A stretch of DNA of 64,000 nucleotides from Arthrobacter citreus (GTDB lineage Bacteria > Actinomycetota > Actinomycetes > Actinomycetales > Micrococcaceae). The translations under genes were made by a program, and so were the position numbers. The stretch is taken from positions 1,178,001-1,242,000 of the forward strand of contig NZ_CP151657.1 of NCBI RefSeq assembly GCF_038405225.1, written 5' to 3'. The notes under the pieces were generated by a model. That model had not been told where the DNA came from. It worked only from the letters and a program-made list of their open reading frames with translations, and ran no database searches. The number at the start of each line of letters is the position of its first letter. Within the stretch, counting starts at the first letter, position 1. Positions 1 through 64,000 of the stretch are shown one piece after another.

Positions 1-950
1 CGGGAAAAGTTCAGGGCGAAAGTGGGCATGTCGCCGCCAAGGTAGCTGACGTAGAAGATCAGGTCTTCGGGCAGCCACTGGCGCTCGCGCCACACCACCC
101 AGCCGAGCCCGGGATAAACGAGGCCGTACTTATGGCCTGAAGTGCTGATGGAGTGCACCCGGGGAATCGAGAAGTCCCATTCCAGATCCGGCTGGATGAA
201 CGGCGCGATCATGGCGCCCGAAGCGCCGTCCACGTGGATGGCGATATCCAGTCCGGTGGAGGCCTGGATTTCATCGAGCTTCGCTGCGATCTGCTTCACC
301 GGCTCGTACATCCCGGTGTAGGTCACGCCCATGATGGCGACGACGCCGATAGTGTTCTCGTCGACGTAGTTTTCCAGCTCGAACCCGTCAAGGCATTTGT
401 GCTCCTCGCTGATCGGAACCAGCCGGGCTTCCACATCGAAATAGTTGCAGAACTTTTCCCAGCACACCTGAACTGCTGAACTCATCACCAGGTTGGGCTT
501 GTCAGTGGGCTTGCCGTCCGCCCGGCGGGAATGCTGCCACAGGCGTTTCAGGGCAAGGCCGCCCAGCATGCAGGCTTCGGAAGAGCCGACCGTTGAGGTG
601 CCGATGGTGCCGCCGGGATCGGGGGAGTGCCACAGATCGGCAAGGATCTTCCAGCAGTTCTGCTCAATTTGGGCAGTCTGCGGATACTCGTCCTTGTCAA
701 TCATGTTTTTGTCGTACGTCTCCGCGTACAGCTTGTTGGCATGATCGTCCATCCAGGTGCTGACGAAGGTTGCCAGGTTCAGACGGGCGTTTCCGTCCAA
801 CATGGTTTCGTCATGGACGATTTGGTAGGCCGTTTCCGGGAGCATCTCGCCGTCTGCCAGTTTGGTTTTCGAGGCGACAGTGTCTTCGCCCGGGCGGGCA
901 AACAGTGGATTGACGCTCAATGAGTCTTTATCGCGTTCCTGCGGCATCAT
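1..950 (-). CDS. Glutamate decarboxylase (3' end beyond window)
   Basis: PLP-dependent cytosolic enzyme that converts L-glutamate to GABA and CO2, using up a proton; often part of acid resistance. The minus strand is open from an ATG at 950 to the window edge (316 codons; family length is about 460, so roughly the last third is missing). Visible motifs are HVDGASGA, which carries the Asp that contacts the pyridine nitrogen, and SISTSGHKYG, whose lysine near residue 274 would form the Schiff base (E. coli GadB uses K276). Two ATGs stand in tandem (950 and 947) behind GAAAGG, so the exact start is uncertain by one codon. A general group II decarboxylase is less likely, because the HKYG context and the order of motifs follow glutamate decarboxylase. 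Confidence 0.93.
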   Translation of the reverse strand, partial: MMPQERDKDSLSVNPLFARPGEDTVASKTKLADGEMLPETAYQIVHDETMLDGNARLNLATFVSTWMDDHANKLYAETYDKNMIDKDEYPQTAQIEQNCWKILADLWHSPDPGGTIGTSTVGSSEACMLGGLALKRLWQHSRRADGKPTDKPNLVMSSAVQVCWEKFCNYFDVEARLVPISEEHKCLDGFELENYVDENTIGVVAIMGVTYTGMYEPVKQIAAKLDEIQASTGLDIAIHVDGASGAMIAPFIQPDLEWDFSIPRVHSISTSGHKYGLVYPGLGWVVWRERQWLPEDLIFYVSYLGGDMPTFALNFS

Positions 951-1280
951 CTGGACCTTTCAGTAAGGGTGTGGAATGCACCGGACCGGTGTGATCGCCG
1001 GTTATGAATCCCCATGAGGCTGCGCGCACCAAAAACTCTACGCGGGGCCAAAAACAGTGGCTAGGCTCGGCGGCCCCGGCAGCCTTGGGGTGTCGGTATT
1101 GGGTTTGGATCGGTGTTCCCGGCCGCGGATGGGGCATGGACCGTTGAGGCAGGGACGCTGCGCGCGTACTGTGAAACGACAAAACGAGCGGCATGACATG
1201 CAGCAACACGACATGTCCAGCGAGACACGCTCGGCCGAAACCACATACGGCATATCTGCACACATCTGCAAGGAGGCACC
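951..1280. other. Intergenic region gad/hsp20
   Basis: About 330 bases between divergent genes. It must hold both promoters. No CIRCE (HrcA) or HAIR (HspR) operator is visible in front of the Hsp20 gene. The only clear signal is the strong AAGGAGG ribosome site just before 1281. No coding frame here looks real. Confidence 0.5.
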
Positions 1281-1691
1281 ATGGCGGGACTGGCGCGGCG
1301 TGATCGGTTCGAACTGCCCGAACCCGTACGCAAATTCTTTGAAGGCGACTGGGAAGTCCCCGCCTTTCCGGTGGAGGAGTACCGGGACGGCGCCACCATG
1401 GTGGTGAAGGCCGAACTGCCCAATATTGATCCGGACAAGGACCTGGATGTGTCGGTCAGCGATGGCATCCTGCACATCAAGGGCGAGCGCCGGGAGGGCA
1501 GCGAGCACAAGGATAAGAACGGCTACCGCAGCGAGTTCCGCTACGGTTCCTTCACCCGCGACATTCCGCTGCCCGCAGGTTCCAGCCAGGACAACGTCAC
1601 TGCGTCCTACAACGACGGCGTGCTGGAAGTCCGGGTTCCGGTGCCTGAGGTGGGGGCTTCATCCACGAAGGTGCCGATTTCCCGGGGATGA
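1281..1691 (+). CDS. Hsp20/alpha-crystallin small heat-shock protein
   Basis: ATP-independent chaperone that binds unfolding proteins in large oligomers in the cytosol. The 136-aa product has a short N-terminal arm, an alpha-crystallin beta-sandwich at about residues 30-125 and a short tail ending in KVPISRG. The family signature near the C-terminus, A-x4-GVL, is present as ASYNDGVLEV, and the VVKAELPNIDPD segment is the usual first strand. The start is fixed by AAGGAGG seven bases upstream. The tail holds a V-P-I motif resembling the I-x-I/V oligomerisation motif. It lies 66 bases ahead of the MFS gene on the same strand, so the two may be co-transcribed. Confidence 0.95.
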   Translation: MAGLARRDRFELPEPVRKFFEGDWEVPAFPVEEYRDGATMVVKAELPNIDPDKDLDVSVSDGILHIKGERREGSEHKDKNGYRSEFRYGSFTRDIPLPAGSSQDNVTASYNDGVLEVRVPVPEVGASSTKVPISRG

Positions 1692-1757
1692 CCGCAGTTA
1701 CTGGGGGTGAGGGCCGCGGATCCAACACCGCGGAAAATGCTGCGGCGAGGAGGATCC

Positions 1758-3800
1758 ATGAGCGGCCAGGCCCCCAGCACCCCGGCTGGCGGAACCGGCG
1801 GTTCCGCCGGCGGGGTGGGAACGTCCCGGAAGTACCCCGACTGGGTCATCATCGCCACACTGGCCAGCGGCGGCGTCGTCGTCTCCCTGGAGAAAACGGC
1901 GGTGGTCCCCCTGCTGCCCGAGTATCCCGGGATTTTCGGCGTCAGCTCCGACGACGTGTCCTGGATGGTGACGGTGACGCTGCTCAGTGCAGCCGTCGCG
2001 ACACCGATCGTCTCCCGGCTGGCCGATATGTTCGGCAAGCGCCGGATGCTGCTGATTGCCATGACCATGATGGTGGCGGGCGCGTTTACCGCATCCATTG
2101 GCGGCACGTTCTTCTGGGCGCTGACGGGGCGGGCACTGCAGGGATTTGCCGGAGCCGTGATTCCAGTGGGCATCAGCATCCTGCGGGACACGCTGCCGCA
2201 GCGCAAGATTGCGGGTGCTGTTTCGCTGATGAGCGCCAGTTTCGGCATTGGCAGTGCCCTGGGCCTGCCCATGGCGGGCCTGATCTATGACCGGCTGGGC
2301 TGGAGGGCCACCTTCTGGGTGGTGGGGATCATTGCTGCTGTGCTGATCATTGCCGTGATCGTGTTTGTTCCCGAGTCCCGGGTGCGCACGCCGGGACGGT
2401 TCGACTACGAAGGCGCCGTGGTGCTTTCCGCCGCCATGACCGCCCTGCTTCTGGCCATCAGCAAGGGCGGAGTCTGGGGCTGGACCAGCGATTCAATCCT
2501 TGGCCTCTTTGCCGCCGCCGTCGTTCTTCTCGCTGTGTGGTTTCCGCTGGAGCTGCGCAAGGGACAGCCCCTGGTGGACCTGCGTACGTCGGCGCGGCGC
2601 CCGGTGCTCCTGACCAACGCCGCCACCGTCCTGGTGGGGTTTTCCATGTACGCGAACATGCTGGTCACCACTCAGCAGCTGCAGCTGTCCAAGGAATCCG
2701 GGTATGGCTTCGGCCTGAGCGTCGTGGTCGCCGGCCTGACCATGATCCCAGCCGGCCTGGCCATGGTCGCGGCGGCACCGCTCTCGGCGCACATCACCAA
2801 TTCCTTCGGCGCGAAGACCACCATGGTGGTGGGCTGCGCGGTGATGGCCGGCGGCTATTTCTCCCGGGTCCTGCTGGTCCACACAGTCACCGGGATCATC
2901 ATCGGCGCCGTCATCGTGTCCATCGGCACCGCCATTGCCATGGCGGCGATGCCCACACTCATCATGAGCAACGTCCCACTCACCGACACCGCCGCCGCGA
3001 ACGGCGTCAACACACTGCTGCGCTCGCTGGGCACGTCCACCTGCAGCGCCGCAGTGGCCAGCATCCTGGCCTCCATAACCATCACGGTCGGGGGAGAGGC
3101 CTTCCCTGACGTGGACGCCTTCCGTGCCATCTTCTCCCTGGCCTGTTTCGCAGCCCTGACCGCCACCGGAATCTCCTGCCTCATTCCCCGTGCCCCGCGG
3201 CGGGAGGCCACCCATCCGGAACTGCATGCCTCGCCCGGGGAGCGCCAGCCTTCTCCGGCGGATGCCCGGCGCGAGATCATGGTCACCGGGACCATGCTGG
3301 CCGGGGACAGCGGCGCACCGGTGCCGGGAGGCGTGGTCACGGTGCTGGACCACGGCGGCGAGCCCGTGGACTGGGACCGGGCCGACGACGGCGGGCGCTA
3401 CGCCGTCGTCCTGCCCGGAGACGGACGTTACGTGCTGGTGGCGACCCAGCACCAATGGCGCCCGGTATCCGAGGTTCTCGCCTTTCCGGGGGTGGCCAGC
3501 AGCCACGACATCCGCTTCAGCAACCGGCTGACCCTCACGGGACAGGTCACCCACAACGGTCATCCGGTGGCAGGGGCCCTGGTGATCCTGGTCCAGCCCG
3601 CGGGGGAGAACCCGGGGGCGGCCGGATCGGACAGCGGCGGATACTACGAGCTGCCGCTGCCACGCCCGGGAACGTACATCCTGACAGTGGTGGAGCCCGA
3701 CGGCGTAACAACGCACACCAGGCGGGTCACCCTCCCGGCACCGAATACGGTGATCGACGTCGAACTCGGCGGGCCGCCCACAACCGGGCTGCGCATCTAG
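1758..3800 (+). CDS. MFS transporter with C-terminal carboxypeptidase-regulatory-like domains
   Basis: Membrane exporter of the DHA2 (drug:proton antiporter) type joined to two beta-sandwich modules. The ATG at 1758 follows GAGGAGGA, giving 680 aa; an upstream GTG at 1707 has no ribosome site. Residues about 25-480 are hydrophobic helices with the MFS motif RLADMFGKRR after helix 2 and the motif-C-like stretch GIGSALGLPMAG. After a charged Pro-rich linker (about 480-505) come two repeats of roughly 80 residues (507-590 and 593-672). Each begins with a V/LTGxV-type strand and holds the D-x-G-x-Y turn (DDGGRYAVVLP, DSGGYYELPLP) typical of carboxypeptidase regulatory-like domains. Such modules are usually secreted or periplasmic, so their place on a transporter is odd. 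Substrate unknown. Confidence 0.9.
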   Translation: MSGQAPSTPAGGTGGSAGGVGTSRKYPDWVIIATLASGGVVVSLEKTAVVPLLPEYPGIFGVSSDDVSWMVTVTLLSAAVATPIVSRLADMFGKRRMLLIAMTMMVAGAFTASIGGTFFWALTGRALQGFAGAVIPVGISILRDTLPQRKIAGAVSLMSASFGIGSALGLPMAGLIYDRLGWRATFWVVGIIAAVLIIAVIVFVPESRVRTPGRFDYEGAVVLSAAMTALLLAISKGGVWGWTSDSILGLFAAAVVLLAVWFPLELRKGQPLVDLRTSARRPVLLTNAATVLVGFSMYANMLVTTQQLQLSKESGYGFGLSVVVAGLTMIPAGLAMVAAAPLSAHITNSFGAKTTMVVGCAVMAGGYFSRVLLVHTVTGIIIGAVIVSIGTAIAMAAMPTLIMSNVPLTDTAAANGVNTLLRSLGTSTCSAAVASILASITITVGGEAFPDVDAFRAIFSLACFAALTATGISCLIPRAPRREATHPELHASPGERQPSPADARREIMVTGTMLAGDSGAPVPGGVVTVLDHGGEPVDWDRADDGGRYAVVLPGDGRYVLVATQHQWRPVSEVLAFPGVASSHDIRFSNRLTLTGQVTHNGHPVAGALVILVQPAGENPGAAGSDSGGYYELPLPRPGTYILTVVEPDGVTTHTRRVTLPAPNTVIDVELGGPPTTGLRI

Positions 3801-4024
3801 GCGCGGCGGCAGTCGAGACCAAGCGCACACTCCTGCCTTTGGTACCTGATTGCTTCAGCGCATAGGATCAATCTGGCATAAATGGGACACTGTCCTCCGG
3901 GACCCGCTCAACCGGTGCATTCACGCCCGGGCATGCCGGCCCCTTTGCTCACTATTTCCGATATACCGGAAGCACCGTGCTGCCCCGCCGCTGACGAAGT
4001 GTTGGCAGCGGCCGCGTGGTGCTG
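3801..4024 (+). promoter_or_regulatory. Intergenic region with possible phosphate transporter promoter
   Basis: TTGGTA at 3839-3844 (starting in the preceding bases is excluded: it lies after the MFS stop) and TAGGAT at 3863-3868 are separated by 18 bases and resemble a -35/-10 pair, which would leave an untranslated leader of about 150 bases. No pho-box-like repeat and no reading frame of note were seen in these 224 bases. Confidence 0.35.
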
Positions 4025-5290
4025 ATGGAACTCCTTTTTGTCTTCAAGTTAGGGTACGTGGTGGACCTCACCCTCATGGTGGCGCTGGTGATTGCGCTCG
4101 CATTATTCTTCGACTTCACCAACGGTTTTCACGACACCGCCAACGCAATGGCAACCCCCATTGCCACCGGCGCCATCAAGCCGAAGAACGCTGTGGCGCT
4201 GGCCGCAGTGCTGAACCTGGTGGGCGCTTTCCTGTCCACTGAAGTGGCCAAGACCATTTCCGGCGGAATTATCAGGGAAGGTGAGGGCGGCATCCAGATC
4301 ACTCCGGTCATGATCTTTGCCGGTCTGCTGGGTGCGGTGATCTGGAATCTGATCACCTGGCTGCTTGGCCTGCCCAGCAGCTCTTCGCATGCCCTGTTCG
4401 GCGGCCTGATCGGCGCCGCAATCATCGGCGCCGGCTTCGGATCCGTGGACTACTCCGTGCTGCTGTCGAAGGTGATCCTGCCGGCGTTCATCGCTCCGGC
4501 CATAGCCCTGTCCGTGGCCTACCTGGCCACCCGCCTGGCGTACTCCATCACCCGCCGGCACGATCAGGAATCGGGAGACAAGCTGCCCCGCAAGCGCGGC
4601 GGCTTCCGCTACGCGCAGATCTTCTCCTCGTCGCTGGTGGCCCTGGCGCACGGCACCAACGACGCCCAGAAGACCATGGGTGTTATCACCCTGGTACTCA
4701 TTTCCGCCGGCTCGCAGGCTGTGGGAACCGGGCCGGTGTTCTGGGTTGTCGCTGCCTGTGCGATCGCGATTGCGGCCGGCACCTATGCCGGCGGCTGGCG
4801 CATCATCCGCACCATGGGCACCGGCCTGACGGACGTCAAGCCTGCCCAGGGCTTCGCCGCTGAGACCAGCACCGCCGCGGCCATCCTGACCTCGACGCAT
4901 CTCGGCATGGCCCTGTCCACCACGCAGGTTGCCTCGGGATCGGTCATCGGTTCCGGGCTGGGCCGCAAGGGAGCCGAAGTCCGCTGGGGAACTGCACGCC
5001 GGATCGCCGGAGGCTGGCTGCTGACCCTGCCCGCCGCCGCCGTCATGGGTGCCGCTGCCGCCCTCCTCGCGAGCACCGGCCCGGTGGGCGTCACGATTGA
5101 CGGCATCCTGGGCCTGGCCATCATCCTGTTCATCTTCCTGTGGTCCCGCCGTAACCGTGTGGGCCACGACAACGCCGTAAGCAACATCGACAACGCCGGT
5201 GGAGCCGTCAAGATCAACAAGCGCAAATCCCGTTCACAGGGACGCGCCGCCGCCGCCCGCAACACCAAGGTCAAGGAAACGTCCAAATGA
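4025..5290 (+). CDS. PiT-family inorganic phosphate transporter
   Basis: Low-affinity, cation-coupled phosphate uptake through the cytoplasmic membrane. The 421-aa product shows both halves of the PiT inverted repeat: FDFTNGFHDTANAMA near the N-terminus and ALAHGTNDAQKTMG near the middle, each with the conserved G-x-N/H-D core. Ten or so hydrophobic segments are evident, with a basic cytosolic tail (KSRSQGRAAAARNTK). ATG 4025 is preferred; an in-frame GTG at 4016 is possible and neither has a strong ribosome site. The stop overlaps the next start by four bases (ATGA), so the small membrane protein is translationally coupled. Confidence 0.93.
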   Translation: MELLFVFKLGYVVDLTLMVALVIALALFFDFTNGFHDTANAMATPIATGAIKPKNAVALAAVLNLVGAFLSTEVAKTISGGIIREGEGGIQITPVMIFAGLLGAVIWNLITWLLGLPSSSSHALFGGLIGAAIIGAGFGSVDYSVLLSKVILPAFIAPAIALSVAYLATRLAYSITRRHDQESGDKLPRKRGGFRYAQIFSSSLVALAHGTNDAQKTMGVITLVLISAGSQAVGTGPVFWVVAACAIAIAAGTYAGGWRIIRTMGTGLTDVKPAQGFAAETSTAAAILTSTHLGMALSTTQVASGSVIGSGLGRKGAEVRWGTARRIAGGWLLTLPAAAVMGAAAALLASTGPVGVTIDGILGLAIILFIFLWSRRNRVGHDNAVSNIDNAGGAVKINKRKSRSQGRAAAARNTKVKETSK

Positions 5291-5529
5291 GCATCAACTG
5301 GGTCGCTTACCTCATCGTCGCCGGAATCACCCTGCTGTCCACGCTCCTCGTTGTCGGGCTGTACTCCACCGGTGTGCGGCTCTACGCCGTTGCCTCGGAC
5401 CGGAACCCCGGACCGGAGGCCAAGAGCCGGCTGGCGCTGGTCAAGGCCGGGGCCTACGCATGCTTCACGGTGTGCGGCGCAGCGGTACTCTTTGGCATCT
5501 ACCTGATTGTTCCCGCGCTGCACGGCTGA
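5287..5529 (+). CDS. Small two-helix membrane protein coupled to PiT
   Basis: An 80-residue protein with two hydrophobic segments (about residues 6-30 and 52-76) joined by a polar loop containing SDRNPGPEAKSRLA. It is coupled to the phosphate transporter by an ATGA overlap, which suggests a stoichiometric partner or assembly factor, although nothing in the sequence shows the function. Small proteins of this kind follow pit genes in related actinobacteria (recalled, not checked). I do not recognise a named family. Confidence 0.75.
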   Translation: MSINWVAYLIVAGITLLSTLLVVGLYSTGVRLYAVASDRNPGPEAKSRLALVKAGAYACFTVCGAAVLFGIYLIVPALHG

Positions 5530-5575
5530 AAGCCGGTACGCCACAGCCTGAGCCACCACCCCCAGGAGACGCCCG

Positions 5576-6400
5576 ATGGTCATGCCCCGGAATCTGTTCC
5601 TTGTCCGGCACGGACAGAGCGAAGCGAACGTCATGCAGCGGGCTTCGAAGGCCGGTGATCCGAGCCTCTACACCGAAGAAACGACGACGGTCCCGGACCG
5701 CTCCTGGCGTCTGACCGAACTTGGGGTGCAGCAGGCCAAGGTTGCGGGCGAGTGGATCGCCGGGCTGGGAATCGGGTTCGACCGCGCCCTTGTCTCCACC
5801 TACACCCGGGCGCGTGAAACTGCGGCGCACCTCGCCCTTGATGTCCGGTGGGAAGAAAACCGGGTGATCCGCGAGCGTTCCTGGGGTGAAATCGGGTCAA
5901 TGTCGAAGCAGGATTTCGCGCGGAAGTACTCGCAGAATGCTGCCTACCGCGACAACGACCCGCTGTACTGGGCTCCGCCGGCCGGTGAATCCATCGCCAA
6001 TGTCGCTGAGAACCGGGTCCGGAACATCCTGAGCACCCTGCACCGCGAAAACGCCCGCGACAACGTCCTCATGGTGACCCACGGTGAATTCATGTGGGCG
6101 ACGCGGCTCGTACTGGAACGCTGGAGCGACGAAGAGTTCCTGGACCGTGACGCCGACAGGGAGCAGATGATCCACAACTGCACCGTCCTGCAATACTCCA
6201 GCACCGATCCGGACAGCCGGAACAACGTCCGGGACAAGCTCAGCTGGGTCCGCCGCTGCTGGCCCGTCCTGATCGACGGGGAGTGGACAATGTTTGTTGG
6301 CGGGTGGGAAGAGTTTGACCGCACCTACTACACCGGCAGGGACCTCCTGGACAAGGTTGAATCCAACCGGCATTTCCTGCAGGGATCGTTCGGCAGCTGA
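5576..6400 (+). CDS. Histidine phosphatase family protein
   Basis: Phosphoglycerate-mutase-like phosphatase of 274 aa. The N-terminal LFLVRHGQSEAN contains the phospho-accepting histidine (H12) in the RHG motif. STYTRARETA supplies the second arginine and VTHGEFMWA the second catalytic histidine. The C-terminal part (about 200-274) is longer than in the smallest family members. AGGAG lies nine bases before the ATG at 5576; a second ATG sits two codons on. The substrate cannot be told from sequence. It follows the phosphate transporter genes by 46 bases, which fits a loose phosphate-related grouping, and it is closed by a strong terminator. Confidence 0.88.
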   Translation: MVMPRNLFLVRHGQSEANVMQRASKAGDPSLYTEETTTVPDRSWRLTELGVQQAKVAGEWIAGLGIGFDRALVSTYTRARETAAHLALDVRWEENRVIRERSWGEIGSMSKQDFARKYSQNAAYRDNDPLYWAPPAGESIANVAENRVRNILSTLHRENARDNVLMVTHGEFMWATRLVLERWSDEEFLDRDADREQMIHNCTVLQYSSTDPDSRNNVRDKLSWVRRCWPVLIDGEWTMFVGGWEEFDRTYYTGRDLLDKVESNRHFLQGSFGS

Positions 6401-6435
6401 GCGGTCCGCCCGGCGCATTTTTCGGCAGGCACACC

Positions 6436-6480
6436 AAAGCCCGGCGGCGGAGCCTTAACAGGCCCGCCGCCGGGCTTTTT
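6436..6480 (+). terminator. Rho-independent terminator after histidine phosphatase
   Basis: GCCCGGCGGCGG (6439-6450) pairs with CCGCCGCCGGGC (6464-6475) across a 13-base loop and is followed by a T run; A residues before the stem make it usable in both directions, which suits the convergent neighbour. Confidence 0.9.
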
Positions 6481-6510
6481 GACACACCGCGTACACCGGT
6501 TCGGGATCGG

Positions 6511-7590
6511 CTACGAAGCTGCGGCGTACTCCGGGTAGTCGGTGTAGCCGGCGGGGCCATGGGAGTAGAAGGTGGACGGGTCCGGAGTGTTCAGCGGGAG
6601 GTCTTCCTCCCAGCGGCGGACCAGGTCCGGGTTGGCAATGACGGGACGTCCAACGGCTACGCAGTCGCCCAAGTCATCTTCCATGTACCGGATGGCTTCT
6701 TCCCGGGTGGTCAGGATGCCGAAGCCGGAGTTCAGCAGAACCGGACCAGCGAAAGTCCTGCGCAGTTCCTGCACGAGGATATCGGCCGGGTCCCGGTGCA
6801 GGATGCTGAGGAAGGCCGGCTTCAACGGCGCAATGGCGGTGACGAGAGCGGTGTACGTCGCCAGGACATCCGCGGGGTTGGTTTCCAGGACTCCCTGGAT
6901 GTTGTTTTCGGGGGAGATCCGCAGGCCGGTCCGGTCCGCGCCGATGGCCTCGGCCACTGCCCGGTAGACCTCGATAACGAAGCGTGCCCGGTTCTCCGGC
7001 GACCCGCCGTACATGTCGGTGCGCTGGTTGGAGTCCGGGGACAGGAACTCGTGCAGCAGATAACCGTTGGCGCTGTGCAGTTCAACGCCGTCGAACCCTG
7101 CCGCCATCGCGGCGCGGGCAGCTGCGACGAACTCCGCGGTGATGGCGGGAAGCTCGGCAGTGGCGAGTGCGTGCGGGACCGGGTACGGCTGCTTGCCCTC
7201 ATAGGTGCGGGTCATGCCGTCGACGGCGATGGCACTGGGCGCCACAACCCGGCGGCCGCCGTTGATGCCGGAGTGCGTCACCCGCCCGGCGTTCATCAGC
7301 TGGGCCACGATGCGTCCTCCGGCGGCGTGGACGGCGTCTGTCACGTTCTTCCAGCCCGATATCTGCTCTTCGGTAACCAGCCCGGGCTGCCACGGGAACC
7401 CCTGTCCCTCGTAGGAGGTGTAGGTGCCTTCGGCCACAATCAGGCCCATGGAGGCGCGCTGCGCGTAGTGCTCCGCCATCAGCGCGTTGGGGACGCCGTG
7501 CCGGCCGCTGCGTGTGCGGGTCAGCGGTGCCATGACCAGGCGGTTGGGCATATCGATGCTGCCGAGGGTAAACGGTGAGAAGAGATTCAA
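6511..7590 (-). CDS. Alkene reductase, Old Yellow Enzyme family
   Basis: FMN-dependent NAD(P)H oxidoreductase that reduces activated C=C bonds, nitro compounds or nitrate esters in the cytosol. The 359-aa TIM barrel starts with NLFSPFTLGSIDMPNRLVMAPLTR, typical of the NemA branch. The substrate-binding His/Asn pair is in ELHSANGYLLHEF, and the flavin phosphate site is near the C-terminus (LNSGFG, VAVGRPVIANP). In QLMNAGR an Asn replaces the His often found in QLMHAGR. The start is a TTG at 7590 behind GGAAGGAACC; no ATG or GTG nearby is in frame. It converges on the histidine phosphatase and diverges from the DHFR-like gene. Confidence 0.92.
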   Translation of the reverse strand: MNLFSPFTLGSIDMPNRLVMAPLTRTRSGRHGVPNALMAEHYAQRASMGLIVAEGTYTSYEGQGFPWQPGLVTEEQISGWKNVTDAVHAAGGRIVAQLMNAGRVTHSGINGGRRVVAPSAIAVDGMTRTYEGKQPYPVPHALATAELPAITAEFVAAARAAMAAGFDGVELHSANGYLLHEFLSPDSNQRTDMYGGSPENRARFVIEVYRAVAEAIGADRTGLRISPENNIQGVLETNPADVLATYTALVTAIAPLKPAFLSILHRDPADILVQELRRTFAGPVLLNSGFGILTTREEAIRYMEDDLGDCVAVGRPVIANPDLVRRWEEDLPLNTPDPSTFYSHGPAGYTDYPEYAAAS

Positions 7591-7755
7591 GGAGGAAGGT
7601 TCCTTCCATAGTGCGCAGCCGGTGTATTACTGACGGCACCGGCCGCGGGTGAATAAGCTGTCCATTTCGCCCAACCCGGAGCGGCCGATAAGTATTCCTG
7701 GGCATGGGATACCTCACCCGGCGCTTCTGCCGGTGTTTTTACCCGGCGCCCCGGC

Positions 7756-7761
7756 TAGCAT
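7756..7761 (+). promoter_or_regulatory. -10 box of leaderless transcript (DHFR-like gene)
   Basis: TAGCAT stands six bases before the ATG at 7768, with no ribosome site between; the message would begin at or next to the start codon. Confidence 0.55.
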
Positions 7762-7767
7762 GGCGGC

Positions 7768-8346
7768 ATGGTCAGAACGCTCTATTACGTGGCAGCGTCG
7801 CTGGACGGGTTCCTGATCGAGGGGGAAAACCACGCCGGAGGACGGAATCCGGGGGAGCGGACGCGGGAGTCCGGGGCCTCCCCGTTTGGCGATCCATCCT
7901 TCCCGGAGTTTCTGCGTGGTGTTGGCGCCGTGGCGATGGGTGCCCGGACCTACCGGGACTTTTTGGCGGACGCGGCATCATGGCCCTACGGAAAAATCCC
8001 GGTCTGGGTATTCACCCACCACGAATTTCCCGGCATCCCCGGCGCCGATATCACTTTTATCCGCGGCGAGGCCGCGGAATTCCATCCGGACATTGTGCAT
8101 GACGCCGGTGAAAAGGATGTCCTGCTGGCCGGAGGCGGAAATATCGCCGGACAATTCATGGACGAGGGCCTGATCGATGAAATGGTCCTCACCGTGGTGC
8201 CCGTTGCGTTGGGCAGCGGCCGGCCGGTGCTCCCGGTGGGCAGTGTCACGAAACCGGCTGTGCTGCTGGAGACCCGTTCCGTGGGTGAGGGGCTGGTGCA
8301 GCTGCACTACGCCTTCGGCCCGGGGGAGCAGCCGGTGCCGAAGTGA
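7768..8346 (+). CDS. Dihydrofolate reductase / RibD C-terminal family protein
   Basis: NADPH-dependent reductase fold of 192 aa. It starts with VRTLYYVAASLDGFL, the usual first strand of RibD-C/DHFR-like proteins. GVGAVAMGARTYRDF supplies the nucleotide-binding region, and DVLLAGGGNIAGQFMDEGLIDEM is the glycine-rich cofactor loop and following helix. True DHFR active-site residues are not clear, so biological substrate is open (riboflavin precursor reductase, general ketone reductase or an orphan). The next gene's GTG overlaps its stop by four bases, so both are made from one message. Confidence 0.85.
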   Translation: MVRTLYYVAASLDGFLIEGENHAGGRNPGERTRESGASPFGDPSFPEFLRGVGAVAMGARTYRDFLADAASWPYGKIPVWVFTHHEFPGIPGADITFIRGEAAEFHPDIVHDAGEKDVLLAGGGNIAGQFMDEGLIDEMVLTVVPVALGSGRPVLPVGSVTKPAVLLETRSVGEGLVQLHYAFGPGEQPVPK

Positions 8347-9164
8347 CCGGTAACCACAGCCCGGCCGATGAGGTGCTGCTCCAGGGGGATGGGTGGACCG
8401 AGGTCCACCGGAGAGGGAACTCGGTCCATCGGCCCGTACGCCCGCAAACAGCCACAGTGCATGCGTTCCTGGCGCATATCCACGGGCGCGGCTTCACGGG
8501 CGCACCCCGCCCCCTCGGGTACGACGCCAAGGGCCGGGAGGTCTTGAGCTATGTCGAGGGTGACGTGCCAACGGAGCCCCTGCCGGCCTGGGCTGTTGGG
8601 GAAGCACAACTGGCTGAGCTGGCCCGGCTGATTCGCCGGGCACACGATGCCGCGGAAGGATGGTCCGCGCCATCGGATGCTGTTTTCGGAACCATCCCGG
8701 GACCCCCGCAGCCGGGGCTTGAGCCGCTGTTCGCCGAGCCGGAACTGGTGGCCCACCAGGACTACTGTCCGGGGAACGTGGTTTTCCGCGGGGGTTTGCC
8801 GGCGGCGTTGATCGACTTCGATCTGGTGCGGCCCACAACGCGGGTGACCGACGCCGTCAACGCCTTATATTGGTGGGCGCCGCTGTGTCACCCGCAGGAC
8901 CGCGGGCCTGGCTTCTCCGGCGTCGATGTGGCACGCCGGGTGCGGATCTTTGCCGACGCCTACGGGATGGATGCGGTCCAGCGGGGCGGGATTGTCGACG
9001 CCGCACTGCGTCGCCAGCGAAACTCCGCCATCACCATGAAGGCGGCTGCCGAGACGGATCCGGTGTTTCGCCGCTGGTGGGATGAAGGGCTGAAGGACAA
9101 GCTGCCCCGGGCGGAAAGCTGGTTGACCGCGAATGCCGAGGCGCTGCGGAAGGCTTTGACGTAG
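8343..9164 (+). CDS. Phosphotransferase (APH/choline kinase fold)
   Basis: Kinase-like protein of 273 aa that would transfer phosphate from ATP to a small hydroxylated molecule. The catalytic loop is HQDYCPGNVVF (His-x-Asp-x4-Asn, Brenner-type) and the metal-binding Asp follows in LIDFDLV. The N-lobe is short and its lysine is not obvious. It starts with GTG at 8343, four bases inside the preceding gene. Families of this kind include aminoglycoside phosphotransferases, but these are mostly of unknown substrate in soil actinobacteria, so resistance should not be assumed. Confidence 0.85.
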   Translation: MTGNHSPADEVLLQGDGWTEVHRRGNSVHRPVRPQTATVHAFLAHIHGRGFTGAPRPLGYDAKGREVLSYVEGDVPTEPLPAWAVGEAQLAELARLIRRAHDAAEGWSAPSDAVFGTIPGPPQPGLEPLFAEPELVAHQDYCPGNVVFRGGLPAALIDFDLVRPTTRVTDAVNALYWWAPLCHPQDRGPGFSGVDVARRVRIFADAYGMDAVQRGGIVDAALRRQRNSAITMKAAAETDPVFRRWWDEGLKDKLPRAESWLTANAEALRKALT

Positions 9165-9187
9165 CGCTCTGAAGCAGGTGCGCTTCG

Positions 9188-9676
9188 CTACCGGACGTCG
9201 CGGAGCATGTTGGTCATCCGGGCCGTGCTCAGGCGGCGTCCCTGCTCATCCGTCATGACGATTTCGTGCGTTACCAGGGTATTCCCGAGATGGATCGCCG
9301 TAGCCGTTCCCGTGACGGTGCCGGAGGAAATGGAACGGTGGTGCGTCGCTCCAATTTCGATGCCCAGGGCCTGGCGGCCCGGACCGGCGTGAATTGCGGC
9401 GCCAAAGGAGCCAAGCGTTTCGGCGAGAACCATGTGGGCGCCGCCGTGCAGGATTCCGGCCACCTGCTCGTTGCCCTCAACGGGCATCGTTGCGACCATC
9501 CGCTCCGCCGTCATCTCCACAAAGTGGATACCCAGCTTCTCCACCAGCCGCCCGACGCCGTTGGTGCTTAGCCACCCGTGCATCTCAGGGGGGACACCCG
9601 CTGCATTCAGCTGGTCGGTGAAGGCGTTGGGTGCCTGGGACGGGGCGCCGTTGCCCGGCGTGAAATTGTCGCTCAT
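9188..9676 (-). CDS. Hotdog-fold thioesterase (PaaI-like)
   Basis: Acyl-CoA thioesterase candidate of 162 aa, acting on short acyl- or aromatic acyl-CoA in the cytosol. The single hotdog domain carries AGILHGGAHMVLAETLGS: the HGG turn and the acidic residue on the central helix are the usual active-site elements. EIGATHHRSISSGTVTGTATAIHLGN is the matching strand pair of the PaaI/ComA-like branch. ATG 9676 is chosen because earlier in-frame codons run through polA. Its start lies only 19 bases from that of polA on the other strand, so the two promoters must overlap. Confidence 0.88.
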   Translation of the reverse strand: MSDNFTPGNGAPSQAPNAFTDQLNAAGVPPEMHGWLSTNGVGRLVEKLGIHFVEMTAERMVATMPVEGNEQVAGILHGGAHMVLAETLGSFGAAIHAGPGRQALGIEIGATHHRSISSGTVTGTATAIHLGNTLVTHEIVMTDEQGRRLSTARMTNMLRDVR

Positions 9677-9682
9677 GCCAAC

Positions 9683-9688
9683 TAGGCT
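9683..9688 (+). promoter_or_regulatory. -10 box of polA
   Basis: TAGGCT lies seven bases before the GTG at 9696, without a ribosome site. The upstream promoter part must sit inside the thioesterase gene. Confidence 0.55.
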
Positions 9689-9695
9689 TACATCT

Positions 9696-12476
9696 GTGAG
9701 TGAATCTACCAAACTGGCCGATATCCAAGCAGAAATCCCTGCCGAACCCGTTCTTGAAGGGACCGTGGAACCCGCGTCCGAGGGACTCGGAACCGCTACG
9801 GCGGGAGGCCACAACCGGCTGCTGGTGATCGACGGACATTCCATGGCGTTCCGTGCCTTCTACGCGCTGCCGGCCGAGAACTTCTCCACGGACACCGGCC
9901 AGCACACCAACGCGGTGTACGGATTCACCTCCATGCTGATCAACCTCATCAAGGAAGAGAAGCCCACCCACCTTGCGGTGGCCTTTGACCTGGATACCCC
10001 CACGTTCCGCTCCGAGGAATACACGGAATACAAGGGCGGGCGCAACAAGACGCCGGAGGAGTTCCACGGCCAGGTGGACCTCATCATCAAGGTGATGGAA
10101 GCCATGCGCATTCCCACCCTCTCCATGGACGGCTACGAAGCCGACGACATCCTGGCGACGCTGGCCGAAAAAGCCTCCGCCCGGAACTGGGACGTCATGG
10201 TGGTGTCCGGTGACCGTGACGCCTTCCAGCTGGTGGATGACCACGTCACCGTCTTTTATCCCAAAAAGGGCGTATCGGACCTGCCGCGCATGGATGCGGC
10301 GGCCGTGGAGGCAAAGTACCTTGTACCGCCGGACAAGTACTCCGACCTGGCCGCGCTCGTCGGCGAATCCGCAGACAACCTTCCGGGCGTGCCCGGTGTC
10401 GGCCCCAAGACCGCCGCGAAATGGATTAAGCAGTACGGCGGCCTCGAGGGCATCCTGGAGAACCTCGACAGCATCAAGGGCAAGGTGGGCGACTCGCTCC
10501 GCGCCAACATTGAGGACGTCAAGCGCAACCGCCGCCTGAACCGCCTGCTGCGGGACCTTGACCTGCCGGTGGACCTGGACGCCATGTCCGCACGCCGCCC
10601 GGACCGCGAGGCCATTGAGGAGCTCTTCGACGCGCTGCAGTTCAACGCGCTCCGCAAACGCCTGTTCGAAATTTACGGCGAGGAGGAGAGTGCCTCCACC
10701 GGCCACGAGCTGACCCCTCCGGAACACACCGTCATTACCGACGCCGTCAGCCTGAAGGACTGGATTGCCTCCACCAACCAGGCCAAGACCGCCGTTCAGC
10801 TGGTCACCGAAGGTGCGGCTGCGGGGCGCGACGTCGTCGGGCTGGCCTTGGTCACCAACACCGTTGCCGCCTACGTTCCGCTGACTGAAATTGACGCTGA
10901 CGCCGAGCAGGTGCTCGCCGGCTGGCTGTCCGACCTGGACGCACCCAAGGTTGTCCATGACTTCAAGGAAGCGTACAAGGCCCTGGCTGCACGCGGCCTG
11001 CACCTGGCCGGCGAGGTCGACGACACCACCATCTCGGGATACCTGATCCAGCCGGACCGGCGCAGCTACGACCTTCCGGACCTGAGCCAGCACCACCTGA
11101 AGATGTCACTGACCCCGGCGGCTGCCGGCAGCAACCAGCTGCAGCTTCAGCTCGAAGAGGTGGATGTTGCGGGCCCCGCGGTGAAGGAAGCCTTCGCCGC
11201 ACTGCAGCTCAGCGACCACTTTGCCGGACAGCTGGTGGAGCGCGGAGCCAACCAGCTCCTGGGCGGACTGGAGCTGCCGCTGTCCGAGGTTCTGGCGGAA
11301 ATGGAGCTCGCCGGCATCGCGGTCAGCACCGAAAAACTGGACCGGCTGCTGGATGACTTCAGCGCCACGATCGCCCAGGCCAGCAGCGAAGCGTTTGGCA
11401 TCATCGGCAAGGAGATCAACCTCGGTTCGCCCAAGCAGCTGCAGGTGGTCCTCTTTGACGAACTCGGGCTGCCCAAGACCAAGAAGATCAAAACCGGATA
11501 CTCCACGGACGCCGACGCGCTGACGGACCTGATGGTGAAGACCGGCGGGCATCCGTTCCTCGCGAACCTGATGGCCTACCGCGACGCCACCAAGCTGCGC
11601 CAGACCGTTGAGGGGCTGCGCAAGGCAGTGTCCGACGACGGCCGCGTCCACACCACCTACGTCCAGACGGCGGCGGCCACCGGGCGGCTGTCCTCCACCA
11701 ACCCGAACCTGCAGAACATTCCCATCCGTTCCGAAGAGGGCCGGCGCATCCGGGAAGTCTTTACCGTGGGCGAGGGCTACGAAACCCTGCTGACCGCCGA
11801 CTACTCACAGGTGGAAATGCGGATCATGGCCCACCTTTCCGGGGACGAGGGCCTCATCCAGGCCTTCCGCGACGGCGAGGACCTGCACCGGTTTGTCGGC
11901 GCGCACATCTTTGGCGTGCCGCCGGAGGAAGTCACCAGCGCCATGCGGTCCAAGGTCAAGGCCATGTCCTACGGCCTCGTGTACGGCCTGAGCTCGTTCG
12001 GGCTGTCCAAGCAGCTGGCCATCCCGGTGGACGAGGCCCGGACCCTGATGCGGGACTACTTCGACCGCTTCGGCGCGGTGCGCGATTACCTGCGCGGCGT
12101 GGTCGAGCAGGCCCGCAAGGACGGCTTCACCTCCACCATCGAGGGCCGCCGCCGCTACCTGCCGGACCTGTCCAGCGACAACCGGCAGCTGCGCGAAATG
12201 GCCGAACGCGCCGCCCTGAACGCCCCGATCCAGGGTTCCGCGGCGGACATCATCAAGAAGGCCATGCTCGGCGTTGACGCCCAGCTGAAGGCCCAGGGGC
12301 TGAAATCCCGGATGCTGCTGCAGGTTCATGATGAACTGGTGCTCGAAGTCGCCCCCGGGGAACGGGACGCGGTGGAGAAGCTGGTCCGCGAAGAGATGGG
12401 GTCCGCGGCGGACCTGTCAGTTCCGCTGGATGTCTCAGTGGGCGTCGGCGTGAGCTGGCACGAAGCCGGACACTAA
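9696..12476 (+). CDS. polA: DNA polymerase I
   Basis: Repair and Okazaki-fragment polymerase, 926 aa from a GTG. Domains in order: 5' nuclease (about 40-310; LLVIDGHSMAFRAF, DGYEADDIL, VVSGDRDAFQLVDD, ESADNLPGVPGVGPKTAAKW), a decayed 3'-5' exonuclease domain (about 330-520) in which the metal-binding D-x-E of the proofreading type is not seen, and the polymerase domain (about 530-926). Motif A is DYSQVEMRIMAHLSGD (D702), the O-helix SKVKAMSYGLVYG (Y759) and motif C QVHDELVLEV (D879). A tyrosine at the O-helix position where E. coli has F762 is known, for example in mycobacterial Pol I, to lower discrimination against dideoxynucleotides. An in-frame extension upstream exists but is antisense to the thioesterase gene. 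Confidence 0.98.
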   Translation: MSESTKLADIQAEIPAEPVLEGTVEPASEGLGTATAGGHNRLLVIDGHSMAFRAFYALPAENFSTDTGQHTNAVYGFTSMLINLIKEEKPTHLAVAFDLDTPTFRSEEYTEYKGGRNKTPEEFHGQVDLIIKVMEAMRIPTLSMDGYEADDILATLAEKASARNWDVMVVSGDRDAFQLVDDHVTVFYPKKGVSDLPRMDAAAVEAKYLVPPDKYSDLAALVGESADNLPGVPGVGPKTAAKWIKQYGGLEGILENLDSIKGKVGDSLRANIEDVKRNRRLNRLLRDLDLPVDLDAMSARRPDREAIEELFDALQFNALRKRLFEIYGEEESASTGHELTPPEHTVITDAVSLKDWIASTNQAKTAVQLVTEGAAAGRDVVGLALVTNTVAAYVPLTEIDADAEQVLAGWLSDLDAPKVVHDFKEAYKALAARGLHLAGEVDDTTISGYLIQPDRRSYDLPDLSQHHLKMSLTPAAAGSNQLQLQLEEVDVAGPAVKEAFAALQLSDHFAGQLVERGANQLLGGLELPLSEVLAEMELAGIAVSTEKLDRLLDDFSATIAQASSEAFGIIGKEINLGSPKQLQVVLFDELGLPKTKKIKTGYSTDADALTDLMVKTGGHPFLANLMAYRDATKLRQTVEGLRKAVSDDGRVHTTYVQTAAATGRLSSTNPNLQNIPIRSEEGRRIREVFTVGEGYETLLTADYSQVEMRIMAHLSGDEGLIQAFRDGEDLHRFVGAHIFGVPPEEVTSAMRSKVKAMSYGLVYGLSSFGLSKQLAIPVDEARTLMRDYFDRFGAVRDYLRGVVEQARKDGFTSTIEGRRRYLPDLSSDNRQLREMAERAALNAPIQGSAADIIKKAMLGVDAQLKAQGLKSRMLLQVHDELVLEVAPGERDAVEKLVREEMGSAADLSVPLDVSVGVGVSWHEAGH

Positions 12477-12517
12477 ACCGGGCCGCGCTAAACGGCCCAA
12501 AAAACCACAGGGGGATC

Positions 12518-13831
12518 ATGCAGACGGATACCGGACTACGAATGGAGTCCTTCGCGCCCGGATACGTTGACGCTGATCCCTCTGCCGCCGATACCAGGAC
12601 CACCAACTGGTTCGAGGCCGTTCGGCTGGGGTTCCACGAACACCGGGCCGACCCGGCGCGCCTGGCCGCCATGGTCGATGCCTATCGGCGGGACGGCCGC
12701 GTCCTGACCTCCGTGTACGACGACGGGGCGCCGGACTTTGCCTGGGATGCATCAGTTCCGGTGGCCACCTACGCCACCATGGTCAATACCCTGAATGTGG
12801 GCGGCGGGCAGCTGCTGCCGGCACATCTGGTGACCTGCGTGACGGTCCGCCCCACGCACCGCCGGCGCGGCATCCTGCGCAGGATGATCACCACCGATCT
12901 TGCCCGCGCCAAGGAATCCGGCCTGGCCCTGGCTGCGCTGACGGCGTCCGAAGCCACCATTTACGGGCGGTTCGGCTTCGGGGCCGCCACCTCGGCGGCG
13001 AGCATTGCCGTGGATGTGCGGGCCGGTCTCCCGTTCCGGACCGCAGCCACCGGCACCGCCGTGATTGCCGACAGCGCCAAACTGCAGGAGCTGGCACCGG
13101 AGATCTTTCGGGTGCACCAGGCGCGGACCCTGGGTGCTCTCGGCAGGCAGCATGCGTACGCGCTGCGCGCGTCGGGGGCCTGGAGTGAGCACAGCAGTGA
13201 ACCGGACAAGGCGCTGCGGAGCATCATCCACTACGACGCCGCCGGCATCCCCGACGGCTACGCCACCTACAAGTTCAAAGGCTGGGACACGCAGCCGGAA
13301 ACCATCAAAGTCGTGGATCTCATTGCCGCCACGGACGAGGCCTACCGCGAACTCTGGCGCTGCCTGGGCTCCATTGACCTGGTGGACCGGCTGGCTTTCG
13401 ACGTTGCGCCGGTTTCGGATCCGCTGCCCTGGATGCTGGCCGACCGCCGGCGCCACCGCGTGACCGGTGTGGAGGACGTGCTGTGGCTGCGGATCCTGGA
13501 CACCGCGGCGGCCCTTGAGTCCCGGCACTACACGGGCAGCGGCGCCGTCGTCCTGACCGTGGTGGATCCGCTGGGCCTGGCCGGCGGTGTCTGGCACCTG
13601 AGTGCGGACGGTGGACGCGGGTCCGTGACGGCGCTGGCCGGTGACCGGGCGCCGTCGGATATTCCTTCAGTGGAGCTCGATGCCGACGCCCTGGGATCGC
13701 TGTATTTGGGCGGCGTAAGCGCCCGGACGCTGGCCGCGACCGGGGGAATACGCGGCAGCGCGGAGGCGTTGGACACTCTTGATGTGCTCTTTACCGCGCC
13801 AACGATGCCTTACTGCAACACGCATTTCTGA
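12518..13831 (+). CDS. Eis-like GNAT N-acetyltransferase
   Basis: Acetyl-CoA-dependent acetyltransferase with the three-part Eis architecture, 437 aa. The first GNAT domain shows LVTCVTVRPTHRRRGILRRM, the acetyl-CoA pyrophosphate loop (R-R-R-G-I-L). The general-acid Tyr of Eis is matched in SEATIYGRFGFG, and the protein ends in Phe (PYCNTHF), as in Eis, where the C-terminal carboxylate acts in catalysis. The last 100 residues form the sterol-carrier-like domain. Eis acetylates amines, including aminoglycosides; the substrate here is unknown. AGGGGGATC precedes the ATG; a second ATG lies eight codons on. Confidence 0.9.
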   Translation: MQTDTGLRMESFAPGYVDADPSAADTRTTNWFEAVRLGFHEHRADPARLAAMVDAYRRDGRVLTSVYDDGAPDFAWDASVPVATYATMVNTLNVGGGQLLPAHLVTCVTVRPTHRRRGILRRMITTDLARAKESGLALAALTASEATIYGRFGFGAATSAASIAVDVRAGLPFRTAATGTAVIADSAKLQELAPEIFRVHQARTLGALGRQHAYALRASGAWSEHSSEPDKALRSIIHYDAAGIPDGYATYKFKGWDTQPETIKVVDLIAATDEAYRELWRCLGSIDLVDRLAFDVAPVSDPLPWMLADRRRHRVTGVEDVLWLRILDTAAALESRHYTGSGAVVLTVVDPLGLAGGVWHLSADGGRGSVTALAGDRAPSDIPSVELDADALGSLYLGGVSARTLAATGGIRGSAEALDTLDVLFTAPTMPYCNTHF

Positions 13832-13859
13832 TTACCCGCGTCAAAGTACCCCGGGTGCT

Positions 13860-13889
13860 TTGACCTGAGTTGCGCGCTGCGGCTAGACT
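13860..13889 (+). promoter_or_regulatory. rpsA promoter
   Basis: TTGACC (13860-13865), 18 bases, TAGACT (13884-13889). Transcription would begin near 13896 and leave a leader of about 145 bases before rpsA; long leaders are common in front of rpsA. Confidence 0.75.
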
Positions 13890-14039
13890 GATCTGGCGCG
13901 TAATTGCGCAGTAAGTTACCAATTCTGTCCATCTCCGGACAAACAAGCACTGTCTTGAGGCAGGCCCGAACGGCTGCTCTGAGTTCGGTGGGAGCGCATC
14001 CGGAATACAAAACAACTTCCACATCGGAGTCCCAACTAC

Positions 14040-15512
14040 ATGACCATCACCACCACCGAGAAGTCCGGTACCCCGCAGGTCGCTATCAACGACATCGGTA
14101 CTGCCGAGGACTTCCTCGCCGCCATTGACGCAACGATCAAGTACTTCAACGACGGCGATCTCGTCGAAGGTACCGTCGTCAAGGTTGACCGCGACGAGGT
14201 CCTGCTCGACATCGGTTACAAGACCGAGGGTGTCATCCCTTCCCGTGAGCTTTCCATCAAGCACGACGTTGATCCCGGAGACGTAGTTTCCGTTGGCGAT
14301 CTGGTCGAAGCTTTGGTTCTCACCAAGGAAGACAAAGAAGGCCGCCTGATTCTCTCCAAGAAGCGCGCACAGTACGAGCGCGCCTGGGGCGACATCGAGA
14401 AGGTCAAGGAAGAAGACGGCGTCGTTACCGGTACCGTCATCGAGGTTGTCAAGGGTGGCCTCATCCTGGACATCGGCCTGCGCGGCTTCCTGCCGGCCTC
14501 CCTCGTCGAGATGCGTCGTGTCCGCGACCTGGCTCCGTACATCGGCCAGCAGATCGAAGCCAAGATCATCGAACTGGACAAGAACCGCAACAACGTTGTT
14601 CTGTCCCGCCGTGCATGGCTCGAGCAGACGCAGTCCGAGGTTCGCTCCACGTTCCTCAACAAGCTGGAAAAGGGCCAGGTTCGTCCGGGCGTTGTTTCCT
14701 CCATCGTCAACTTCGGTGCCTTCGTGGACCTGGGCGGCGTAGACGGTCTCGTCCACGTTTCCGAGCTGTCCTGGAAGCACATCGACCACCCCTCCGAGGT
14801 CGTTGAAGTTGGCCAGGAAGTCACCGTTGAGGTTCTGGAAGTTGACCTCGACCGCGAGCGTGTCTCCCTGTCGCTGAAGGCTACGCAGGAAGATCCGTGG
14901 CAGACCTTCGCCCGCACCCACGCCCTGGGCCAGGTTGTGCCGGGTAAGGTCACCAAGCTGGTTCCGTTCGGTGCGTTCGTTCGCGTCGAAGACGGCATCG
15001 AGGGCCTGGTCCACATCTCCGAGCTGGCAGTCCGCCACGTAGAGCTGGCCGAGCAGGTTGTTTCCGTTGGAGACGAACTGTTCGTCAAGGTCATCGACAT
15101 CGACCTCGAGCGTCGCCGCATCTCCCTGTCGCTGAAGCAGGCCAACGAGGGTGTAGACCCCGAGGGCACCGAGTTCGACCCGGCTCTGTACGGCATGGCC
15201 GCAGAGTACGACGAAGCCGGCAACTACAAGTACCCGGAGGGCTTCGACCCCGAGTCCAACGAATGGCTCGAAGGCTACGAGACCCAGCGTGCCGCTTGGG
15301 AGCAGCAGTACGCTGACGCCCAGGCCCGTTGGGAAGCCCACAAGAAGCAGGTTGCACAGCACGCTTCCGAGGACATCGCAGCTGCTTCGGACACGTCCGA
15401 ATCCGGCACCACGAGCTACTCCTCCGAGCCGGCCGTTGCTGAGACGGGTGCCGGCACGCTGGCTTCCGACGAAGCACTTGCCGCTCTGCGCGAGAAGCTC
15501 ACGGGCAACTAA
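14040..15512 (+). CDS. rpsA: 30S ribosomal protein S1
   Basis: RNA-binding ribosomal protein that helps the 30S subunit take up messages. The 490-aa product has four S1 (OB-fold) repeats at about 39-107, 125-190, 210-280 and 297-367, against six in E. coli, which is normal for actinobacteria. Repeats 3 and 4 show the near-identical pattern VxxGAFVxLxxVxGLVHxSELS. The last 120 residues are acidic, rich in Tyr/Trp/Glu, and end with a helix ALAALREKLTGN. Codon use is more biased towards preferred codons (GTT, TCC, AAG) than in the neighbours, as expected of a highly expressed gene. GGAG lies ten bases before ATG. Confidence 0.98.
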   Translation: MTITTTEKSGTPQVAINDIGTAEDFLAAIDATIKYFNDGDLVEGTVVKVDRDEVLLDIGYKTEGVIPSRELSIKHDVDPGDVVSVGDLVEALVLTKEDKEGRLILSKKRAQYERAWGDIEKVKEEDGVVTGTVIEVVKGGLILDIGLRGFLPASLVEMRRVRDLAPYIGQQIEAKIIELDKNRNNVVLSRRAWLEQTQSEVRSTFLNKLEKGQVRPGVVSSIVNFGAFVDLGGVDGLVHVSELSWKHIDHPSEVVEVGQEVTVEVLEVDLDRERVSLSLKATQEDPWQTFARTHALGQVVPGKVTKLVPFGAFVRVEDGIEGLVHISELAVRHVELAEQVVSVGDELFVKVIDIDLERRRISLSLKQANEGVDPEGTEFDPALYGMAAEYDEAGNYKYPEGFDPESNEWLEGYETQRAAWEQQYADAQARWEAHKKQVAQHASEDIAAASDTSESGTTSYSSEPAVAETGAGTLASDEALAALREKLTGN

Positions 15513-15560
15513 TTTCCCGGTGTGCCAATTGATCGGTTGAACTAACCGGTTGAAATAGCC

Positions 15561-15599
15561 AAAAAAGCAGGCCCCCACTTTGGTGGGGGCCTGCTTTTT
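15561..15599 (+). terminator. rpsA terminator
   Basis: Perfect hairpin AAAGCAGGCCCCCA / TGGGGGCCTGCTTT with a short loop, flanked by an A run and a T run, so it can serve both rpsA and the convergent Gfo/Idh gene. Confidence 0.93.
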
Positions 15600-15661
15600 G
15601 CGTGCTGGGTTTTGCGTTAGCTGTTCGTGTGTTCGGTGTGTTCGGGGTGGACGTTTCGGGG

Positions 15662-16750
15662 CTAGTGCCGTGCGTCGTTGGCGTACCGCAGGCCAAGCTG
15701 GGCACGCACGCCGTCGAGCAGCTCCATGGTCCGCAGCGTGTCCGCCAGCGGCATGGTGGGGCTTTCGGTCAGGCCCTGCTGGATGCAGCGGGTGACCTCC
15801 CGCAGCTGGTAGGTGTAGCCGGCTCCCGCGGGGTCGAACGTTTCGACGCGCTCTCCCTCCGGGCCGTGCACGTGCAGTTCCGTGGGATTGGGCAGGTGCC
15901 CGCCTCCGGTCCTCAGCCACCCGCCGCTGCAGGCGATGGTGGCGCTGCCCGGTCCCGAGGCTGCGAGCGACGACGACAGCTGGGCGTGCCGGCCGTCGTC
16001 GTACCGCAGGGTCAGGGCGTTCTGGATGTCCACTCCGCTGTCGTTGAGGACCCCGGCCGCGGTGACGCCGTCGGGGAAGCCCAGGGCACCGAACGCCCAG
16101 GTCAGCGTGTAGACGGAAAGATCCAGCAGCGCACCGCCGCCGGCGGCCGGATCCCACAGCCGGCTGGCCGGGTCCGAAGGGGCGGTAAACCCGAGGTCGG
16201 CCTGCACCCAGGACGGTGTGCCGAGCTCGCCGGAGGCCAGGATGTCCCAGGCCCGGTTGGTGCTGGGCAGGAACCTGGTCCACAGCGCTTCCATCAGGAA
16301 CAGGTTCCGGGCACGGGCCAGGTCGATGAGTTCGGCCGCCTCAGCCGCGCTTACCGTGAACGGCTTCTCGCACAACACGTGCTTGCCGTGCTCCAGGGCG
16401 CTTTTGGCGACGTCGTAGTGCTGGGCATGCGGTGTGGTGATGTAGACGACGTCCACGGCGGGGTCCGCAAACATCGCCTCAAAACCGGACACCCCGTCCG
16501 AATCGGAATACGAGGACGCGAACCCGAAACGTTCGGCGAAACCGGACGCCTTCGCGGCGCTGCGCGAGCTGACCGCGTACAGGACGGAATCCTCGAGCAG
16601 GGCGATGTCGCCGGTGACCTTGCCGGCGATCCCACCGGTGGCGACCACGCCCCAGTTCAACGGGCGGCCGGTCGAGGCCAGGGGAGAGGGTGCGCCTTCT
16701 TCGGCGCAGGGCGGACGGACAAAGTGCCGTTGCTCAGTGGTGAGGGTCAT
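15662..16750 (-). CDS. Gfo/Idh/MocA family oxidoreductase
   Basis: NAD(P)-dependent sugar dehydrogenase family, 362 aa. The Rossmann domain starts at LNWGVVATGGIAGKV (about residues 31-45), and HVLCEKPFTVSAAEA holds the family's E-K-P motif with the catalytic lysine. The C-terminal alpha/beta domain contains the G-G-G-A-L-L-D-L-S-V-Y stretch with the usual Asp. It begins 14 bases after the LacI gene (AGGAG ahead of the ATG) and is the last gene of the beta-glucoside operon, so it may act on a sugar derived from the imported substrate; that is inference. Confidence 0.9.
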   Translation of the reverse strand: MTLTTEQRHFVRPPCAEEGAPSPLASTGRPLNWGVVATGGIAGKVTGDIALLEDSVLYAVSSRSAAKASGFAERFGFASSYSDSDGVSGFEAMFADPAVDVVYITTPHAQHYDVAKSALEHGKHVLCEKPFTVSAAEAAELIDLARARNLFLMEALWTRFLPSTNRAWDILASGELGTPSWVQADLGFTAPSDPASRLWDPAAGGGALLDLSVYTLTWAFGALGFPDGVTAAGVLNDSGVDIQNALTLRYDDGRHAQLSSSLAASGPGSATIACSGGWLRTGGGHLPNPTELHVHGPEGERVETFDPAGAGYTYQLREVTRCIQQGLTESPTMPLADTLRTMELLDGVRAQLGLRYANDARH

Positions 16751-16764
16751 GCGGACTTCAGCTC

Positions 16765-17784
16765 CTAGGCGGACTCGCGGACAACAAGGGAAGTGGGCAG
16801 CCGGTGGATGCGTTCAGCCGGGCGGCCTTCGATCAGTTCCACCAGCAGCTCGGCCATTTTCTCGCCCAGTGCGGCAATTGGATGGTGGATAGTGGTCAGC
16901 GCGGGGCTGAGGCTGGTGGCGTAGTAATCGTCGTCGAAGCCGACGACGGCGATGTCCTCCGGGATCCGCAGCCCGCGTTCCTTGATGACCGAGTACGCGC
17001 CGGCAGCCATCTGGTCATTGGCGGCAAAAAGACCGTCCAATGGCTTCCCCCGGTCCAGGAGGCGGCGCATGGCCGCAGCGCCCGAAGTCACCGTGAAGTC
17101 ACCCGTTTCCACCAGCGCGTCGTCGAGGCCGGCCGCAGCCAGGGAGGAACGCCAGCCGGCGAGCCGGTCCACGCCGGGCGGCATGTCCTGCGGACCGGCA
17201 ATGGTGGCGATATGACGGCGGCCGTCCCTGATGAGCCGGGTGGTGGCGTCAACGGCGCCTTCCTCGTTGTCCACCTCCACGAAGTAGCTGTCGGATACAT
17301 CCATCAGGGGGCGGCCGGCAAACACCAGCGGCAGGGAGCCGTTCAGGTGCGCCCAGGAATGGTCCCCGCTGTGGTGGGAGACCACCAGGACGCCGTCCAC
17401 GTTGCCGCCCAGCAGGTACCGGCGGGTTTTCTCCGGGTTCGACTCCGACGAGGTGACCATGTTCAGCATGTAGTCGGTGGTGTTCAGGTAGCGGGCAACG
17501 CCCTCCACCACGGTGGCGAAAAACGGATCCGCAAAGACCTTGGACGTGGATTCCGGAACCAGCAGTGTCACGGTGTAGGTCCGCCGGCTGGCCAGGGTGC
17601 GCGCCGCGCGGTTGGGCACGTAGTTCAGCGTGCGCACGGCCTGCTCCACGGAACGCGCCAGATGCGGGTCAACTGACGGTGCCCCGTTGACCACGCGGGA
17701 GACTGTCGCCCGGGACACCCCTGCCAGGGCCGCCACCATTTCAAGCGTGGGGGCGGGTCTGACAGAGCCGGAATCGGTGCTCAC
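16765..17784 (-). CDS. LacI-family regulator, CebR-like
   Basis: Sugar-responsive repressor of 339 aa. The N-terminal helix-turn-helix and hinge read TLEMVAALAGVSRATVSRVV with NRAARTLASRR after it; the rest is the periplasmic-binding-protein-like effector domain with NDQMAAGA and VVGFDDD. GTG 17784 follows AGGGAG at six bases; an upstream in-frame extension is not supported. Its HTH resembles Streptomyces CebR, and the two operators at 22734-22802 share the GAGCGCTC core of the CebR site. It sits inside the operon it would control (58 bases after the beta-glucosidase), giving autoregulation. Cellobiose or a related beta-glucoside is the likely inducer. Confidence 0.9.
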   Translation of the reverse strand: MSTDSGSVRPAPTLEMVAALAGVSRATVSRVVNGAPSVDPHLARSVEQAVRTLNYVPNRAARTLASRRTYTVTLLVPESTSKVFADPFFATVVEGVARYLNTTDYMLNMVTSSESNPEKTRRYLLGGNVDGVLVVSHHSGDHSWAHLNGSLPLVFAGRPLMDVSDSYFVEVDNEEGAVDATTRLIRDGRRHIATIAGPQDMPPGVDRLAGWRSSLAAAGLDDALVETGDFTVTSGAAAMRRLLDRGKPLDGLFAANDQMAAGAYSVIKERGLRIPEDIAVVGFDDDYYATSLSPALTTIHHPIAALGEKMAELLVELIEGRPAERIHRLPTSLVVRESA

Positions 17785-17842
17785 TGTATTCTCCCTGCAC
17801 TGTTGGTCCGGGTGTGCGGCTGGCTTTCCACTGTACCGGTCC

Positions 17843-19270
17843 TCACACGGCGGGGGCCGCGGTGCGGCTGGCTGCAATCAAGCGGCTGTAGGCAAGGCCG
17901 CTGTCCTTGATTATCCGGTCCTGCGTTTCATAATCAACCCGGACAATCCCGAAGCGTTTGCTGTAACCCCAGGACCATTCGAAGTTGTCCAGCAGCGACC
18001 AGACAAAGTAGCCGCGGACGTCGGCTCCGGCGTGGATCGCCCGGCCCACCGCATCAATATGGTCGAGGATGTACTGGGTGCGCTCGGGGTCCGGCACCGT
18101 TCCTTCCGGGCTGACGGCGTCGTCGTACGCCGCGCCGTTTTCGGTCACATACAGCGGGGGGAGTGTCGGATATTCCTCGCCAAGCCTCACCAGGAGTTTG
18201 CGGAGGCCGTCGGGGTTCACTTCCCAGTCCATGGCGGTGCGCGGCAGGCCACGGCTCGGGAAGGTGATGTGCTCGGCTCCGATCCAGCAGGAGGCTGCTT
18301 CCTTGCCGGCGCCTCCGCCGTGGCCGTCAGCGCCGGTGGTGTCCGGATGACCGCTGATCATGTCGTCGTGGTAATGATTGACGCCCAGGAAGTCGATGGG
18401 CGCTCCGATAATGTCCAGGTCTCCGGGCTTGATCACTTCTCCCAGCCCAAAGGGCTCCAGGTCCGCCAGCGTGTCCTCCGGATACCTGCCCCGCAGGATG
18501 GGATCAAGGAAGATTCGGTTCTGCAGCGAATCGAAGAGCCGGGCCGCTTCCAGATCCACCGGATCATTCGGATCGCGGGGGATGGAGTTGCTCAAATTCA
18601 GGGTGATGCCCAGATTTTCCGCGCCCCGGCTGCGCAGCTCATTCACGGCCAGGCCGTGGGCGAGGTGCTGGTGGTGGACGGCGGCAATTGCTGCCCGCGG
18701 TTCCTGGCGGCCCGGGGCATGGACTCCGGAGCCGTAGCCCAGCAGCGAGGAGCAGAAAGGCTCATTGAACGTGGTCCAGTGACGCACCCGGTCGCCCAGG
18801 GCGGAGTAGACGTCATTGGCATAGTCCACGAACCGGTGTGCGGTGTCCCGGTTGGCCCAACCGCCCTTTTCTTCCAGCGCCTGCGGAAGGTCCCAGTGGT
18901 AAAGGGTGAGCCACGGCAGGATGCCGGCCTCGAGCAGTTCATCCACCAGCCTGGAGTAGAAGTCCAGTCCCTTGGCGTTGGTGCTGCCGCCACCGGGACG
19001 GACCCGCGCCCAGCTGGTGGAAAAACGGTAGGAGTCCAGTCCCAGGTCCTTCATGATGGCCACGTCCGCCGGCATCCGGTGGTAGTGATCCACGGCCACG
19101 GCGGGAGTGTCTCCCGCCAGGACGTTTCCGGGAGCGGCGGCAAAGGCGTCCCATACGGAGTCCTCCTTGCCGTCTTCGCGGGCCGCGCCCTCCACCTGGG
19201 CCGCGGCGGTTGCCGATCCCCAGATAAAGCCGGCCGGCCAGGTGTTCTCCACCGGGATGTTGATTGTCAT
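17843..19270 (-). CDS. GH1 beta-glucosidase
   Basis: Retaining glycoside hydrolase, 475 aa, without signal peptide, so it acts on imported disaccharides. The acid/base Glu is E170 in TTFNEP and the nucleophile E377 in YVTENGAAYDD; FIWGSATAAAQVEG and YFVWSLLDNFEW are further GH1 landmarks that line the -1 sugar site. Its ATG overlaps the stop of the second permease by one base (TAATG), so uptake and hydrolysis are coupled. The neighbourhood (binding protein, two permeases, beta-glucosidase, LacI) matches the cebEFG-bglC-cebR arrangement of Streptomyces. 6-phospho-beta-glucosidase is unlikely because no PTS genes are near. Confidence 0.95.
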   Translation of the reverse strand: MTINIPVENTWPAGFIWGSATAAAQVEGAAREDGKEDSVWDAFAAAPGNVLAGDTPAVAVDHYHRMPADVAIMKDLGLDSYRFSTSWARVRPGGGSTNAKGLDFYSRLVDELLEAGILPWLTLYHWDLPQALEEKGGWANRDTAHRFVDYANDVYSALGDRVRHWTTFNEPFCSSLLGYGSGVHAPGRQEPRAAIAAVHHQHLAHGLAVNELRSRGAENLGITLNLSNSIPRDPNDPVDLEAARLFDSLQNRIFLDPILRGRYPEDTLADLEPFGLGEVIKPGDLDIIGAPIDFLGVNHYHDDMISGHPDTTGADGHGGGAGKEAASCWIGAEHITFPSRGLPRTAMDWEVNPDGLRKLLVRLGEEYPTLPPLYVTENGAAYDDAVSPEGTVPDPERTQYILDHIDAVGRAIHAGADVRGYFVWSLLDNFEWSWGYSKRFGIVRVDYETQDRIIKDSGLAYSRLIAASRTAAPAV

Positions 19271-20175
19271 TAGCCCTTCACTGCTCCCTGCATAATTCCG
19301 GAAATAAGTTGTTTGCCTGCCAGCACAAAGAGAACCAGCAGGGGGATGGTAGCCAGCACCGCGCCGGTCAGCACCACTGAGTAATCCACGTAGCGGGCCG
19401 AGGACAGCTGGCTGAGCGCGGTCTGGAGCGTGGGATTGTTGGCGTTGAGAACCAGCAGCGGCCAGAGGAAATCGGTCCAGGCCATCATGAACGTGAACAG
19501 GCCCAGGATGGCCATCGCCGGCTTGGAAGCGGGCAAAGCCACGTGCCAGAAAGTCCTGATCATGTTGGCCCCGTCCATGCGGGCGGATTCGATCAGTTCA
19601 TCCGGGATCACGTCCACCAGGTACTGCCGCATGAAGAAGACGCCGAACGCCGTGACAAGCGTGGGAACAATTACCGCACCAATTTCACCGGTCCAGCCCA
19701 GGGTCCTCATCACCATGAAGAGCGGGATGATGCCCAGCTGGGTGGGGATGGCCATGGTGGCTACCACCGCGACCATCAGGACGCCGTTGCCGCGGAACCG
19801 CAGCTTGGCGAAGGCATAGCCGGCCAGGGTGGAAAAGGTCACCACTGACACGGTGATGATGGTGGAGATCAGGATGCTGTTCCAGAGCGCGGTCCAGAAC
19901 GGGATGGTGCCAAAGACCTCCGCGGCGTTGTTCCAGAAGTTGCCTCCCGGCAGCAGCGGTGGCCATTCCAGGCCCAGCGCCGCATTGGTCCGGCTCCCGA
20001 CGACGACGGACCACCACAGCGGATAGGAGGAGCCCAGGAAGAAGGCCAGGAGGAGCCCGTACGTCAGGTAGCCGGGCTTCAGCCCGTTGCCGAAGATCCG
20101 CTGGCGCAGCGGCCGTCCGGGGTGGGCGGGCGTGGAGGCTTTGCTCCCCGCCGTGTTCTTTTCCAGGATGCTCAT
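19270..20175 (-). CDS. ABC sugar permease, CebG/MalG type
   Basis: Integral membrane subunit (301 aa) of a carbohydrate ABC importer. Six hydrophobic segments are visible, with the EAA loop for contact with the ATPase at ELIESARMDGANMIRTFWHV. The ATG at 20175 overlaps the stop of the first permease (ATGA). No ATPase gene is in the operon; CUT1 importers of actinobacteria commonly share one MsiK-type ATPase encoded elsewhere, which fits. Confidence 0.94.
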   Translation of the reverse strand: MSILEKNTAGSKASTPAHPGRPLRQRIFGNGLKPGYLTYGLLLAFFLGSSYPLWWSVVVGSRTNAALGLEWPPLLPGGNFWNNAAEVFGTIPFWTALWNSILISTIITVSVVTFSTLAGYAFAKLRFRGNGVLMVAVVATMAIPTQLGIIPLFMVMRTLGWTGEIGAVIVPTLVTAFGVFFMRQYLVDVIPDELIESARMDGANMIRTFWHVALPASKPAMAILGLFTFMMAWTDFLWPLLVLNANNPTLQTALSQLSSARYVDYSVVLTGAVLATIPLLVLFVLAGKQLISGIMQGAVKG

Positions 20176-21197
20176 TTGCGTTTCCCTTCGGCGCGGCGCT
20201 TCGCCCGGTTTGAGGGCGTCTTGGCATCGGCTGACGCAATCCGTTTGGAGATGGAGAAGTTGACGATTCCGATGATCACAATCAGCAGGAACAACAGCCA
20301 GGCAATGGCGGATGCCTTGCCGAAGTTCGACCGCTGGAAACCCATCTCCCAGAGATAGAGCACGGTGGTCTGGAACTGGCGCTGGGCGCCGCCGGGATCC
20401 GTGGGATCGAAGAGCCGCGGTTCGGCGAAGATCTGCAGTCCGCCAATGGTGGAGGTGATGATCACGAAGATCATGGTGGGCCGGATGCTCGGCAGCGTGA
20501 TGCTGAAGAAGCGGCGGAAGGCTCCGGCGCCGTCGATCGCCGCCGACTCGTAAATGTCGCGGGGAACCGCCTGCATGGCGGCGAGGAGGATCAGCGCGTT
20601 GTAGCCGGTCCACCGCCAGTTCACCATGGTGGCAATCGCGATGTGGCTCGGCAGGGTATCGGTCCGCCACATGATCGGATCAATGCCGAAGTTACCGAGC
20701 AGGTTGTTGATCAGTCCCTGGTCCTCGCCGAACATGTTGGTGAAGATCATGGCAACCGCCACCGGGGTGACGACGTAGGGCAGGAGGACGCTCATGCGCC
20801 AGAACGTCTTGGCCCTCAGGTTCTGATCCAGGACGGCGGCGATGAACAGGGCACCGATGAGCTGTGGAATGGCGGAGAGCAGGAAGATGCTCATCGTGTT
20901 CCCCAGCGAGTTCCAGAAGAACCGGTCCTGCAGGACTTCGGTGAAGTTGTTCAGCCCCACAAATTCGCCCTGGCCCTTGAGCAGGTGCCAGTCGTGCAGC
21001 GAGACGAAGAACGTGTAGACGAGCGGGAAGAGGCCCACCAGCGCAAAGAGCAGGAAGAAGGGGGAGATGTACAGGTACGGGGAGTACTTGAGGTCCCAGC
21101 CGCTGAGGCGGTATTTGAACGGGGACTTGGTCTTGGGCGGCGGCGCCGCCGGGGCAGGGCGTTTGAGGGTAACGGTCATGACGTTCTCGCAGTCCAT
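20172..21197 (-). CDS. ABC sugar permease, CebF/MalF type
   Basis: First membrane subunit (341 aa) of the same importer, with an N-terminal proline/lysine-rich cytosolic stretch and six membrane segments. The EAA loop reads DIYESAAIDGAGAFRRFFSI. Two starts are possible: ATG 21197, with GGAGG eight bases upstream but buried in a 13-bp hairpin, and ATG 21179 (MTVTLKRP), with only a weak GAGA site. The hairpin between the binding-protein gene and this one may set the ratio of the two products. Confidence 0.93.
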   Translation of the reverse strand: MDCENVMTVTLKRPAPAAPPPKTKSPFKYRLSGWDLKYSPYLYISPFFLLFALVGLFPLVYTFFVSLHDWHLLKGQGEFVGLNNFTEVLQDRFFWNSLGNTMSIFLLSAIPQLIGALFIAAVLDQNLRAKTFWRMSVLLPYVVTPVAVAMIFTNMFGEDQGLINNLLGNFGIDPIMWRTDTLPSHIAIATMVNWRWTGYNALILLAAMQAVPRDIYESAAIDGAGAFRRFFSITLPSIRPTMIFVIITSTIGGLQIFAEPRLFDPTDPGGAQRQFQTTVLYLWEMGFQRSNFGKASAIAWLLFLLIVIIGIVNFSISKRIASADAKTPSNRAKRRAEGKRK

Positions 21198-21201
21198 CTG
21201 G

Positions 21202-21230
21202 GGGGCCTCCGGCAAACTGCCGGAGGCCCC
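21202..21230 (-). promoter_or_regulatory. Intercistronic hairpin between binding protein and permease genes
   Basis: GGGGCCTCCGGCA (21202-21214) pairs perfectly with TGCCGGAGGCCCC (21218-21230) around a three-base loop. There is no T run after it, so it is more likely an mRNA stabiliser or partial attenuator than a full terminator. Its 3' arm on the minus strand contains the GGAGG of the permease gene. Confidence 0.7.
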
Positions 21231-21245
21231 GCGTTCGACGATTTG

Positions 21246-22559
21246 CTAGTTGTTGACTACGAGCTCGTTCAGGAGCTTCATGGCCTCGTTCCAGGAGGCT
21301 TCACCGTCAGTGGTGCCGGCATCAAGCTGGCCCAGTGCGGCGCTGAAGACCTTGTCCTGGATGATTGAGTCCTCCGGACCCTTGAACTGCGCCTTCACGC
21401 CTTCCGCACGGGAGGCGAGGATGGCACCGGTGGGGGCGTTGTTGAACAGTTCGTTCGGTGCGGCTTCTGCAGCGAGCTGCTCCTGGGCCTCAAGCGTGCT
21501 GGGGAAGTTGTTGGCGGCTGCACTCTGCTTGACCTGCTGCTCGGGTGCGGTCAGCCAGGCTGCAAGCTTGGCGGCTTCTTCCTTGTGCTCCGAAGTCTCC
21601 GGGACGGAGAGGAAAGCGCCGCCCCAGTTGGAAGCTCCGCCGGGGAATACATCGGCGAAGTCCCAGCCTGCTTCTGCGCCCGCACCTGCGGATTCGAGCT
21701 GGGTCTTGATGGTGCCGAGCATCCAGCCCGGGCAGACGAAGGTTGCGAAGGATCCGTCGGTGAAGGCCTTGCCCTTGCCCCAGTCCCACTTCTTCTCGTT
21801 GGCGGACAGGCCGGACTCGGTGTTTTCGGCCAGCTGCAGGAACTGCTCCTTCATCTCGGCGTTATCCTCGATGTTCAGCTCACCGTCGGCGGTGTAGTAG
21901 CCCTCCTCCATCTGGTTCACCATGGAGTTCCAAACGAAGCCCGACTGGTCGTACCAGGCCAGGCCGGTCTTGTCCTTGTACTGCTGGCCAACTTCGAAGT
22001 ACTTTTCCCAGGTGGCGTCTTTTCCACCGAAGAGTTCGGCAACTGCTTCACGGTCGCTGGGCAGTCCGGCGGCTTCGAACAGCTTGCCGTTGTAGCAGAG
22101 GCCCTGGGGGCCGATGTCCGTTCCGTAGCCGATAACCCGGCCGTCGGAGTCGGTGCCCTGGTTGTACTTCCAATCGACCCAGTTGTCCTTGATGTCTTCC
22201 GCGCCGTATTCGTTGAGGTCAACGAACTGGTCGGACACTTCCATGATCGAACCCAGCCAGCCTTCTTCGATGGCCACGACATCGCTCAGGCCGGATCCGG
22301 CGGACAGCTTCGTGAAGGCGTCGGTGCGGGCATTCTCGCCGCGGTCGATGTTGTTGGGATTGATCTTGATGCCGGGGTTGGCATCTTCGTATTCGGCATA
22401 CAGATCGTCGTAGCCGAAGGTTCCGAAGGTCGTGACGCTCAGCTCGACGGGATTGTCGGCGCTGGCGGCTTCCTGGTCGCCTCCGCCGCAGCCTACAGCG
22501 AGCAGCGCCACTGCGGCGGCACCTGCGATTGCCGCTGCGGGGTATCGGAAATTCTTCAC
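21246..22559 (-). CDS. Sugar ABC transporter substrate-binding lipoprotein, CebE-like
   Basis: Extracellular solute-binding protein (family 1), 437 aa. The signal peptide ends in a lipobox LLAVGC with the lipidated cysteine at residue 24, followed by an acidic linker (GGGDQEAASAD). The mature part has the two-lobe binding fold with many Trp/Tyr residues that could stack on sugar rings. GTG 22559 is preferred because AAAGGAG ends five bases before it; a GTG two codons earlier overlaps that site. It is the first gene of the operon, with a leader of about 190 bases from the predicted promoter. Ligand inferred from neighbours: cellobiose or another beta-glucoside. Confidence 0.94.
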   Translation of the reverse strand: MKNFRYPAAAIAGAAAVALLAVGCGGGDQEAASADNPVELSVTTFGTFGYDDLYAEYEDANPGIKINPNNIDRGENARTDAFTKLSAGSGLSDVVAIEEGWLGSIMEVSDQFVDLNEYGAEDIKDNWVDWKYNQGTDSDGRVIGYGTDIGPQGLCYNGKLFEAAGLPSDREAVAELFGGKDATWEKYFEVGQQYKDKTGLAWYDQSGFVWNSMVNQMEEGYYTADGELNIEDNAEMKEQFLQLAENTESGLSANEKKWDWGKGKAFTDGSFATFVCPGWMLGTIKTQLESAGAGAEAGWDFADVFPGGASNWGGAFLSVPETSEHKEEAAKLAAWLTAPEQQVKQSAAANNFPSTLEAQEQLAAEAAPNELFNNAPTGAILASRAEGVKAQFKGPEDSIIQDKVFSAALGQLDAGTTDGEASWNEAMKLLNELVVNN

Positions 22560-22733
22560 GGTCACTCCTTTGTGTGTGGGTGGAGCAGTAGATATCCCGG
22601 GCAGTGGACCGTGCGTCGTGGAACTTATGAGGCCTGATCGACGGAAGCGGGAAGAGGGATAGCTGGAAATTAGATAGCTGGAACAGAGTCGTACGCTCGG
22701 GCGGAATCCGGTGTTATGCCGAACCCCCTGCTG

Positions 22734-22802
22734 AGAGAGCGCTCTCTTGACTTCTCCATCACACTAGAAGTGATCGGCGTCACTGTCAAGAGAGCGCTCT
22801 CT
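22734..22802 (-). promoter_or_regulatory. Promoter and twin LacI operators of the beta-glucoside operon
   Basis: Two identical 14-bp palindromes AGAGAGCGCTCTCT lie at 22734-22747 and 22789-22802, centres 55 bp apart. With four flanking bases each (TTGAC / GTCAA) they form mirror images. Between them on the minus strand is a near-ideal promoter: TTGACA (22789-22784), 17 bases, TAGTGT (22766-22761). One operator abuts the -35 and the other covers the region just after the start, so a repressor bound at both could also loop the DNA. The GAGCGCTC core equals that of Streptomyces CebR sites. Confidence 0.88.
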
Positions 22803-23104
22803 GGAATATTTTCGAACGAGGCGCGGCCAGCGGCGGGCCGCCGGAGCGGGTTAAAGCTCAGTCGGGTAGGTCTACGATCCAGGGGTTGCCTTTGTGGGTG
22901 GCTGTGCCTTGGTGAAACGAGGTTGAGGATTTCGCGACTGCCGAAGGCTACGCAGCGTGGCTCACCTATCGGTGCGTATAACGATCGGTTTACAAGACTA
23001 AGCCGCCGGCCACGCGGTGCAGCCAAACCGTGCCGTTCTCCGCTGCGGCTCGCACCCGAGGCCTGTCCGAGGTGCGGTTTGTTCGCGAAGGAACGCCAAT
23101 AAGG
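22803..23104. other. Gene-free stretch
   Basis: About 300 bases between the operator and the 3' end of the second LacI gene. No convincing gene, tRNA, terminator or repeat was found. A minus-strand frame (22947 to a stop at 22858) of 29 codons is open but has no start signal and is not called. Confidence 0.5.
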
Positions 23105-24151
23105 TCAGCCAGTCGTGTGCCCCGTAACCACTTTCCAAGCCTTCCGGTTTGATCCGGACAGGCCCTGTATTGCTGCCCGTGCGGCGGCCGCGCCCTGCTC
23201 ACGGAGATCCTGGTACACGGAAGTCAGGCCTTTGGCCGTACCGGCAGCGGATGCGTCCCAGCCTGTCAGGGCAAGTTGGGCGGGCACAGCGATTCCCTGT
23301 GCTTCGACCGCTTGGAGGGCTCCGAGAGCCAGTTCATCACTCATCGCGAGGAACACATCTGGCTTGTCGGGTTGATTCAGCAGTCTTAGCGCGGCCTGCT
23401 CTCCGTCAGTGAGGGTGTTGGTCGAGCAGAAAGCCACCTGGATTCCGTTCCAGTCGAACCCGACAGCGGTAACTGCGTCTTTGAAACCCTGCAGCCTGTT
23501 GCGGGTGACCGGAAAGGTTGAATCGAAGGGATCGGGCCCACTGTCGAGTGTTTCGATGCGTTCCCTGGTGGAGGGGAAGGCGATGACTGCGGGCCGCCGG
23601 CTTCCACGGAGCCCAAGCGCAGCAATTGCGCGGGCTGCTGCCTGATCATCGATTCCCACCACGCCAAACCCTTCCCGTTCCGGGCCTGCATGAACAACAA
23701 CAGGTTTGCCGGTCAGGCTCAGCGCCTCGAGCACCGGGTCATCATCGGTGGTAGTCCACACCACAAACCCATCGACAGCCGCTGCACGGATCCTTTGGCT
23801 GTCATCGGCTGACCCGTTGCTGGGAAGAATGGTCATTGCCAGCCGGTGTTGGGCACAGACATCGGCGATGCCCGCCAAGAAACGGGCCGCTTGAGGGTCC
23901 TCGAAAGCGTAGGGCAGCGTCTCTCCAAGCACGACGCCGAGGGCTCCGCTGGTTCCCCTGCGCAGCGAACGGGCACTCGGATCCGGTCCTGCATACCCGA
24001 GCGCTTCGGCCGCCGCGAGAACTTTCCGGCGGGAAGCAGCTGACACCCGGGACGGCTTGCTGTAGGTATACGACGCGGTCATGACTGAGACACCGGCCTG
24101 TTTGGCGACGTCGGTTAGCGTTACTCTTTCGGGGTTCCCTGGTTCTGGCAT
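23105..24151 (-). CDS. LacI-family regulator (second)
   Basis: Repressor of 348 aa with N-terminal helix-turn-helix VTLTDVAKQAGVSVMTASY and hinge ARSLRRGTSG, then the sugar-binding core with MSDELALGALQAVEAQGI and LTGWDASAAGTAKGLTSV. The last part is shorter than in many family members. It has no ribosome site; TAGACT six bases ahead of ATG suggests a leaderless message. It diverges from an MFS gene, and a 22-bp palindrome covers both promoters, so it should repress itself and the transporter. Effector unknown. Confidence 0.9.
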   Translation of the reverse strand: MPEPGNPERVTLTDVAKQAGVSVMTASYTYSKPSRVSAASRRKVLAAAEALGYAGPDPSARSLRRGTSGALGVVLGETLPYAFEDPQAARFLAGIADVCAQHRLAMTILPSNGSADDSQRIRAAAVDGFVVWTTTDDDPVLEALSLTGKPVVVHAGPEREGFGVVGIDDQAAARAIAALGLRGSRRPAVIAFPSTRERIETLDSGPDPFDSTFPVTRNRLQGFKDAVTAVGFDWNGIQVAFCSTNTLTDGEQAALRLLNQPDKPDVFLAMSDELALGALQAVEAQGIAVPAQLALTGWDASAAGTAKGLTSVYQDLREQGAAAARAAIQGLSGSNRKAWKVVTGHTTG

Positions 24152-24162
24152 GGAACCAGTCT

Positions 24163-24184
24163 ATGTGTGTATCGTTACACACAT
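24163..24184. promoter_or_regulatory. Operator of the LacI/MFS divergent pair, with both -10 boxes
   Basis: ATGTGTGTA and TACACACAT form nine-base arms around TCGT, a LacI-type site with a central CpG. It overlaps the ATG of the MFS gene (24183). The -10 of the regulator is TAGACT (24163-24158, minus) and that of the transporter TATCGT (24170-24175, plus), seven bases from its ATG. Confidence 0.8.
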
Positions 24185-25415
24185 GACATCCCCCGCGGTT
24201 CGAGCAAAACACAAAGGCTCCAGCATCTCGTACGCCTCGTATGCCTCCTTTGCCGCCTTCGGTGTGTTCTGGGGAACGTGGGGAGCAAGCATTCCGCGGA
24301 TCCGGGACCAGAGCGGTCTCACGGACGGAGAGCTGGGCACCGCCTTGCTGTTCATCGGCGCAGGCGCCCTCCCTGCCATGCTCCTGACCGGACGCCTTCT
24401 CGACCGATTCGGCATTCGGGTGACCACAGCTGCTGCGCTGAGCCTGCAGGGAGCGGCCGGTCTGTGCGTGGCCTTAACCGCCACGGGAATGACCAGCTTC
24501 AGCCTGGGCCTGCTGCTGGTTGGCGCAGCCAGCGGAGCTGCCGATGTTGCCATCAACGCAGGGGCAGGATCCGCAGAAAGGGTGATGGCCCGGCCGGTGA
24601 TCACCCGATCCCACGGCACCTTCTCGGCCTTCGTTGTGGTTTCAAGCCTGCTCACCGGCGTGCTGAACAGTTTAGGGATGACACCCGCCGTCGGCTTCTC
24701 CCTGGCCGCAGCCTCAATGTTCCTCGCCGCCGGTTATCTACTGTTCGCTCTGCCGCCACAACCTGGAAACAGCCGGGATGTCCAAACATCCAAACCGGAG
24801 AGGATGGGAGTGGCCAAGGCTGCATCGGCGAGGAACTCCGCCTTTCCGCTTCTGCCGGTTGTGCTCGCGGGCCTCCTGGCAGCGCTGGCCCTTGCCGGGG
24901 AAAATGCCCATCAGAGTTGGGCGGCAGTGTTCTTTGAAGATGTCCTCGACACAGGTTCTGACCTCAGCTCCACAGCTCCTGCCATGTTCGCAGCGGTCGC
25001 TGCCGTTACCCGCTTCAGTACAGGCCGATTGAACCCGGCTCATGCCACGCGGACCGTAATCCTCGGTGCCACAGCTGCAACCGTTGGCACAGGCCTGCTC
25101 GCAGGAGCCACAAACCTCGCCGCAGCCTTGGCCGGACTCGCCGTCGCCGCAGCCGGAACGGCCGTGCTTTATCCAACCTTGCTGGGTATCGTGTCCCGTG
25201 CCTCCAGCGCAGCTGCTCAGGGACGGGCAACGTCATGGCTCGCGGCCGTCTCCTATCTGGGGTTCCTGCTTGGCCCGGTTTACGTTGGGCTCTGGTCCGA
25301 GGCAGCGGGACTGCGGGGTGCCATGATTGCTGTGGCTGCCCTCGGCGCACTTCTCCTCACCCTTGCTCCGGTCCTGCTTCGCCGGAGCACCACCGGCTCC
25401 CCAAGAAAAGGATGA
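24183..25415 (+). CDS. MFS transporter
   Basis: Twelve-helix permease of 410 aa in the FucP/YbjJ-like branch, from ATG 24183. Motif A is seen as GRLLDRFGIRV after helix 2 and a partly conserved copy as TGRLNPAHATRT in the second half. ENAHQSWAAVFFEDV, after the central loop, is characteristic of YbjJ-like proteins and holds charged residues in a membrane segment. It is controlled by the divergent LacI regulator, so a sugar or sugar derivative is a likely substrate. The stop overlaps or abuts the DUF1349 gene. Confidence 0.88.
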   Translation: MTSPAVRAKHKGSSISYASYASFAAFGVFWGTWGASIPRIRDQSGLTDGELGTALLFIGAGALPAMLLTGRLLDRFGIRVTTAAALSLQGAAGLCVALTATGMTSFSLGLLLVGAASGAADVAINAGAGSAERVMARPVITRSHGTFSAFVVVSSLLTGVLNSLGMTPAVGFSLAAASMFLAAGYLLFALPPQPGNSRDVQTSKPERMGVAKAASARNSAFPLLPVVLAGLLAALALAGENAHQSWAAVFFEDVLDTGSDLSSTAPAMFAAVAAVTRFSTGRLNPAHATRTVILGATAATVGTGLLAGATNLAAALAGLAVAAAGTAVLYPTLLGIVSRASSAAAQGRATSWLAAVSYLGFLLGPVYVGLWSEAAGLRGAMIAVAALGALLLTLAPVLLRRSTTGSPRKG

Positions 25416-25417
25416 AC

Positions 25418-25996
25418 ATGTTCGAAGATATGGAATGGCTGAACGAACCCCCTCACTGGGAGAATGGTGCAGACTCGCTGACTATCGAAACTGCTGCCGC
25501 AACAGATTTCTGGCGGGAAACACACTACGGGTTCACCCGCGACAGCGGGCATTTTCTCTACCGGGAAGTGGAGGGGGATTTTGTCGTTACCGCGACAGTG
25601 TTCGGAGGATTCACTTCGCTCTACGACCAGGCAGGTCTCATGATCCGGTGCGATGAGCGAACGTGGGTGAAGGCAGGCGTTGAGTACAGCGATGGTGCAC
25701 TGCAGCTAAGTACCGTTATTACCAACGGCACCTCGGACTGGTCGCTAAGCCCCATGGAAGCAGGCCGTGACGCGGTAACCCTGAGGCTGACCCGCCAGGC
25801 TAACGCCATCCATGTGCAGTACCTTGAGCGCCCGGGGGCGGAGGGGCAGTGGACGAGCCTGCGCCTCGGCTATCTGCAAATAAACGGTCGGTGCCAAGTG
25901 GGTGTCATGGCCTGTTCGCCTGAACGCGGCGACCTGCATGCTGGTTTCACTGACTTCAGCATCCGCCCCTCGGCGGGTATCGACCTGCATTCCTGA
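25418..25996 (+). CDS. DUF1349 family protein
   Basis: Soluble 192-aa protein with a concanavalin-like beta-sandwich of the DUF1349/YesU kind. Landmarks are DFWRETHYGFTRDSGHFLY, GDFVVTATVFGGFTSLYDQAGLMI and WVKAGVEYSDGALQLSTVIT; the last two are typical of the family. No signal peptide is seen. ATG 25418 is chosen because AAAAGG ends five bases ahead; ATG 25412 overlaps the MFS stop. Co-transcription with a transporter under LacI control suggests a role with a carbohydrate, but the family has no established activity. Confidence 0.85.
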   Translation: MFEDMEWLNEPPHWENGADSLTIETAAATDFWRETHYGFTRDSGHFLYREVEGDFVVTATVFGGFTSLYDQAGLMIRCDERTWVKAGVEYSDGALQLSTVITNGTSDWSLSPMEAGRDAVTLRLTRQANAIHVQYLERPGAEGQWTSLRLGYLQINGRCQVGVMACSPERGDLHAGFTDFSIRPSAGIDLHS

Positions 25997-26080
25997 AAGT
26001 CGGCAAGAAGGGGGTCCAGTATCAGGGGACATGCTGGCTGGAGGGGGTGCTGGCACACCCTTGCCTTTAGCGTCGCAAGG

Positions 26081-26118
26081 TCATATTGTTTTTCAATACG
26101 TATTGATAATCAATATGA
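26081..26118. promoter_or_regulatory. Nested palindromic operator ahead of the DUF2975/XRE pair
   Basis: A 38-base symmetric region: TCATATTG (26081-26088) mirrors CAATATGA (26111-26118), and a perfect CAATACGTATTG (26094-26105) fills the centre. A second reading gives the 15-bp palindrome TATTGATAATCAATA at 26101-26115 with a weaker copy at 26084-26098, i.e. two adjacent dimer sites. The stretch is far more AT-rich than its surroundings and lies 10 bases before the ATG. Confidence 0.8.
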
Positions 26119-26127
26119 GGGGGAACC

Positions 26128-26769
26128 ATGAGCACCACTCCAGTAATAAACCGAACATCAGGGGCGTCCGTGAAGCTTTCCGTGATCGCCGTCTGGATTG
26201 TCGCAGTCCTTGCCGCGGTGGGAAGTGCCCTCGAAATCTTCACCGTCATCACGGGACGGGCGGTCTTCGCCCTGAACGGGGCTGACCCGCGGCTGCCGTT
26301 GACAAGCCTGCCCCAAATCAACCAGGCCGAGCTTCGCGAAGGGACAACCGGCTACCTCGCAGATGCCCCGGCCTGGCTGCGGGTGCTGTGCGCAACACCG
26401 GCAATGGTCTATATCCTCATTGCACTCCTTGCCGCAGTTCTCATTACCCGCGCCTTACGCGGAATCGCAGCCAGCCGGCCCTTCTCGTCCTCCGTGCGGC
26501 GCAGCATGACCGTTCTTAGCCTGATCCTCATCCTCGGCGGAATCCTCTACGGAGTACTCGACCGCATTGCCGGTCAAGCGATCTACGACGTGGCCGTCAC
26601 CTTCACCCAGGGGATCCAGTTTCCGCTTGGCGCCGACTACGCCGTCACCAGTACCAACCCTGCCCGCTGGCCGTTCTTTATGATCATCACCGGGGTCGTC
26701 GGGCTTGCCCTGTCCACGGCCTTTAGGGCAGGAGCACGGCTCGAGGAAGCAGCGGATGGCCTTGTCTGA
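26128..26769 (+). CDS. DUF2975 membrane protein
   Basis: Integral membrane protein of 213 aa with four hydrophobic segments (about 20-45, 88-112, 128-148 and 180-200). The polar segment LRGIAASRPFSSSVRRSM after helix 2 is the best-conserved part of DUF2975. GAGGGGG stands ahead of the ATG. It overlaps by 14 bases the gene for a small XRE-type regulator, the partner usually found with DUF2975. The pair may sense a membrane or growth condition, but the function is unknown. Confidence 0.87.
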   Translation: MSTTPVINRTSGASVKLSVIAVWIVAVLAAVGSALEIFTVITGRAVFALNGADPRLPLTSLPQINQAELREGTTGYLADAPAWLRVLCATPAMVYILIALLAAVLITRALRGIAASRPFSSSVRRSMTVLSLILILGGILYGVLDRIAGQAIYDVAVTFTQGIQFPLGADYAVTSTNPARWPFFMIITGVVGLALSTAFRAGARLEEAADGLV

Positions 26770-27031
26770 ACCACGCAGGACCAAGGCTAACGACGGCGGC
26801 GTGCCGGGGGAGGATCCGGTCAAACACCGCATCGAGTGCCACCTCGACCGGGTCCTCACCCAGCGCGGCATGACGCTCACTGAACTCTCCCGGCGAACAG
26901 GAATAACCATGGCTAATCTGTCCATCCTGAAGACAAACAAGGCCAAAGCCATCCGCTTCAGCACCCTCACCGCTATCTGTGACGCTTTGGACACCACCCC
27001 AGCAGAACTGATCACCATCAAACCCCTGTAG
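26756..27031 (+). CDS. XRE-family transcriptional regulator (YozG-like)
   Basis: DNA-binding protein of 91 aa. After a charged N-terminal stretch (about 25 residues) comes a single Cro/C1-type helix-turn-helix: VLTQRGMTLTELSRRTGIT, then MANLSILKTNKAKAIRFSTL, ending with CDALDTTPAELI. GAGGAAG lies ahead of ATG 26756, inside the DUF2975 gene, so the two are made together. It is the most likely binder of the palindromes at 26081-26118, making the pair autoregulated; this is inference from position. Confidence 0.9.
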   Translation: MALSEPRRTKANDGGVPGEDPVKHRIECHLDRVLTQRGMTLTELSRRTGITMANLSILKTNKAKAIRFSTLTAICDALDTTPAELITIKPL

Positions 27032-27101
27032 CCAAACGCCACCGACGCGCCAGCAGGGCCAGGCACGACGCAGCCCCCCAGCCGGGGTGAGCCTTCCGGG
27101 C

Positions 27102-27107
27102 TAGTAT
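27102..27107 (+). promoter_or_regulatory. -10 box of DUF2332 gene
   Basis: TAGTAT six bases before ATG 27114, no ribosome site: leaderless arrangement. Confidence 0.55.
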
Positions 27108-27113
27108 CCAGCC

Positions 27114-28082
27114 ATGACCATTGCCAACACCTACCGGGGCTTCGCGGAACTCGAAGCGCACGGCGTTTCAGACATTTATGAGGACTGGGCCCTGGGCGTC
27201 TCCATGGATCCGGAAGTCCAGGCATTGTTGGCCGGGCTTCAGCCGGCGAAGCGGCAACCGAACCTGGTGTTCGCCGCAGCCCGGGCGCAGGGGGCGCCAC
27301 TGGGCAGCTACCAAAACTTCCGGCCCTGGTTGCTCGGCAATTGGCAGAAGGTGGAGCGGGTCATCCGGACCCGTTCCACCCAGACCAACGAGGCCGGCCG
27401 GTGCGCGGTCCTCCTTCCTCAACTCGCCGCCATCGAAGGGCCGGTTGCGCTGCTGGAGGTCGGAGCCTCCGCCGGGATCTGCCTGTATCCGGACCGGTAC
27501 AGCTACAGCTACCAGCGGGAGGACGGGCAGGTCCGGATAGATCCTCCGCAGGCCACTGACGTGCTGCTCGAATGCGAACTGCGGGGTGAATCCACCGTCC
27601 CGACCAGGATTCCCGAAGTGATCTGGCGTGCGGGCATCGACTTGAACCCCATCGACATCACTGACCGCGGGAACCTGCAGTGGCTGGAGGCCCTCATCTG
27701 GCCTGAACATGAGGCCCGGCGCCGACGCCTCCATGCCGCCGCGGCTGTGGTCGCCGCTGATCCGCCCCTGCTCGTGGCGGGCGACCTGAACCAGGAGATT
27801 GGCAGATTGGCACGGCTGGCCCCGCCGGAGGCCACCCTGGTCATCTTCCACAGTGCCGTGCTCGTCTACCTCAGCCATCCGGAACGCCAGCAATTCGTGG
27901 ACCAGGTGAGTGCCCTCGACTGCGTCTGGTTGAGCAACGAAGGCCTGCAGGTCCTGCCCGGCATTGCTGCCCGGATTACCAGTCGGACACCACCACAGGA
28001 CGGTGCCTTTGTTCTGGCGAGAAACGGAGAACCGGTCGCCCTCACCGGACCCCACGGACAGTACACCCAGTCCCTGACCTGA
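27114..28082 (+). CDS. DUF2332 family protein
   Basis: Cytosolic protein of 322 aa. The central segment ALLEVGASAGICLYPDRYSY looks like the glycine-rich first strand of a Rossmann-like, SAM-binding fold, and LVIFHSAVLVYL resembles a later strand of the same fold, so methyltransferase ancestry is plausible. VIWRAGIDLNPIDITDR and WLEALIWPEHEARRRRL are further stretches typical of DUF2332. No activity is established for the family. It is transcribed alone, with a leaderless-type promoter. Confidence 0.85.
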   Translation: MTIANTYRGFAELEAHGVSDIYEDWALGVSMDPEVQALLAGLQPAKRQPNLVFAAARAQGAPLGSYQNFRPWLLGNWQKVERVIRTRSTQTNEAGRCAVLLPQLAAIEGPVALLEVGASAGICLYPDRYSYSYQREDGQVRIDPPQATDVLLECELRGESTVPTRIPEVIWRAGIDLNPIDITDRGNLQWLEALIWPEHEARRRRLHAAAAVVAADPPLLVAGDLNQEIGRLARLAPPEATLVIFHSAVLVYLSHPERQQFVDQVSALDCVWLSNEGLQVLPGIAARITSRTPPQDGAFVLARNGEPVALTGPHGQYTQSLT

Positions 28083-28110
28083 CTCGATGCCTCAGTGGCA
28101 TGATGGCGCC

Positions 28111-28710
28111 ATGACGTTTATTCCTTCCAGCGATTTGACCGCCGCGCAGTGGATCGCGGCCAGCGGTGAGCACTGGTGGAACCTGGTGACGCTGGGTCCT
28201 CCGGGATTTCCGGCGTATGCGCGGCTGCGGTTCATTGCTGATCCGTCCTACGAGGGTCAGTCCGAAAATGAGGCTGTACGCCGGGGTGGCGTCCTCCCGG
28301 ATGATGACCAGCTCCGCATCGCGGCGGGAACGCTGCTGCGGCACGCGGACTCACCCGCCGAGGGATACCTGCTGATCTGGGACGGCTGGGGCGAAGAGGC
28401 GTTCCCTGAACCCATACTTCGGACACCCCGTGTGGTGGTCCCCAACCGTGAGTACTACCTGTGCAGGGTCCCGCTGCAGGGCTTCTTCTCCGGGGCGGTC
28501 AGTGACTCGTGGCAGGAGGAAACTGGCCGCCCCATGCCGGCCCCTGCCTTCATCTGGCCCTCGAACCGGACCTGGTGCATCACCTCGGACGTCGATCCCC
28601 ATTGGGCCGGCATCGGAGCTGATCGGGAGCTGATCGACCAGTTACTGGCCGAACCACGTATCGACGTCGTTCCGGTGGTTGCGGATCAAAGACTGCCCTT
28701 CTACTCCTAG
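28111..28710 (+). CDS. Hypothetical protein
   Basis: Soluble 199-aa protein that I do not place in a family. It is rich in Trp and Pro (EHWWNLVTLGPPGFP, LLIWDGWGEEAFP, APAFIWPSNRTWCITSDVDP), without a signal peptide or membrane segment. The composition and the final WPSNRTWCITSDVDPHWAGI resemble small SMI1/KNR4-unrelated actinobacterial proteins in which a Trp-rich beta core binds a partner, but this is impression only. ATG 28111 is preferred over two earlier ATGs because CATGAT lies six bases ahead, echoing other leaderless starts nearby. Confidence 0.75.
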   Translation: MTFIPSSDLTAAQWIAASGEHWWNLVTLGPPGFPAYARLRFIADPSYEGQSENEAVRRGGVLPDDDQLRIAAGTLLRHADSPAEGYLLIWDGWGEEAFPEPILRTPRVVVPNREYYLCRVPLQGFFSGAVSDSWQEETGRPMPAPAFIWPSNRTWCITSDVDPHWAGIGADRELIDQLLAEPRIDVVPVVADQRLPFYS

Positions 28711-28789
28711 CGGCAGGGCGGCAGGATTCGCTGCGCATCCGGAAGTTGCCGACGGGGCTCCATGCCGACGGAGCCGGGACGCCGGAACC

Positions 28790-29998
28790 TCAGCGGCGCG
28801 TACTGACCGTCACCGTGAATTTGGGGTTCCGGGCGACTTCCCGGGTGGGACCGACCAGCCGGTTCAGGGCCGGCTTGTACATCAAGTGGCTGTTCCAGAC
28901 AGTCCACAGTTCACCACCCGGGCGCAGGACCCGGCCGGCATCCGCAAAGAGCTTCAGGGCAATTCCGGCATGCACGCTGGCGCCGATGTGGAACGGGGGA
29001 TTCAGCACCACCAGGTCCTCGGACGCGTCCGGAAAACCGGCAAGGGCATCGCCGCGGCGCACCGTCACCCGGTTGCCGACACCATTGGCGGCGGCGGTGA
29101 GCTGCGCCGAGGACACCGCCGCAGCCGACTGGTCCGTGGCGGTGACCTGCAGCGCCGGACGCGTCAGGGCCAGATACGCGGCAATGGCGCCGGTTCCGCA
29201 GCCCAAATCAACAGCCCGCTCCGCGGAACGGGCACCGGCCAGCAGGGGCAGCAGGAACCGGGTGCCGATGTCCAGGGCGGGACCGGCGAAGGCGGCTCCG
29301 TGTGCCCACAGCTCCAGCGGCGCGGCCAAACCGACCTCGTGGCGCTGGGACACCGGAAAGCGCGCCGCCGGGCGAGCCTCCGGCGGCAGGGGAGCGGCTG
29401 CGGTCAGGATCCGCGACTTCTGCCGGCCCAGCCCCGCCGTCACCGAACCAAAGTAGCGGGCCAGCACATCATTCATGGCGGTGGACATGTGCTTGATGCG
29501 GCCCCCGGCGTAAACCGTCACTTCCGGGGAAGCATGGGCGGCGATCAGCCCGGCGATCTCCTCCAGCGCATCCAGCGAGCGCGGCAGGCGCAGCAGCACC
29601 AGCCGTGCGCCGTCGAGAAGTGCCGGTTCCAGGGCGTGGTGGCGGTAGGCGCCTTCCAGCCCGAGCTGCCGGGCGTTGCGGTCCAGGGCATGCTCGCCGC
29701 TGAGCGGATCCTGGTGCACCCGAAGGCCCGCCAGCCCGTGGTCCGCGGCGGCTCCGAGCGTCAGTGCGCCGTAGGCATCACCGATGACGACGACGGCGCC
29801 GCTTCCGTTGCGCTCCGGGCCGCCGGCCGCGGCGGCAGCGAGATCGGCGGCTGCGGTGTCGAGCAGGAGCCGGTCCGCGGCGTCCCATGCCTGCAGGTTC
29901 TCCGCTTCGATATCCGGGCGGCGGCTTAGGCGGGAGAAGTCAAAGGCCGCGGGGCCGGCCGGCTCCGGAGTTACGGGCTCCGGGGTTACATCAGTCAA
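28790..29998 (-). CDS. Class I SAM methyltransferase, RsmC/RlmG-like
   Basis: Probable rRNA guanine-N2 methyltransferase of 402 aa. It has the duplicated build of RsmC/RlmG: an N-terminal half that lacks SAM motifs (DAYGALTLGAA is the decayed copy) and a catalytic half with AVDLGCGTGAIAAYLA (SAM-binding) and VLNPPFHIG (the N-P-P-F/Y motif of exocyclic-amine methyltransferases). TTG 29998 overlaps the end of the upstream gene by eight bases, so initiation depends on coupling. Whether 16S G1207 or 23S G1835 is the target cannot be told from sequence. Confidence 0.87.
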   Translation of the reverse strand: MTDVTPEPVTPEPAGPAAFDFSRLSRRPDIEAENLQAWDAADRLLLDTAAADLAAAAAGGPERNGSGAVVVIGDAYGALTLGAAADHGLAGLRVHQDPLSGEHALDRNARQLGLEGAYRHHALEPALLDGARLVLLRLPRSLDALEEIAGLIAAHASPEVTVYAGGRIKHMSTAMNDVLARYFGSVTAGLGRQKSRILTAAAPLPPEARPAARFPVSQRHEVGLAAPLELWAHGAAFAGPALDIGTRFLLPLLAGARSAERAVDLGCGTGAIAAYLALTRPALQVTATDQSAAAVSSAQLTAAANGVGNRVTVRRGDALAGFPDASEDLVVLNPPFHIGASVHAGIALKLFADAGRVLRPGGELWTVWNSHLMYKPALNRLVGPTREVARNPKFTVTVSTRR

Positions 29999-30686
29999 GG
30001 TCGATCCATTTCGTTCCTAGGGGGACCGGGTCGGAGGCTCCGGCGGTCAGGGCGGCCAGCCGGGAATGGAAGGTTGCCAGGGCATCGGCGGTATCGGGCA
30101 GTGCAACGTGAAGCTGGGCACCGGCCGCGGAGTAGTCGGTGCCCAGGACGCTGACGCCGGCCGTGCGCAGGTCATTTTCCAGCCGGCCGGCGGCGGAATG
30201 TCCGGCCGGAATGCCGTACAGCTGCATCCTGCGCCGCCGGATCAGCCGGGCGGTGGCCAGCGCGGAGGACACCGACTCGGAATAGGCCCGTACCAGGCCG
30301 CCAGCCCCCAGCAGGATGCCGCCAAAATACCGTACGGTCACGGCGGCTGTGTCGCTGAGGTCGGCGGCGCCGTCGAACGTCTCGCGTTTGGTCAGGGCTT
30401 CGAGCATGGGAATGCCGGCGGTGCCGGAAGGCTCGCCGTCGTCGCTCGAGCGCTGCACGTTCCGGTCCGGGCCCAGGACAAAGGCACTGCAGTGGTGCCG
30501 GGCGTCATGGAACTCGCGGCGCAGGCCGGCCACCAGGGCGCGGGCGTCCTCCTCGGTCTCGACGCGGCGCAGGACGGTGATGAAGCGGGAACGCTTGATT
30601 TCCAGTTCATGCCGGTGTTCGCCGGCAATGGTGGTGTAGCGCCCCCTGGTTCCGCCCTGTCCATCCGTTCCGACCTGTTCATTCAC
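29991..30686 (-). CDS. YigZ/IMPACT family protein
   Basis: 231-aa member of the UPF0029/IMPACT family. The N-terminal half has RRVETEEDARALVAGL, HHCSAFVLGPDRNVQRSSDDGEPSGTAG and TVRYFGGILLGAGGLVRAYS, all family hallmarks. The C-terminal half is the DUF1949 ferredoxin-like domain. Bacterial members are linked to ribosome-associated or peptidase-like roles without a settled activity. The methyltransferase gene overlaps its stop, so the two probably act in the same translation-related process. Confidence 0.93.
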   Translation of the reverse strand: MNEQVGTDGQGGTRGRYTTIAGEHRHELEIKRSRFITVLRRVETEEDARALVAGLRREFHDARHHCSAFVLGPDRNVQRSSDDGEPSGTAGIPMLEALTKRETFDGAADLSDTAAVTVRYFGGILLGAGGLVRAYSESVSSALATARLIRRRRMQLYGIPAGHSAAGRLENDLRTAGVSVLGTDYSAAGAQLHVALPDTADALATFHSRLAALTAGASDPVPLGTKWIDLD

Positions 30687-30784
30687 TGCTCCAGTTTAGG
30701 CGCTGCCCGCCGGCGTTCCTTCCGTTGCCCCGGTGGCCTCCGCCGGCGCCTCCGCGGCCGGTGCGTGGCCCCCGCCGCACACGG

Positions 30785-30790
30785 TAGCCT
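30785..30790 (+). promoter_or_regulatory. -10 box of coaE
   Basis: TAGCCT seven bases before ATG 30798, no ribosome site: leaderless arrangement. Confidence 0.55.
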
Positions 30791-30797
30791 TGGGCGC

Positions 30798-31418
30798 ATG
30801 CTGAGAGTTGGACTGACCGGTGGAATTGCCGCGGGTAAATCGTTGGCCGCACGGACCCTGCAGGAGCTGGGGGCGCTGGTCATCGACGCCGACGCCCTGG
30901 CCCGGGAAGTGGTGGAGCCGGGCACTGACGGCCTTGCCGCCGTCGTCGACGCCTTTGGCCCCGGCATGCTCGACGCCGAGGGGCGGCTGGACCGGCCGGC
31001 GCTGGCCACCGTCGTGTTCTCCGATGAGGACAGGCGGAAGGTCCTGAACGGGATTGTCCATCCCCGGGTCCGGGCACGGGCTGCGGAGCTCGAGGAGGGC
31101 GCGGCACCGGAAGCGATCGTGGTCCATGACATTCCGCTGCTGGTGGAGACCGGTCAGCACCGTAATTTCGACTTTGTCCTGGTCATTGACGCGCCCGAGG
31201 AGGAACGGATCCGCCGGATGGCCGCGGACCGCGGGATGAGCGAGGAGGCTGCGCGTGCCCGCATTGCCGCGCAGGCCGGTGCGGCGGAGCGGGCTGCGGC
31301 CGCCGACGTCGTCCTCGTTAACGACGGCACGGCTGCGGAGCTGGTCGAGGCGGTCCGGGACCTGTGGCGGCGCCGCCTCGCCCCGCTGAACGAGAACATG
31401 CTGGCGGCCCGGGAATGA
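30798..31418 (+). CDS. coaE: Dephospho-CoA kinase
   Basis: Last step of coenzyme A synthesis: ATP-dependent phosphorylation of the 3'-OH of dephospho-CoA. The 206-aa P-loop protein starts MLRVGLTGGIAAGKS (Walker A, K14). IDADALAREVVEPGTDGL and HDIPLLVETG are the substrate-binding and family signature stretches; ERIRRMAADRGMSEEAARARI is the lid. ATG 30798 is fixed by the family N-terminus and the -10 box. It lies ahead of uvrB, as is common in actinobacteria. Confidence 0.97.
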   Translation: MLRVGLTGGIAAGKSLAARTLQELGALVIDADALAREVVEPGTDGLAAVVDAFGPGMLDAEGRLDRPALATVVFSDEDRRKVLNGIVHPRVRARAAELEEGAAPEAIVVHDIPLLVETGQHRNFDFVLVIDAPEEERIRRMAADRGMSEEAARARIAAQAGAAERAAAADVVLVNDGTAAELVEAVRDLWRRRLAPLNENMLAARE

Positions 31419-31443
31419 GTGTTCAGCCCTCAGCTAACCGGGA

Positions 31444-31482
31444 GCACTGCGGACCCGTCCTGTCCGCAGTGCGGAGTAGCGT
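31444..31482 (+). promoter_or_regulatory. Hairpin and -10 box between coaE and uvrB
   Basis: GCACTGCGGAC (31444-31454) and GTCCGCAGTGC (31462-31472) form a perfect 11-bp stem with a seven-base loop and no T run. TAGCGT (31477-31482) stands six bases before uvrB ATG 31489. The inverted repeat covers the uvrB -35 region, so it may be an operator as well as, or instead of, a terminator. No LexA box was recognised. Confidence 0.6.
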
Positions 31483-31488
31483 TTAAGC

Positions 31489-33579
31489 ATGAGTCTTGCG
31501 CAGGACATCAAAAGAGTTGTCGCCCCCTTCGAAGTCATCAGCGATTACTCGCCCGCCGGCGATCAGCCCACCGCCATTAAGGAACTCGCCGAACGCATCA
31601 AGGCCGGCGAAAAGGACGTGGTCCTCCTCGGTGCCACGGGTACCGGTAAGAGTGCGACGGCGGCATGGCTGGTGGAGCAGGTCCAGCGGCCCACGCTGGT
31701 GATGGTGCAGAACAAGACGCTGGCCGCCCAGCTGGCCAACGAGTTCCGCGAGCTGCTGCCCAACAATGCGGTCGAGTACTTTGTCTCGTACTACGACTAC
31801 TACCAGCCCGAGGCCTACGTACCGCAGACGGATACCTTCATTGAGAAGGACTCCTCGATCAATGAGGAAGTGGAACGGCTGCGGCACTCCGCGACCAACG
31901 CCCTGCTGACCCGGCGCGACGTCATTGTGGTGGCAACCGTGTCCTGCATCTACGGCCTGGGCACCCCGGAAGAGTACATCGAGCAAATGGTGACCCTGCG
32001 CCGGGGGCAGCAGATGAACCGCGATGACCTGCTGCGCCGGTTCGTGGGGATGCAGTACGCCCGCAACGACATGGACTTCCACCGCGGGACCTTCCGGGTC
32101 CGGGGTGACACCGTGGAGATCATCCCGATGTATGAGGAAAACGCGCTGCGGATCGAGTTCTTCGGCGACGAGATCGAGAACATCTACACCCTGCACCCGC
32201 TGACCGGCGATGTCATCCGCGAGGAAGAGGAAATGTACGTCTTCCCGGCTTCCCACTATGTGGCGGGCGAGGACCGGATGCAGCGGGCCATCCGCAATAT
32301 CGAAGATGAACTGCAGGTGCGCCTGGCCGAGCTGGAATCCCAGAACAAGCTGGTGGAGGCGCAGCGGCTGCGGATGCGCACCACCTATGACCTGGAAATG
32401 ATGCAGCAGATGGGCTTCTGCAACGGCATCGAGAACTACTCCCGGCACATCGACGGCCGCGGTCCCGGCACCGCGCCGCACTGCCTGCTGGATTACTTCC
32501 CCGATGATTTCCTGCTGGTGGTGGATGAATCCCACGTCACCATTCCGCAGATCGGCGCCATGTATGAAGGCGACATGTCCCGCAAGCGCACCCTCGTGGA
32601 CCACGGCTTCCGGCTGCCCTCGGCCATGGACAACCGGCCGCTGAAATGGGACGAGTTCCTGGAGCGGATTGGGCAGACCATCTACATGTCCGCCACGCCC
32701 GGAAAGTACGAGCTGTCCAAATCCGATGGCTACGTGGAGCAGATCATCCGTCCCACCGGGCTGGTGGATCCGCAGGTGATCGTCAAGCCGTCCAAGGGTC
32801 AGATCGATGACCTGCTGGGCGAGATCCGGACCCGCACCGAGCGCAACGAACGCGTCCTGGTGACAACGCTGACCAAGCGGATGGCCGAGGACCTCACCGG
32901 CTACCTGCTGGAGCACGGCGTCAAGGTGGAGTACCTGCACTCCGACGTTGACACCCTGCGCCGCGTGGAGCTGCTGCGCGAGCTGCGGATGGGCACCTTC
33001 GACGTGCTGGTGGGCATCAACCTGCTCCGTGAGGGCCTGGACCTTCCCGAGGTGTCGCTGGTGTCGATCCTCGACGCCGACAAGGAGGGCTTCCTGCGCT
33101 CCTCCACCTCGCTGATCCAGACCATCGGCCGTGCCGCCCGCAACGTCTCCGGCGAGGTGCACATGTACGCGGACCGGATCACCGACTCGATGGCGAAAGC
33201 CATTGACGAAACCAACCGCCGCCGCGACATCCAAATCGCGTACAACAAGAAGCACGGCGTGGATCCGCAGCCGCTGCGCAAGAAGATCGCCGACATCACC
33301 GATTCCCTGGCCCGGGAAGACGCGGACACCAAGGCGCTGCTGGCCGAAGCCGCGGAAAAGAAGAACCGCAAGACCACCGGAAAGGGCAAGGGCGGGATCC
33401 GCAAGGACGGCCTGGCCGCTGCTCCCGCAGAGGATTTGGCCGGGCTGATTGCGTCCATGACCGAGCAGATGCACGCGGCGGCTGCGGAGCTGCAGTTCGA
33501 GCTGGCCGCCCGGCTGCGCGACGAGGTGGGGGACCTGAAGAAGGAACTGCGGCAAATGCAGAACGCCGGGCACGCCTAA
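31489..33579 (+). CDS. uvrB: UvrABC excision nuclease subunit B
   Basis: Damage-recognition helicase of nucleotide excision repair, 696 aa; works with UvrA and UvrC. Walker A is GATGTGKSA (48-56), the beta-hairpin that probes the damaged strand spans [20 protein letters not shown], and the helicase motif II is DESH (346-349). Domain 3 carries the DNA helicase motifs V and VI ([26 protein letters not shown]). The C-terminal UVR motif, which binds UvrA/UvrC, is at about 655-690. It is a single gene with a leaderless-type start; the reductase gene converges on it 17 bases downstream without a clear terminator. Confidence 0.98.
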
Positions 33580-33597
33580 GAATCTCCGGCGGGGAGC

Positions 33598-35025
33598 CTA
33601 GGCGTCGATTACCAGATCTGTACGCGCGGTGGAGCAGCAGGGCAGAAACTTGCCGGCATCGATTTCCCGTGACCGGATGCCGCCCTGGTGGTTCATCTCG
33701 ACGTCCCCGGACAGCTTGACGACCTTGCAGGAGCCGCACATTCCCTCCTTGCAGTTGGCGCCGATCCTCACGCCGGCACGCTGGGCCACTCCCAGGATGT
33801 GCTCGGCGGGGTCGATGCGCACGTTGATGCCGGTGCGCATGAAGGACAGGGTGAGGCTTCCCGTTCCCACGGTGTCGAAGCTCGAGGCATCGGGGGTCCC
33901 TTCCTCCGTCCCCGCGTCCGTCCCCGCGTCCGTGCTGCCTGCGGCGGCTTTGGCAGGAGGCCCGCCCGGATCGGCGGTTTCCAGCGGCAGCCCTGTGGAC
34001 TTTCGGGTCCCCCCGGCGTCGTGGCCGGGCTCGTACAACCCAAAGGCGGCGGGTTGGCGTTCGTAGTAGTCCTCAGCGGAACCGGCAATTTCCTTGGTGA
34101 TTCCCTCCGCGATGTCCACGGCGAATGCGAGCTCCGACCGGTACTCCAGCCTCGTCTGGCGGTCTCCGGAGAAAAACTCCATGTGGATTGAGGTGTCATC
34201 GACGCCGACCTTTCCGAGGAGTTCGGCGGCGGTGTTCAGATAGCTCTCGGGGCCGCAGGCGTACACCTGGCGGCCGTTGGCATCGGGGGCCACCTCATCC
34301 AGCATGGCCGCCGTGAGTCTTCCGGTGAGCCATTCCCACCCCTCGGGTTGGCTGCGGTCTCCCAGGGAGTAAAAGACCTTGATGCGCGAGTCCACGGAGG
34401 CGATGTAGGTCAACTCCAGATGAAAGGCAAAACCTCCGGCCGCCGCTCCGTGGTAGAGCACGATGACGTCGGACTGCCCGGGCAGGGAATGGATGGTCCG
34501 CACCATCGACATGATGGGGGTAATGCCCGCGCCTGCGGCCAGCAGGAGGTACCGGGCCCTCCGGTCGGCGTCGGGCAGGTGGAATGCTCCGACCGGTCCG
34601 AGCATTTCAAGGACGGTACCGGGTTTGACGTTTTCGTGCACCCACGGCGAGACCAGCCCCTGAGGATCACGTTTGACGGTGATATCGAAGGTCCACGGTT
34701 TGGTGGGCGAACTGGACAGCGAGTAGCTGCGGTCCACGGCCTCCTGGCCTTCACCGGTCACTGGAAAGGCGACGTTCACGTACTGGCCGGACCGGAACGC
34801 CAGAGGCGCGCCGTCGCAGCGGCGGAACACGAACGTCATCATGCCGCCCACCTCGGGAACCACCTCGACGCATTCAGCCATGAACTCCTGCGGATGCCAG
34901 GGACCCAAAGCGCGGGCGGCACCGGCGGCACCCCCCGTGCTGCCCATCACCCGGTTCCACGGCATCTCAAGACCGCGGATGCGCTGTGACTCCTGGACTG
35001 CCGCGACGGTGCCGAGTTCAATCAT
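33598..35025 (-). CDS. gbcB: Glycine betaine monooxygenase reductase subunit
   Basis: Electron-transfer partner of the Rieske oxygenase GbcA, 475 aa. Domains: FAD-binding barrel (about 45-150; RSYSLSSSP is the flavin motif), NAD(P)-binding domain (150-280; LLLAAGAGITPIMSMVR and YACGPESYL), a long low-complexity linker (about 325-390), and a C-terminal plant-type 2Fe-2S ferredoxin domain with C-x4-C-x2-C (CKEGMCGSC) and a last Cys in FLPCCS. Its ATG overlaps the stop of gbcA by four bases. The linker carries the repeat TDAGTDAG from a 12-bp DNA repeat and makes the protein about 100 residues longer than the Pseudomonas protein as I recall it. Confidence 0.9.
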   Translation of the reverse strand: MIELGTVAAVQESQRIRGLEMPWNRVMGSTGGAAGAARALGPWHPQEFMAECVEVVPEVGGMMTFVFRRCDGAPLAFRSGQYVNVAFPVTGEGQEAVDRSYSLSSSPTKPWTFDITVKRDPQGLVSPWVHENVKPGTVLEMLGPVGAFHLPDADRRARYLLLAAGAGITPIMSMVRTIHSLPGQSDVIVLYHGAAAGGFAFHLELTYIASVDSRIKVFYSLGDRSQPEGWEWLTGRLTAAMLDEVAPDANGRQVYACGPESYLNTAAELLGKVGVDDTSIHMEFFSGDRQTRLEYRSELAFAVDIAEGITKEIAGSAEDYYERQPAAFGLYEPGHDAGGTRKSTGLPLETADPGGPPAKAAAGSTDAGTDAGTEEGTPDASSFDTVGTGSLTLSFMRTGINVRIDPAEHILGVAQRAGVRIGANCKEGMCGSCKVVKLSGDVEMNHQGGIRSREIDAGKFLPCCSTARTDLVIDA

Positions 35026-36326
35026 GCCAAGTGCTCCTGCACACGCTGCACGTACCAGTTAATGAACGCCTCAACCTGGTATTCGCTTTTCATGTAGGGG
35101 CCCGGTTCGTAGGCGGGGCTGCCGGCGCCCTTCTGGCACAGCTCCACGAACGCTTTGTCCTGCAGATTGGTCTGCTTCCAGGTGTGCGTGAGTTTCTCTA
35201 CGTCGTAGTCGACGCCGTCCTCGGCGTCGTCGGCCACCAGCCAGGTGGTGCGCACCAGCGTCTGGTGTTCATTGACGGGAAAAACGGCGAACGTGATGAC
35301 GTGGTCCCCGAGGAAATGGAACCAGCTGTTGGGCTGCAGGTGCATCGAGCAGCGGCCAAGCCGGAAGTCCCGCAAGTCGCCGAGCAGCTTCTTGGACAGC
35401 CGGCGCCCGTCAGGGGAGAACGATTCGCCGTCACCGTCGAGTGATTCCCGGGAGATGCGGATGCCCGCCACTCGGGTGTCAAGCTCCTCGACAACTTCGT
35501 AGGGAAGGCCGTAACGGCGGCAACGGTCCTCGAGCAGTGACTGTGCCTCCTTGTTGCGGTCCCACACCTCCTCGAGATGGTGCGGGACCAGGCCCTCCGT
35601 CAGTCCCCAGGTGGGAAAGAGGGAACAGGCGAGTTCCGGGTGGCCGTCGCAGTGGTAGCACTCACGGTTGTTCTCCATGACGAGCTTCCAGTTGCCCTCT
35701 TCGATGATGTTCTGCTGGTAAGCGATTTTCGTCTTCGACAGGTCATGGGGCGCGAGGTAGGGCTCGAAGATTTCTCCGGTTTCGTCGAAATCCGTCGGCG
35801 GTTCGTCCGCAATGCAGATGAAGATCAGTCCAGCGACTATGCGGCTGTGGGCGCGCTTGAGGCCAAAACAGCCCTTGTCGAACTCTGTTTCCCCGGGCGC
35901 CGAAGCATGGATCAAATTGCCGTCGGGGGAGTAGGTCCAGGAGTGGTAGCCGCAGACCAGGTTTCCCGTGGTACCCGCCGGTTCGGTCAGGACACGTGCG
36001 CCGCGGTGGCGGCACACGTTGTGCAGCACGTTCACGCCGCCGTCGTCGTTGTGCAGCACGATCAGGGAGTAGGGCCCGTAGTTGACCGTGACGTAGTCGC
36101 CCGGCTCAGGGAGCTCGGCGACGCTCGCGGCAAAGATCCAGTGTTGGCCGAAAATGGCCTGCATGTCGATGGTGAAGACCGTCGGGTCGGTGTAGAAGGG
36201 TGCGTCGAGGGAGTATCCCGAGCGCCGGAATTCGAATAAACCGGTGATTTCGGCCAACTGATCGGCACGCAGCGATGAGGCGGGCTTTCCTCGTGCGTTG
36301 AGGGGTGTGTTCACTGGAGCGGACAT
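35022..36326 (-). CDS. gbcA: Glycine betaine monooxygenase, Rieske oxygenase subunit
   Basis: Catalytic subunit that demethylates glycine betaine to dimethylglycine with release of formaldehyde, using O2 and electrons from GbcB. The 434-aa protein has the Rieske cluster ligands C105/H107 (CRHRGA) and C125/H128 (CGYHSW), and the mononuclear iron site with H225 and H229 in NNRECYHCDGHPEL. The NNRECYHC context is shared by betaine- and carnitine-type monooxygenases. GGGAGGAAACAC precedes the ATG. Identity as betaine, not carnitine or stachydrine, enzyme is supported by the adjacent BCCT, dimethylglycine oxidase and sarcosine oxidase genes. Confidence 0.9.
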   Translation of the reverse strand: MSAPVNTPLNARGKPASSLRADQLAEITGLFEFRRSGYSLDAPFYTDPTVFTIDMQAIFGQHWIFAASVAELPEPGDYVTVNYGPYSLIVLHNDDGGVNVLHNVCRHRGARVLTEPAGTTGNLVCGYHSWTYSPDGNLIHASAPGETEFDKGCFGLKRAHSRIVAGLIFICIADEPPTDFDETGEIFEPYLAPHDLSKTKIAYQQNIIEEGNWKLVMENNRECYHCDGHPELACSLFPTWGLTEGLVPHHLEEVWDRNKEAQSLLEDRCRRYGLPYEVVEELDTRVAGIRISRESLDGDGESFSPDGRRLSKKLLGDLRDFRLGRCSMHLQPNSWFHFLGDHVITFAVFPVNEHQTLVRTTWLVADDAEDGVDYDVEKLTHTWKQTNLQDKAFVELCQKGAGSPAYEPGPYMKSEYQVEAFINWYVQRVQEHLA

Positions 36327-36405
36327 GTGTTTCCTCCCGGAAGAGCTGATCAGGGTGCGCTGAGGGGAGACCCGGGGCAGTCGGTTATCGAAACGTTGTA
36401 GTCCG

Positions 36406-36460
36406 AGACTAGAGACGGGTCATCTGCAGATAAAGCGCAACATCTTGGAGATATCAATGC
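36406..36460. promoter_or_regulatory. gbcAB/lysR divergent control region
   Basis: On the minus strand TTTATC (36434-36429), 17 bases and TAGTCT (36411-36406) could drive gbcAB. ATCTGCAGAT (36422-36431) is a perfect 10-bp palindrome across the -35. ATATCAATGC (36451-36460) repeats the sequence found beside the GntR palindrome at 39694-39703. LysR proteins bind such T-rich/A-rich intervals, but no single T-N11-A site stands out. Confidence 0.5.
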
Positions 36461-36471
36461 ACAATGGGTGC

Positions 36472-37404
36472 ATGATCGATCCTCGGCTCATCACACTCCG
36501 GGTGTTTGCCGGTTGCGGCACCGTTGGCACCACCGCGGAGCTCACGGGTTATTCTCCCTCCGCCGTCTCGGCGCAACTGCGGGAGCTCCAACGCGTGCTC
36601 GGAATGCAGCTGTTGACGAAGGACGGCCGGGGCGTGCGGCTGACCTCCACGGGCCGGTTTCTTGTAGAGGGCTCGGACCGGCTCATTGCGGAATGGGAGA
36701 GCCTGCGCGCCTCGGCCCTGGCGGCCGGCGGCCAGGTGCAGACGCGTTTCGGCCTTGGCGGTTTCTCCACCGCGGCGGCCCGGCTGCTCGCTCCGCTGGC
36801 CGCCACTCTGCGCTCAACACACCCCTTGCTGGAGGTGCAGGTACTCGAGGCCAACCCGGCCCGCTGCTTCGATTTGCTGGTTGCCGAGCGAATCGATCTC
36901 GCAGTCATCGTGGCCATGCAGTCCCACAGCTATGTTGAGGACGATCCGCGCTTCGAGCAGATTGTTCTGCTCGACGATCCTCTGGACGTGATCATTTCCT
37001 CCGACCACCCGCTGGCAGCGCGGGAAGCCGTGACGCTTGAAGAACTGGCGTCGGAACCGTGGATCACTGACGCCGCCGGTTCCGCCTACCATTCCCTCTT
37101 CACGGCAGCCTTCACGGCAGTCGGGGTGACGCCGCGGATTGCCCATGAGGCCGTTGAATGGGAGACCCAGATCGCCTTTGTCAGTGCGGGGTTGGGTGTG
37201 GGCCTGCTGCCGAGGCTGGCGCCCCTGCATCACGGTGAAAACGTGGTTCGGCTGCACATTACCGGCCGCGGGAAGCCTTCACGGCGCATAGTCGCCGCGG
37301 TGCGCACGGGCAGCATCACGTCTCCCCTGATACAGGAGTCGCTCGGGATCCTGCAGTCCAGCGCGGATTGCATCCTCACCACCCGGCCCCAAGACAGTCT
37401 CTGA
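36472..37404 (+). CDS. LysR-family regulator
   Basis: Transcriptional regulator of 310 aa, divergent from gbcAB and so probably their activator. The N-terminal winged helix reads LRVFAGCGTVGTTAELTGYS, then PSAVSAQLRELQRVLGMQLL; the rest is the two-lobed co-inducer domain (FDLLVAERIDLAVIV, VSAGLGVGLLPRLAP). ATG 36472 matches the usual family N-terminus; ATG 36457 has a better ribosome site (GGAG) and is possible. Effector unknown; betaine or dimethylglycine would fit the setting. Confidence 0.9.
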   Translation: MIDPRLITLRVFAGCGTVGTTAELTGYSPSAVSAQLRELQRVLGMQLLTKDGRGVRLTSTGRFLVEGSDRLIAEWESLRASALAAGGQVQTRFGLGGFSTAAARLLAPLAATLRSTHPLLEVQVLEANPARCFDLLVAERIDLAVIVAMQSHSYVEDDPRFEQIVLLDDPLDVIISSDHPLAAREAVTLEELASEPWITDAAGSAYHSLFTAAFTAVGVTPRIAHEAVEWETQIAFVSAGLGVGLLPRLAPLHHGENVVRLHITGRGKPSRRIVAAVRTGSITSPLIQESLGILQSSADCILTTRPQDSL

Positions 37405-37408
37405 TCAA

Positions 37409-37461
37409 GCAGCCCGCTTCAGCGGCACCCGGGGAAGCCGGGTGCCGCTGCGGCGGGCTGC
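37409..37461. terminator. Bidirectional terminator between lysR and BCCT gene
   Basis: Long hairpin: GCAGCCCGC/GCGGGCTGC outside and AGCGGCACCCGG/CCGGGTGCCGCT inside, separated by a three-base internal bulge on each side and closed by a five-base loop. No T run follows; it sits between two convergent genes. Confidence 0.8.
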
Positions 37462-37474
37462 TGCAATCGGACGG

Positions 37475-39496
37475 CTATTGACCGCCCGGATGCCGATGCC
37501 GGGGCTGGGTGGCTGGGATGCTGCCCGTGGGAGTCCGTCCCGGGCAGTCCGAGTCAGAGCACTTCTCGGCGCATTCGTGCTTTGTGACGAGGTCGAACTG
37601 CGCGCCGCCGTGCTGTTCCACGCCAGAGCGTATGGCCCGCTCGACGACGGATGTGGCCAGGCGGCGCCGCAGGGAAAGCGGATCGCGCCGCAGGTCCTTG
37701 GTGAGCGCAAAGCAGAGCAGCAGCATGACGATCATGAACGGCAGCGCTGCCACGATGGTGATGCGCTGCAGGCCCGCCAGGGCTTCCGATGGTTCATTTC
37801 CGCCGGCCAGCAGCATGACCGCCGCCACGGCGCCGGTAAGGCAGCCCCAGAAGATGACCACGCCGCGGCGGGGGTGCTCCGCACCGTTGGAGCTGAGCGA
37901 CCCCATCACAATGGAGGCGGCGTCCGCGCCGGTGATGAAGAAGATGGCGACGAGGACCATGGCCAGCACAATAACGGCGCTAACAGCCCAGTCAGGCATG
38001 CTCAGGTTCTTGATCAAGTCAAAAAGCGCTCCGTCGAAGTTCACGGACGGAGTTCCGTCGACCATGGTGACCAGCCCGGGGGAGTTGGCCCCTTCGGCTT
38101 CCTGCTGGATGTGGAAGGCTGTCCCTCCAAAGATGCAGAACCAGATCACGCTGACCACGCTGGGTACCAGCAGCACGCCGGTTACGAACTGACGGATGGT
38201 GCGGCCGCGGCTGATGCGGGCAATGAAGAGGCCTACGAAAGGCGTCCAGGACAGCCACCAGGCCCAGTAGAAAATTGTCCAGCTGGTCATCCAGCTGCGC
38301 AGTGACTCATCGCCGACCGCTTCGGTCCGGGTCGACATTTCGGCCAGGTCGCGCGCGTAGTCTCCCACCGCGGAGGGGATCAGGTTGAGGATGAAAAGGG
38401 TGGGGCCGACGACGAAGACCACCAGCGCAAGGATGGCGGCCAGGACCATATTGATGTTGGAGAGCCACTGGATGCCGCGGCTAATGCCGGAGACGGCCGA
38501 TGCGACGAAGCACAAGGTCAGGACGCCCACGATTGCCACGAGCACCGGCGTGCCGACTTGGCCGAACCAGCCGTTGGAGGTCATGCCGCTGCCGATTTGC
38601 AGGGCGCCCAGGCCCAATGATGCAGCGGTGCCAAACAGGGTGGCGAAAATGGCCAGGATGTTGATGAACTTTCCCAATGGCCCTTCCACCCTCCGGACGC
38701 CGAAAAGTGAGGTGAAGGCGACGGAGATCAGTTGCCGGCGTCCCAGGCGGTAGGTGCCGTAGGCCATGGCGATCCCCACGACGGCGTACATGGCCCACGG
38801 ATGCAGGGTCCAGTGGAAGATCGACGTTGCCATGGCCGTCTGGATTGCTTCGGGCGTACTACCGTCCACCGTTCCGGGCGGGGGAGAGACGTAGTGATAA
38901 AGCGGTTCGGCCACGCCGTAGAACATGAGCCCGATGCCCATGCCGGCGGCGAACATCATCGCAACCCAGGAGACGGTTCGGAATTCGGGCCTCTCGCCGT
39001 CCTTGCCCAGCGGGATGTTGCCGAACTTGCCCAGGGCCAGCCACAGGACGAAGATCACGAAAAGTGATGCCATCAGCATGAAGAGCCAGCCGGTGTACTC
39101 CATCACCCAGTTGAGGGCGCCGGTGGAGGACAGGGACAGACTGTCGCGCCCTGCAAAACCCCAGATAACAAAGGCAATGGCGATGGCTCCGGTGATCCCG
39201 AAGGTAATCTTGTCGAGGGACAGCTTGTGATTGCGTCGATTTGCGGCTGTCTGCTCCGTCTTGGCGTGACGGAGGTCTTCGAGGATCTGTTCGTACTCGA
39301 CGTCCGGGATGAGGAGTTCCTCTCCGTCCTCCGGATCGGGGACAGCGGAGGTTCCGTCTGCGTCACCGGGGACAGTAGTGACTGCCGTGCTCTTGCCCCC
39401 GTTCCGGGGTTCGTCGTGAAGTAAGCCGCCAGCCACCCCGTCATCGGCAGGCAGGTCCTCGGGCGTGTGGGATTTCTGGTCACTGTTGGAAGCCAT
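37475..39496 (-). CDS. BCCT-family glycine betaine/choline transporter
   Basis: Secondary transporter of 673 aa that brings in betaine or related trimethylammonium compounds with Na+ or H+. After a 90-residue acidic cytosolic N-terminus there are about twelve membrane helices. AAGMGIGLMFYGVAEPLYHY is the glycine-rich helix 3 and WAWWLSWTPFVGLFIARISR the family signature with the Trp cluster that cages the quaternary amine. The C-terminal tail (LRRRLATSVVERAIRSG, then a Cys-rich end with HECAEKCSDSDC) is long and unlike BetP. AAAGGA lies seven bases ahead of ATG 39496. In this island it most likely feeds catabolism, not osmoprotection alone. Confidence 0.93.
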   Translation of the reverse strand: MASNSDQKSHTPEDLPADDGVAGGLLHDEPRNGGKSTAVTTVPGDADGTSAVPDPEDGEELLIPDVEYEQILEDLRHAKTEQTAANRRNHKLSLDKITFGITGAIAIAFVIWGFAGRDSLSLSSTGALNWVMEYTGWLFMLMASLFVIFVLWLALGKFGNIPLGKDGERPEFRTVSWVAMMFAAGMGIGLMFYGVAEPLYHYVSPPPGTVDGSTPEAIQTAMATSIFHWTLHPWAMYAVVGIAMAYGTYRLGRRQLISVAFTSLFGVRRVEGPLGKFINILAIFATLFGTAASLGLGALQIGSGMTSNGWFGQVGTPVLVAIVGVLTLCFVASAVSGISRGIQWLSNINMVLAAILALVVFVVGPTLFILNLIPSAVGDYARDLAEMSTRTEAVGDESLRSWMTSWTIFYWAWWLSWTPFVGLFIARISRGRTIRQFVTGVLLVPSVVSVIWFCIFGGTAFHIQQEAEGANSPGLVTMVDGTPSVNFDGALFDLIKNLSMPDWAVSAVIVLAMVLVAIFFITGADAASIVMGSLSSNGAEHPRRGVVIFWGCLTGAVAAVMLLAGGNEPSEALAGLQRITIVAALPFMIVMLLLCFALTKDLRRDPLSLRRRLATSVVERAIRSGVEQHGGAQFDLVTKHECAEKCSDSDCPGRTPTGSIPATQPRHRHPGGQ

Positions 39497-39688
39497 GAGC
39501 GGATCCTTTGCTCGGTAAGGCAGGAGCCTGCGGTTAGATGCATGGCCGCCGGGAGTCGCCATCCGGAAGGTCCGGGGCCTGTCCGGTTGACAGTCATGAT
39601 GTTTGCCGTTGGCGATGTGAACTTCGAGGTGCCCCCTTGTGGGGTGAGGGAATTCAGGACTGATATGGTGTGTTACCAGCTGTGTAAC

Positions 39689-39721
39689 TGATATATCAAT
39701 GCCTAATGACAAAAATGTCAA
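39689..39721. promoter_or_regulatory. GntR-type operator and BCCT promoter
   Basis: TGATATATCA (39689-39698) is a perfect 10-bp palindrome. On the minus strand TTGACA (39721-39716) is an ideal -35 and the -10 expected 17 bases on (TGATAT) falls on this palindrome, so a bound repressor would block the BCCT promoter. A second small inverted repeat, TGACA-AAAA-TGTCA (39707-39720), covers the -35. The rest of the 270-base gap (39497-39766) shows nothing else. Confidence 0.72.
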
Positions 39722-39766
39722 GGACTGCGTGTTACGGCGTGGAGAACAGAGGGAGGAATCGTGGAC

Positions 39767-40462
39767 ATGGCGCAGGCAGGCCAATCACCGGCGGAGACGG
39801 AAGCGCCGGTGGTTCCGCCGAGGCAGGACGGCGAATCCTTCGCTGACTACGCGTACCGGATGTTGTGCGACGAATTGATCGTCCTGGACATTAAACCGGG
39901 CGAACCCCTCAACGATGATGTGATTTCCCGTCGGCTCGGCGTTGGCAGGACGCCAATCCGCGAAGCTATGAAGCGGCTGGAGAATGACCATTTGGTGGTG
40001 GCTTACCCCCGGCGGGGAACGTTCGCCGCCGGCGTGGACATCAAGGATTTGGCTGAGATCTCCGAGATCCGGCAGCTTTTGGAACCGGCCGCAGCCGCAC
40101 GGGCTGCGCGGTTTGCGTCCCCGCAGCTTCGGGAGGAACTTCGGGACTTTGCGCGTGAAGTGGGACAGCTGCTGCCCGGGATGACGTCGCAACGGGATCT
40201 CATGCGTCTGGACATGCGGGTTCACCGGATGATCTACCGGGCCACCGGAAGCAGGCACCTGGAGGACATCCTGGTTCGATACGACAACCTGGCAACAAGG
40301 ATTTGGAGCCTGGTGATTGAAAAGCTCCCGCCGGTCTCCGAGCATATTGCCCAGCATGTTGAACTGCTCGAACGCATCGCGGATGGAGATTCCGAAGCCG
40401 CTGCACGGCTGACCACGCGGCACATCACCGATTTCGAGAACCTCATCAGGGCTGTGCTCTAG
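39767..40462 (+). CDS. GntR-family regulator, FCD domain (first)
   Basis: Repressor-type regulator of 231 aa, divergent from the BCCT gene. The winged helix is at about 25-90 (NDDVISRRLGVGRTPIREAM, then KRLENDHLVVAYPRRGTF); the FCD effector domain has D-x4-H (MDMRVHRMIYRA) and two further His (HIAQHVELLE, TTRHITDF) that usually bind a metal and carboxylate ligand. It is a paralogue of the product of 44128-44805, with matching VAYPRRGTFA and RYDNLATRIW blocks. ATG 39767 has GGAGG ten bases ahead; GTG 39761 is the alternative. The likely ligand is an intermediate of betaine breakdown. Confidence 0.92.
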   Translation: MAQAGQSPAETEAPVVPPRQDGESFADYAYRMLCDELIVLDIKPGEPLNDDVISRRLGVGRTPIREAMKRLENDHLVVAYPRRGTFAAGVDIKDLAEISEIRQLLEPAAAARAARFASPQLREELRDFAREVGQLLPGMTSQRDLMRLDMRVHRMIYRATGSRHLEDILVRYDNLATRIWSLVIEKLPPVSEHIAQHVELLERIADGDSEAAARLTTRHITDFENLIRAVL

Positions 40463-40544
40463 CGCGGGTCCGCTTCGCCCGCCACCCGGCGCCGCTCCAT
40501 GGCGGCGGGATGCCATGGCCGGTGGGCTAGGCGCGGCCGGCGGG

Positions 40545-43079
<2,535 letters not shown>

Positions 43080-43093
43080 TTAGTGGTTGCTGA

Positions 43094-44008
43094 TTACCGG
43101 AACACGACGGTGCTGGTTCGATCCAGCAGTACACGGTGCTCGCAGTGCCACCGCACGGCACGGGAGAGTGCCAGTGCTTCGGCGTCCCGGCCAACTGTTG
43201 ACAGGGCAGTCGGTCCATAACTGTGGTCAACCCTGATGACTTCCTGTTCGATGATGGGCCCCTCATCCAGTTCCGGTGTTACGTAGTGGGCGGTTGCGCC
43301 CACCAGCTTGACGCCGCGGTCGTAGGCCTGGTGGTAGGGGCGTGCACCCTTGAATCCCGGGAGGAAGGAGTGGTGGATATTGATGGCCCGGCCTTCAAGG
43401 GAGCGGCAAAGATCGTTGGACAGTACCTGCATGTACCGGGCCAGCACAACGAGGTCGATGCTGTGCTCGTCCACCAGTTCCAGCAGGCGCCGTTCGGCAT
43501 CCAGCTTTGTCTCAGGGGTTACCGGGAGGTGGATGAAGGGGATGCCGGCTGCCTCGGCCATGGCCCGGTGGGTTTCATGGTTGGAAACGACAAGGGCGAT
43601 GTCGCCCCCGAGGCTTCCGCCCCGCCACCGGAAGAGCAGGTCGTTCAGGCAGTGGCCGAACTTGGACACCATGACGAGCAGGCGCTGCTGTGTCTGATCA
43701 TGAAAGCTGAACTTCATGTCGAAGCGCTCGGCGATCGGACGAAACTCTTCCTGGAGCCTCTCCGGGCTGTAGGCCGAGGTTCCCGAGAATGCGGAGCGAA
43801 GGTGCAGTGTCTGGCGGAGGTGGTCGTCAAACTGCTGGTGTTCGTCGATGTTAAAGCCACGCTCGAAAAGAAAGGTGGTGACGGCCTGGACTATGCCTGC
43901 GCGCTCAACGCATGAGAGGGTCAGCACAAATTTCCGGGTCTCGGGTTCCACGCGTGCCTCCGGCTGCGGCTGCGTGCGGGTGGACGAGTCTGTCGCGACA
44001 AGGGCCAT
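43094..44008 (-). CDS. purU: Formyltetrahydrofolate deformylase
   Basis: Hydrolyses 10-formyl-tetrahydrofolate to formate and tetrahydrofolate, 304 aa. An N-terminal ACT domain (about 25-110; FVLTLSCVERAGIVQAVTTF) is followed by the formyltransferase fold: VVSNHETHRAMAEAAGIPF, INIHHSFLPGFKGARPYHQA with the catalytic Asn and His, and HYVTPELDEGPII with the catalytic Asp. TAAGGAGTCGAC precedes ATG 44008. Being first in an operon with dimethylglycine oxidase, it can return tetrahydrofolate charged with carbon from demethylation. The first 20 residues are a variable extension. Confidence 0.96.
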   Translation of the reverse strand: MALVATDSSTRTQPQPEARVEPETRKFVLTLSCVERAGIVQAVTTFLFERGFNIDEHQQFDDHLRQTLHLRSAFSGTSAYSPERLQEEFRPIAERFDMKFSFHDQTQQRLLVMVSKFGHCLNDLLFRWRGGSLGGDIALVVSNHETHRAMAEAAGIPFIHLPVTPETKLDAERRLLELVDEHSIDLVVLARYMQVLSNDLCRSLEGRAINIHHSFLPGFKGARPYHQAYDRGVKLVGATAHYVTPELDEGPIIEQEVIRVDHSYGPTALSTVGRDAEALALSRAVRWHCEHRVLLDRTSTVVFR

Positions 44009-44042
44009 GTCGACTCCTTAGATATATTCTTGCTTCTAGAAC

Positions 44043-44093
44043 TGATATATCAGGACTGACCGTCAGCGTATACTGGCCATAGATCAAGGTCAA
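44043..44093. promoter_or_regulatory. GntR-type operator and purU promoter
   Basis: TGATATATCA (44043-44052), the same 10-bp palindrome as at 39689. On the minus strand TTGACC (44093-44088), 17 bases, TACGCT (44070-44065) may drive purU-dmg, which puts the palindrome just after the start of transcription. A related half-site GATATATTC is at 44030-44038. The divergent gntR promoter may use TATACT (44069-44074). Confidence 0.68.
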
Positions 44094-44127
44094 TAGCCTT
44101 TTTACTTGAGTGATAGGGGTCCGCACC

Positions 44128-44805
44128 ATGGCTTTTGAACTGCTGTCACAGGATGCCGCGGCGAAGAGGTCGCTGGCCGACGTAGCCTATGACCGCATCA
44201 GGGACCGGCTGTTGACGCTGGACATCAAGCCCGGCGCCCTCATCAATGACGACGACCTGGCCAAGGACCTGGGGATCGGCCGCACCCCGGTGCGTGAAGC
44301 GTTGAAGCGGTTGGAGTTGGATCGCCTCGTGGTCTCCTATCCGCGGAGGGGCACCTTCGCGACATTGGTGGAGGTCACCGATCTTGCGCTCATCTCCGAA
44401 ATCCGCCTCCAGCTTGAGCCTCTTGCCGCCTCCCGGGCCGCAAGGGTGGCGACGGAGCCGGTGAGGGAGCAGCTGCGGGGTGTTGTGCGCGCTGTCGAGG
44501 CTTTCGATATGGGTGCGGCCTCAGTTGTTGAAATCCTGCGCCTGGATGCCCGCGTGCATCAGGGCATCTACGCGGCCGCCGCCAATCCCCATCTCGAAGA
44601 CATCCTGATCCGCTACGACAACCTCGCGACACGAATCTGGTGCCTGGTGCTGGATCGCCTGCCCGATCTGACCTGTCATGTGCATGAGCATGTGGACCTG
44701 CTTCGTGCGGTTATCGACGGGGATGAAGCCAAGGCCGCGGAGCTGGCACGGATTCACGTCAGCGGCTTCGAACACGCTGTGCGCGAGGCCCTTTTTGCCG
44801 CTTAG
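44128..44805 (+). CDS. GntR-family regulator, FCD domain (second)
   Basis: 225-aa paralogue of the regulator at 39767. Winged helix INDDDLAKDLGIGRTPVREA, then LKRLELDRLVVSYPRRGTF; the FCD domain shows LDARVHQGIYAAA, HVHEHVDLL and ARIHVSGFEHA as metal/ligand positions. ATG 44128 follows AGGGG. It is divergent from purU-dmg and 200 bases ahead of the sox operon on the same strand, so it is well placed to control both. The shared operator sequence suggests that the two GntR proteins bind overlapping sets of sites. Confidence 0.92.
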   Translation: MAFELLSQDAAAKRSLADVAYDRIRDRLLTLDIKPGALINDDDLAKDLGIGRTPVREALKRLELDRLVVSYPRRGTFATLVEVTDLALISEIRLQLEPLAASRAARVATEPVREQLRGVVRAVEAFDMGAASVVEILRLDARVHQGIYAAAANPHLEDILIRYDNLATRIWCLVLDRLPDLTCHVHEHVDLLRAVIDGDEAKAAELARIHVSGFEHAVREALFAA

Positions 44806-44916
44806 CCGGACCTGCCCGCCGGCAATGGAGCGCAGTCAGGAAGGTCTGCGCTGCGCCAGGCAGGACCCGCACGCCGCGCGGCGCTCCCGGTCCTTGAAGT
44901 AAGCCCTTCCATACTG

Positions 44917-44980
44917 TTGACACCCAGGGGAGTCGATAGAATACTAAAGTCACCGATCTAATATATCAATAAAATATTAG
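44917..44980 (+). promoter_or_regulatory. sox operon promoter and operator
   Basis: TTGACA (44917-44922), 17 bases, AATACT (44940-44945). Directly after the expected start, CTAATAT (44958-44964) and ATATTAG (44974-44980) form an inverted repeat around ATCAATAAA; the left part contains ATATATCAAT, also present at the BCCT site. Repression by a GntR protein at about +7 to +29 is the simplest reading. Confidence 0.72.
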
Positions 44981-45001
44981 GTAGCAGACGGAGGAGAAAC
45001 G

Positions 45002-45076
45002 ATGGTCGACGTCCTGGCCCGCGCGCTCGCAGTCCTTTACCCCAACCTCTCCTCCGGCCCGACCGAGGGGGCGTGA
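45002..45076 (+). CDS. 24-residue leader peptide of the sox operon
   Basis: Tiny open frame starting ATG 45002 behind a very strong GGAGGAG site and ending in TGATG, where its stop overlaps the soxB start by one base. The soxB gene has no ribosome site of its own other than GAGGGGG inside this frame. The peptide reads [16 protein letters not shown] and then SSGPTEGA. Roles to consider: translational coupling only, or a sensing leader. I know no homologue. Confidence 0.6.
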
Positions 45077-46293
45077 TGGCCGATCTGCTTCCGGAGCATC
45101 CGGACTTCCTCTGGCACAACCCCGAACCGAAATCCTCCTATGATGCCGTGATCGTCGGTGGTGGCGGACACGGCCTGGCCACCGCCTATTATCTGGCCAA
45201 GAACCACGGTATGACGAACATCGCGGTCCTGGAGAAGGGATGGCTGGCCGGCGGGAACATGGCGCGGAACACCACCATCATCCGCTCGAACTATCTGTGG
45301 GACGAAAGCGCAGCGATGTACGAGCAAGCCCTGAAGCTGTGGGAGATCCTGCCTGAGGAACTGGAATATGACTTCCTGTTCAGCCAGCGCGGCGTGATGA
45401 ACCTGGCCCACACCCTGGGAGATGTCCGCGAGAGCATCCGCCGGGTCGGAGCGAACAAGCTCAACGGCGTGGACGCCGAATGGATCGACCCGCAGCAGGT
45501 CAAGGAACTCTGCCCCATCCTGAACATCAGCGACAACATCCGCTACCCGGTGATGGGCGCCACCTACCAGCCGCGCGCCGGAATCGCGAAGCACGACCAT
45601 GTGGCGTGGGCCTTCGCGCGTAAATGCGACGAACTCGGCGTTGACATCATCCAAAACTGCGAGGTTACCGGTTTCCTGAAGGACGGGAACCGTGTGGTGG
45701 GCGTTAAGACCAGCCAAGGCACCATTCACACCGAAAAGGTGGGGCTGTGCGCCGCGGGCCACAGCTCGGTTCTTGCCGAAATGGCGGGATTCCGGCTGCC
45801 CATCCAGTCCCACCCGCTGCAGGCACTGGTCTCGGAACTGCACGAACCCGTCCACCCCACCGTGGTGATGTCCAACCACGTGCACGTCTACGTCTCCCAG
45901 GCGCACAAGGGCGAGCTGGTCATGGGCGCCGGTGTCGATTCCTACAACGGATACGGCCAGCGCGGCTCCTTCCATGTGATCGAACACCAGATGGCTGCCG
46001 CCGTTGAGCTGTTCCCCATCTTTGCCCGGGCACACGTGCTGCGGACCTGGGGCGGAATTGTGGACACCACCCTGGACGCCTCACCCATCGTGGGCACCAC
46101 TCCGGTGGAGAACATGTTCGTCAACTGCGGTTGGGGCACCGGCGGGTTCAAGGGAACCCCCGCGGCCGGTCTCACCTTCGCCCACACCATCGCCACCGGG
46201 GCCCCGCACGCACTCAACAAACCCTTCGCACTTGAACGGTTCGAAACCGGCGCCCTGATCGATGAGCACGGCGCCGCAGCCGTGGCCCACTAG
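45076..46293 (+). CDS. soxB: Sarcosine oxidase beta subunit
   Basis: Catalytic subunit of heterotetrameric sarcosine oxidase (sarcosine + O2 + THF to glycine, methylene-THF and H2O2). 405 aa with N-terminal dinucleotide motif [20 protein letters not shown] for non-covalent FAD, and H173 in [10 protein letters not shown], the residue that carries covalent FMN in this family. The sequence from [12 protein letters not shown] to the terminal [11 protein letters not shown] follows Corynebacterium SoxB closely as I recall it. It is coupled to the leader peptide by TGATG. Confidence 0.97.
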
Positions 46294-46338
46294 CCGCCGT
46301 CGTCGTCGTCGACCCGGCATTCCAGAAAGAAGACGCAC

Positions 46339-46776
46339 ATGCTGCTCATCTCCTGTCCCAACTGCGGCTCACGCGACGAGATCGAGTTCCACTACGGCGG
46401 CCAGGCCCATGTGCCCTACCCGGAAAACCCGCATGAGCTGAACGGGCGCGAGTGGGCCGAGTTCCTGTTCTACCGGGACAACACGAAGGGTGTCTTCGCT
46501 GAACGTTGGCTGCACAGTACCGGCTGCCGGCAGTGGTTCAACATGCTCCGCGACACCGTTACCTACGACATCCAGGCCGTCTACCCCATGGGTACGTCCC
46601 GGCCGGATCCATCCGTCCCGGCCGCCGCCGAATCCGGCACTGCCAGCACCGCCGCCGACAGCACCACCACCGGCACCGCGGCGCCGAGCATCGCCGCGGC
46701 AAGCGCCCCTGTACCCGGAACCACCCCTGCCGCATCCACAGCCGGCACCACTGCTTCGGAAGGAGCCTCCGAATGA
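46339..46776 (+). CDS. soxD: Sarcosine oxidase delta subunit with Ala/Thr-rich tail
   Basis: Small zinc subunit of sarcosine oxidase, 145 aa. The zinc ligands of known SoxD are all present in register: C6 and C9 (SCPNCG), H59 and C63 (LHSTGC). The conserved part ends near residue 84 ([10 protein letters not shown]). The remaining 61 residues are almost wholly Ala, Thr, Ser, Pro and Gly, with no fold visible; usual SoxD is about 90-110 aa. The stop overlaps soxA by four bases. Confidence 0.95.
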
Positions 46777-49730
46777 CTCCCCAGAACGCGCGCCTGGCAG
46801 CCGGCGGACGCATCGACCGCACCATCTCCTGGCGCTTCACCGTGGACGGCGAGGAATTCTCGGGACACCCCGGGGACACCCTCGCCTCCGCCCTGCTCGC
46901 CAACGGCCGCATCGCCGTCGGCACCTCGCTGTACGAGGACCGGCCCCGCGGTATCCTGGCCGCCGGAGTCGAGGAACCGAACGCCATGGTCAGGGTGCAG
47001 CCGCGTTTCCCCGGTCATGTGGCCGAGTCCATGCTCCCCGCCACCGCGGTCACTCTCGTGGACGGCTTGGACGCGGAACTGCTCAACGGCCTGGGCAGGC
47101 TGGACCCGGAGGACGACCGCGCCGAGTACGACAAAAAGTACGTGCACACCGACGTCCTGGTCATCGGCGGAGGCCCGGCGGGACTGGCCGCGGCCCGCGA
47201 AGCCGTCCGCACCGGAGCCCGGGTCATGCTCCTCGACGATCAGCCCGAGCTCGGCGGATCCCTGCTGTCCGGTTCGACCGCGCCCGGACTGGCCGAGAAT
47301 ATCGAAGGCATGACGGCTCTTGAATGGGTGGCGGACGTCGAAGCGGAGCTCGTTTCAGGCTCCGAGTCCACTGTTCTCAACCGGACCACCGCGTTCGGTG
47401 CCTACGACGCGAATTACGTCATCGCGGTCCAGAACCGCACTGATCATCTGTCCTCCCCGGCCGCATCCGGGGTGTCCCGGCAGCGTATCTGGCACATCCG
47501 TGCCGCGCAGGTGGTGCTGGCGCCCGGCGCGCATGAGCGCCCGCTGGTCTTCGAGAACAACGACCGCCCGGGCATTATGCTGGCCTCGGCCGTCCGCAGC
47601 TACCTCAACCGCTACGCGGTGGCAGCAGGGCGGCGTGTGGTCATCAGCACGACGAATGACAGCGCCTATGTCCTGGACGGGGACCTGCGCGCCGCCGGAA
47701 TTGAAGTTGCAGCCGTTGTGGATGCGCGTTCATGCCTAACCGCTGTGGCTGCCGCCGCCGTCGAAGCCGGCACACGGGTGCTGATCGGCAGCGCCGTGGC
47801 CAATACCGCCGCTGACACCACTACGGCCGGCAGCGCAGGACGCCTGAAGGGTGTGACCGTCCGCGGCATCGATGAGGACGGCGCGCTGACCTCCAGTACC
47901 GAGCAGATTGCCTGTGACCTCCTGGCTGTTTCCGGCGGCTGGAGCCCCGTGGTCCACCTGCACTCCCAACGGCAGGGCAAACTCCGCTGGGACGACGGCC
48001 TGGCGGCTTTCGTACCGAGCACCACGGTCCCGAACCAGTGGATCGCAGGTTCCGGGCGGGGCAGCTTTGACCTCTCCGACTGCCTCACCGAAGGCATTTC
48101 CGCCGGAGCTGCAGCCGCCGTCGCCGCAGGGTTCAGCACCACTGCCGGCTACTCACCGCCCGGCACGCCAACGGCCTCCGCCCCCACCCGCCAGTTGTGG
48201 CTGGTTCCCGGTGAGGAGGGGACTCCGGATGACTGGCATCACCACTTCGTCGACTTCCAGCGCGACCAGTCCGTCGCCGACGTCCTGCGCTCCACCGGGG
48301 CCGGCATGCGCTCGGTGGAGCACATCAAGCGTTACACCTCCATCAGCACCGCCAACGATCAGGGCAAGACCTCAGGCGTCAACGCGATCGGTGTCATCGC
48401 CGCAGCCCTCCGGACGGCCGGCGAAGCATCCCGCGGCATCGGCGACATCGGCACGACCACCTACCGCGCACCCTTCACCCCGGTGGCGTTCGCCGCCTTG
48501 GCCGGCCGGCAGCGCGGTGAACTCTTCGACCCCGCCCGGGTGACAGCCATCCACTCCTGGCACGTGGATCACGGGGCCCTGTTCGAGGACGTCGGGCAGT
48601 GGAAGCGACCCTGGTACTACCCCCAGCCCGGTGAGGACATGGACGCCGCGGTCCTCCGCGAGTGCATCGCCGTCCGGGAATCCGTGGGCTTCATGGACGC
48701 CACCACCCTGGGCAAGATCGAGATCCGCGGCAAGGATGCCGGTGAATTCCTGAACCGCATCTACACCAACGCCTTCAAGAAGCTCGCCCCGGGCTCCGCC
48801 CGGTACGGCGTCATGTGCATGGCCGACGGGATGATCCTGGACGACGGCGTAACCCTGCGTCTCGACGAGGACCGCTACTTCATGACCACCACGACCGGGG
48901 GAGCAGCGGGAATCCTCGACTGGCTCGAGGAATGGCTGCAGACCGAATGGCCGGACCTCGACGTGCACTGCACCTCGGTCACCGAACAGTGGACCACCAT
49001 CGCCGTCGTGGGACCGAAATCCCGTGCGGTGCTGACGAAGGTCGCACCCGACCTGGCCGCTGACGGAGGACTCGAACCCGAGGCCTTCCCCTTCATGACC
49101 TTCAGGGAGACGACGCTTGCCTCCGGCGTGCCGGCCCGGATCTGCCGGATCTCGTTTTCCGGTGAACTCGCCTATGAGATCAACGTTCCCTCGTGGTACG
49201 GGCTCGCCACCTGGGAGGACGTGGCGGCGGCCGGAGCCGAATTCAACATCACCCCGTACGGCACTGAGGCCATGCACGTGCTCCGGGCCGAGAAGGGCTA
49301 CCCCATTGTCGGTCAGGACACCGACGGCACCGTTACCCCGCAGGATGCCGGCATGGAATGGGTGGTGTCCAAGGTCAAGGACTTCATCGGCAAACGCTCC
49401 CACACCCGCGCGGACACCGCCCGGCCCGACCGCAGGCACCTGGTCAGCGTGCTGCCCGTGGACCGGACCCTGCGGCTGCCGGAAGGCACCCAGCTCGTCG
49501 AAAAGGGCGTTAATGTCGATCCCGCACAGGGTCCCGTCCCCATGCAGGGTTTCGTCACTTCCAGCTATCACAGTGCCGCCCTTGGCCGCTCCTTTGCGCT
49601 TGCGCTGATCAAGAACGGCCGCAACCGGATCGGCGAGACCCTGGTTGCCGCCGCCGGTAACCAGTTCGTCGACGTCGTCGTCGGTGAAACCGTGCTTTTT
49701 GACCCCGAGGGGACCCGCAAAGATGGCTAA
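46773..49730 (+). CDS. soxA: Sarcosine oxidase alpha subunit
   Basis: Largest subunit, 985 aa. N-terminal ferredoxin-like domain without cluster (about 10-105), NAD-binding domain with [18 protein letters not shown] (about 128-145), central linker region, and a C-terminal GcvT-like folate domain (about 600-985) that passes the methylene group to tetrahydrofolate. [20 protein letters not shown] and [18 protein letters not shown] are folate-domain landmarks. GGAAGGAG stands eight bases ahead of ATG 46773. The two folate-using enzymes of the island (this and dimethylglycine oxidase) share this C-terminal domain type. Confidence 0.97.
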
Positions 49731-50361
49731 CACAGCAGCACTTAACGGCATCAACAACGGACTTCGGGGCATCCGGCGCAGTCCCGCCTCGCACCTGGCC
49801 GCCGCACTGGAAGCCGGGTCCGTCGAGGGGACGGTGGTCCTCGGTGAGCAACCGTTCCAGACCATGGCAGGCATCCGGGTGGACCCGTCCTCCGGGGAAG
49901 GTGCCCGGGTTGCCGCGGTGGCCGGCAGCCTGCCGGTCCGCTGCGGTGAGGTGGGCGGCGCCGACGGCGTCAATGTCTTCTGGCTGGGGCCATCCGAGTT
50001 TCTGGCGGTGGCACCGGAAGAGGCCCATGACTCGCTCGGCGGCAACCTCATCGGTTCCCTCACCGCCGCCCTTGGCGGGTCTCCGGGCCAAGTGGTGGAC
50101 CTGTCCGCGAACCGCACCACGTTTGAACTCTCCGGTATCCGCGCCCGCGCCGTCCTGGAAAAGGGCTGCTCGCTGGATCTGCATCCGAGCAGCTTCCTCC
50201 CGGGAACAGCCCTGAGCACCGAGGTGGGCAACATTCCGGTGATCCTCGAGAAGACCGGGGAGGAGAGCTTCCGCCTCTTCCCCCGGGCCTCCTTTGCGGA
50301 CTTCCTGGGCCGGTGGCTCCTCGATGCAATGCGCGAGTATGCCTCGCCGGAGGTCCCGTGA
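49723..50361 (+). CDS. soxG: Sarcosine oxidase gamma subunit
   Basis: 212-aa subunit of the same complex, related in fold to half of the GcvT domain. Landmarks: [48 protein letters not shown] (typical of SoxG) and [17 protein letters not shown]. It overlaps soxA by eight bases and is the last gene of the operon. No clear terminator follows before the riboswitch of the next gene. Confidence 0.95.
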
Positions 50362-50460
50362 TGGCTGTGGGAGTTTTTTCCCTACAAACTGACGGCCAGG
50401 GGAGGATTGGCTGTCAATGCAGTCGAGTGCTGAGCACCCTCCTGCGATAGACTTTTAGCC
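50362..50460 (+). promoter_or_regulatory. soxG-riboswitch gap with promoter of the TerC gene
   Basis: TAGACT at 50448-50453 is placed to start transcription near 50460, exactly at the 5' edge of the riboswitch. No good -35 is seen. A weak GGGA-TTTTTT-TCCC element near 50371-50385 might end sox transcription. Confidence 0.5.
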
Positions 50461-50578
50461 AGCGCAGGGGAGTATCCGTCCGCGCTGCATCCGTCAGCAC
50501 GCGGGACAGCATCGTCCCGCCGGGTGCAGCGGGCATCCGTCCGAACAACCCGTTCGCGGATGCCGGAGAGACTTGCGT
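50461..50578 (+). ncRNA. yybP-ykoY (manganese) riboswitch
   Basis: Structured leader of the TerC gene. AGCGCA (50461-50466) pairs with TGCGTT at the 3' end (P1). GGGGAGTA follows (the conserved 5' loop). GCTGCATCC/GGGTGCAGC forms a long stem that contains CGTCAGCAC, a GCGGGAC/GTCCCGC inner hairpin and the invariant-type CGG on the 3' side. A last arm is GGCATCCG/CGGATGCC with an inner CGAAC/GTTCG stem, and AGACTTG closes the aptamer. The order GGGGAGUA, CGUCA, CGG, AGACYU is that of the yybP-ykoY class, which binds Mn2+ and usually precedes manganese exporters and TerC-type proteins. Confidence 0.9.
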
Positions 50579-50609
50579 TCACTCCCGCGCCCGAAAGGTC
50601 CCCGTACAC

Positions 50610-51830
50610 ATGCCCGAATTACCCGTGGTCTTTGAGGTCGGCACATTTGTCCTCCTCGGGCTCGTTCTGCTTTTCGACCTGCTGCTGGTCGTTAAACGAC
50701 CGCACGAGCCGTCGATGAAGGAGGCCGGCCTGTGGGTCGGCTTCTACGTCGGGCTTGCGCTTGTCTTTGCCGGCGCCATGTTTGTTTTCACCGGACCGGA
50801 GTACGGCAGCCAGTTCGTTGCCGGCTGGGTCACCGAATACAGCCTCAGCATCGACAACCTGTTTGTCTTCATTATCATCATGGCCCGCTTCTCGGTACCG
50901 CGTAAGTACCAGCAGGAAGTGCTGATGTTCGGCATCATCATTGCGCTGATCCTGCGCGGCATCTTCATCATCATCGGTGCCGCCGTCATCGAGAACTTCA
51001 GCTGGGTGTTCTTCATCTTCGGCGCCTTCCTGCTGTGGACCGCCTACAAGCAGGCCACCGACAACGGCGAGGACGAGGAAGAGGGCAGCGACAACAAGCT
51101 GATCGGCAAGCTGCGCCGCGTCCTTCCCATGACGGACAAGTTTGACCAGGGCAAAATCCGCACGGTGGTGGACGGCAAGAAGGTCTTCACCCCCATGCTG
51201 ATCGTCTTCATCACCATCGGTGTCACCGACCTGATGTTCGCCGTGGACTCGATCCCGGCCATCTTCGGCCTGACGCAGAGCGCGTTCATTGTCTTCACCG
51301 CCAACATCTTCGCCCTGATGGGCCTGCGCCAGCTGTACTTCCTGCTGGGCGGCCTGATGGACCGGCTGATCTACCTCAAGCACGGCCTTTCGGTCATCCT
51401 GGCATTCATTGGCGTCAAGCTGATCCTGCACGCGCTGCACGTGAATGAACTGCCGTTCATCAACGGCGGCGAGCACGTTGCCTGGGCTCCGGAAATCCCC
51501 ACGTTTGTGTCCCTGGCCGTTATCCTCGGCACCATCGTGATTGCCACCGTGGCATCGCTGCTCAGCCCCAAGGCAAAGGCCGTCCAGGCCGTTGCCTCAC
51601 TGCAGAACGCGCTGAAGGTGTACCGCAACCTCGAAGAGGACGCCCCGCACGAAGAGCGCGTGGAAGCCTACGACAAGGTCACCGAAACGTACCGCAACGC
51701 CACCGCAGTGGCCAAGGACCGCGACGACGTCGAACTGCCGGAAATCTCGGACCAGGCCAAGGAAGAATTCCGGGCCAGCAATCCGCGGCTGCAGAACCCT
51801 GCGCCGGTAAAGGACCAGACCGAGCAGTAG
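50610..51830 (+). CDS. TerC-family integral membrane protein (probable Mn2+ exporter)
   Basis: Membrane protein of 406 aa with about nine helices. It carries both family signatures: VTEYSLSIDNLFVF and MFAVDSIPAIFG, whose acidic residues in the membrane are thought to bind metal. A cytosolic acidic loop (NGEDEEEGSDNK) separates the halves, and the last 90 residues form a charged helical tail. GAAAGG precedes the ATG at about eleven bases. The manganese riboswitch points to metal export, for example loading of exported metalloproteins as shown for TerC/MeeF-type proteins, not tellurite resistance. Confidence 0.93.
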   Translation: MPELPVVFEVGTFVLLGLVLLFDLLLVVKRPHEPSMKEAGLWVGFYVGLALVFAGAMFVFTGPEYGSQFVAGWVTEYSLSIDNLFVFIIIMARFSVPRKYQQEVLMFGIIIALILRGIFIIIGAAVIENFSWVFFIFGAFLLWTAYKQATDNGEDEEEGSDNKLIGKLRRVLPMTDKFDQGKIRTVVDGKKVFTPMLIVFITIGVTDLMFAVDSIPAIFGLTQSAFIVFTANIFALMGLRQLYFLLGGLMDRLIYLKHGLSVILAFIGVKLILHALHVNELPFINGGEHVAWAPEIPTFVSLAVILGTIVIATVASLLSPKAKAVQAVASLQNALKVYRNLEEDAPHEERVEAYDKVTETYRNATAVAKDRDDVELPEISDQAKEEFRASNPRLQNPAPVKDQTEQ

Positions 51831-51880
51831 CAGCACCGCACCAACAGCACCACCAGCAAACCGCACCACAGTGACTGCAG

Positions 51881-51920
51881 CACAAAGCGCCGCCCTCCTT
51901 CGGGAGGGCGGCGCTTTGTG
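51881..51920. terminator. Bidirectional terminator after TerC gene
   Basis: Perfect 18-bp stem, CACAAAGCGCCGCCCTCC with its complement, closed by TTCG. It ends TerC and the convergent hydrolase gene. Confidence 0.92.
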
Positions 51921-51938
51921 CTTGTGACTGTGCGGCTG

Positions 51939-53252
51939 TTAGGCCGCCGGTTCGCCCCGCACCATCCCCAGCAGGCGGTTGAAGATGCCCTCGCCGTCGT
52001 CGGCTATGCCGTCGTGGTGGAAGTCGGCGCTTTCCCAGACCTGCAGGCCGCGCACAGCCGCGGCGGTTTCCAGCGACAGGTCCCGGTCCACGTAAATATC
52101 GTCGGTGTAGACGGCTGCTGCCATCGGAACGGTGTTCCGGGCCAGCTGTCCGTTGTCATAGAGCGCCGGCCAGTCCTCCTTGGCGGCCAGCAGCTCCGCG
52201 GTCTGCTTCAGCGGCGCCAGCGCAGGATCCTCGTCAAAGTACCAGGGATAGACCATCTCCCCGGTGAATAACGGATCCGCGGCGCTGGGCTTGAACTCCG
52301 GAAACTCCTCCAGCACCCGCTCCGCGGCCCAGTTGGTCGCCGTCCCCTGACCGTAGATGGATTCATGCAGCACGGCATAGAGCGGGTTGGAGGCACGGCT
52401 GACCTGCCCGTGCACGGCCTCCAGGAAGGTATCGGACAGCCGTTCCCCCTCGGGGGTGGGAACAAACGCCTCCTGCAGCAGGTAATGCAGTCCGTCCATC
52501 CGGGTGTTGCCACCCAGGAAAGAACCGATCATCTGGAAGCGCTGCACGCTCAGGCGCTCTCCCGACGGCAGGAACTCCGGCGTCACCGTCAGGTGCCGGG
52601 CGATCCGGGTGGTCAGCTCGCGGTCGGCCGGATACTTGGCAAAGTACTCGGCGTTGCGGGCGGCGACCCGCCGGAAGGTGGCCCGGTACACGCGGTCCGC
52701 GGGACCGGTGAGCGGCGCCAGGCCGCCGGTGATGAGGGATTCGCGCAGCCCGTGCGGAGCAAAGGACAGATAGGTCAGGGTGCAGAATCCGCCGTAGCTC
52801 TGCCCGTACGTGCTCCAGGGGCCGGAGCCCAGGGCTTCCCGGATCAGTTCTGCGTCGGCCACGATGGAGTCGGCCCGGAAATGGGTCAGATAATCCGCCT
52901 GCGCCGCAGCGTTGCCGCGCAGCGCCAGGGTCCGCCGGTCTGCGGGGGTGGACAGTCCCGTGCCGCGCTGGTCAAGCATGAGGATGCGGAAATGCCGGGA
53001 AGCGGCCTTCGTCCAGCCGCCGAACTGCAGCAGCCGGCTGCCCTTGCCGCCCGGACCGCCCTGCAGGTACAGCAGCCAGGGCAGCTGTTCGGCTTCGGAC
53101 TGGGGCAGCTCGGCGTCGCTGTATTCCCGGGCAAAAACGGTGATGCTCCCGCCATCGGGCCGTGAGTGGTCCAGCGGGACGGTGAAGCGGTGATCGGTGA
53201 CCCGCATGCCGCGGATGGTGTACGGCGCCGAGGCCGTGTGCGGAACGCTCAT
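51939..53252 (-). CDS. S33-family alpha/beta hydrolase (prolyl aminopeptidase-like)
   Basis: Hydrolase of 437 aa. Oxyanion-hole strand LLYLQGGPGGKG, DQRGTGLST and nucleophile elbow GQSYGG are those of proline iminopeptidases; the catalytic Asp and His lie in DDIYVD and ESADFHHDG. The HGGPG of the family is replaced by QGGPG. Cytosolic, no signal peptide. ATG overlaps the stop of the acetyltransferase gene by four bases; the unit helicase-acetyltransferase-hydrolase is one transcript on the minus strand. Confidence 0.9.
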   Translation of the reverse strand: MSVPHTASAPYTIRGMRVTDHRFTVPLDHSRPDGGSITVFAREYSDAELPQSEAEQLPWLLYLQGGPGGKGSRLLQFGGWTKAASRHFRILMLDQRGTGLSTPADRRTLALRGNAAAQADYLTHFRADSIVADAELIREALGSGPWSTYGQSYGGFCTLTYLSFAPHGLRESLITGGLAPLTGPADRVYRATFRRVAARNAEYFAKYPADRELTTRIARHLTVTPEFLPSGERLSVQRFQMIGSFLGGNTRMDGLHYLLQEAFVPTPEGERLSDTFLEAVHGQVSRASNPLYAVLHESIYGQGTATNWAAERVLEEFPEFKPSAADPLFTGEMVYPWYFDEDPALAPLKQTAELLAAKEDWPALYDNGQLARNTVPMAAAVYTDDIYVDRDLSLETAAAVRGLQVWESADFHHDGIADDGEGIFNRLLGMVRGEPAA

Positions 53253-53794
53253 GCGGAAAGGTCCGATGCGGAGTGGTTCGGTGCGGAGCGGCCCGATCCC
53301 GGTTCCTCAGATTCCGGCACCGCAGCCCCGCCGAAGGACTCCAGTGCGGAGCCGGTGAGGCGGTACGTGGTCCACTCGTCCTGGGGCCGTGCGCCCAGGG
53401 AGTCATAAAAACGGATGGACGGCTCGTTCCAGTTCAGCACGCACCATTCCACCCTGGCGTACCCGCGCTCGACGGCGATTTCCGCCAGGGTGCGCAGCAG
53501 CGCCTTCCCGGCGCCCTTGCCGCGGGCTGCCGGACGGACGTACAGGTCCTCCAGGTAGATACCGTGCACGCCTTCCCAGGTGGAGTAGTTCAGGAACCAC
53601 AGTGCAAAGCCCTGCACCTCTCCGGCTTCCTCGGCAACGTGGGCAAAGATGGCCGGGTGTTCCCCGAACAGGTTCTTCTCCAGGTCCTGCACCGTGTTCT
53701 TGACGGCGTGGGGTTCTTTTTCATAAATCGCCAGGTCGTGGATGAGTTCGAGGATTACGGGGACGTCTTGGGGGCGTGCGGGGCGGATCTGCAT
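53249..53794 (-). CDS. GNAT acetyltransferase, spermidine/diamine type
   Basis: 181-aa acetyltransferase resembling the SSAT (SAT1) branch. ILELIHDLAIYEKEPH is typical of that branch; the acetyl-CoA loop is VRPAARGKGAGKALLRTL; VEWCVLNWNEPSIRFYDSLGA is the last conserved block. A Gly/Ser/Pro-rich tail of 25 residues follows. TAGGCT (53806-53801) six bases ahead of the ATG could give an internal leaderless start; its TAG is also the stop codon of the helicase gene. Substrate likely a polyamine or amino acid, not proven. Confidence 0.9.
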   Translation of the reverse strand: MQIRPARPQDVPVILELIHDLAIYEKEPHAVKNTVQDLEKNLFGEHPAIFAHVAEEAGEVQGFALWFLNYSTWEGVHGIYLEDLYVRPAARGKGAGKALLRTLAEIAVERGYARVEWCVLNWNEPSIRFYDSLGARPQDEWTTYRLTGSALESFGGAAVPESEEPGSGRSAPNHSASDLSA

Positions 53795-53800
53795 GGCTTC

Positions 53801-53806
53801 AGCCTA
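53801..53806 (-). promoter_or_regulatory. -10 box of acetyltransferase gene
   Basis: TAGGCT, minus strand, six bases before ATG 53794; overlaps the stop codon of the helicase gene. Confidence 0.5.
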
Positions 53807-56350
53807 ATCGAGGCGGCCTGCGTGGATCACCTTGATGACGGGCGCTCCGGCGTCGTCCGACGCCGCCAGATCCACCTCGGCGTTGATGCCCCAGTCCAGG
53901 TGGTTGGCCGGATCCTTGAAGATCTGCCGCACTTCCCACTTGCCCGGAAGCTCCTTGATGATCAGCAGGTTGGGTCCGCGGCCGTCCGGTCCGTCGTCGA
54001 TGTCCTCATGCTCTTCAAAGTACGCATCCAGCACCTCGGCCCAGCGGTCGGCGTCCCAGCCGGCGTCGCCGTCGAGCTCGCCCAGGCCGCGGTCATCCTC
54101 ATCGGCGAAGAGCTTCACCCGCTGGAACATCTCGTTGCGGACCATGACCCGGAAAGCGCGGACGTTGGCGGTGAGCTTGTCCGGCACCGGCGGCAGGACG
54201 GGCTCGGCAGAGGCATCGGGGTTGATGCCGTTGGTCAGCTCTTCCCATTCGTCCAGCAGCGAGGAGTCAGTCTGGCGGACCAGTTCGCCGAGCCACTCGA
54301 TGATGTCCTCGAGGTCCTCGCGCAGCCGCTCCGGCGGAACGGTGTGCAGCAGTGCCTTGTAGGTGTCCGAGAGGTAGCGCAGCAGCACGCCCTCGGAGCG
54401 GGCCAGGGAGTAGAACTGGACATACTCGCCAAAACTCATGGCGCGTTCGTACATGTCCCGGACAATCGATTTGGGGCTCAGCTCGAACTCGCCCAGCCAC
54501 GGCGCGCCGGAGCGGTACACCTCGAAGGACTGCTCCAGCAGTTCAGCCAGCGGCTGCGGATAGGTGACTTCCTCGAGCAGTGCCATCCGCTCGTCGTACT
54601 CGATGCCCTGGGACTTCATGGCGGCGATGGCCTCGCCGCGGGCCTTCTTCTCCTGCGCTGAAAGGACCTGGCGGGGCTTTTCCATGATCGCTTCGATCAC
54701 GGAGACCACGTCCAGGGCGTAGGACGGGCTGTCTGGATCCAGGATCTCCAGGGACGCCATCGCAAACGGGGACAGCGGCTGGTTCAGGGCAAAGTTCGGC
54801 TGCAGGTGCACCTTCAGGCGGACGGTGCGGCCGTCGGCGTCGGGTTCGGGCAGAACCTCCACGATGCCGGCGGTCTTCAGCTCGCGGTAGATGCTCAGCG
54901 CCTTTTTCATCAGCGCCAGCTGCGAGGACCGGGTTTCGTGGTTGTTGGTCAGAAGCTTCTTGGCCGCGGCAAACGGATCGCCCGGACGTTCCAGCAGGTT
55001 CAGCAGCATGGAGTGGGTGATGTTGAAGCTGGAGGTCAGCGGCTCCGGGGTGCCGTCCACCAGCTTTTCGAAGGTGGGCTTGCCCCAGGACACAAAGCCG
55101 GCCTGCGGCTTCTTCTTCACCACCTGGCGCAGCTTCTTCTGGTCATCGCCGAACTTGGCGTGCGCCTTGGCCATCGCCTTCACGTTTTCAATCACGTGTT
55201 CCGGAGCCTGCACGACGACGGTGCCCGCCGTGTCATAACCGGCGCGGCCCGCGCGGCCGGCGATCTGGTGGAACTCGCGGACCTTCAGTGGCCGGGTTCG
55301 GGTGCCGTCGTACTTGGACAGGGCGGTGATCAGGACGGTGCGGATGGGCACGTTGATGCCAACGCCCAGGGTGTCGGTGCCGCAGATGACCTTGAGCAGT
55401 CCGGCCTGGGCCAGCTGCTCCACCAGGCGGCGGTATTTGGGCAGCATGCCGGCGTGGTGCACGCCGATGCCGTGGCGGACCAGCCGGTTCAGGGTCTTGC
55501 CGAAGCCGGGGGCGAAGCGGAAACCGGCAATCAGCTCGCCGATCTTGTCCTTTTCCTCGCGGGTGCACACGTTGATGCTCATCAGGGCCTGGGCCCGGTC
55601 AATGGCTTCAATCTGGGAGAAGTGCACCACGTAGACCGGAACCTGTTTGGTGGCCAGCAGCTCCTCCAGGGATTCCTGGACAGGGGTCTCCACGTAGTAG
55701 TAGTGCAGGGGGATGGGCCGCTGCACCGAGGAGACGGTCACCGTGTCCCGGTTGGTGAGCTCGCTGAGTTCGTTGGCGATCCGGGTCATATCGCCCAGGG
55801 TGGCGGACATCAGCAGGAACTGCGCCTGCGGCAGCTCCAGCAGGGGCACCTGCCAGGCCCAGCCGCGCTGCGGATCGGAGTAGAAGTGGAACTCGTCCAT
55901 GATGACGGTGCCCAGGTCCGCGTCGGGACCCTCGCGCAAGGCAATGTTGGCCAGGATCTCCGCGGTGCAGCAGATGATGGGCGCATCCTTGTTCACCGAT
56001 GAATCTCCGGTGACCATGCCGACGTTCTCGGCGCCGAAGATCTCGCAGAGGGCAAAGAACTTCTCCGACACCAGTGCCTTGATGGGTGCGGTGTAGTAGC
56101 TGCGCTCGTCGTGCGCCATGGCGTGGAAGTGCGCGGCAATGGCGACCATCGACTTGCCGGAGCCGGTGGGCGTGGCGAGGATGACGTTGTTGCCGGTCAC
56201 CAGCTCCATCACCGCTTCATCCTGCGCCGGGTACAGCGACATGCCCCGGCTCTCGACCCATTCCAGGAAGGACGTGTAGGTCTCGTCGGGGTCGATGGTG
56301 CGGGTGCTGGACGGGCCGGAGGCAAGCTGTTCAAGAAGTTTCATGTCCAT
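53804..56350 (-). CDS. DEAD/DEAH-box helicase with DUF3516 C-terminus
   Basis: Superfamily 2 helicase of 848 aa, built like the Ski2/Mtr4 group. Motif I ATPTGSGKS (59-67), motif II MDEFHFY (D152, E153), motif III LLMSATL, motif VI HQIAGRAGRAGY. The C-terminal 400 residues are DUF3516, found in actinobacterial members; it includes RDMYERAMSFGEYVQFYSLA and ends with WEVRQIFKDPANHLDW. The Mtr4 arch is not recognisable. Eukaryal relatives unwind RNA for the exosome; an RNA-decay role is an inference. ATG 56350 or 56344; TAGTCT (56359-56354) lies just ahead. Confidence 0.92.
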   Translation of the reverse strand: MDMKLLEQLASGPSSTRTIDPDETYTSFLEWVESRGMSLYPAQDEAVMELVTGNNVILATPTGSGKSMVAIAAHFHAMAHDERSYYTAPIKALVSEKFFALCEIFGAENVGMVTGDSSVNKDAPIICCTAEILANIALREGPDADLGTVIMDEFHFYSDPQRGWAWQVPLLELPQAQFLLMSATLGDMTRIANELSELTNRDTVTVSSVQRPIPLHYYYVETPVQESLEELLATKQVPVYVVHFSQIEAIDRAQALMSINVCTREEKDKIGELIAGFRFAPGFGKTLNRLVRHGIGVHHAGMLPKYRRLVEQLAQAGLLKVICGTDTLGVGINVPIRTVLITALSKYDGTRTRPLKVREFHQIAGRAGRAGYDTAGTVVVQAPEHVIENVKAMAKAHAKFGDDQKKLRQVVKKKPQAGFVSWGKPTFEKLVDGTPEPLTSSFNITHSMLLNLLERPGDPFAAAKKLLTNNHETRSSQLALMKKALSIYRELKTAGIVEVLPEPDADGRTVRLKVHLQPNFALNQPLSPFAMASLEILDPDSPSYALDVVSVIEAIMEKPRQVLSAQEKKARGEAIAAMKSQGIEYDERMALLEEVTYPQPLAELLEQSFEVYRSGAPWLGEFELSPKSIVRDMYERAMSFGEYVQFYSLARSEGVLLRYLSDTYKALLHTVPPERLREDLEDIIEWLGELVRQTDSSLLDEWEELTNGINPDASAEPVLPPVPDKLTANVRAFRVMVRNEMFQRVKLFADEDDRGLGELDGDAGWDADRWAEVLDAYFEEHEDIDDGPDGRGPNLLIIKELPGKWEVRQIFKDPANHLDWGINAEVDLAASDDAGAPVIKVIHAGRLD

Positions 56351-56400
56351 ACCAGACTATCGGGCGCGGCCGTGCGCCGTGGACCGCCGGCAGGGAACGG

Positions 56401-57420
56401 CTAGGAGAACTGCCGCACGTGTGTCCATCCGGGGTCGGGAGCGGTACGGGCCGCTCCGCCGGCTGCGCGGACCGCATCTTCGATGACTGCGCGTCCGTGA
56501 TGGTCCACGGAATCCGAGTAGTAGTGAAGCACCCGGGTTCCGGCGGCGCTCACCCGGGCTACCAGTATTGCCCGTGTTCCCAGGGCGGCCGAGATGCGGG
56601 CCTCCTTTTCGCGGAGCACCTCCAGGGAGGCCGGGGTCGGGGGGCCGCTGGCATCGGCGTCGTCGTAGGCCAGGCGCACTTCGGTATGGAGGTCGAACAG
56701 GGGAAAGTCGATCCAGCGCAGCGGACGGCGGGCCAGAACCATGATGACTGCGCCGCCAGGCGTGCTTCCCTCCATCACCACCCAATCGTTCCGGGTTTGG
56801 GCGGCCAGCGCGCTGACGGTGTCGCGGAGATCCGCGGCAGTCCTGTCCAGGGTCCCGCCGGTGGCCGTGTCGACGGCACCCACCCATCGCGTGACCTCGT
56901 CCTCGCCGAGGATCCAGTCCAGGAGCAGCAGGGAAACCTGCAAACGCCGCTCCTGCGCCACTTGACGGAAAAGCGGGTGATGGACCACGACGTCGAGGCG
57001 TCCCCTGCCTGGGTCCTCCCGCAGTCCGAAGCGGGCCTGGCCCAGGGAAAGGCTGTGTCCGTCGATCTCGATGGTCTTGCCCGCCGCGTCGGGAACCGGC
57101 TGGCGGGCGGCCGCATACTCCCAGGCATCGTCAGCGGCAGGGGCGCAGCGGAGCCAGTGTTCCGCGGTCCTGCGCAGCGCGGGATCACCTTCCGAGCTCA
57201 CGGCGAGGAGATGGCGGGACTTGTGCCCGGTCCCCGTGTCCCATGCCAGGTCCGGGTGTACGGCTGCGAGCCGTTCCTGCATCTCGCCCGCAAGTCCGCC
57301 CCACCGGCCGGTGTCCGCCCCGGCGCTGAACCGGGATGCGCCGTCAGCACTCCACCACTGCCAAAAGGCTTCCGCCGGATCCGCCGGCACTGCGGAATCC
57401 CTGCGCGTGAAAAGACCCAT
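56401..57420 (-). CDS. DUF695-like protein of unknown function
   Basis: 339-aa cytosolic protein. The N-terminal two thirds include FWQWWSADGASRFSAG, RWGGLAGEMQERLAAVHPDL and a tract on possible partner binding (LLLLDWILGEDEVTRWV); the last 85 residues (REKEARISAAL, LVARVSAAGTRVLHYYSD) resemble the DUF695 domain. No catalytic motif is visible. AAAGGGA stands ahead of ATG. The gene is 50 bases upstream of the helicase on the same strand and could be its first operon partner. Confidence 0.8.
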   Translation of the reverse strand: MGLFTRRDSAVPADPAEAFWQWWSADGASRFSAGADTGRWGGLAGEMQERLAAVHPDLAWDTGTGHKSRHLLAVSSEGDPALRRTAEHWLRCAPAADDAWEYAAARQPVPDAAGKTIEIDGHSLSLGQARFGLREDPGRGRLDVVVHHPLFRQVAQERRLQVSLLLLDWILGEDEVTRWVGAVDTATGGTLDRTAADLRDTVSALAAQTRNDWVVMEGSTPGGAVIMVLARRPLRWIDFPLFDLHTEVRLAYDDADASGPPTPASLEVLREKEARISAALGTRAILVARVSAAGTRVLHYYSDSVDHHGRAVIEDAVRAAGGAARTAPDPGWTHVRQFS

Positions 57421-57606
57421 TTATCCCTTTCCCGGGCGCCCCCATGCCGCCCGCCCTGAACCTACCAGCGGATGGGCCGCGGATCGTTCGCCGACGCGCT
57501 GTTCGCTGCCCCGGCCCGTGTGGTCCGCCGCTGGCCGCCACAGCCGGGATGACCCCGCATGAAGGCCGGCACCTGCCCCATCCGTCCCTTTGCTAGGCTC
57601 GGCGGC
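57421..57606. promoter_or_regulatory. Divergent promoter region with -10 box of tam
   Basis: TAGGCT (57594-57599) seven bases before tam ATG 57607, no ribosome site. The remaining 170 bases show no repeat or frame worth naming. Confidence 0.5.
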
Positions 57607-58386
57607 ATGAAATGGGATCCCCGGAAGTACACACAGTTCTCCTCGCACCGTGATCGGCCGTTTTTTGACCTCACGGCCCGCATCGCCGCTGACAGCCCAC
57701 GCCGGGTTGTTGACCTTGGTTGTGGTCCGGGAACCCTCACCGCGGCGCTCGCCGCCCGCTGGCCGTCAGCGCAGGTCACCGGCGTCGACTCTTCGCCGGC
57801 AATGGTGGAGCGGGCCCGGGCGCTCGGGCAGGCCCCGGACAACCTGGACTTTGTGCAGGCGGGCATCGAGGAGTGGGAGCCGCAGCCCGGCACGGACGTG
57901 GTGGTCTCGAATGCCGCCCTGCAGTGGGTGCCGGGACACCAGGATTTAATGCGCCGCTGGGCCAAACAGCTCGACGGCGGCGCATGGCTGGCTGTCCAGG
58001 TCCCGGGAAACTTCGGTGCCCCCTCGCACGCCCTGATGCGGGAGCTGGCAGCCGGTCCCGAGTGGGCCGGGAAGCTGGACGGAGTCCTGCGCCATGGGGA
58101 TGCCGTGGATGAGCCGGAAGATTATCTGGGGCTGCTGGTCGAAGCCGGCTTTGACGCTGATGTCTGGGAGACGAGTTACTCGCAGGTGCTTCCGGGCAAG
58201 GACCCGGTGCTGGAATGGGTGCGCGGAACCGCGCTGCGTCCCGTCATCGATGCCCTGGACCCGGAGGACTTCTCCCGCTTTGAAGAGCAGTACGCCGTGC
58301 TGCTGCGGGAGGCGTATCCCGCCCATGCATGGGGAACGGTCTTTCCGTTCCGCCGGATCTTCATGGTGGGACGGAAACAGGGCTGA
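57607..58386 (+). CDS. tam: Trans-aconitate 2-methyltransferase
   Basis: SAM-dependent enzyme of 259 aa that esterifies trans-aconitate, a by-product that inhibits the citric acid cycle. N-terminus MKWDPRKYTQFSSHRDRPF is the family hallmark; RVVDLGCGPGTLTAAL binds SAM; VSNAALQWVPGH, LAVQVPGNFGAPSH and VLPGKDPVLEWVRGTALRP are further Tam signatures. Confidence 0.95.
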   Translation: MKWDPRKYTQFSSHRDRPFFDLTARIAADSPRRVVDLGCGPGTLTAALAARWPSAQVTGVDSSPAMVERARALGQAPDNLDFVQAGIEEWEPQPGTDVVVSNAALQWVPGHQDLMRRWAKQLDGGAWLAVQVPGNFGAPSHALMRELAAGPEWAGKLDGVLRHGDAVDEPEDYLGLLVEAGFDADVWETSYSQVLPGKDPVLEWVRGTALRPVIDALDPEDFSRFEEQYAVLLREAYPAHAWGTVFPFRRIFMVGRKQG

Positions 58387-58415
58387 TCCGCCCAACACGG
58401 AGGCCGGGGCGGCTG

Positions 58416-58438
58416 CCCGGGGGGAGAAACGCCCCGGG
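58416..58438. terminator. Possible terminator between tam and APC gene
   Basis: CCCGGGG (58416-58422) and CCCCGGG (58432-58438) form a seven-bp GC stem without T run, between convergent genes. Confidence 0.4.
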
Positions 58439-58454
58439 AGGTCAGCCCCGGGAG

Positions 58455-59855
58455 TCAGGGATAGCGGCGCGCCCCGTGCGCCCGCTTCAGTGGCTTGGTG
58501 CGGGCAGCCTTCATCAGTGGAGTGTTGAGGGTATCGATCTGTTCATTGGCGTGGTCCTGGGTCCCGGCGCCTCCGCGGTCCCAGTGCCGCGCCAAATACA
58601 GTGCCCCGCCGATGGCCGTGAGCAGGAAACCGGTCACCAGCGCCGGGACGCTCAGTGACGGCAGCTGGCTTGCGGCCGCTAGGACCGCCAGGATGGGGAT
58701 GACGGGACCCAACGGCAGCCGTGCGCCTGCTCCGGGCCACCTGCGGAATCCGAGCACGGCAGCCGCGACGCTCACCACGATCATGGCCAGGATGGCGGCG
58801 ACGTTGGCGATGGAGACCACAAAGGTGGTGTCGTTGAGCAGCACCAGGATCACGGTGATGGCGGCCAGCAGCAGAACGCTGACGTAGGGATGGCCGCTGC
58901 GGCTGTTCCGTCCCAGCGCCGGCGGCACATCACCGCGTGCCACCATGCGCAGGATGATCTCGGAGGCGCCAAGGACGTTGGCGTTGGCACCGGACAGCGT
59001 GGACAGGCAGGCGGCGAAAGCCACCAGGAGGCCGCCCCAGGGTCCCATGACGATGTCCGCCGCCTGCGATACGCCGGTGGCCGAAAAATTCGTGAGGCCG
59101 CTCGCCATCATGGCCAGCACTGTTCCCAGATAAATTAGTCCGGAGACCAGAAGTGTCAGCAGGATGGCGCGCGGGACGGTTGTGCGCGGATTCTTTACGG
59201 ATCCGGCCATGTTGGTGATGACGTTGAAACCGGTGTAGGCGGTGAACAGGAGTGCCGCGGCGGAGAACACTCCGCCGGTGCCCTGCGGCAATGGACGGTC
59301 GAGGTTCGCGGGCCGCAGCTCGGTCAGGCCCCAGACGGCGAACAGGACGAGCAGGGCAAGCTTGATGCCCACGATCCACGTTTCAGCCTTGGCGACCAAC
59401 GCCGTCGGGCCCAAATTCAACACCGTCACCACTGCCGCGGCGGCGAGCGCGAGGGCCAGGGTGCCAATCGCCGGGAGGAAGTACTCGTGCAGGTAATCGC
59501 CGAAGGAGTCCACGAGGTACGCCACGATGGTGGCCCCGTTGAGGTAGAAGGCCCACATGACGATGAACCGCCAGAAGGGGCTCAGGATGGTCCCGACCGG
59601 CCCGTAGCCTGACTCGCCGTCCGCGGCCCGCGTGGACACCACAATGAAGGACAGGGCGCACAGGCTCATCACGATGCCCGCGATGATGTAGCTGATGACT
59701 GCACCCGGCCCGGCAAGGTTCACTGCCGTTCCGGACAGTGTAAAGACCCCGCCGCCCACAGTGGTGCCGACGCCGAAGGCCACGCAGGCCAACAGTCCGA
59801 TTTGTGGTGTCGCGGCGCTGGCCGGACCGGACGTTGGTGACTGCGAATTTGCCAC
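58455..59855 (-). CDS. APC-family amino acid permease
   Basis: Twelve-helix transporter of 466 aa for amino acids or amines. GVGTTVGGGVFTLSGTAV is the unwound helix 1 (G-x-G-x-G substrate motif), and FTAYTGFNVITNMAGSVKNP is helix 6 with the second unwound stretch and following loop. A basic C-terminal tail (PLMKAARTKPLKRAHGARRYP, cytosolic) ends the protein. GTG 59855 start without a clear ribosome site. Single gene; substrate unknown. Confidence 0.9.
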   Translation of the reverse strand: MANSQSPTSGPASAATPQIGLLACVAFGVGTTVGGGVFTLSGTAVNLAGPGAVISYIIAGIVMSLCALSFIVVSTRAADGESGYGPVGTILSPFWRFIVMWAFYLNGATIVAYLVDSFGDYLHEYFLPAIGTLALALAAAAVVTVLNLGPTALVAKAETWIVGIKLALLVLFAVWGLTELRPANLDRPLPQGTGGVFSAAALLFTAYTGFNVITNMAGSVKNPRTTVPRAILLTLLVSGLIYLGTVLAMMASGLTNFSATGVSQAADIVMGPWGGLLVAFAACLSTLSGANANVLGASEIILRMVARGDVPPALGRNSRSGHPYVSVLLLAAITVILVLLNDTTFVVSIANVAAILAMIVVSVAAAVLGFRRWPGAGARLPLGPVIPILAVLAAASQLPSLSVPALVTGFLLTAIGGALYLARHWDRGGAGTQDHANEQIDTLNTPLMKAARTKPLKRAHGARRYP

Positions 59856-59946
59856 GGGTCCACGCTCTCATCCGGTCCGAAGGCTCCCTTTGGAGCGTAA
59901 GTCCGTCACTGAGCGGGGGTCAACGCGGCGGCAGGCAAACGGCCTG

Positions 59947-60585
59947 CTACCAGCCGCGTTCCTTCCACTCCGGCAGGTGGGGGCGCTCGGCACCGAGCGT
60001 GGTGCCGGCGCCGTGCCCCGGGTGGACGACGGTGTCATCCGGCAGGTATTCGAACACACGTTCTACTGTATCCGCGTAGAGGGACTCAAACCGCTCCGGG
60101 TCCTTCTGCGTGTTGCCCAGGCCGCCGGGAAAGAGGGAATCTCCGGTGAACAGATGGGCCGGGCCGCTGGGATCGCGGTACAGCAGGGCCACGGATCCCG
60201 GGGTGTGCCCGCGCAGCTTGATGGCCTCCAAGTCGAAACCGTCGAAGTTGCCGATATCCCCGTGATCCAGCGGCACGTCGGTGGGCACTTCGATGTCAGG
60301 GATGTCCTCGCTGCCGGCGGCGGTTTTGGCCCCGGTGGCCGCAACGGCGTCGGCGAGCGCCCGGACATGGTCCCAGTGGCTGTGCGTGGTGATAATCAGC
60401 TGCACCTTGGCGGGTACGGCGGCATCCGCCGCGGCTTCGGCCAGGAGTTCGCGGATCGCGGGAAAATCATCGGCGGCATCAATGAGTACCTGCGCCCCGG
60501 TGTCTTTGGCGGTAATGACATAGACGTTGTTGTCCATGCTGCCCACGGACCGGCTGCGGATGGTGACCTTCTCCAAATCAATCAT
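59947..60585 (-). CDS. Metallo-beta-lactamase-fold hydrolase (glyoxalase II-like)
   Basis: 212-aa metal hydrolase. Zinc ligands: THSHWDH, H in RGHTPGSV, D in FTGDSLFPGG and H in VVHPGHGAGT. The GDSLFPGGLG and HTPGSVAL blocks are those of the glyoxalase II/persulfide dioxygenase-like branch. The substrate may be a thioester; no neighbour helps to decide. TAGACT (60598-60593) seven bases ahead of ATG suggests a leaderless message. Confidence 0.92.
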   Translation of the reverse strand: MIDLEKVTIRSRSVGSMDNNVYVITAKDTGAQVLIDAADDFPAIRELLAEAAADAAVPAKVQLIITTHSHWDHVRALADAVAATGAKTAAGSEDIPDIEVPTDVPLDHGDIGNFDGFDLEAIKLRGHTPGSVALLYRDPSGPAHLFTGDSLFPGGLGNTQKDPERFESLYADTVERVFEYLPDDTVVHPGHGAGTTLGAERPHLPEWKERGW

Positions 60586-60592
60586 GCCGGTA

Positions 60593-60598
60593 AGTCTA
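60593..60598 (-). promoter_or_regulatory. -10 box of MBL-fold hydrolase gene
   Basis: TAGACT on the minus strand, seven bases before ATG 60585. Confidence 0.55.
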
Positions 60599-60606
60599 GT
60601 TCCGGG

Positions 60607-60778
60607 CGGCGGCTTTCACAGGGCAGGCGTGTCCGCGCTCGCCGATGCCCTCGCCACCGCCACACCCGAGGCGCCCGCCGATGGAGGCGGCACGGCTGGC
60701 CGGCCCTGTGAAAGCCGCCGCCGTCCCCGCCACCTTCGCCGTCTTCCCGCCGATGGAGGCGGCACGGCTGGCCGGCCC
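60607..60778. repeat. Cluster of direct and inverted repeats in intergenic region
   Basis: A 33-bp perfect direct repeat lies at 60674-60706 and 60746-60778 (72-base period; core GATGGAGGCGGCACGGCTGG). An 18-bp perfect inverted repeat, CGGCGGCTTTCACAGGGC at 60607-60624, has its complement at 60703-60720, partly inside the first direct copy. The layout suggests a small REP/MITE-like element that has duplicated in place. Only two direct copies exist and no cas gene is near, so it is not a CRISPR. Confidence 0.75.
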
Positions 60779-61123
60779 GACTCACCCGGCGCAACTCACC
60801 CGCCACCGTCCCCGTCCTCCCGCCGCCTGCCCAGCACGCGTTCCCAGTGTTTGTGGCTACTGATACAGATGGGGTCACACCAGCCCCGTGAGGTAACAAA
60901 GAGTGGGAACCTGTGCAGGAATGACCGCCCGCGACAGTGCAGGCTCGGGCGCAGGTACGGGCATGAGCGCTCGCCGGTGCGGCCCGGCCCGCCGTCGCCC
61001 GCTGTCAGCCGCGCCGGGGAACTTCCGTCCTAGCCCGCCGGCGGCAGCCTATTGCCTGCCCCGCGGCGGCGGCGTACGTTCGGAAGGTGCCGGTGCTGGA
61101 ACCGGCCGGTCCGGGAGGAAAGC
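60779..61123. other. Gene-free stretch before ABC exporter
   Basis: 345 bases, very GC-rich and without a convincing frame. It should hold the exporter promoter; no clear -35/-10 pair was found. GGGAGGAAAGC just before 61124 is the ribosome site. Confidence 0.45.
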
Positions 61124-62857
61124 GTGCTCGTACGGCTTATCCGGCAAAACCTTGCACCCTACAAAGGTGCGGTGGCCGCCGTCGTTATCCTGCAATTTCT
61201 ACAGACTGTGGCCACGCTGTATCTGCCCACCCTGAACGCTGACATTATTGACCGCGGCGTGGTGGTGGCTGACACCGGCGTCATCCTGGGCCTTGGCGGC
61301 TGGATGCTGGTGATCACCGCCGGGCAGGTGCTGTGCGCGGTTGCCGCGACCTACTTTGCCGCCCGGGTGGCCATGAGCGTGGGCCGGAACATCCGCGACA
61401 ACCTTTTCACCACCGTTGAGTCCTTCTCGTCCCGGGAAGTGGGCGTCTTCGGCGCGCCCTCCCTGATCACCCGCACCACCAATGACGTGCAGCAGGTGCA
61501 GATGGCGCTGCTGATGACGTTCACCGTGATGGTTTCCGCTCCGATCATGGGTATCGGAGGGGTGGTGCTGGCGCTGAACCAGGATGTGCCGCTGTCCGGG
61601 ATTCTGCTGCTGATCCTGCCGGTCCTGTTTGCGGTGATTGGCCTGGTGCTGCGCCGCCTGATTCCTCTGTTCCGCCGCGCGCAGAAGCAGATCGACCGGG
61701 TGAACTCGGTGCTGCGGGAACAGATCATGGGTGTTGCGGTGATCCGGGCCTTTGTCCGGGAGCGCACCGAAGAAGCCCGCTTCGACACTGCCAACACAGA
61801 CCTGACCGGAACCCAGCTGCGGACGGCGCAGTACATGGCCCTGCTCTTCCCCGCCGCCATGCTCGTGGCGAACCTGGCCTCCGTGGCGGTGGTCTGGCTC
61901 GGCGCCTACCGCATTGACTCGGGGCAGATGCAGATTGGCGCCCTCACCGCGTTCATTGCCTACATCATGCAGATCCTGATGGCTGTGATGATGTCCATGT
62001 TCATGATCATGATGCTTCCCCGCGCAGCCGTCTGCGCCGAACGCATCTACGAGGTCCTGGACACCGAGAGCACGGTGCACGACGCGCCGGCTGCCGCGCC
62101 GCTGGTGTACGACGGCGGGACCCTGGTGTTTGACGGCGTGGGCTACACCTACCCGGGGGCGGAGGCGCCGGTGCTGCACGGGATTACCTTCACCGCCGAG
62201 TCCGGACAGACCACGGCCATCATCGGATCCACGGGGGCGGGGAAATCTACCCTGCTGAACCTGGTGCCGCGGCTGCTTGATGCCACCACCGGAGGAATCC
62301 GCATTGACGGACAGGACATTGAGGAAGTCACGCTGCATTCACTGCGCAGCGGCATCGGCCTGGTGCCGCAGAAGGCGTACCTGTTTGCCGGCACCATTGC
62401 CTCCAACCTGCGCTTCGGCAAACCGGAAGCGACCGACGCCGAACTGTGGGAAGCCCTCGAGATCGCCCAGGCCGCCGACTTTGTCCGCGCTTCCGAGGGG
62501 GTGCTGGAACACCGGGTGGAACAGGGCGGCGGAAACTTCTCCGGCGGCCAGCGGCAGCGCCTGGCCATTGCCCGGGCACTGGTGGTCCAGCCATCCATCT
62601 ACCTCTTTGATGACAGCTTCTCCGCACTGGACTTCGCCACGGATGCCAGGCTGCGGGCCGCCCTCAAACAGCGCACCCGTAATTCCACCGTGCTGATTGT
62701 CGCCCAGCGCGTGAACACCATCACCGACGCCGGACGGATTGTGGTGCTGGAGGAGGGGCGGATCGCCGGACAGGGCACGCACGCCGAACTGATGGACACC
62801 TCGCCCACCTACCGCGAAATAGTCGAATCCCAGCTCACCGCCGAGGAAGTCCAGTGA
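61124..62857 (+). CDS. ABC transporter, fused permease/ATPase (first half of heterodimer)
   Basis: Type IV ABC exporter half of 577 aa. Six membrane helices (about 1-310) precede the ATPase: Walker A IIGSTGAGKST, Q-loop VPQKAYLFAGT, signature GGNFSGGQRQRLAIARAL, Walker B YLFDDSFSALD, switch His replaced by Gln (IVAQRVNTI). The Walker B is followed by Asp (FDD) and not Glu, and the H-loop is changed, so this subunit forms the degenerate site of a heterodimer. GTG 61124 behind GGGAGG. Similar pairs export lipids or drugs. Confidence 0.94.
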   Translation: MLVRLIRQNLAPYKGAVAAVVILQFLQTVATLYLPTLNADIIDRGVVVADTGVILGLGGWMLVITAGQVLCAVAATYFAARVAMSVGRNIRDNLFTTVESFSSREVGVFGAPSLITRTTNDVQQVQMALLMTFTVMVSAPIMGIGGVVLALNQDVPLSGILLLILPVLFAVIGLVLRRLIPLFRRAQKQIDRVNSVLREQIMGVAVIRAFVRERTEEARFDTANTDLTGTQLRTAQYMALLFPAAMLVANLASVAVVWLGAYRIDSGQMQIGALTAFIAYIMQILMAVMMSMFMIMMLPRAAVCAERIYEVLDTESTVHDAPAAAPLVYDGGTLVFDGVGYTYPGAEAPVLHGITFTAESGQTTAIIGSTGAGKSTLLNLVPRLLDATTGGIRIDGQDIEEVTLHSLRSGIGLVPQKAYLFAGTIASNLRFGKPEATDAELWEALEIAQAADFVRASEGVLEHRVEQGGGNFSGGQRQRLAIARALVVQPSIYLFDDSFSALDFATDARLRAALKQRTRNSTVLIVAQRVNTITDAGRIVVLEEGRIAGQGTHAELMDTSPTYREIVESQLTAEEVQ

Positions 62858-64000
62858 GCGCCCCGGCACGCGGCGGCCCCCGCCCTGTGATGCGCGGCCC
62901 CGGCGCAGGCCATGCCCCGGCCGCAAAACCGTTGAATTTCCGGGCCAGCGTCAAGCGGATCCTGTCCCTCATGGCCCCGGACCGGCTCCGGCTGGCCCTG
63001 GTGATGGTTGCCGCCGTCGTCTCCGTGGCGCTCGCCGTCACGGCTCCGCGGATCCTGGGTGAAGCCACCAACGTGATTTTCGACGGCGTAATCGGTGCCG
63101 GCCTGGACCCGGGCGTCAGCAAGGACGAGCAGGTGCGGGAACTGCGCCTGGCCGGAGAGGGCCAGCTGGCGGACATGCTCGCCGCCATGGACGTGGTCCC
63201 TGGGGCGGGCGTGGACTTCGGCAGGCTGCGGATGCTGGTGCTGGGGGTGCTGGGCATCTACCTCGCAGCCTTCTTCTTCGGCTGGCTGCAGGCACGCGTG
63301 ACGGCGCGGGTGGTGCAGAACGCCATGTACCGGCTGCGGAAGGACGTGGACGGCAAGCTCTTCCGGCTCCCCATGTCGCACTTCCAGCGCGAATCCCGCG
63401 GGGACGTGCTCAGCCGGGTGACCAATGACATCGACAACCTGGCCCAGACGCTGTCCCAAACCCTGACCCAGATCATCACGTCGGTGCTCACCATCGTGGG
63501 GGTGCTGGGCATGATGCTGTGGCTGTCCCCGCTGCTGGCACTGATCGCCGTGGTCACGGTGCCGGTCTCCGCCGTCGTCACCGTGTTCATTGCCAAGCGC
63601 TCGCAGGCGCAGTTCATGCAGCAGTGGAAGTCCACGGGTGAGGTGAACGGGTACATCGAGGAAATGTTCAGCGCCCAGGACGTGGTGAAGGCCTTTGGGC
63701 AGCAGGAGCGCGTGGTGGAGGGCTTCCGGCCGGCCAATGAGACCCTGTACCGCTCCTCCTTCAAAGCGCAGTTCGTTTCCGGCGTCATCATGCCCACCAT
63801 GCAGTTCATCTCCAACCTGAACTACGTGGCGGTTGCCGTGGTGGGCGGCATCCTGGTGGCCAACGGGCGTCTCTCGATCGGAGGCGTGCAGGCCTTTGTG
63901 CAGTACAGCCGCCAGTTCTCGCAGCCGCTGGGTCAGATTGGATCGCTGATCAACATGCTGCAGTCCGGGGTGGCATCAGCCGAACGTGTGTTCGAACTTT
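62854..64000 (+). CDS. ABC transporter, fused permease/ATPase (second half, cut by window edge)
   Basis: Partner of the preceding gene, starting GTG 62854 with a four-base overlap (GTGA). 382 codons are visible: a Pro/Gly/Ala-rich N-terminus (about 30 residues) and the membrane domain with LFRLPMSHFQRESRGDVLSRVTND, a coupling-helix stretch typical of the family, but an insert at about 85-125 (GVSKDEQVRELRLAGEGQL) enlarges the first extracytoplasmic loop. The ATPase lies beyond 64000; by analogy it should hold the canonical catalytic site. Confidence 0.92.
   Translation, partial: MSAPARGGPRPVMRGPGAGHAPAAKPLNFRASVKRILSLMAPDRLRLALVMVAAVVSVALAVTAPRILGEATNVIFDGVIGAGLDPGVSKDEQVRELRLAGEGQLADMLAAMDVVPGAGVDFGRLRMLVLGVLGIYLAAFFFGWLQARVTARVVQNAMYRLRKDVDGKLFRLPMSHFQRESRGDVLSRVTNDIDNLAQTLSQTLTQIITSVLTIVGVLGMMLWLSPLLALIAVVTVPVSAVVTVFIAKRSQAQFMQQWKSTGEVNGYIEEMFSAQDVVKAFGQQERVVEGFRPANETLYRSSFKAQFVSGVIMPTMQFISNLNYVAVAVVGGILVANGRLSIGGVQAFVQYSRQFSQPLGQIGSLINMLQSGVASAERVFEL

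Follow-up and report, generated by a model that had tools for sequence, protein, structure and literature searches.

How a whole route for glycine betaine breakdown came to lie between uvrB and terC, how it may be controlled and why it stops at glycine are the questions raised by the 64,000-nucleotide stretch of DNA analysed here (the window). The reading that we favour, with good though not full confidence, is that of an acquired betaine unit with a GntR operator regulon, whose glyA and sdaA were trimmed in a host with copies of its own. The gene content, the glyA remnant, the distribution of the operator-like site, the insertion site and the second glyA-sdaA pair on which it draws are all features read from the DNA.

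Gene content and predicted pathway

The island comprises twelve genes at 33598–50361 (a GbcAB-like Rieske pair, a BetP-like importer, dimethylglycine oxidase (DMGO), PurU, SoxBDAG, a LysR and two GntR/FCD regulators), the open frames of which are all intact. Families were called with Pfam and NCBIfam profiles, applying the NCBIfam cut-offs. The inventory given in an earlier note (GbcA/GbcB, BCCT, DMGO, PurU, SoxBDAG and three regulators) was confirmed in this way, and its claim that the gene set is complete from uptake to glycine is supported by the families found. The features are as follows.

33580..50441: segment between uvrB and terC, absent from genome G010 by alignment
33598..35025, minus: gbcB-like Rieske oxygenase reductase (Pfam FAD_binding_6, NAD_binding_1, Fer2; best NCBIfam match GbcB)
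35022..36326, minus: gbcA-like Rieske oxygenase, predicted glycine betaine monooxygenase (best NCBIfam match GbcA)
36445..37404, plus: LysR regulator, divergent from gbcAB (Pfam HTH_1 and LysR_substrate)
37475..39496, minus: BCCT betaine importer (BetP best solved match)
39689..39698: operator-like site 1, TGATATATCA, bcct/gntR1 gap
39761..40462, plus: gntR1, GntR/FCD regulator (Pfam)
40545..43037, minus: folate-coupled dimethylglycine oxidase (830 aa, collinear with 1PJ5)
43094..44008, minus: purU, formyltetrahydrofolate deformylase (TIGR00655, above cut-off)
44043..44052: operator-like site 2, TGATATATCA, purU/gntR2 gap
44110..44805, plus: gntR2, GntR/FCD regulator (Pfam)
44917..44945, plus: promoter-like TTGACA-17-AATACT 5′ of the sox operon (10/12 match)
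44958..44980: operator-like site 3, CTAATAT-N9-ATATTAG including TAATATATCA, 12 nt downstream of the −10-like box
45002..45076, plus: glyA remnant, 24 codons, N-terminus joined in frame to C-terminus
45073..46293, plus: soxB (TIGR01373, above cut-off)
46339..46776, plus: soxD (PF04267; TIGR01374, above cut-off)
46773..49730, plus: soxA (TIGR01372, above cut-off; 2gag/1vrq)
49723..50361, plus: soxG (TIGR01375, 124 bits, below the cut-off of 143.95)
50361..50378, plus: probable sdaA remnant, first codons only (MAVGVF)

The domains found include Rieske with Ring_hydroxyl_A, those of an FAD/NAD/2Fe-2S reductase, DAO, FAO_M and GCV_T in DMGO and two GntR+FCD pairs, and the NCBIfam cut-offs were passed by PurU, SoxB, SoxD and SoxA. 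From the alignment with the A. globiformis enzyme 1PJ5, it is clear that DMGO is collinear with it at 830/830 positions, gap-free, through DAO, FAO_M, GCV_T and GCV_T_C. SoxA matches the tetrameric sarcosine oxidase (2gag/1vrq), and soxB, soxD, soxA and soxG are contiguous, as expected for that enzyme, with soxG below its own cut-off. The families of the enzymes tested are settled, at the level of sequence, by such matches to solved enzymes. The importer passes the subfamily model bcct (497 vs 407.55 bits), falls below the betaine equivalog NF047988 (522 bits, cut-off 650) and has C. glutamicum BetP as its best solved match (5e-152); its likely start, judged from the sequence, is the ATG at 39496, the start of the longest frame at 39784 being disfavoured.

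The GbcA-like and GbcB-like proteins also score below the NCBIfam cut-offs, though these are their best matches (equivalogs NF058607/NF058606; 380 bits against 670 and 227 against 500, respectively). Solved chains nearest to the GbcA-like protein are 3n0q, 4qup and 3vca, with near-equal scores for 3n0q (332 bits) and Stc2-type chains (327 bits), and its ECYHC, a CxxC pair, aligns with an identical ECYHC of 3vca. An excerpt of PMC10952381 places such a pair beside the mononuclear iron site in some Group V (quaternary ammonium) Rieske oxygenases, and the feature is present here. The protein thereby resembles the Group V enzymes Stc2 (stachydrine demethylase) and CntA (carnitine oxygenase) described in that excerpt, with Rieske centre, mononuclear iron and CxxC pair, but their substrates differ and its similarity to them is moderate (327 bits to 3vca, 91 to CntA).

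The scores below cut-off and the near-equal match to Stc2-type chains would both fit a Rieske enzyme whose substrate is a different betaine or trimethylammonium compound, for example proline betaine, within a broader betaine pathway. We consider this quite improbable, since the compound formed by betaine demethylation is a substrate of DMGO, BetP is the closest match of the importer, and 32 of 80 relatives have a gbcA more than 60% identical at their DMGO locus, many of these loci being truncated by contig ends. A search of the genome at E values up to 0.001 gave no second GbcA homologue. From its genomic context, the Rieske enzyme is predicted to be a glycine betaine monooxygenase.

In the proposed route, the BCCT protein would import glycine betaine, and the three methyls would be taken off successively by the GbcAB-like Rieske oxygenase, the folate-coupled DMGO and the tetrameric sarcosine oxidase. 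The last two methyls of betaine end up in methylene-tetrahydrofolate, and after FolD, PurU can drain the one-carbon units as formate; PurU would be the outlet here, with FolD encoded elsewhere. The earlier proposal that the one-carbon units go to folate draws support from the collinearity of DMGO with 1PJ5 and from the SoxA match.

The pathway is already known in Arthrobacter, for which dimethylglycine/sarcosine gene clusters were reportedly described by Meskys et al. in 2001. The joined island itself had been held to be remarkable, which is not supported, since six of the 80 DMGO loci share its full set of twelve genes, with order and orientation unchanged (Arthrobacter agilis, strain B0490, A. 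ruber, MAG RL58_bin.052, strain AL12 and A. cheniae; L003, L004, L005, L011, L035 and L080). Like the window, these six full islands have the operator-like site, at no more than one mismatch, in nearly all GntR-linked gaps; unlike it, they keep whole glyA and sdaA and have no uvrB or terC alongside. For Arthrobacter sp. Rue61a, excerpts of PMC3534580 report growth on glycine betaine and sarcosine, a DMGO that shares 87% identity with its A. globiformis counterpart, a glyA, soxBDAG, sdaA and purU cluster and, by locus tag, a BCCT gene (c04460) near DMGO (c04530). There, in contrast to the island, the sox cluster (c39610-39670) includes glyA and sdaA and has locus tags remote from that of DMGO; a table terms the betaine route 'incomplete'. 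Colwellia psychrerythraea 34H, according to an excerpt of PMC3691474, likewise has an island, acquired horizontally, with glyA-soxBDAG-purU beside gbcAB, but is a gammaproteobacterium in which glyA is kept and the operon duplicated; the excerpt names DgcAB, not DMGO, as the dimethylglycine enzyme of Pseudomonas. New here are the loss of glyA and sdaA, which left a glyA remnant and a probable sdaA remnant, the operator-like site and the insertion site.

A shared operator-like site

GntR1 and GntR2 are 54% identical (113/208), which agrees with their earlier description as paralogues. The pattern TRATATATYA has three sites in the 3.88-Mb genome, all at the island's GntR-linked promoters, and its reversed-pattern control has none; the lysR/gbcA gap of the island is free of it. 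Sequences within one mismatch of TGATATATCA were found in 125 of 145 GntR-linked promoter regions of relatives and in none of their 24 lysR/gbcA gaps, and each of 29 same-letter control palindromes in 0–3 of the 145 at the same tolerance, counts that come from related loci and hence not from independent samples. In addition, 14 of 27 regions 5′ of a lone bcct are without the operator-like site, and the inverted repeat of site 3 also precedes 20 of 26 glyA matches in relatives. Promoter-like sites of sox-promoter grade number five in 33400–50700, versus 2.2 expected.

A palindrome conserved in the regulated gaps and rare elsewhere, as found here, is what is expected of an operator for a GntR/FCD regulator at its own and its target promoters. 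The duplicate GntR control proposed earlier is backed, as common control of the GntR-linked promoters, by this shared site. Two GntR genes with unrelated operators were also considered and rejected, the same site being present in all three gaps. The two paralogues would act at one operator class, most likely as repressors, with the bcct/gntR1, purU-dmgO/gntR2 and sox operon promoters as targets; gbcAB would lie outside this regulon, probably controlled by the divergent LysR. Among open-licence PMC papers, we found none linking TGATATATCA to GntR and none joining betaine, DMGO, GntR and sarcosine. With three genome sites, all within the island, this operator candidate makes an Arthrobacter-like betaine regulon directly testable.

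Insertion site and origin

Aligned to G010, the window matches up to 33579 and again from 50442, and in all eight same-genus regions examined, drawn from the 14 further species in the genus that have a close terC, uvrB adjoins terC without the island. DMGO is present in one of 29 genomes of the genus and was not found in the 28 other species. This location and this absence together suggest that the island was probably acquired. Fourfold-site identity to L003, L004, L005 and L080 is 62.7–65.5% for island genes versus 44.5–50.1% for uvrB and terC, a flank set of two genes with uvrB only partial; the contrast is weak for L035 (63.2 vs 59.3) and for L011 (51.8 vs 46.8, terC only).

Among the marks of a genomic island, absence from the corresponding position in close relatives was observed, and an integrase, a tRNA or flanking repeats were not: no integrase is encoded among the twelve genes, no tRNA in the 64-kb window, no repeats occur within either island edge, and the longest runs common to both edges are 6 (direct) and 8 (inverted), against a shuffled mean of 6.8. 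GC content gave no island signal, and Rfam at the gathering threshold no match.

The many Micrococcaceae-like relatives carrying DMGO loci would also be compatible with an island ancestral in the genus and lost by the others, as would the 64–97% identity of its proteins to their counterparts in the six full islands, and any transfer was therefore not very recent. Ancestry would, however, need loss in 28 of 29 species, the eight uvrB–terC sites examined are island-free, and neither uvrB nor terC is near any of the 80 DMGO loci; we regard it as unlikely. The island is probably a horizontally acquired catabolic unit.

A remnant of glyA and a probable one of sdaA

In all six full islands, a whole glyA lies between gntR2 and soxB and sdaA follows soxG, and the ancestral sox operon would have been glyA-soxBDAG-sdaA. 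In the window, glyA is reduced to a 24-codon in-frame remnant with 1,224 nt missing, which retains a ribosome-site-like GGAGGAG and ends in a stop overlapping the soxB start. Its arms match the six relatives at 26–28 of 31 nt (5′) and 34–38 of 44 nt (3′), and the spacing between them is larger by exactly 1,224 nt in every relative; the best other matches of the arms in the window, on both strands, are 22 and 25. The remnant (L086) was recognised by these two ends; tblastn with GlyA at E below 0.01 did not pick it up.

The sdaA gene seems to have been cut to about six codons. The remnant is identical at 16 of 17 nt to the sdaA starts of L004 and L080, and a match at three or fewer mismatches occurs only at this place in the window (0.06 expected). 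Its letters fit the L004/L080 type, there about 120 nt after soxG, and its one-base overlap fits L035; its identity is probable, less certain than that of the glyA remnant. In this lineage, an in-frame internal deletion of 1,224 nt would have shortened glyA, and of sdaA only the start would have been left. The earlier statement that the island has no serine hydroxymethyltransferase or serine dehydratase gene thus holds for intact glyA and sdaA, but not for a glyA remnant and, less surely, an sdaA remnant. That glyA was never part of the island operon, an impression which its lack could give, is rejected since the remnant is present.

G006 and G024, two further species in the genus, have another sox operon, whose glyA remnant differs from the window's and in G024 is an open frame ending in an overlap with soxB. 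In L064 and L094–L096, soxB is without an upstream glyA and no remnant was found either. Although the window's remnant is seen in a single genome, as an assembly or sequencing error might be, such an error is very improbable: the genome is one closed contig, the two homologous arms stand at an exact in-frame distance, the G006 and G024 remnant is a separate one common to both, and sdaA seems to be cut too.

Glycine had been expected to pass to genes elsewhere, and a gcvP-gcvT-gcvH-glyA-sdaA row with intact glyA-sdaA is indeed found at 3.575–3.583 Mb of the same chromosome; a glyA-sdaA pair is also present in G010, which lacks the island. With glyA-sdaA already there beside gcvPTH, the recipient could perhaps afford the loss. 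Redundancy does not force it, since G063 (L035) retains a whole sox-linked glyA despite three other SHMT genes.

The remnant may possibly have been kept by selection, as a leader preserving translational coupling into soxB, and not as a neutral scar: its ribosome-site-like sequence, frame and soxB overlap are all intact, and the G024 remnant is likewise open and overlapping. Retention of frame by chance, on the other hand, is one in three, and the remnant comes from one genome only; we hold this view tentatively. Equally tentative is its extension, that sox operons in hosts with glycine-to-pyruvate genes repeatedly lose glyA by in-frame internal deletion, the stump being a selected leader that keeps soxB coupled; if true, trimming would have occurred twice independently in the genus (in the window, and in G006 with G024).

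Taken together, the locus would be a snapshot of a transferred pathway fitted to its host, in which the pathway end already present in the host has been removed and the promoter, the operator and the overlap with the next gene have been retained.

Genes of the island and their order among relatives

Between uvrB and terC (island segment 33580..50441) the window carries twelve intact genes at 33598-50361. Family checks with Pfam and NCBIfam agree with the earlier note, which had named GbcA/GbcB, a BCCT importer, dimethylglycine oxidase (DMGO), PurU, SoxBDAG, one LysR and two GntR regulators:

gbcB, gbcA: leftmost pair of the island, minus strand
lysR: next to the right of gbcA, plus strand
bcct: between lysR and gntR1, minus strand
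gntR1: between bcct and dmgO, plus strand
dmgO, purU: left to right in that order, minus strand, purU read first
gntR2: between purU and the sox genes, plus strand
soxB, soxD, soxA, soxG: right end of the island in that order, plus strand

The alignment of DMGO with the solved enzyme 1PJ5 takes in all 830 residues without a gap, and the protein has STSHAPG at 45-51, H225, Y259 and D552, which we take to be active-site positions. SoxA aligns with tetrameric sarcosine oxidase (2gag/1vrq) and the importer with BetP. PurU, SoxB, SoxD and SoxA pass the NCBIfam cut-offs, SoxG falls somewhat under, and GbcA, GbcB and the betaine BCCT model stay well under. Since GbcA is below its cut-off and the Rieske protein is about as near to 3n0q (332 bits) as it is to the Stc2 chains 4qup and 3vca (327 bits), its substrate is assigned from context. 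The Rieske protein also has a CxxC pair, which an excerpt of PMC10952381 gives as a feature of some Group V Rieske enzymes.

A DMGO scan of one genome per species (GTDB 220) gave 96 relatives, the best 80 of which were taken as loci and mapped with the twelve island proteins, UvrB, TerC and the host's two serine hydroxymethyltransferases (SHMT, GlyA). All twelve genes occur in the window's order in six of these best 80 of 96 loci (L003, L004, L005, L011, L035 and L080), and further full islands may go uncounted, because only 54 of the 80 loci reach at least 22.4 kb and contig ends or the 10-kb flank may cut the others. The joined-up island, singled out earlier as what deserves study, is thus not special to the window: the arrangement is common to several Arthrobacter. 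None of the best 80 of 96 loci has a UvrB or TerC match at 40% coverage.

Eleven loci named Pseudarthrobacter or Arthrobacter (L039, L040, L041, L043, L045, L047, L048, L054, L071, L072 and L081) have two DMGO genes on one strand, the copies being 86–87% and 66–69% identical to the window's DMGO; the second may take another substrate.

Remnants of glyA and, probably, sdaA

Each of the six full islands has glyA in the interval from gntR2 to soxB, and the stop of this glyA overlaps the start of soxB. At this place the window has 24 residues followed by a stop (45002-45076). The 5′ arm (first 31 nt of this frame) agrees with the six relatives' glyA starts at 26–28 positions, and the 3′ arm (last 44 nt) with their glyA ends at 34–38, compared with best other arm matches of 22 (5′ arm) and 25 (3′ arm) on both strands of the window, or of 20 and 24 if the comparison is limited to 1-44000, plus strand. 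Because both arms match and lie exactly 1,224 nt closer together than in each of the six relatives, a multiple of three, glyA was lost through an internal in-frame deletion; the remnant keeps an intact GGAGGAG ahead of its start and an intact overlap with soxB.

In the same six islands soxG is followed by sdaA, at 119–133 nt in L003, L004, L005 and L080 and at 2–3 nt (measured from the soxG match) in L011 and L035. The window has ATGGCTGTGGGAGTTTT at 50361 after soxG, which differs at one position in 17 from the beginning of sdaA in L004 and L080, and this is its only sdaA-start match at up to three mismatches (0.06 expected). Homology stops after this short stretch, with chromosomal sequence on the terC side setting in at 50442. 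Less certainly than for glyA, 50361 would be a short sdaA remnant, with letters of the L004/L080 type and a one-base overlap with the soxG stop of the L035 type. Two sdaA types follow soxG in relatives (L003, L004, L005 and L080; L011, L035 and others), and are either ~76–77% or ~57–58% identical to the host's own sdaA.

Among the best 80 of 96 DMGO loci, 25 have soxB, with whole or nearly whole glyA upstream in 22 (403–432 of 432 residues). The glyA before soxB has one in-frame stop in L044 and a frame break in L082, and L064 has soxB without glyA upstream. ISL-30, the strain from which L044 comes, also has DMGO at another locus, L006, and there glyA is whole. In eleven further soxB loci, glyA is present in five of the same family (L089–L093) and absent before soxB in three of the same order (L094–L096); the last three belong to the host genus. 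Close soxB occurs in three of the 29 host-genus genomes, and none of the three has whole glyA beside it, since L087 and L088 match GlyA residues 40–63 only (E 2e-6 and 8e-7), apart from a weak second match, and the two short ends kept at the window's own locus (L086) give no GlyA match below E 0.01. L087 and L088, from G006 and G024, are a different operon, soxBDAG-purU, in genomes without DMGO. The open frame before soxB in G024 reads MEAQGSVLTNKYTGGCPGRPEAELIGAAK and then a stop, and its second half looks, by eye, like the C-terminal end found in some sox-linked GlyA proteins, for example that of L052. This operon (L146, L147) likewise keeps a differently shaped remnant of glyA; the divergent gene before it has an N-terminus that looks, by eye, MFS-transporter-like.

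Outlet for glycine and origin of the island

The earlier statement that the island has no SHMT or serine dehydratase gene stands for intact copies; remnants of glyA and, less certainly, sdaA are present. That glycine passes to genes elsewhere agrees with a host chromosome row (L148) in which gcvP, a GcvT-like gene and, judged by eye, a GcvH-like frame stand beside glyA_1 and sdaA. The second host glyA adjoins folD, with a purU-like gene 2–3 kb off. The same glyA-sdaA pair is present in the island-free near species G010 at 98% identity, and in G006 and G024 at 83–89%. Redundancy as the permissive cause of glyA loss is plausible but not compelling, because a total of just two SHMT genes is found in five of the six full-island relatives, one agreeing in coordinates with the sox-linked glyA and one other besides, yet the sixth (G063) has four and keeps its sox-linked copy whole.

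Close DMGO (E up to 1e-60) is found in one of the 29 host-genus genomes, its own. Close terC (83–99%) occurs in 14 of 24 other host-genus species searched, and in 8/8 regions examined from those 14 uvrB and terC are island-free neighbours, ~0.09–1.5 kb apart; the G010 alignment breaks off with the final base of uvrB (33579) and picks up again at 50442. Fourfold-site identity to L003, L004, L005 and L080 is 62.7–65.5% for island genes versus 44.5–50.1% for uvrB/terC of the same genomes, and the contrast is small for L035 (63.2 versus 59.3) and L011 (51.8 versus 46.8, flank being terC only). Transfer from an Arthrobacter relative is the simplest reading of these sequences. We found no integrase among the twelve genes, no tRNA in the window and no repeats at the island edges.

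At the island's site, three same-genus species (L180, L181 and L182) have ~1.4 kb between uvrB and terC and the other five 0.09–0.25 kb; this may be a favoured insertion point.

A candidate operator and its bearing on the island

The palindrome TGATATATCA has just two exact occurrences in the whole genome, at 39689 between bcct and gntR1 and at 44043 between purU and gntR2; TAATATATCA is found at 44959, upstream of both the glyA remnant and soxB. With one mismatch allowed, these are the window's three sites, compared with 0.18 expected in shuffles. TRATATATYA occurs genome-wide at these three places only, and the reversed-pattern control nowhere in the genome.

In relatives, the site at up to one mismatch is present in 70/72 gntR2/purU gaps, 5/5 gntR1/bcct gaps, 19/20 gntR2-glyA gaps, 18/21 regions before gntR1 without adjoining bcct and 13/27 before bcct without adjoining gntR1. 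The total is 125/145, where 29 other same-letter palindromes reached 0–3/145; as the loci are related, the counts are not independent. Outside the 145, exact sites stand in 3/3 regulator/glyA gaps and 2/5 other gntR2 regions. At 20 of 26 glyA matches the site before glyA lies within a longer inverted repeat, CTAATAT-N9-ATATTAG, which in the window starts 12 nt after a promoter-like TTGACA-17-AATACT, a position that would suit a repressor. Since GntR1 and GntR2 are 54% identical and share these gaps, both would be expected to bind the candidate operator. The proposed duplicate GntR control gains a candidate site at three GntR-linked promoters. In relatives, 0/24 lysR/gbcA gaps carry the site at up to one mismatch, and at two mismatches it appears in three of them.

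Excerpts of PMC3534580, which cites Meskys et al. 2001, describe in strain Rue61a a sox cluster with glyA, sdaA and purU, DMGO being separate, and growth on betaine and sarcosine. Part of PMC3691474 describes a transferred Colwellia island with glyA-soxBDAG-purU, and part of PMC2991359 an A. arilaitensis sarcosine oxidase with 98–100% identity to the Stenotrophomonas maltophilia enzyme, which again points to sox gene mobility. Searches of open-licence papers listed none about this operator or about glyA remnants in sox operons.

Taken together, the pathway is real and largely known, and the island is of a known kind. What is new is the operator candidate joining three island promoters, found nowhere else in the genome, and the trimmed genes, which reveal the way the island has been adapted to its host.
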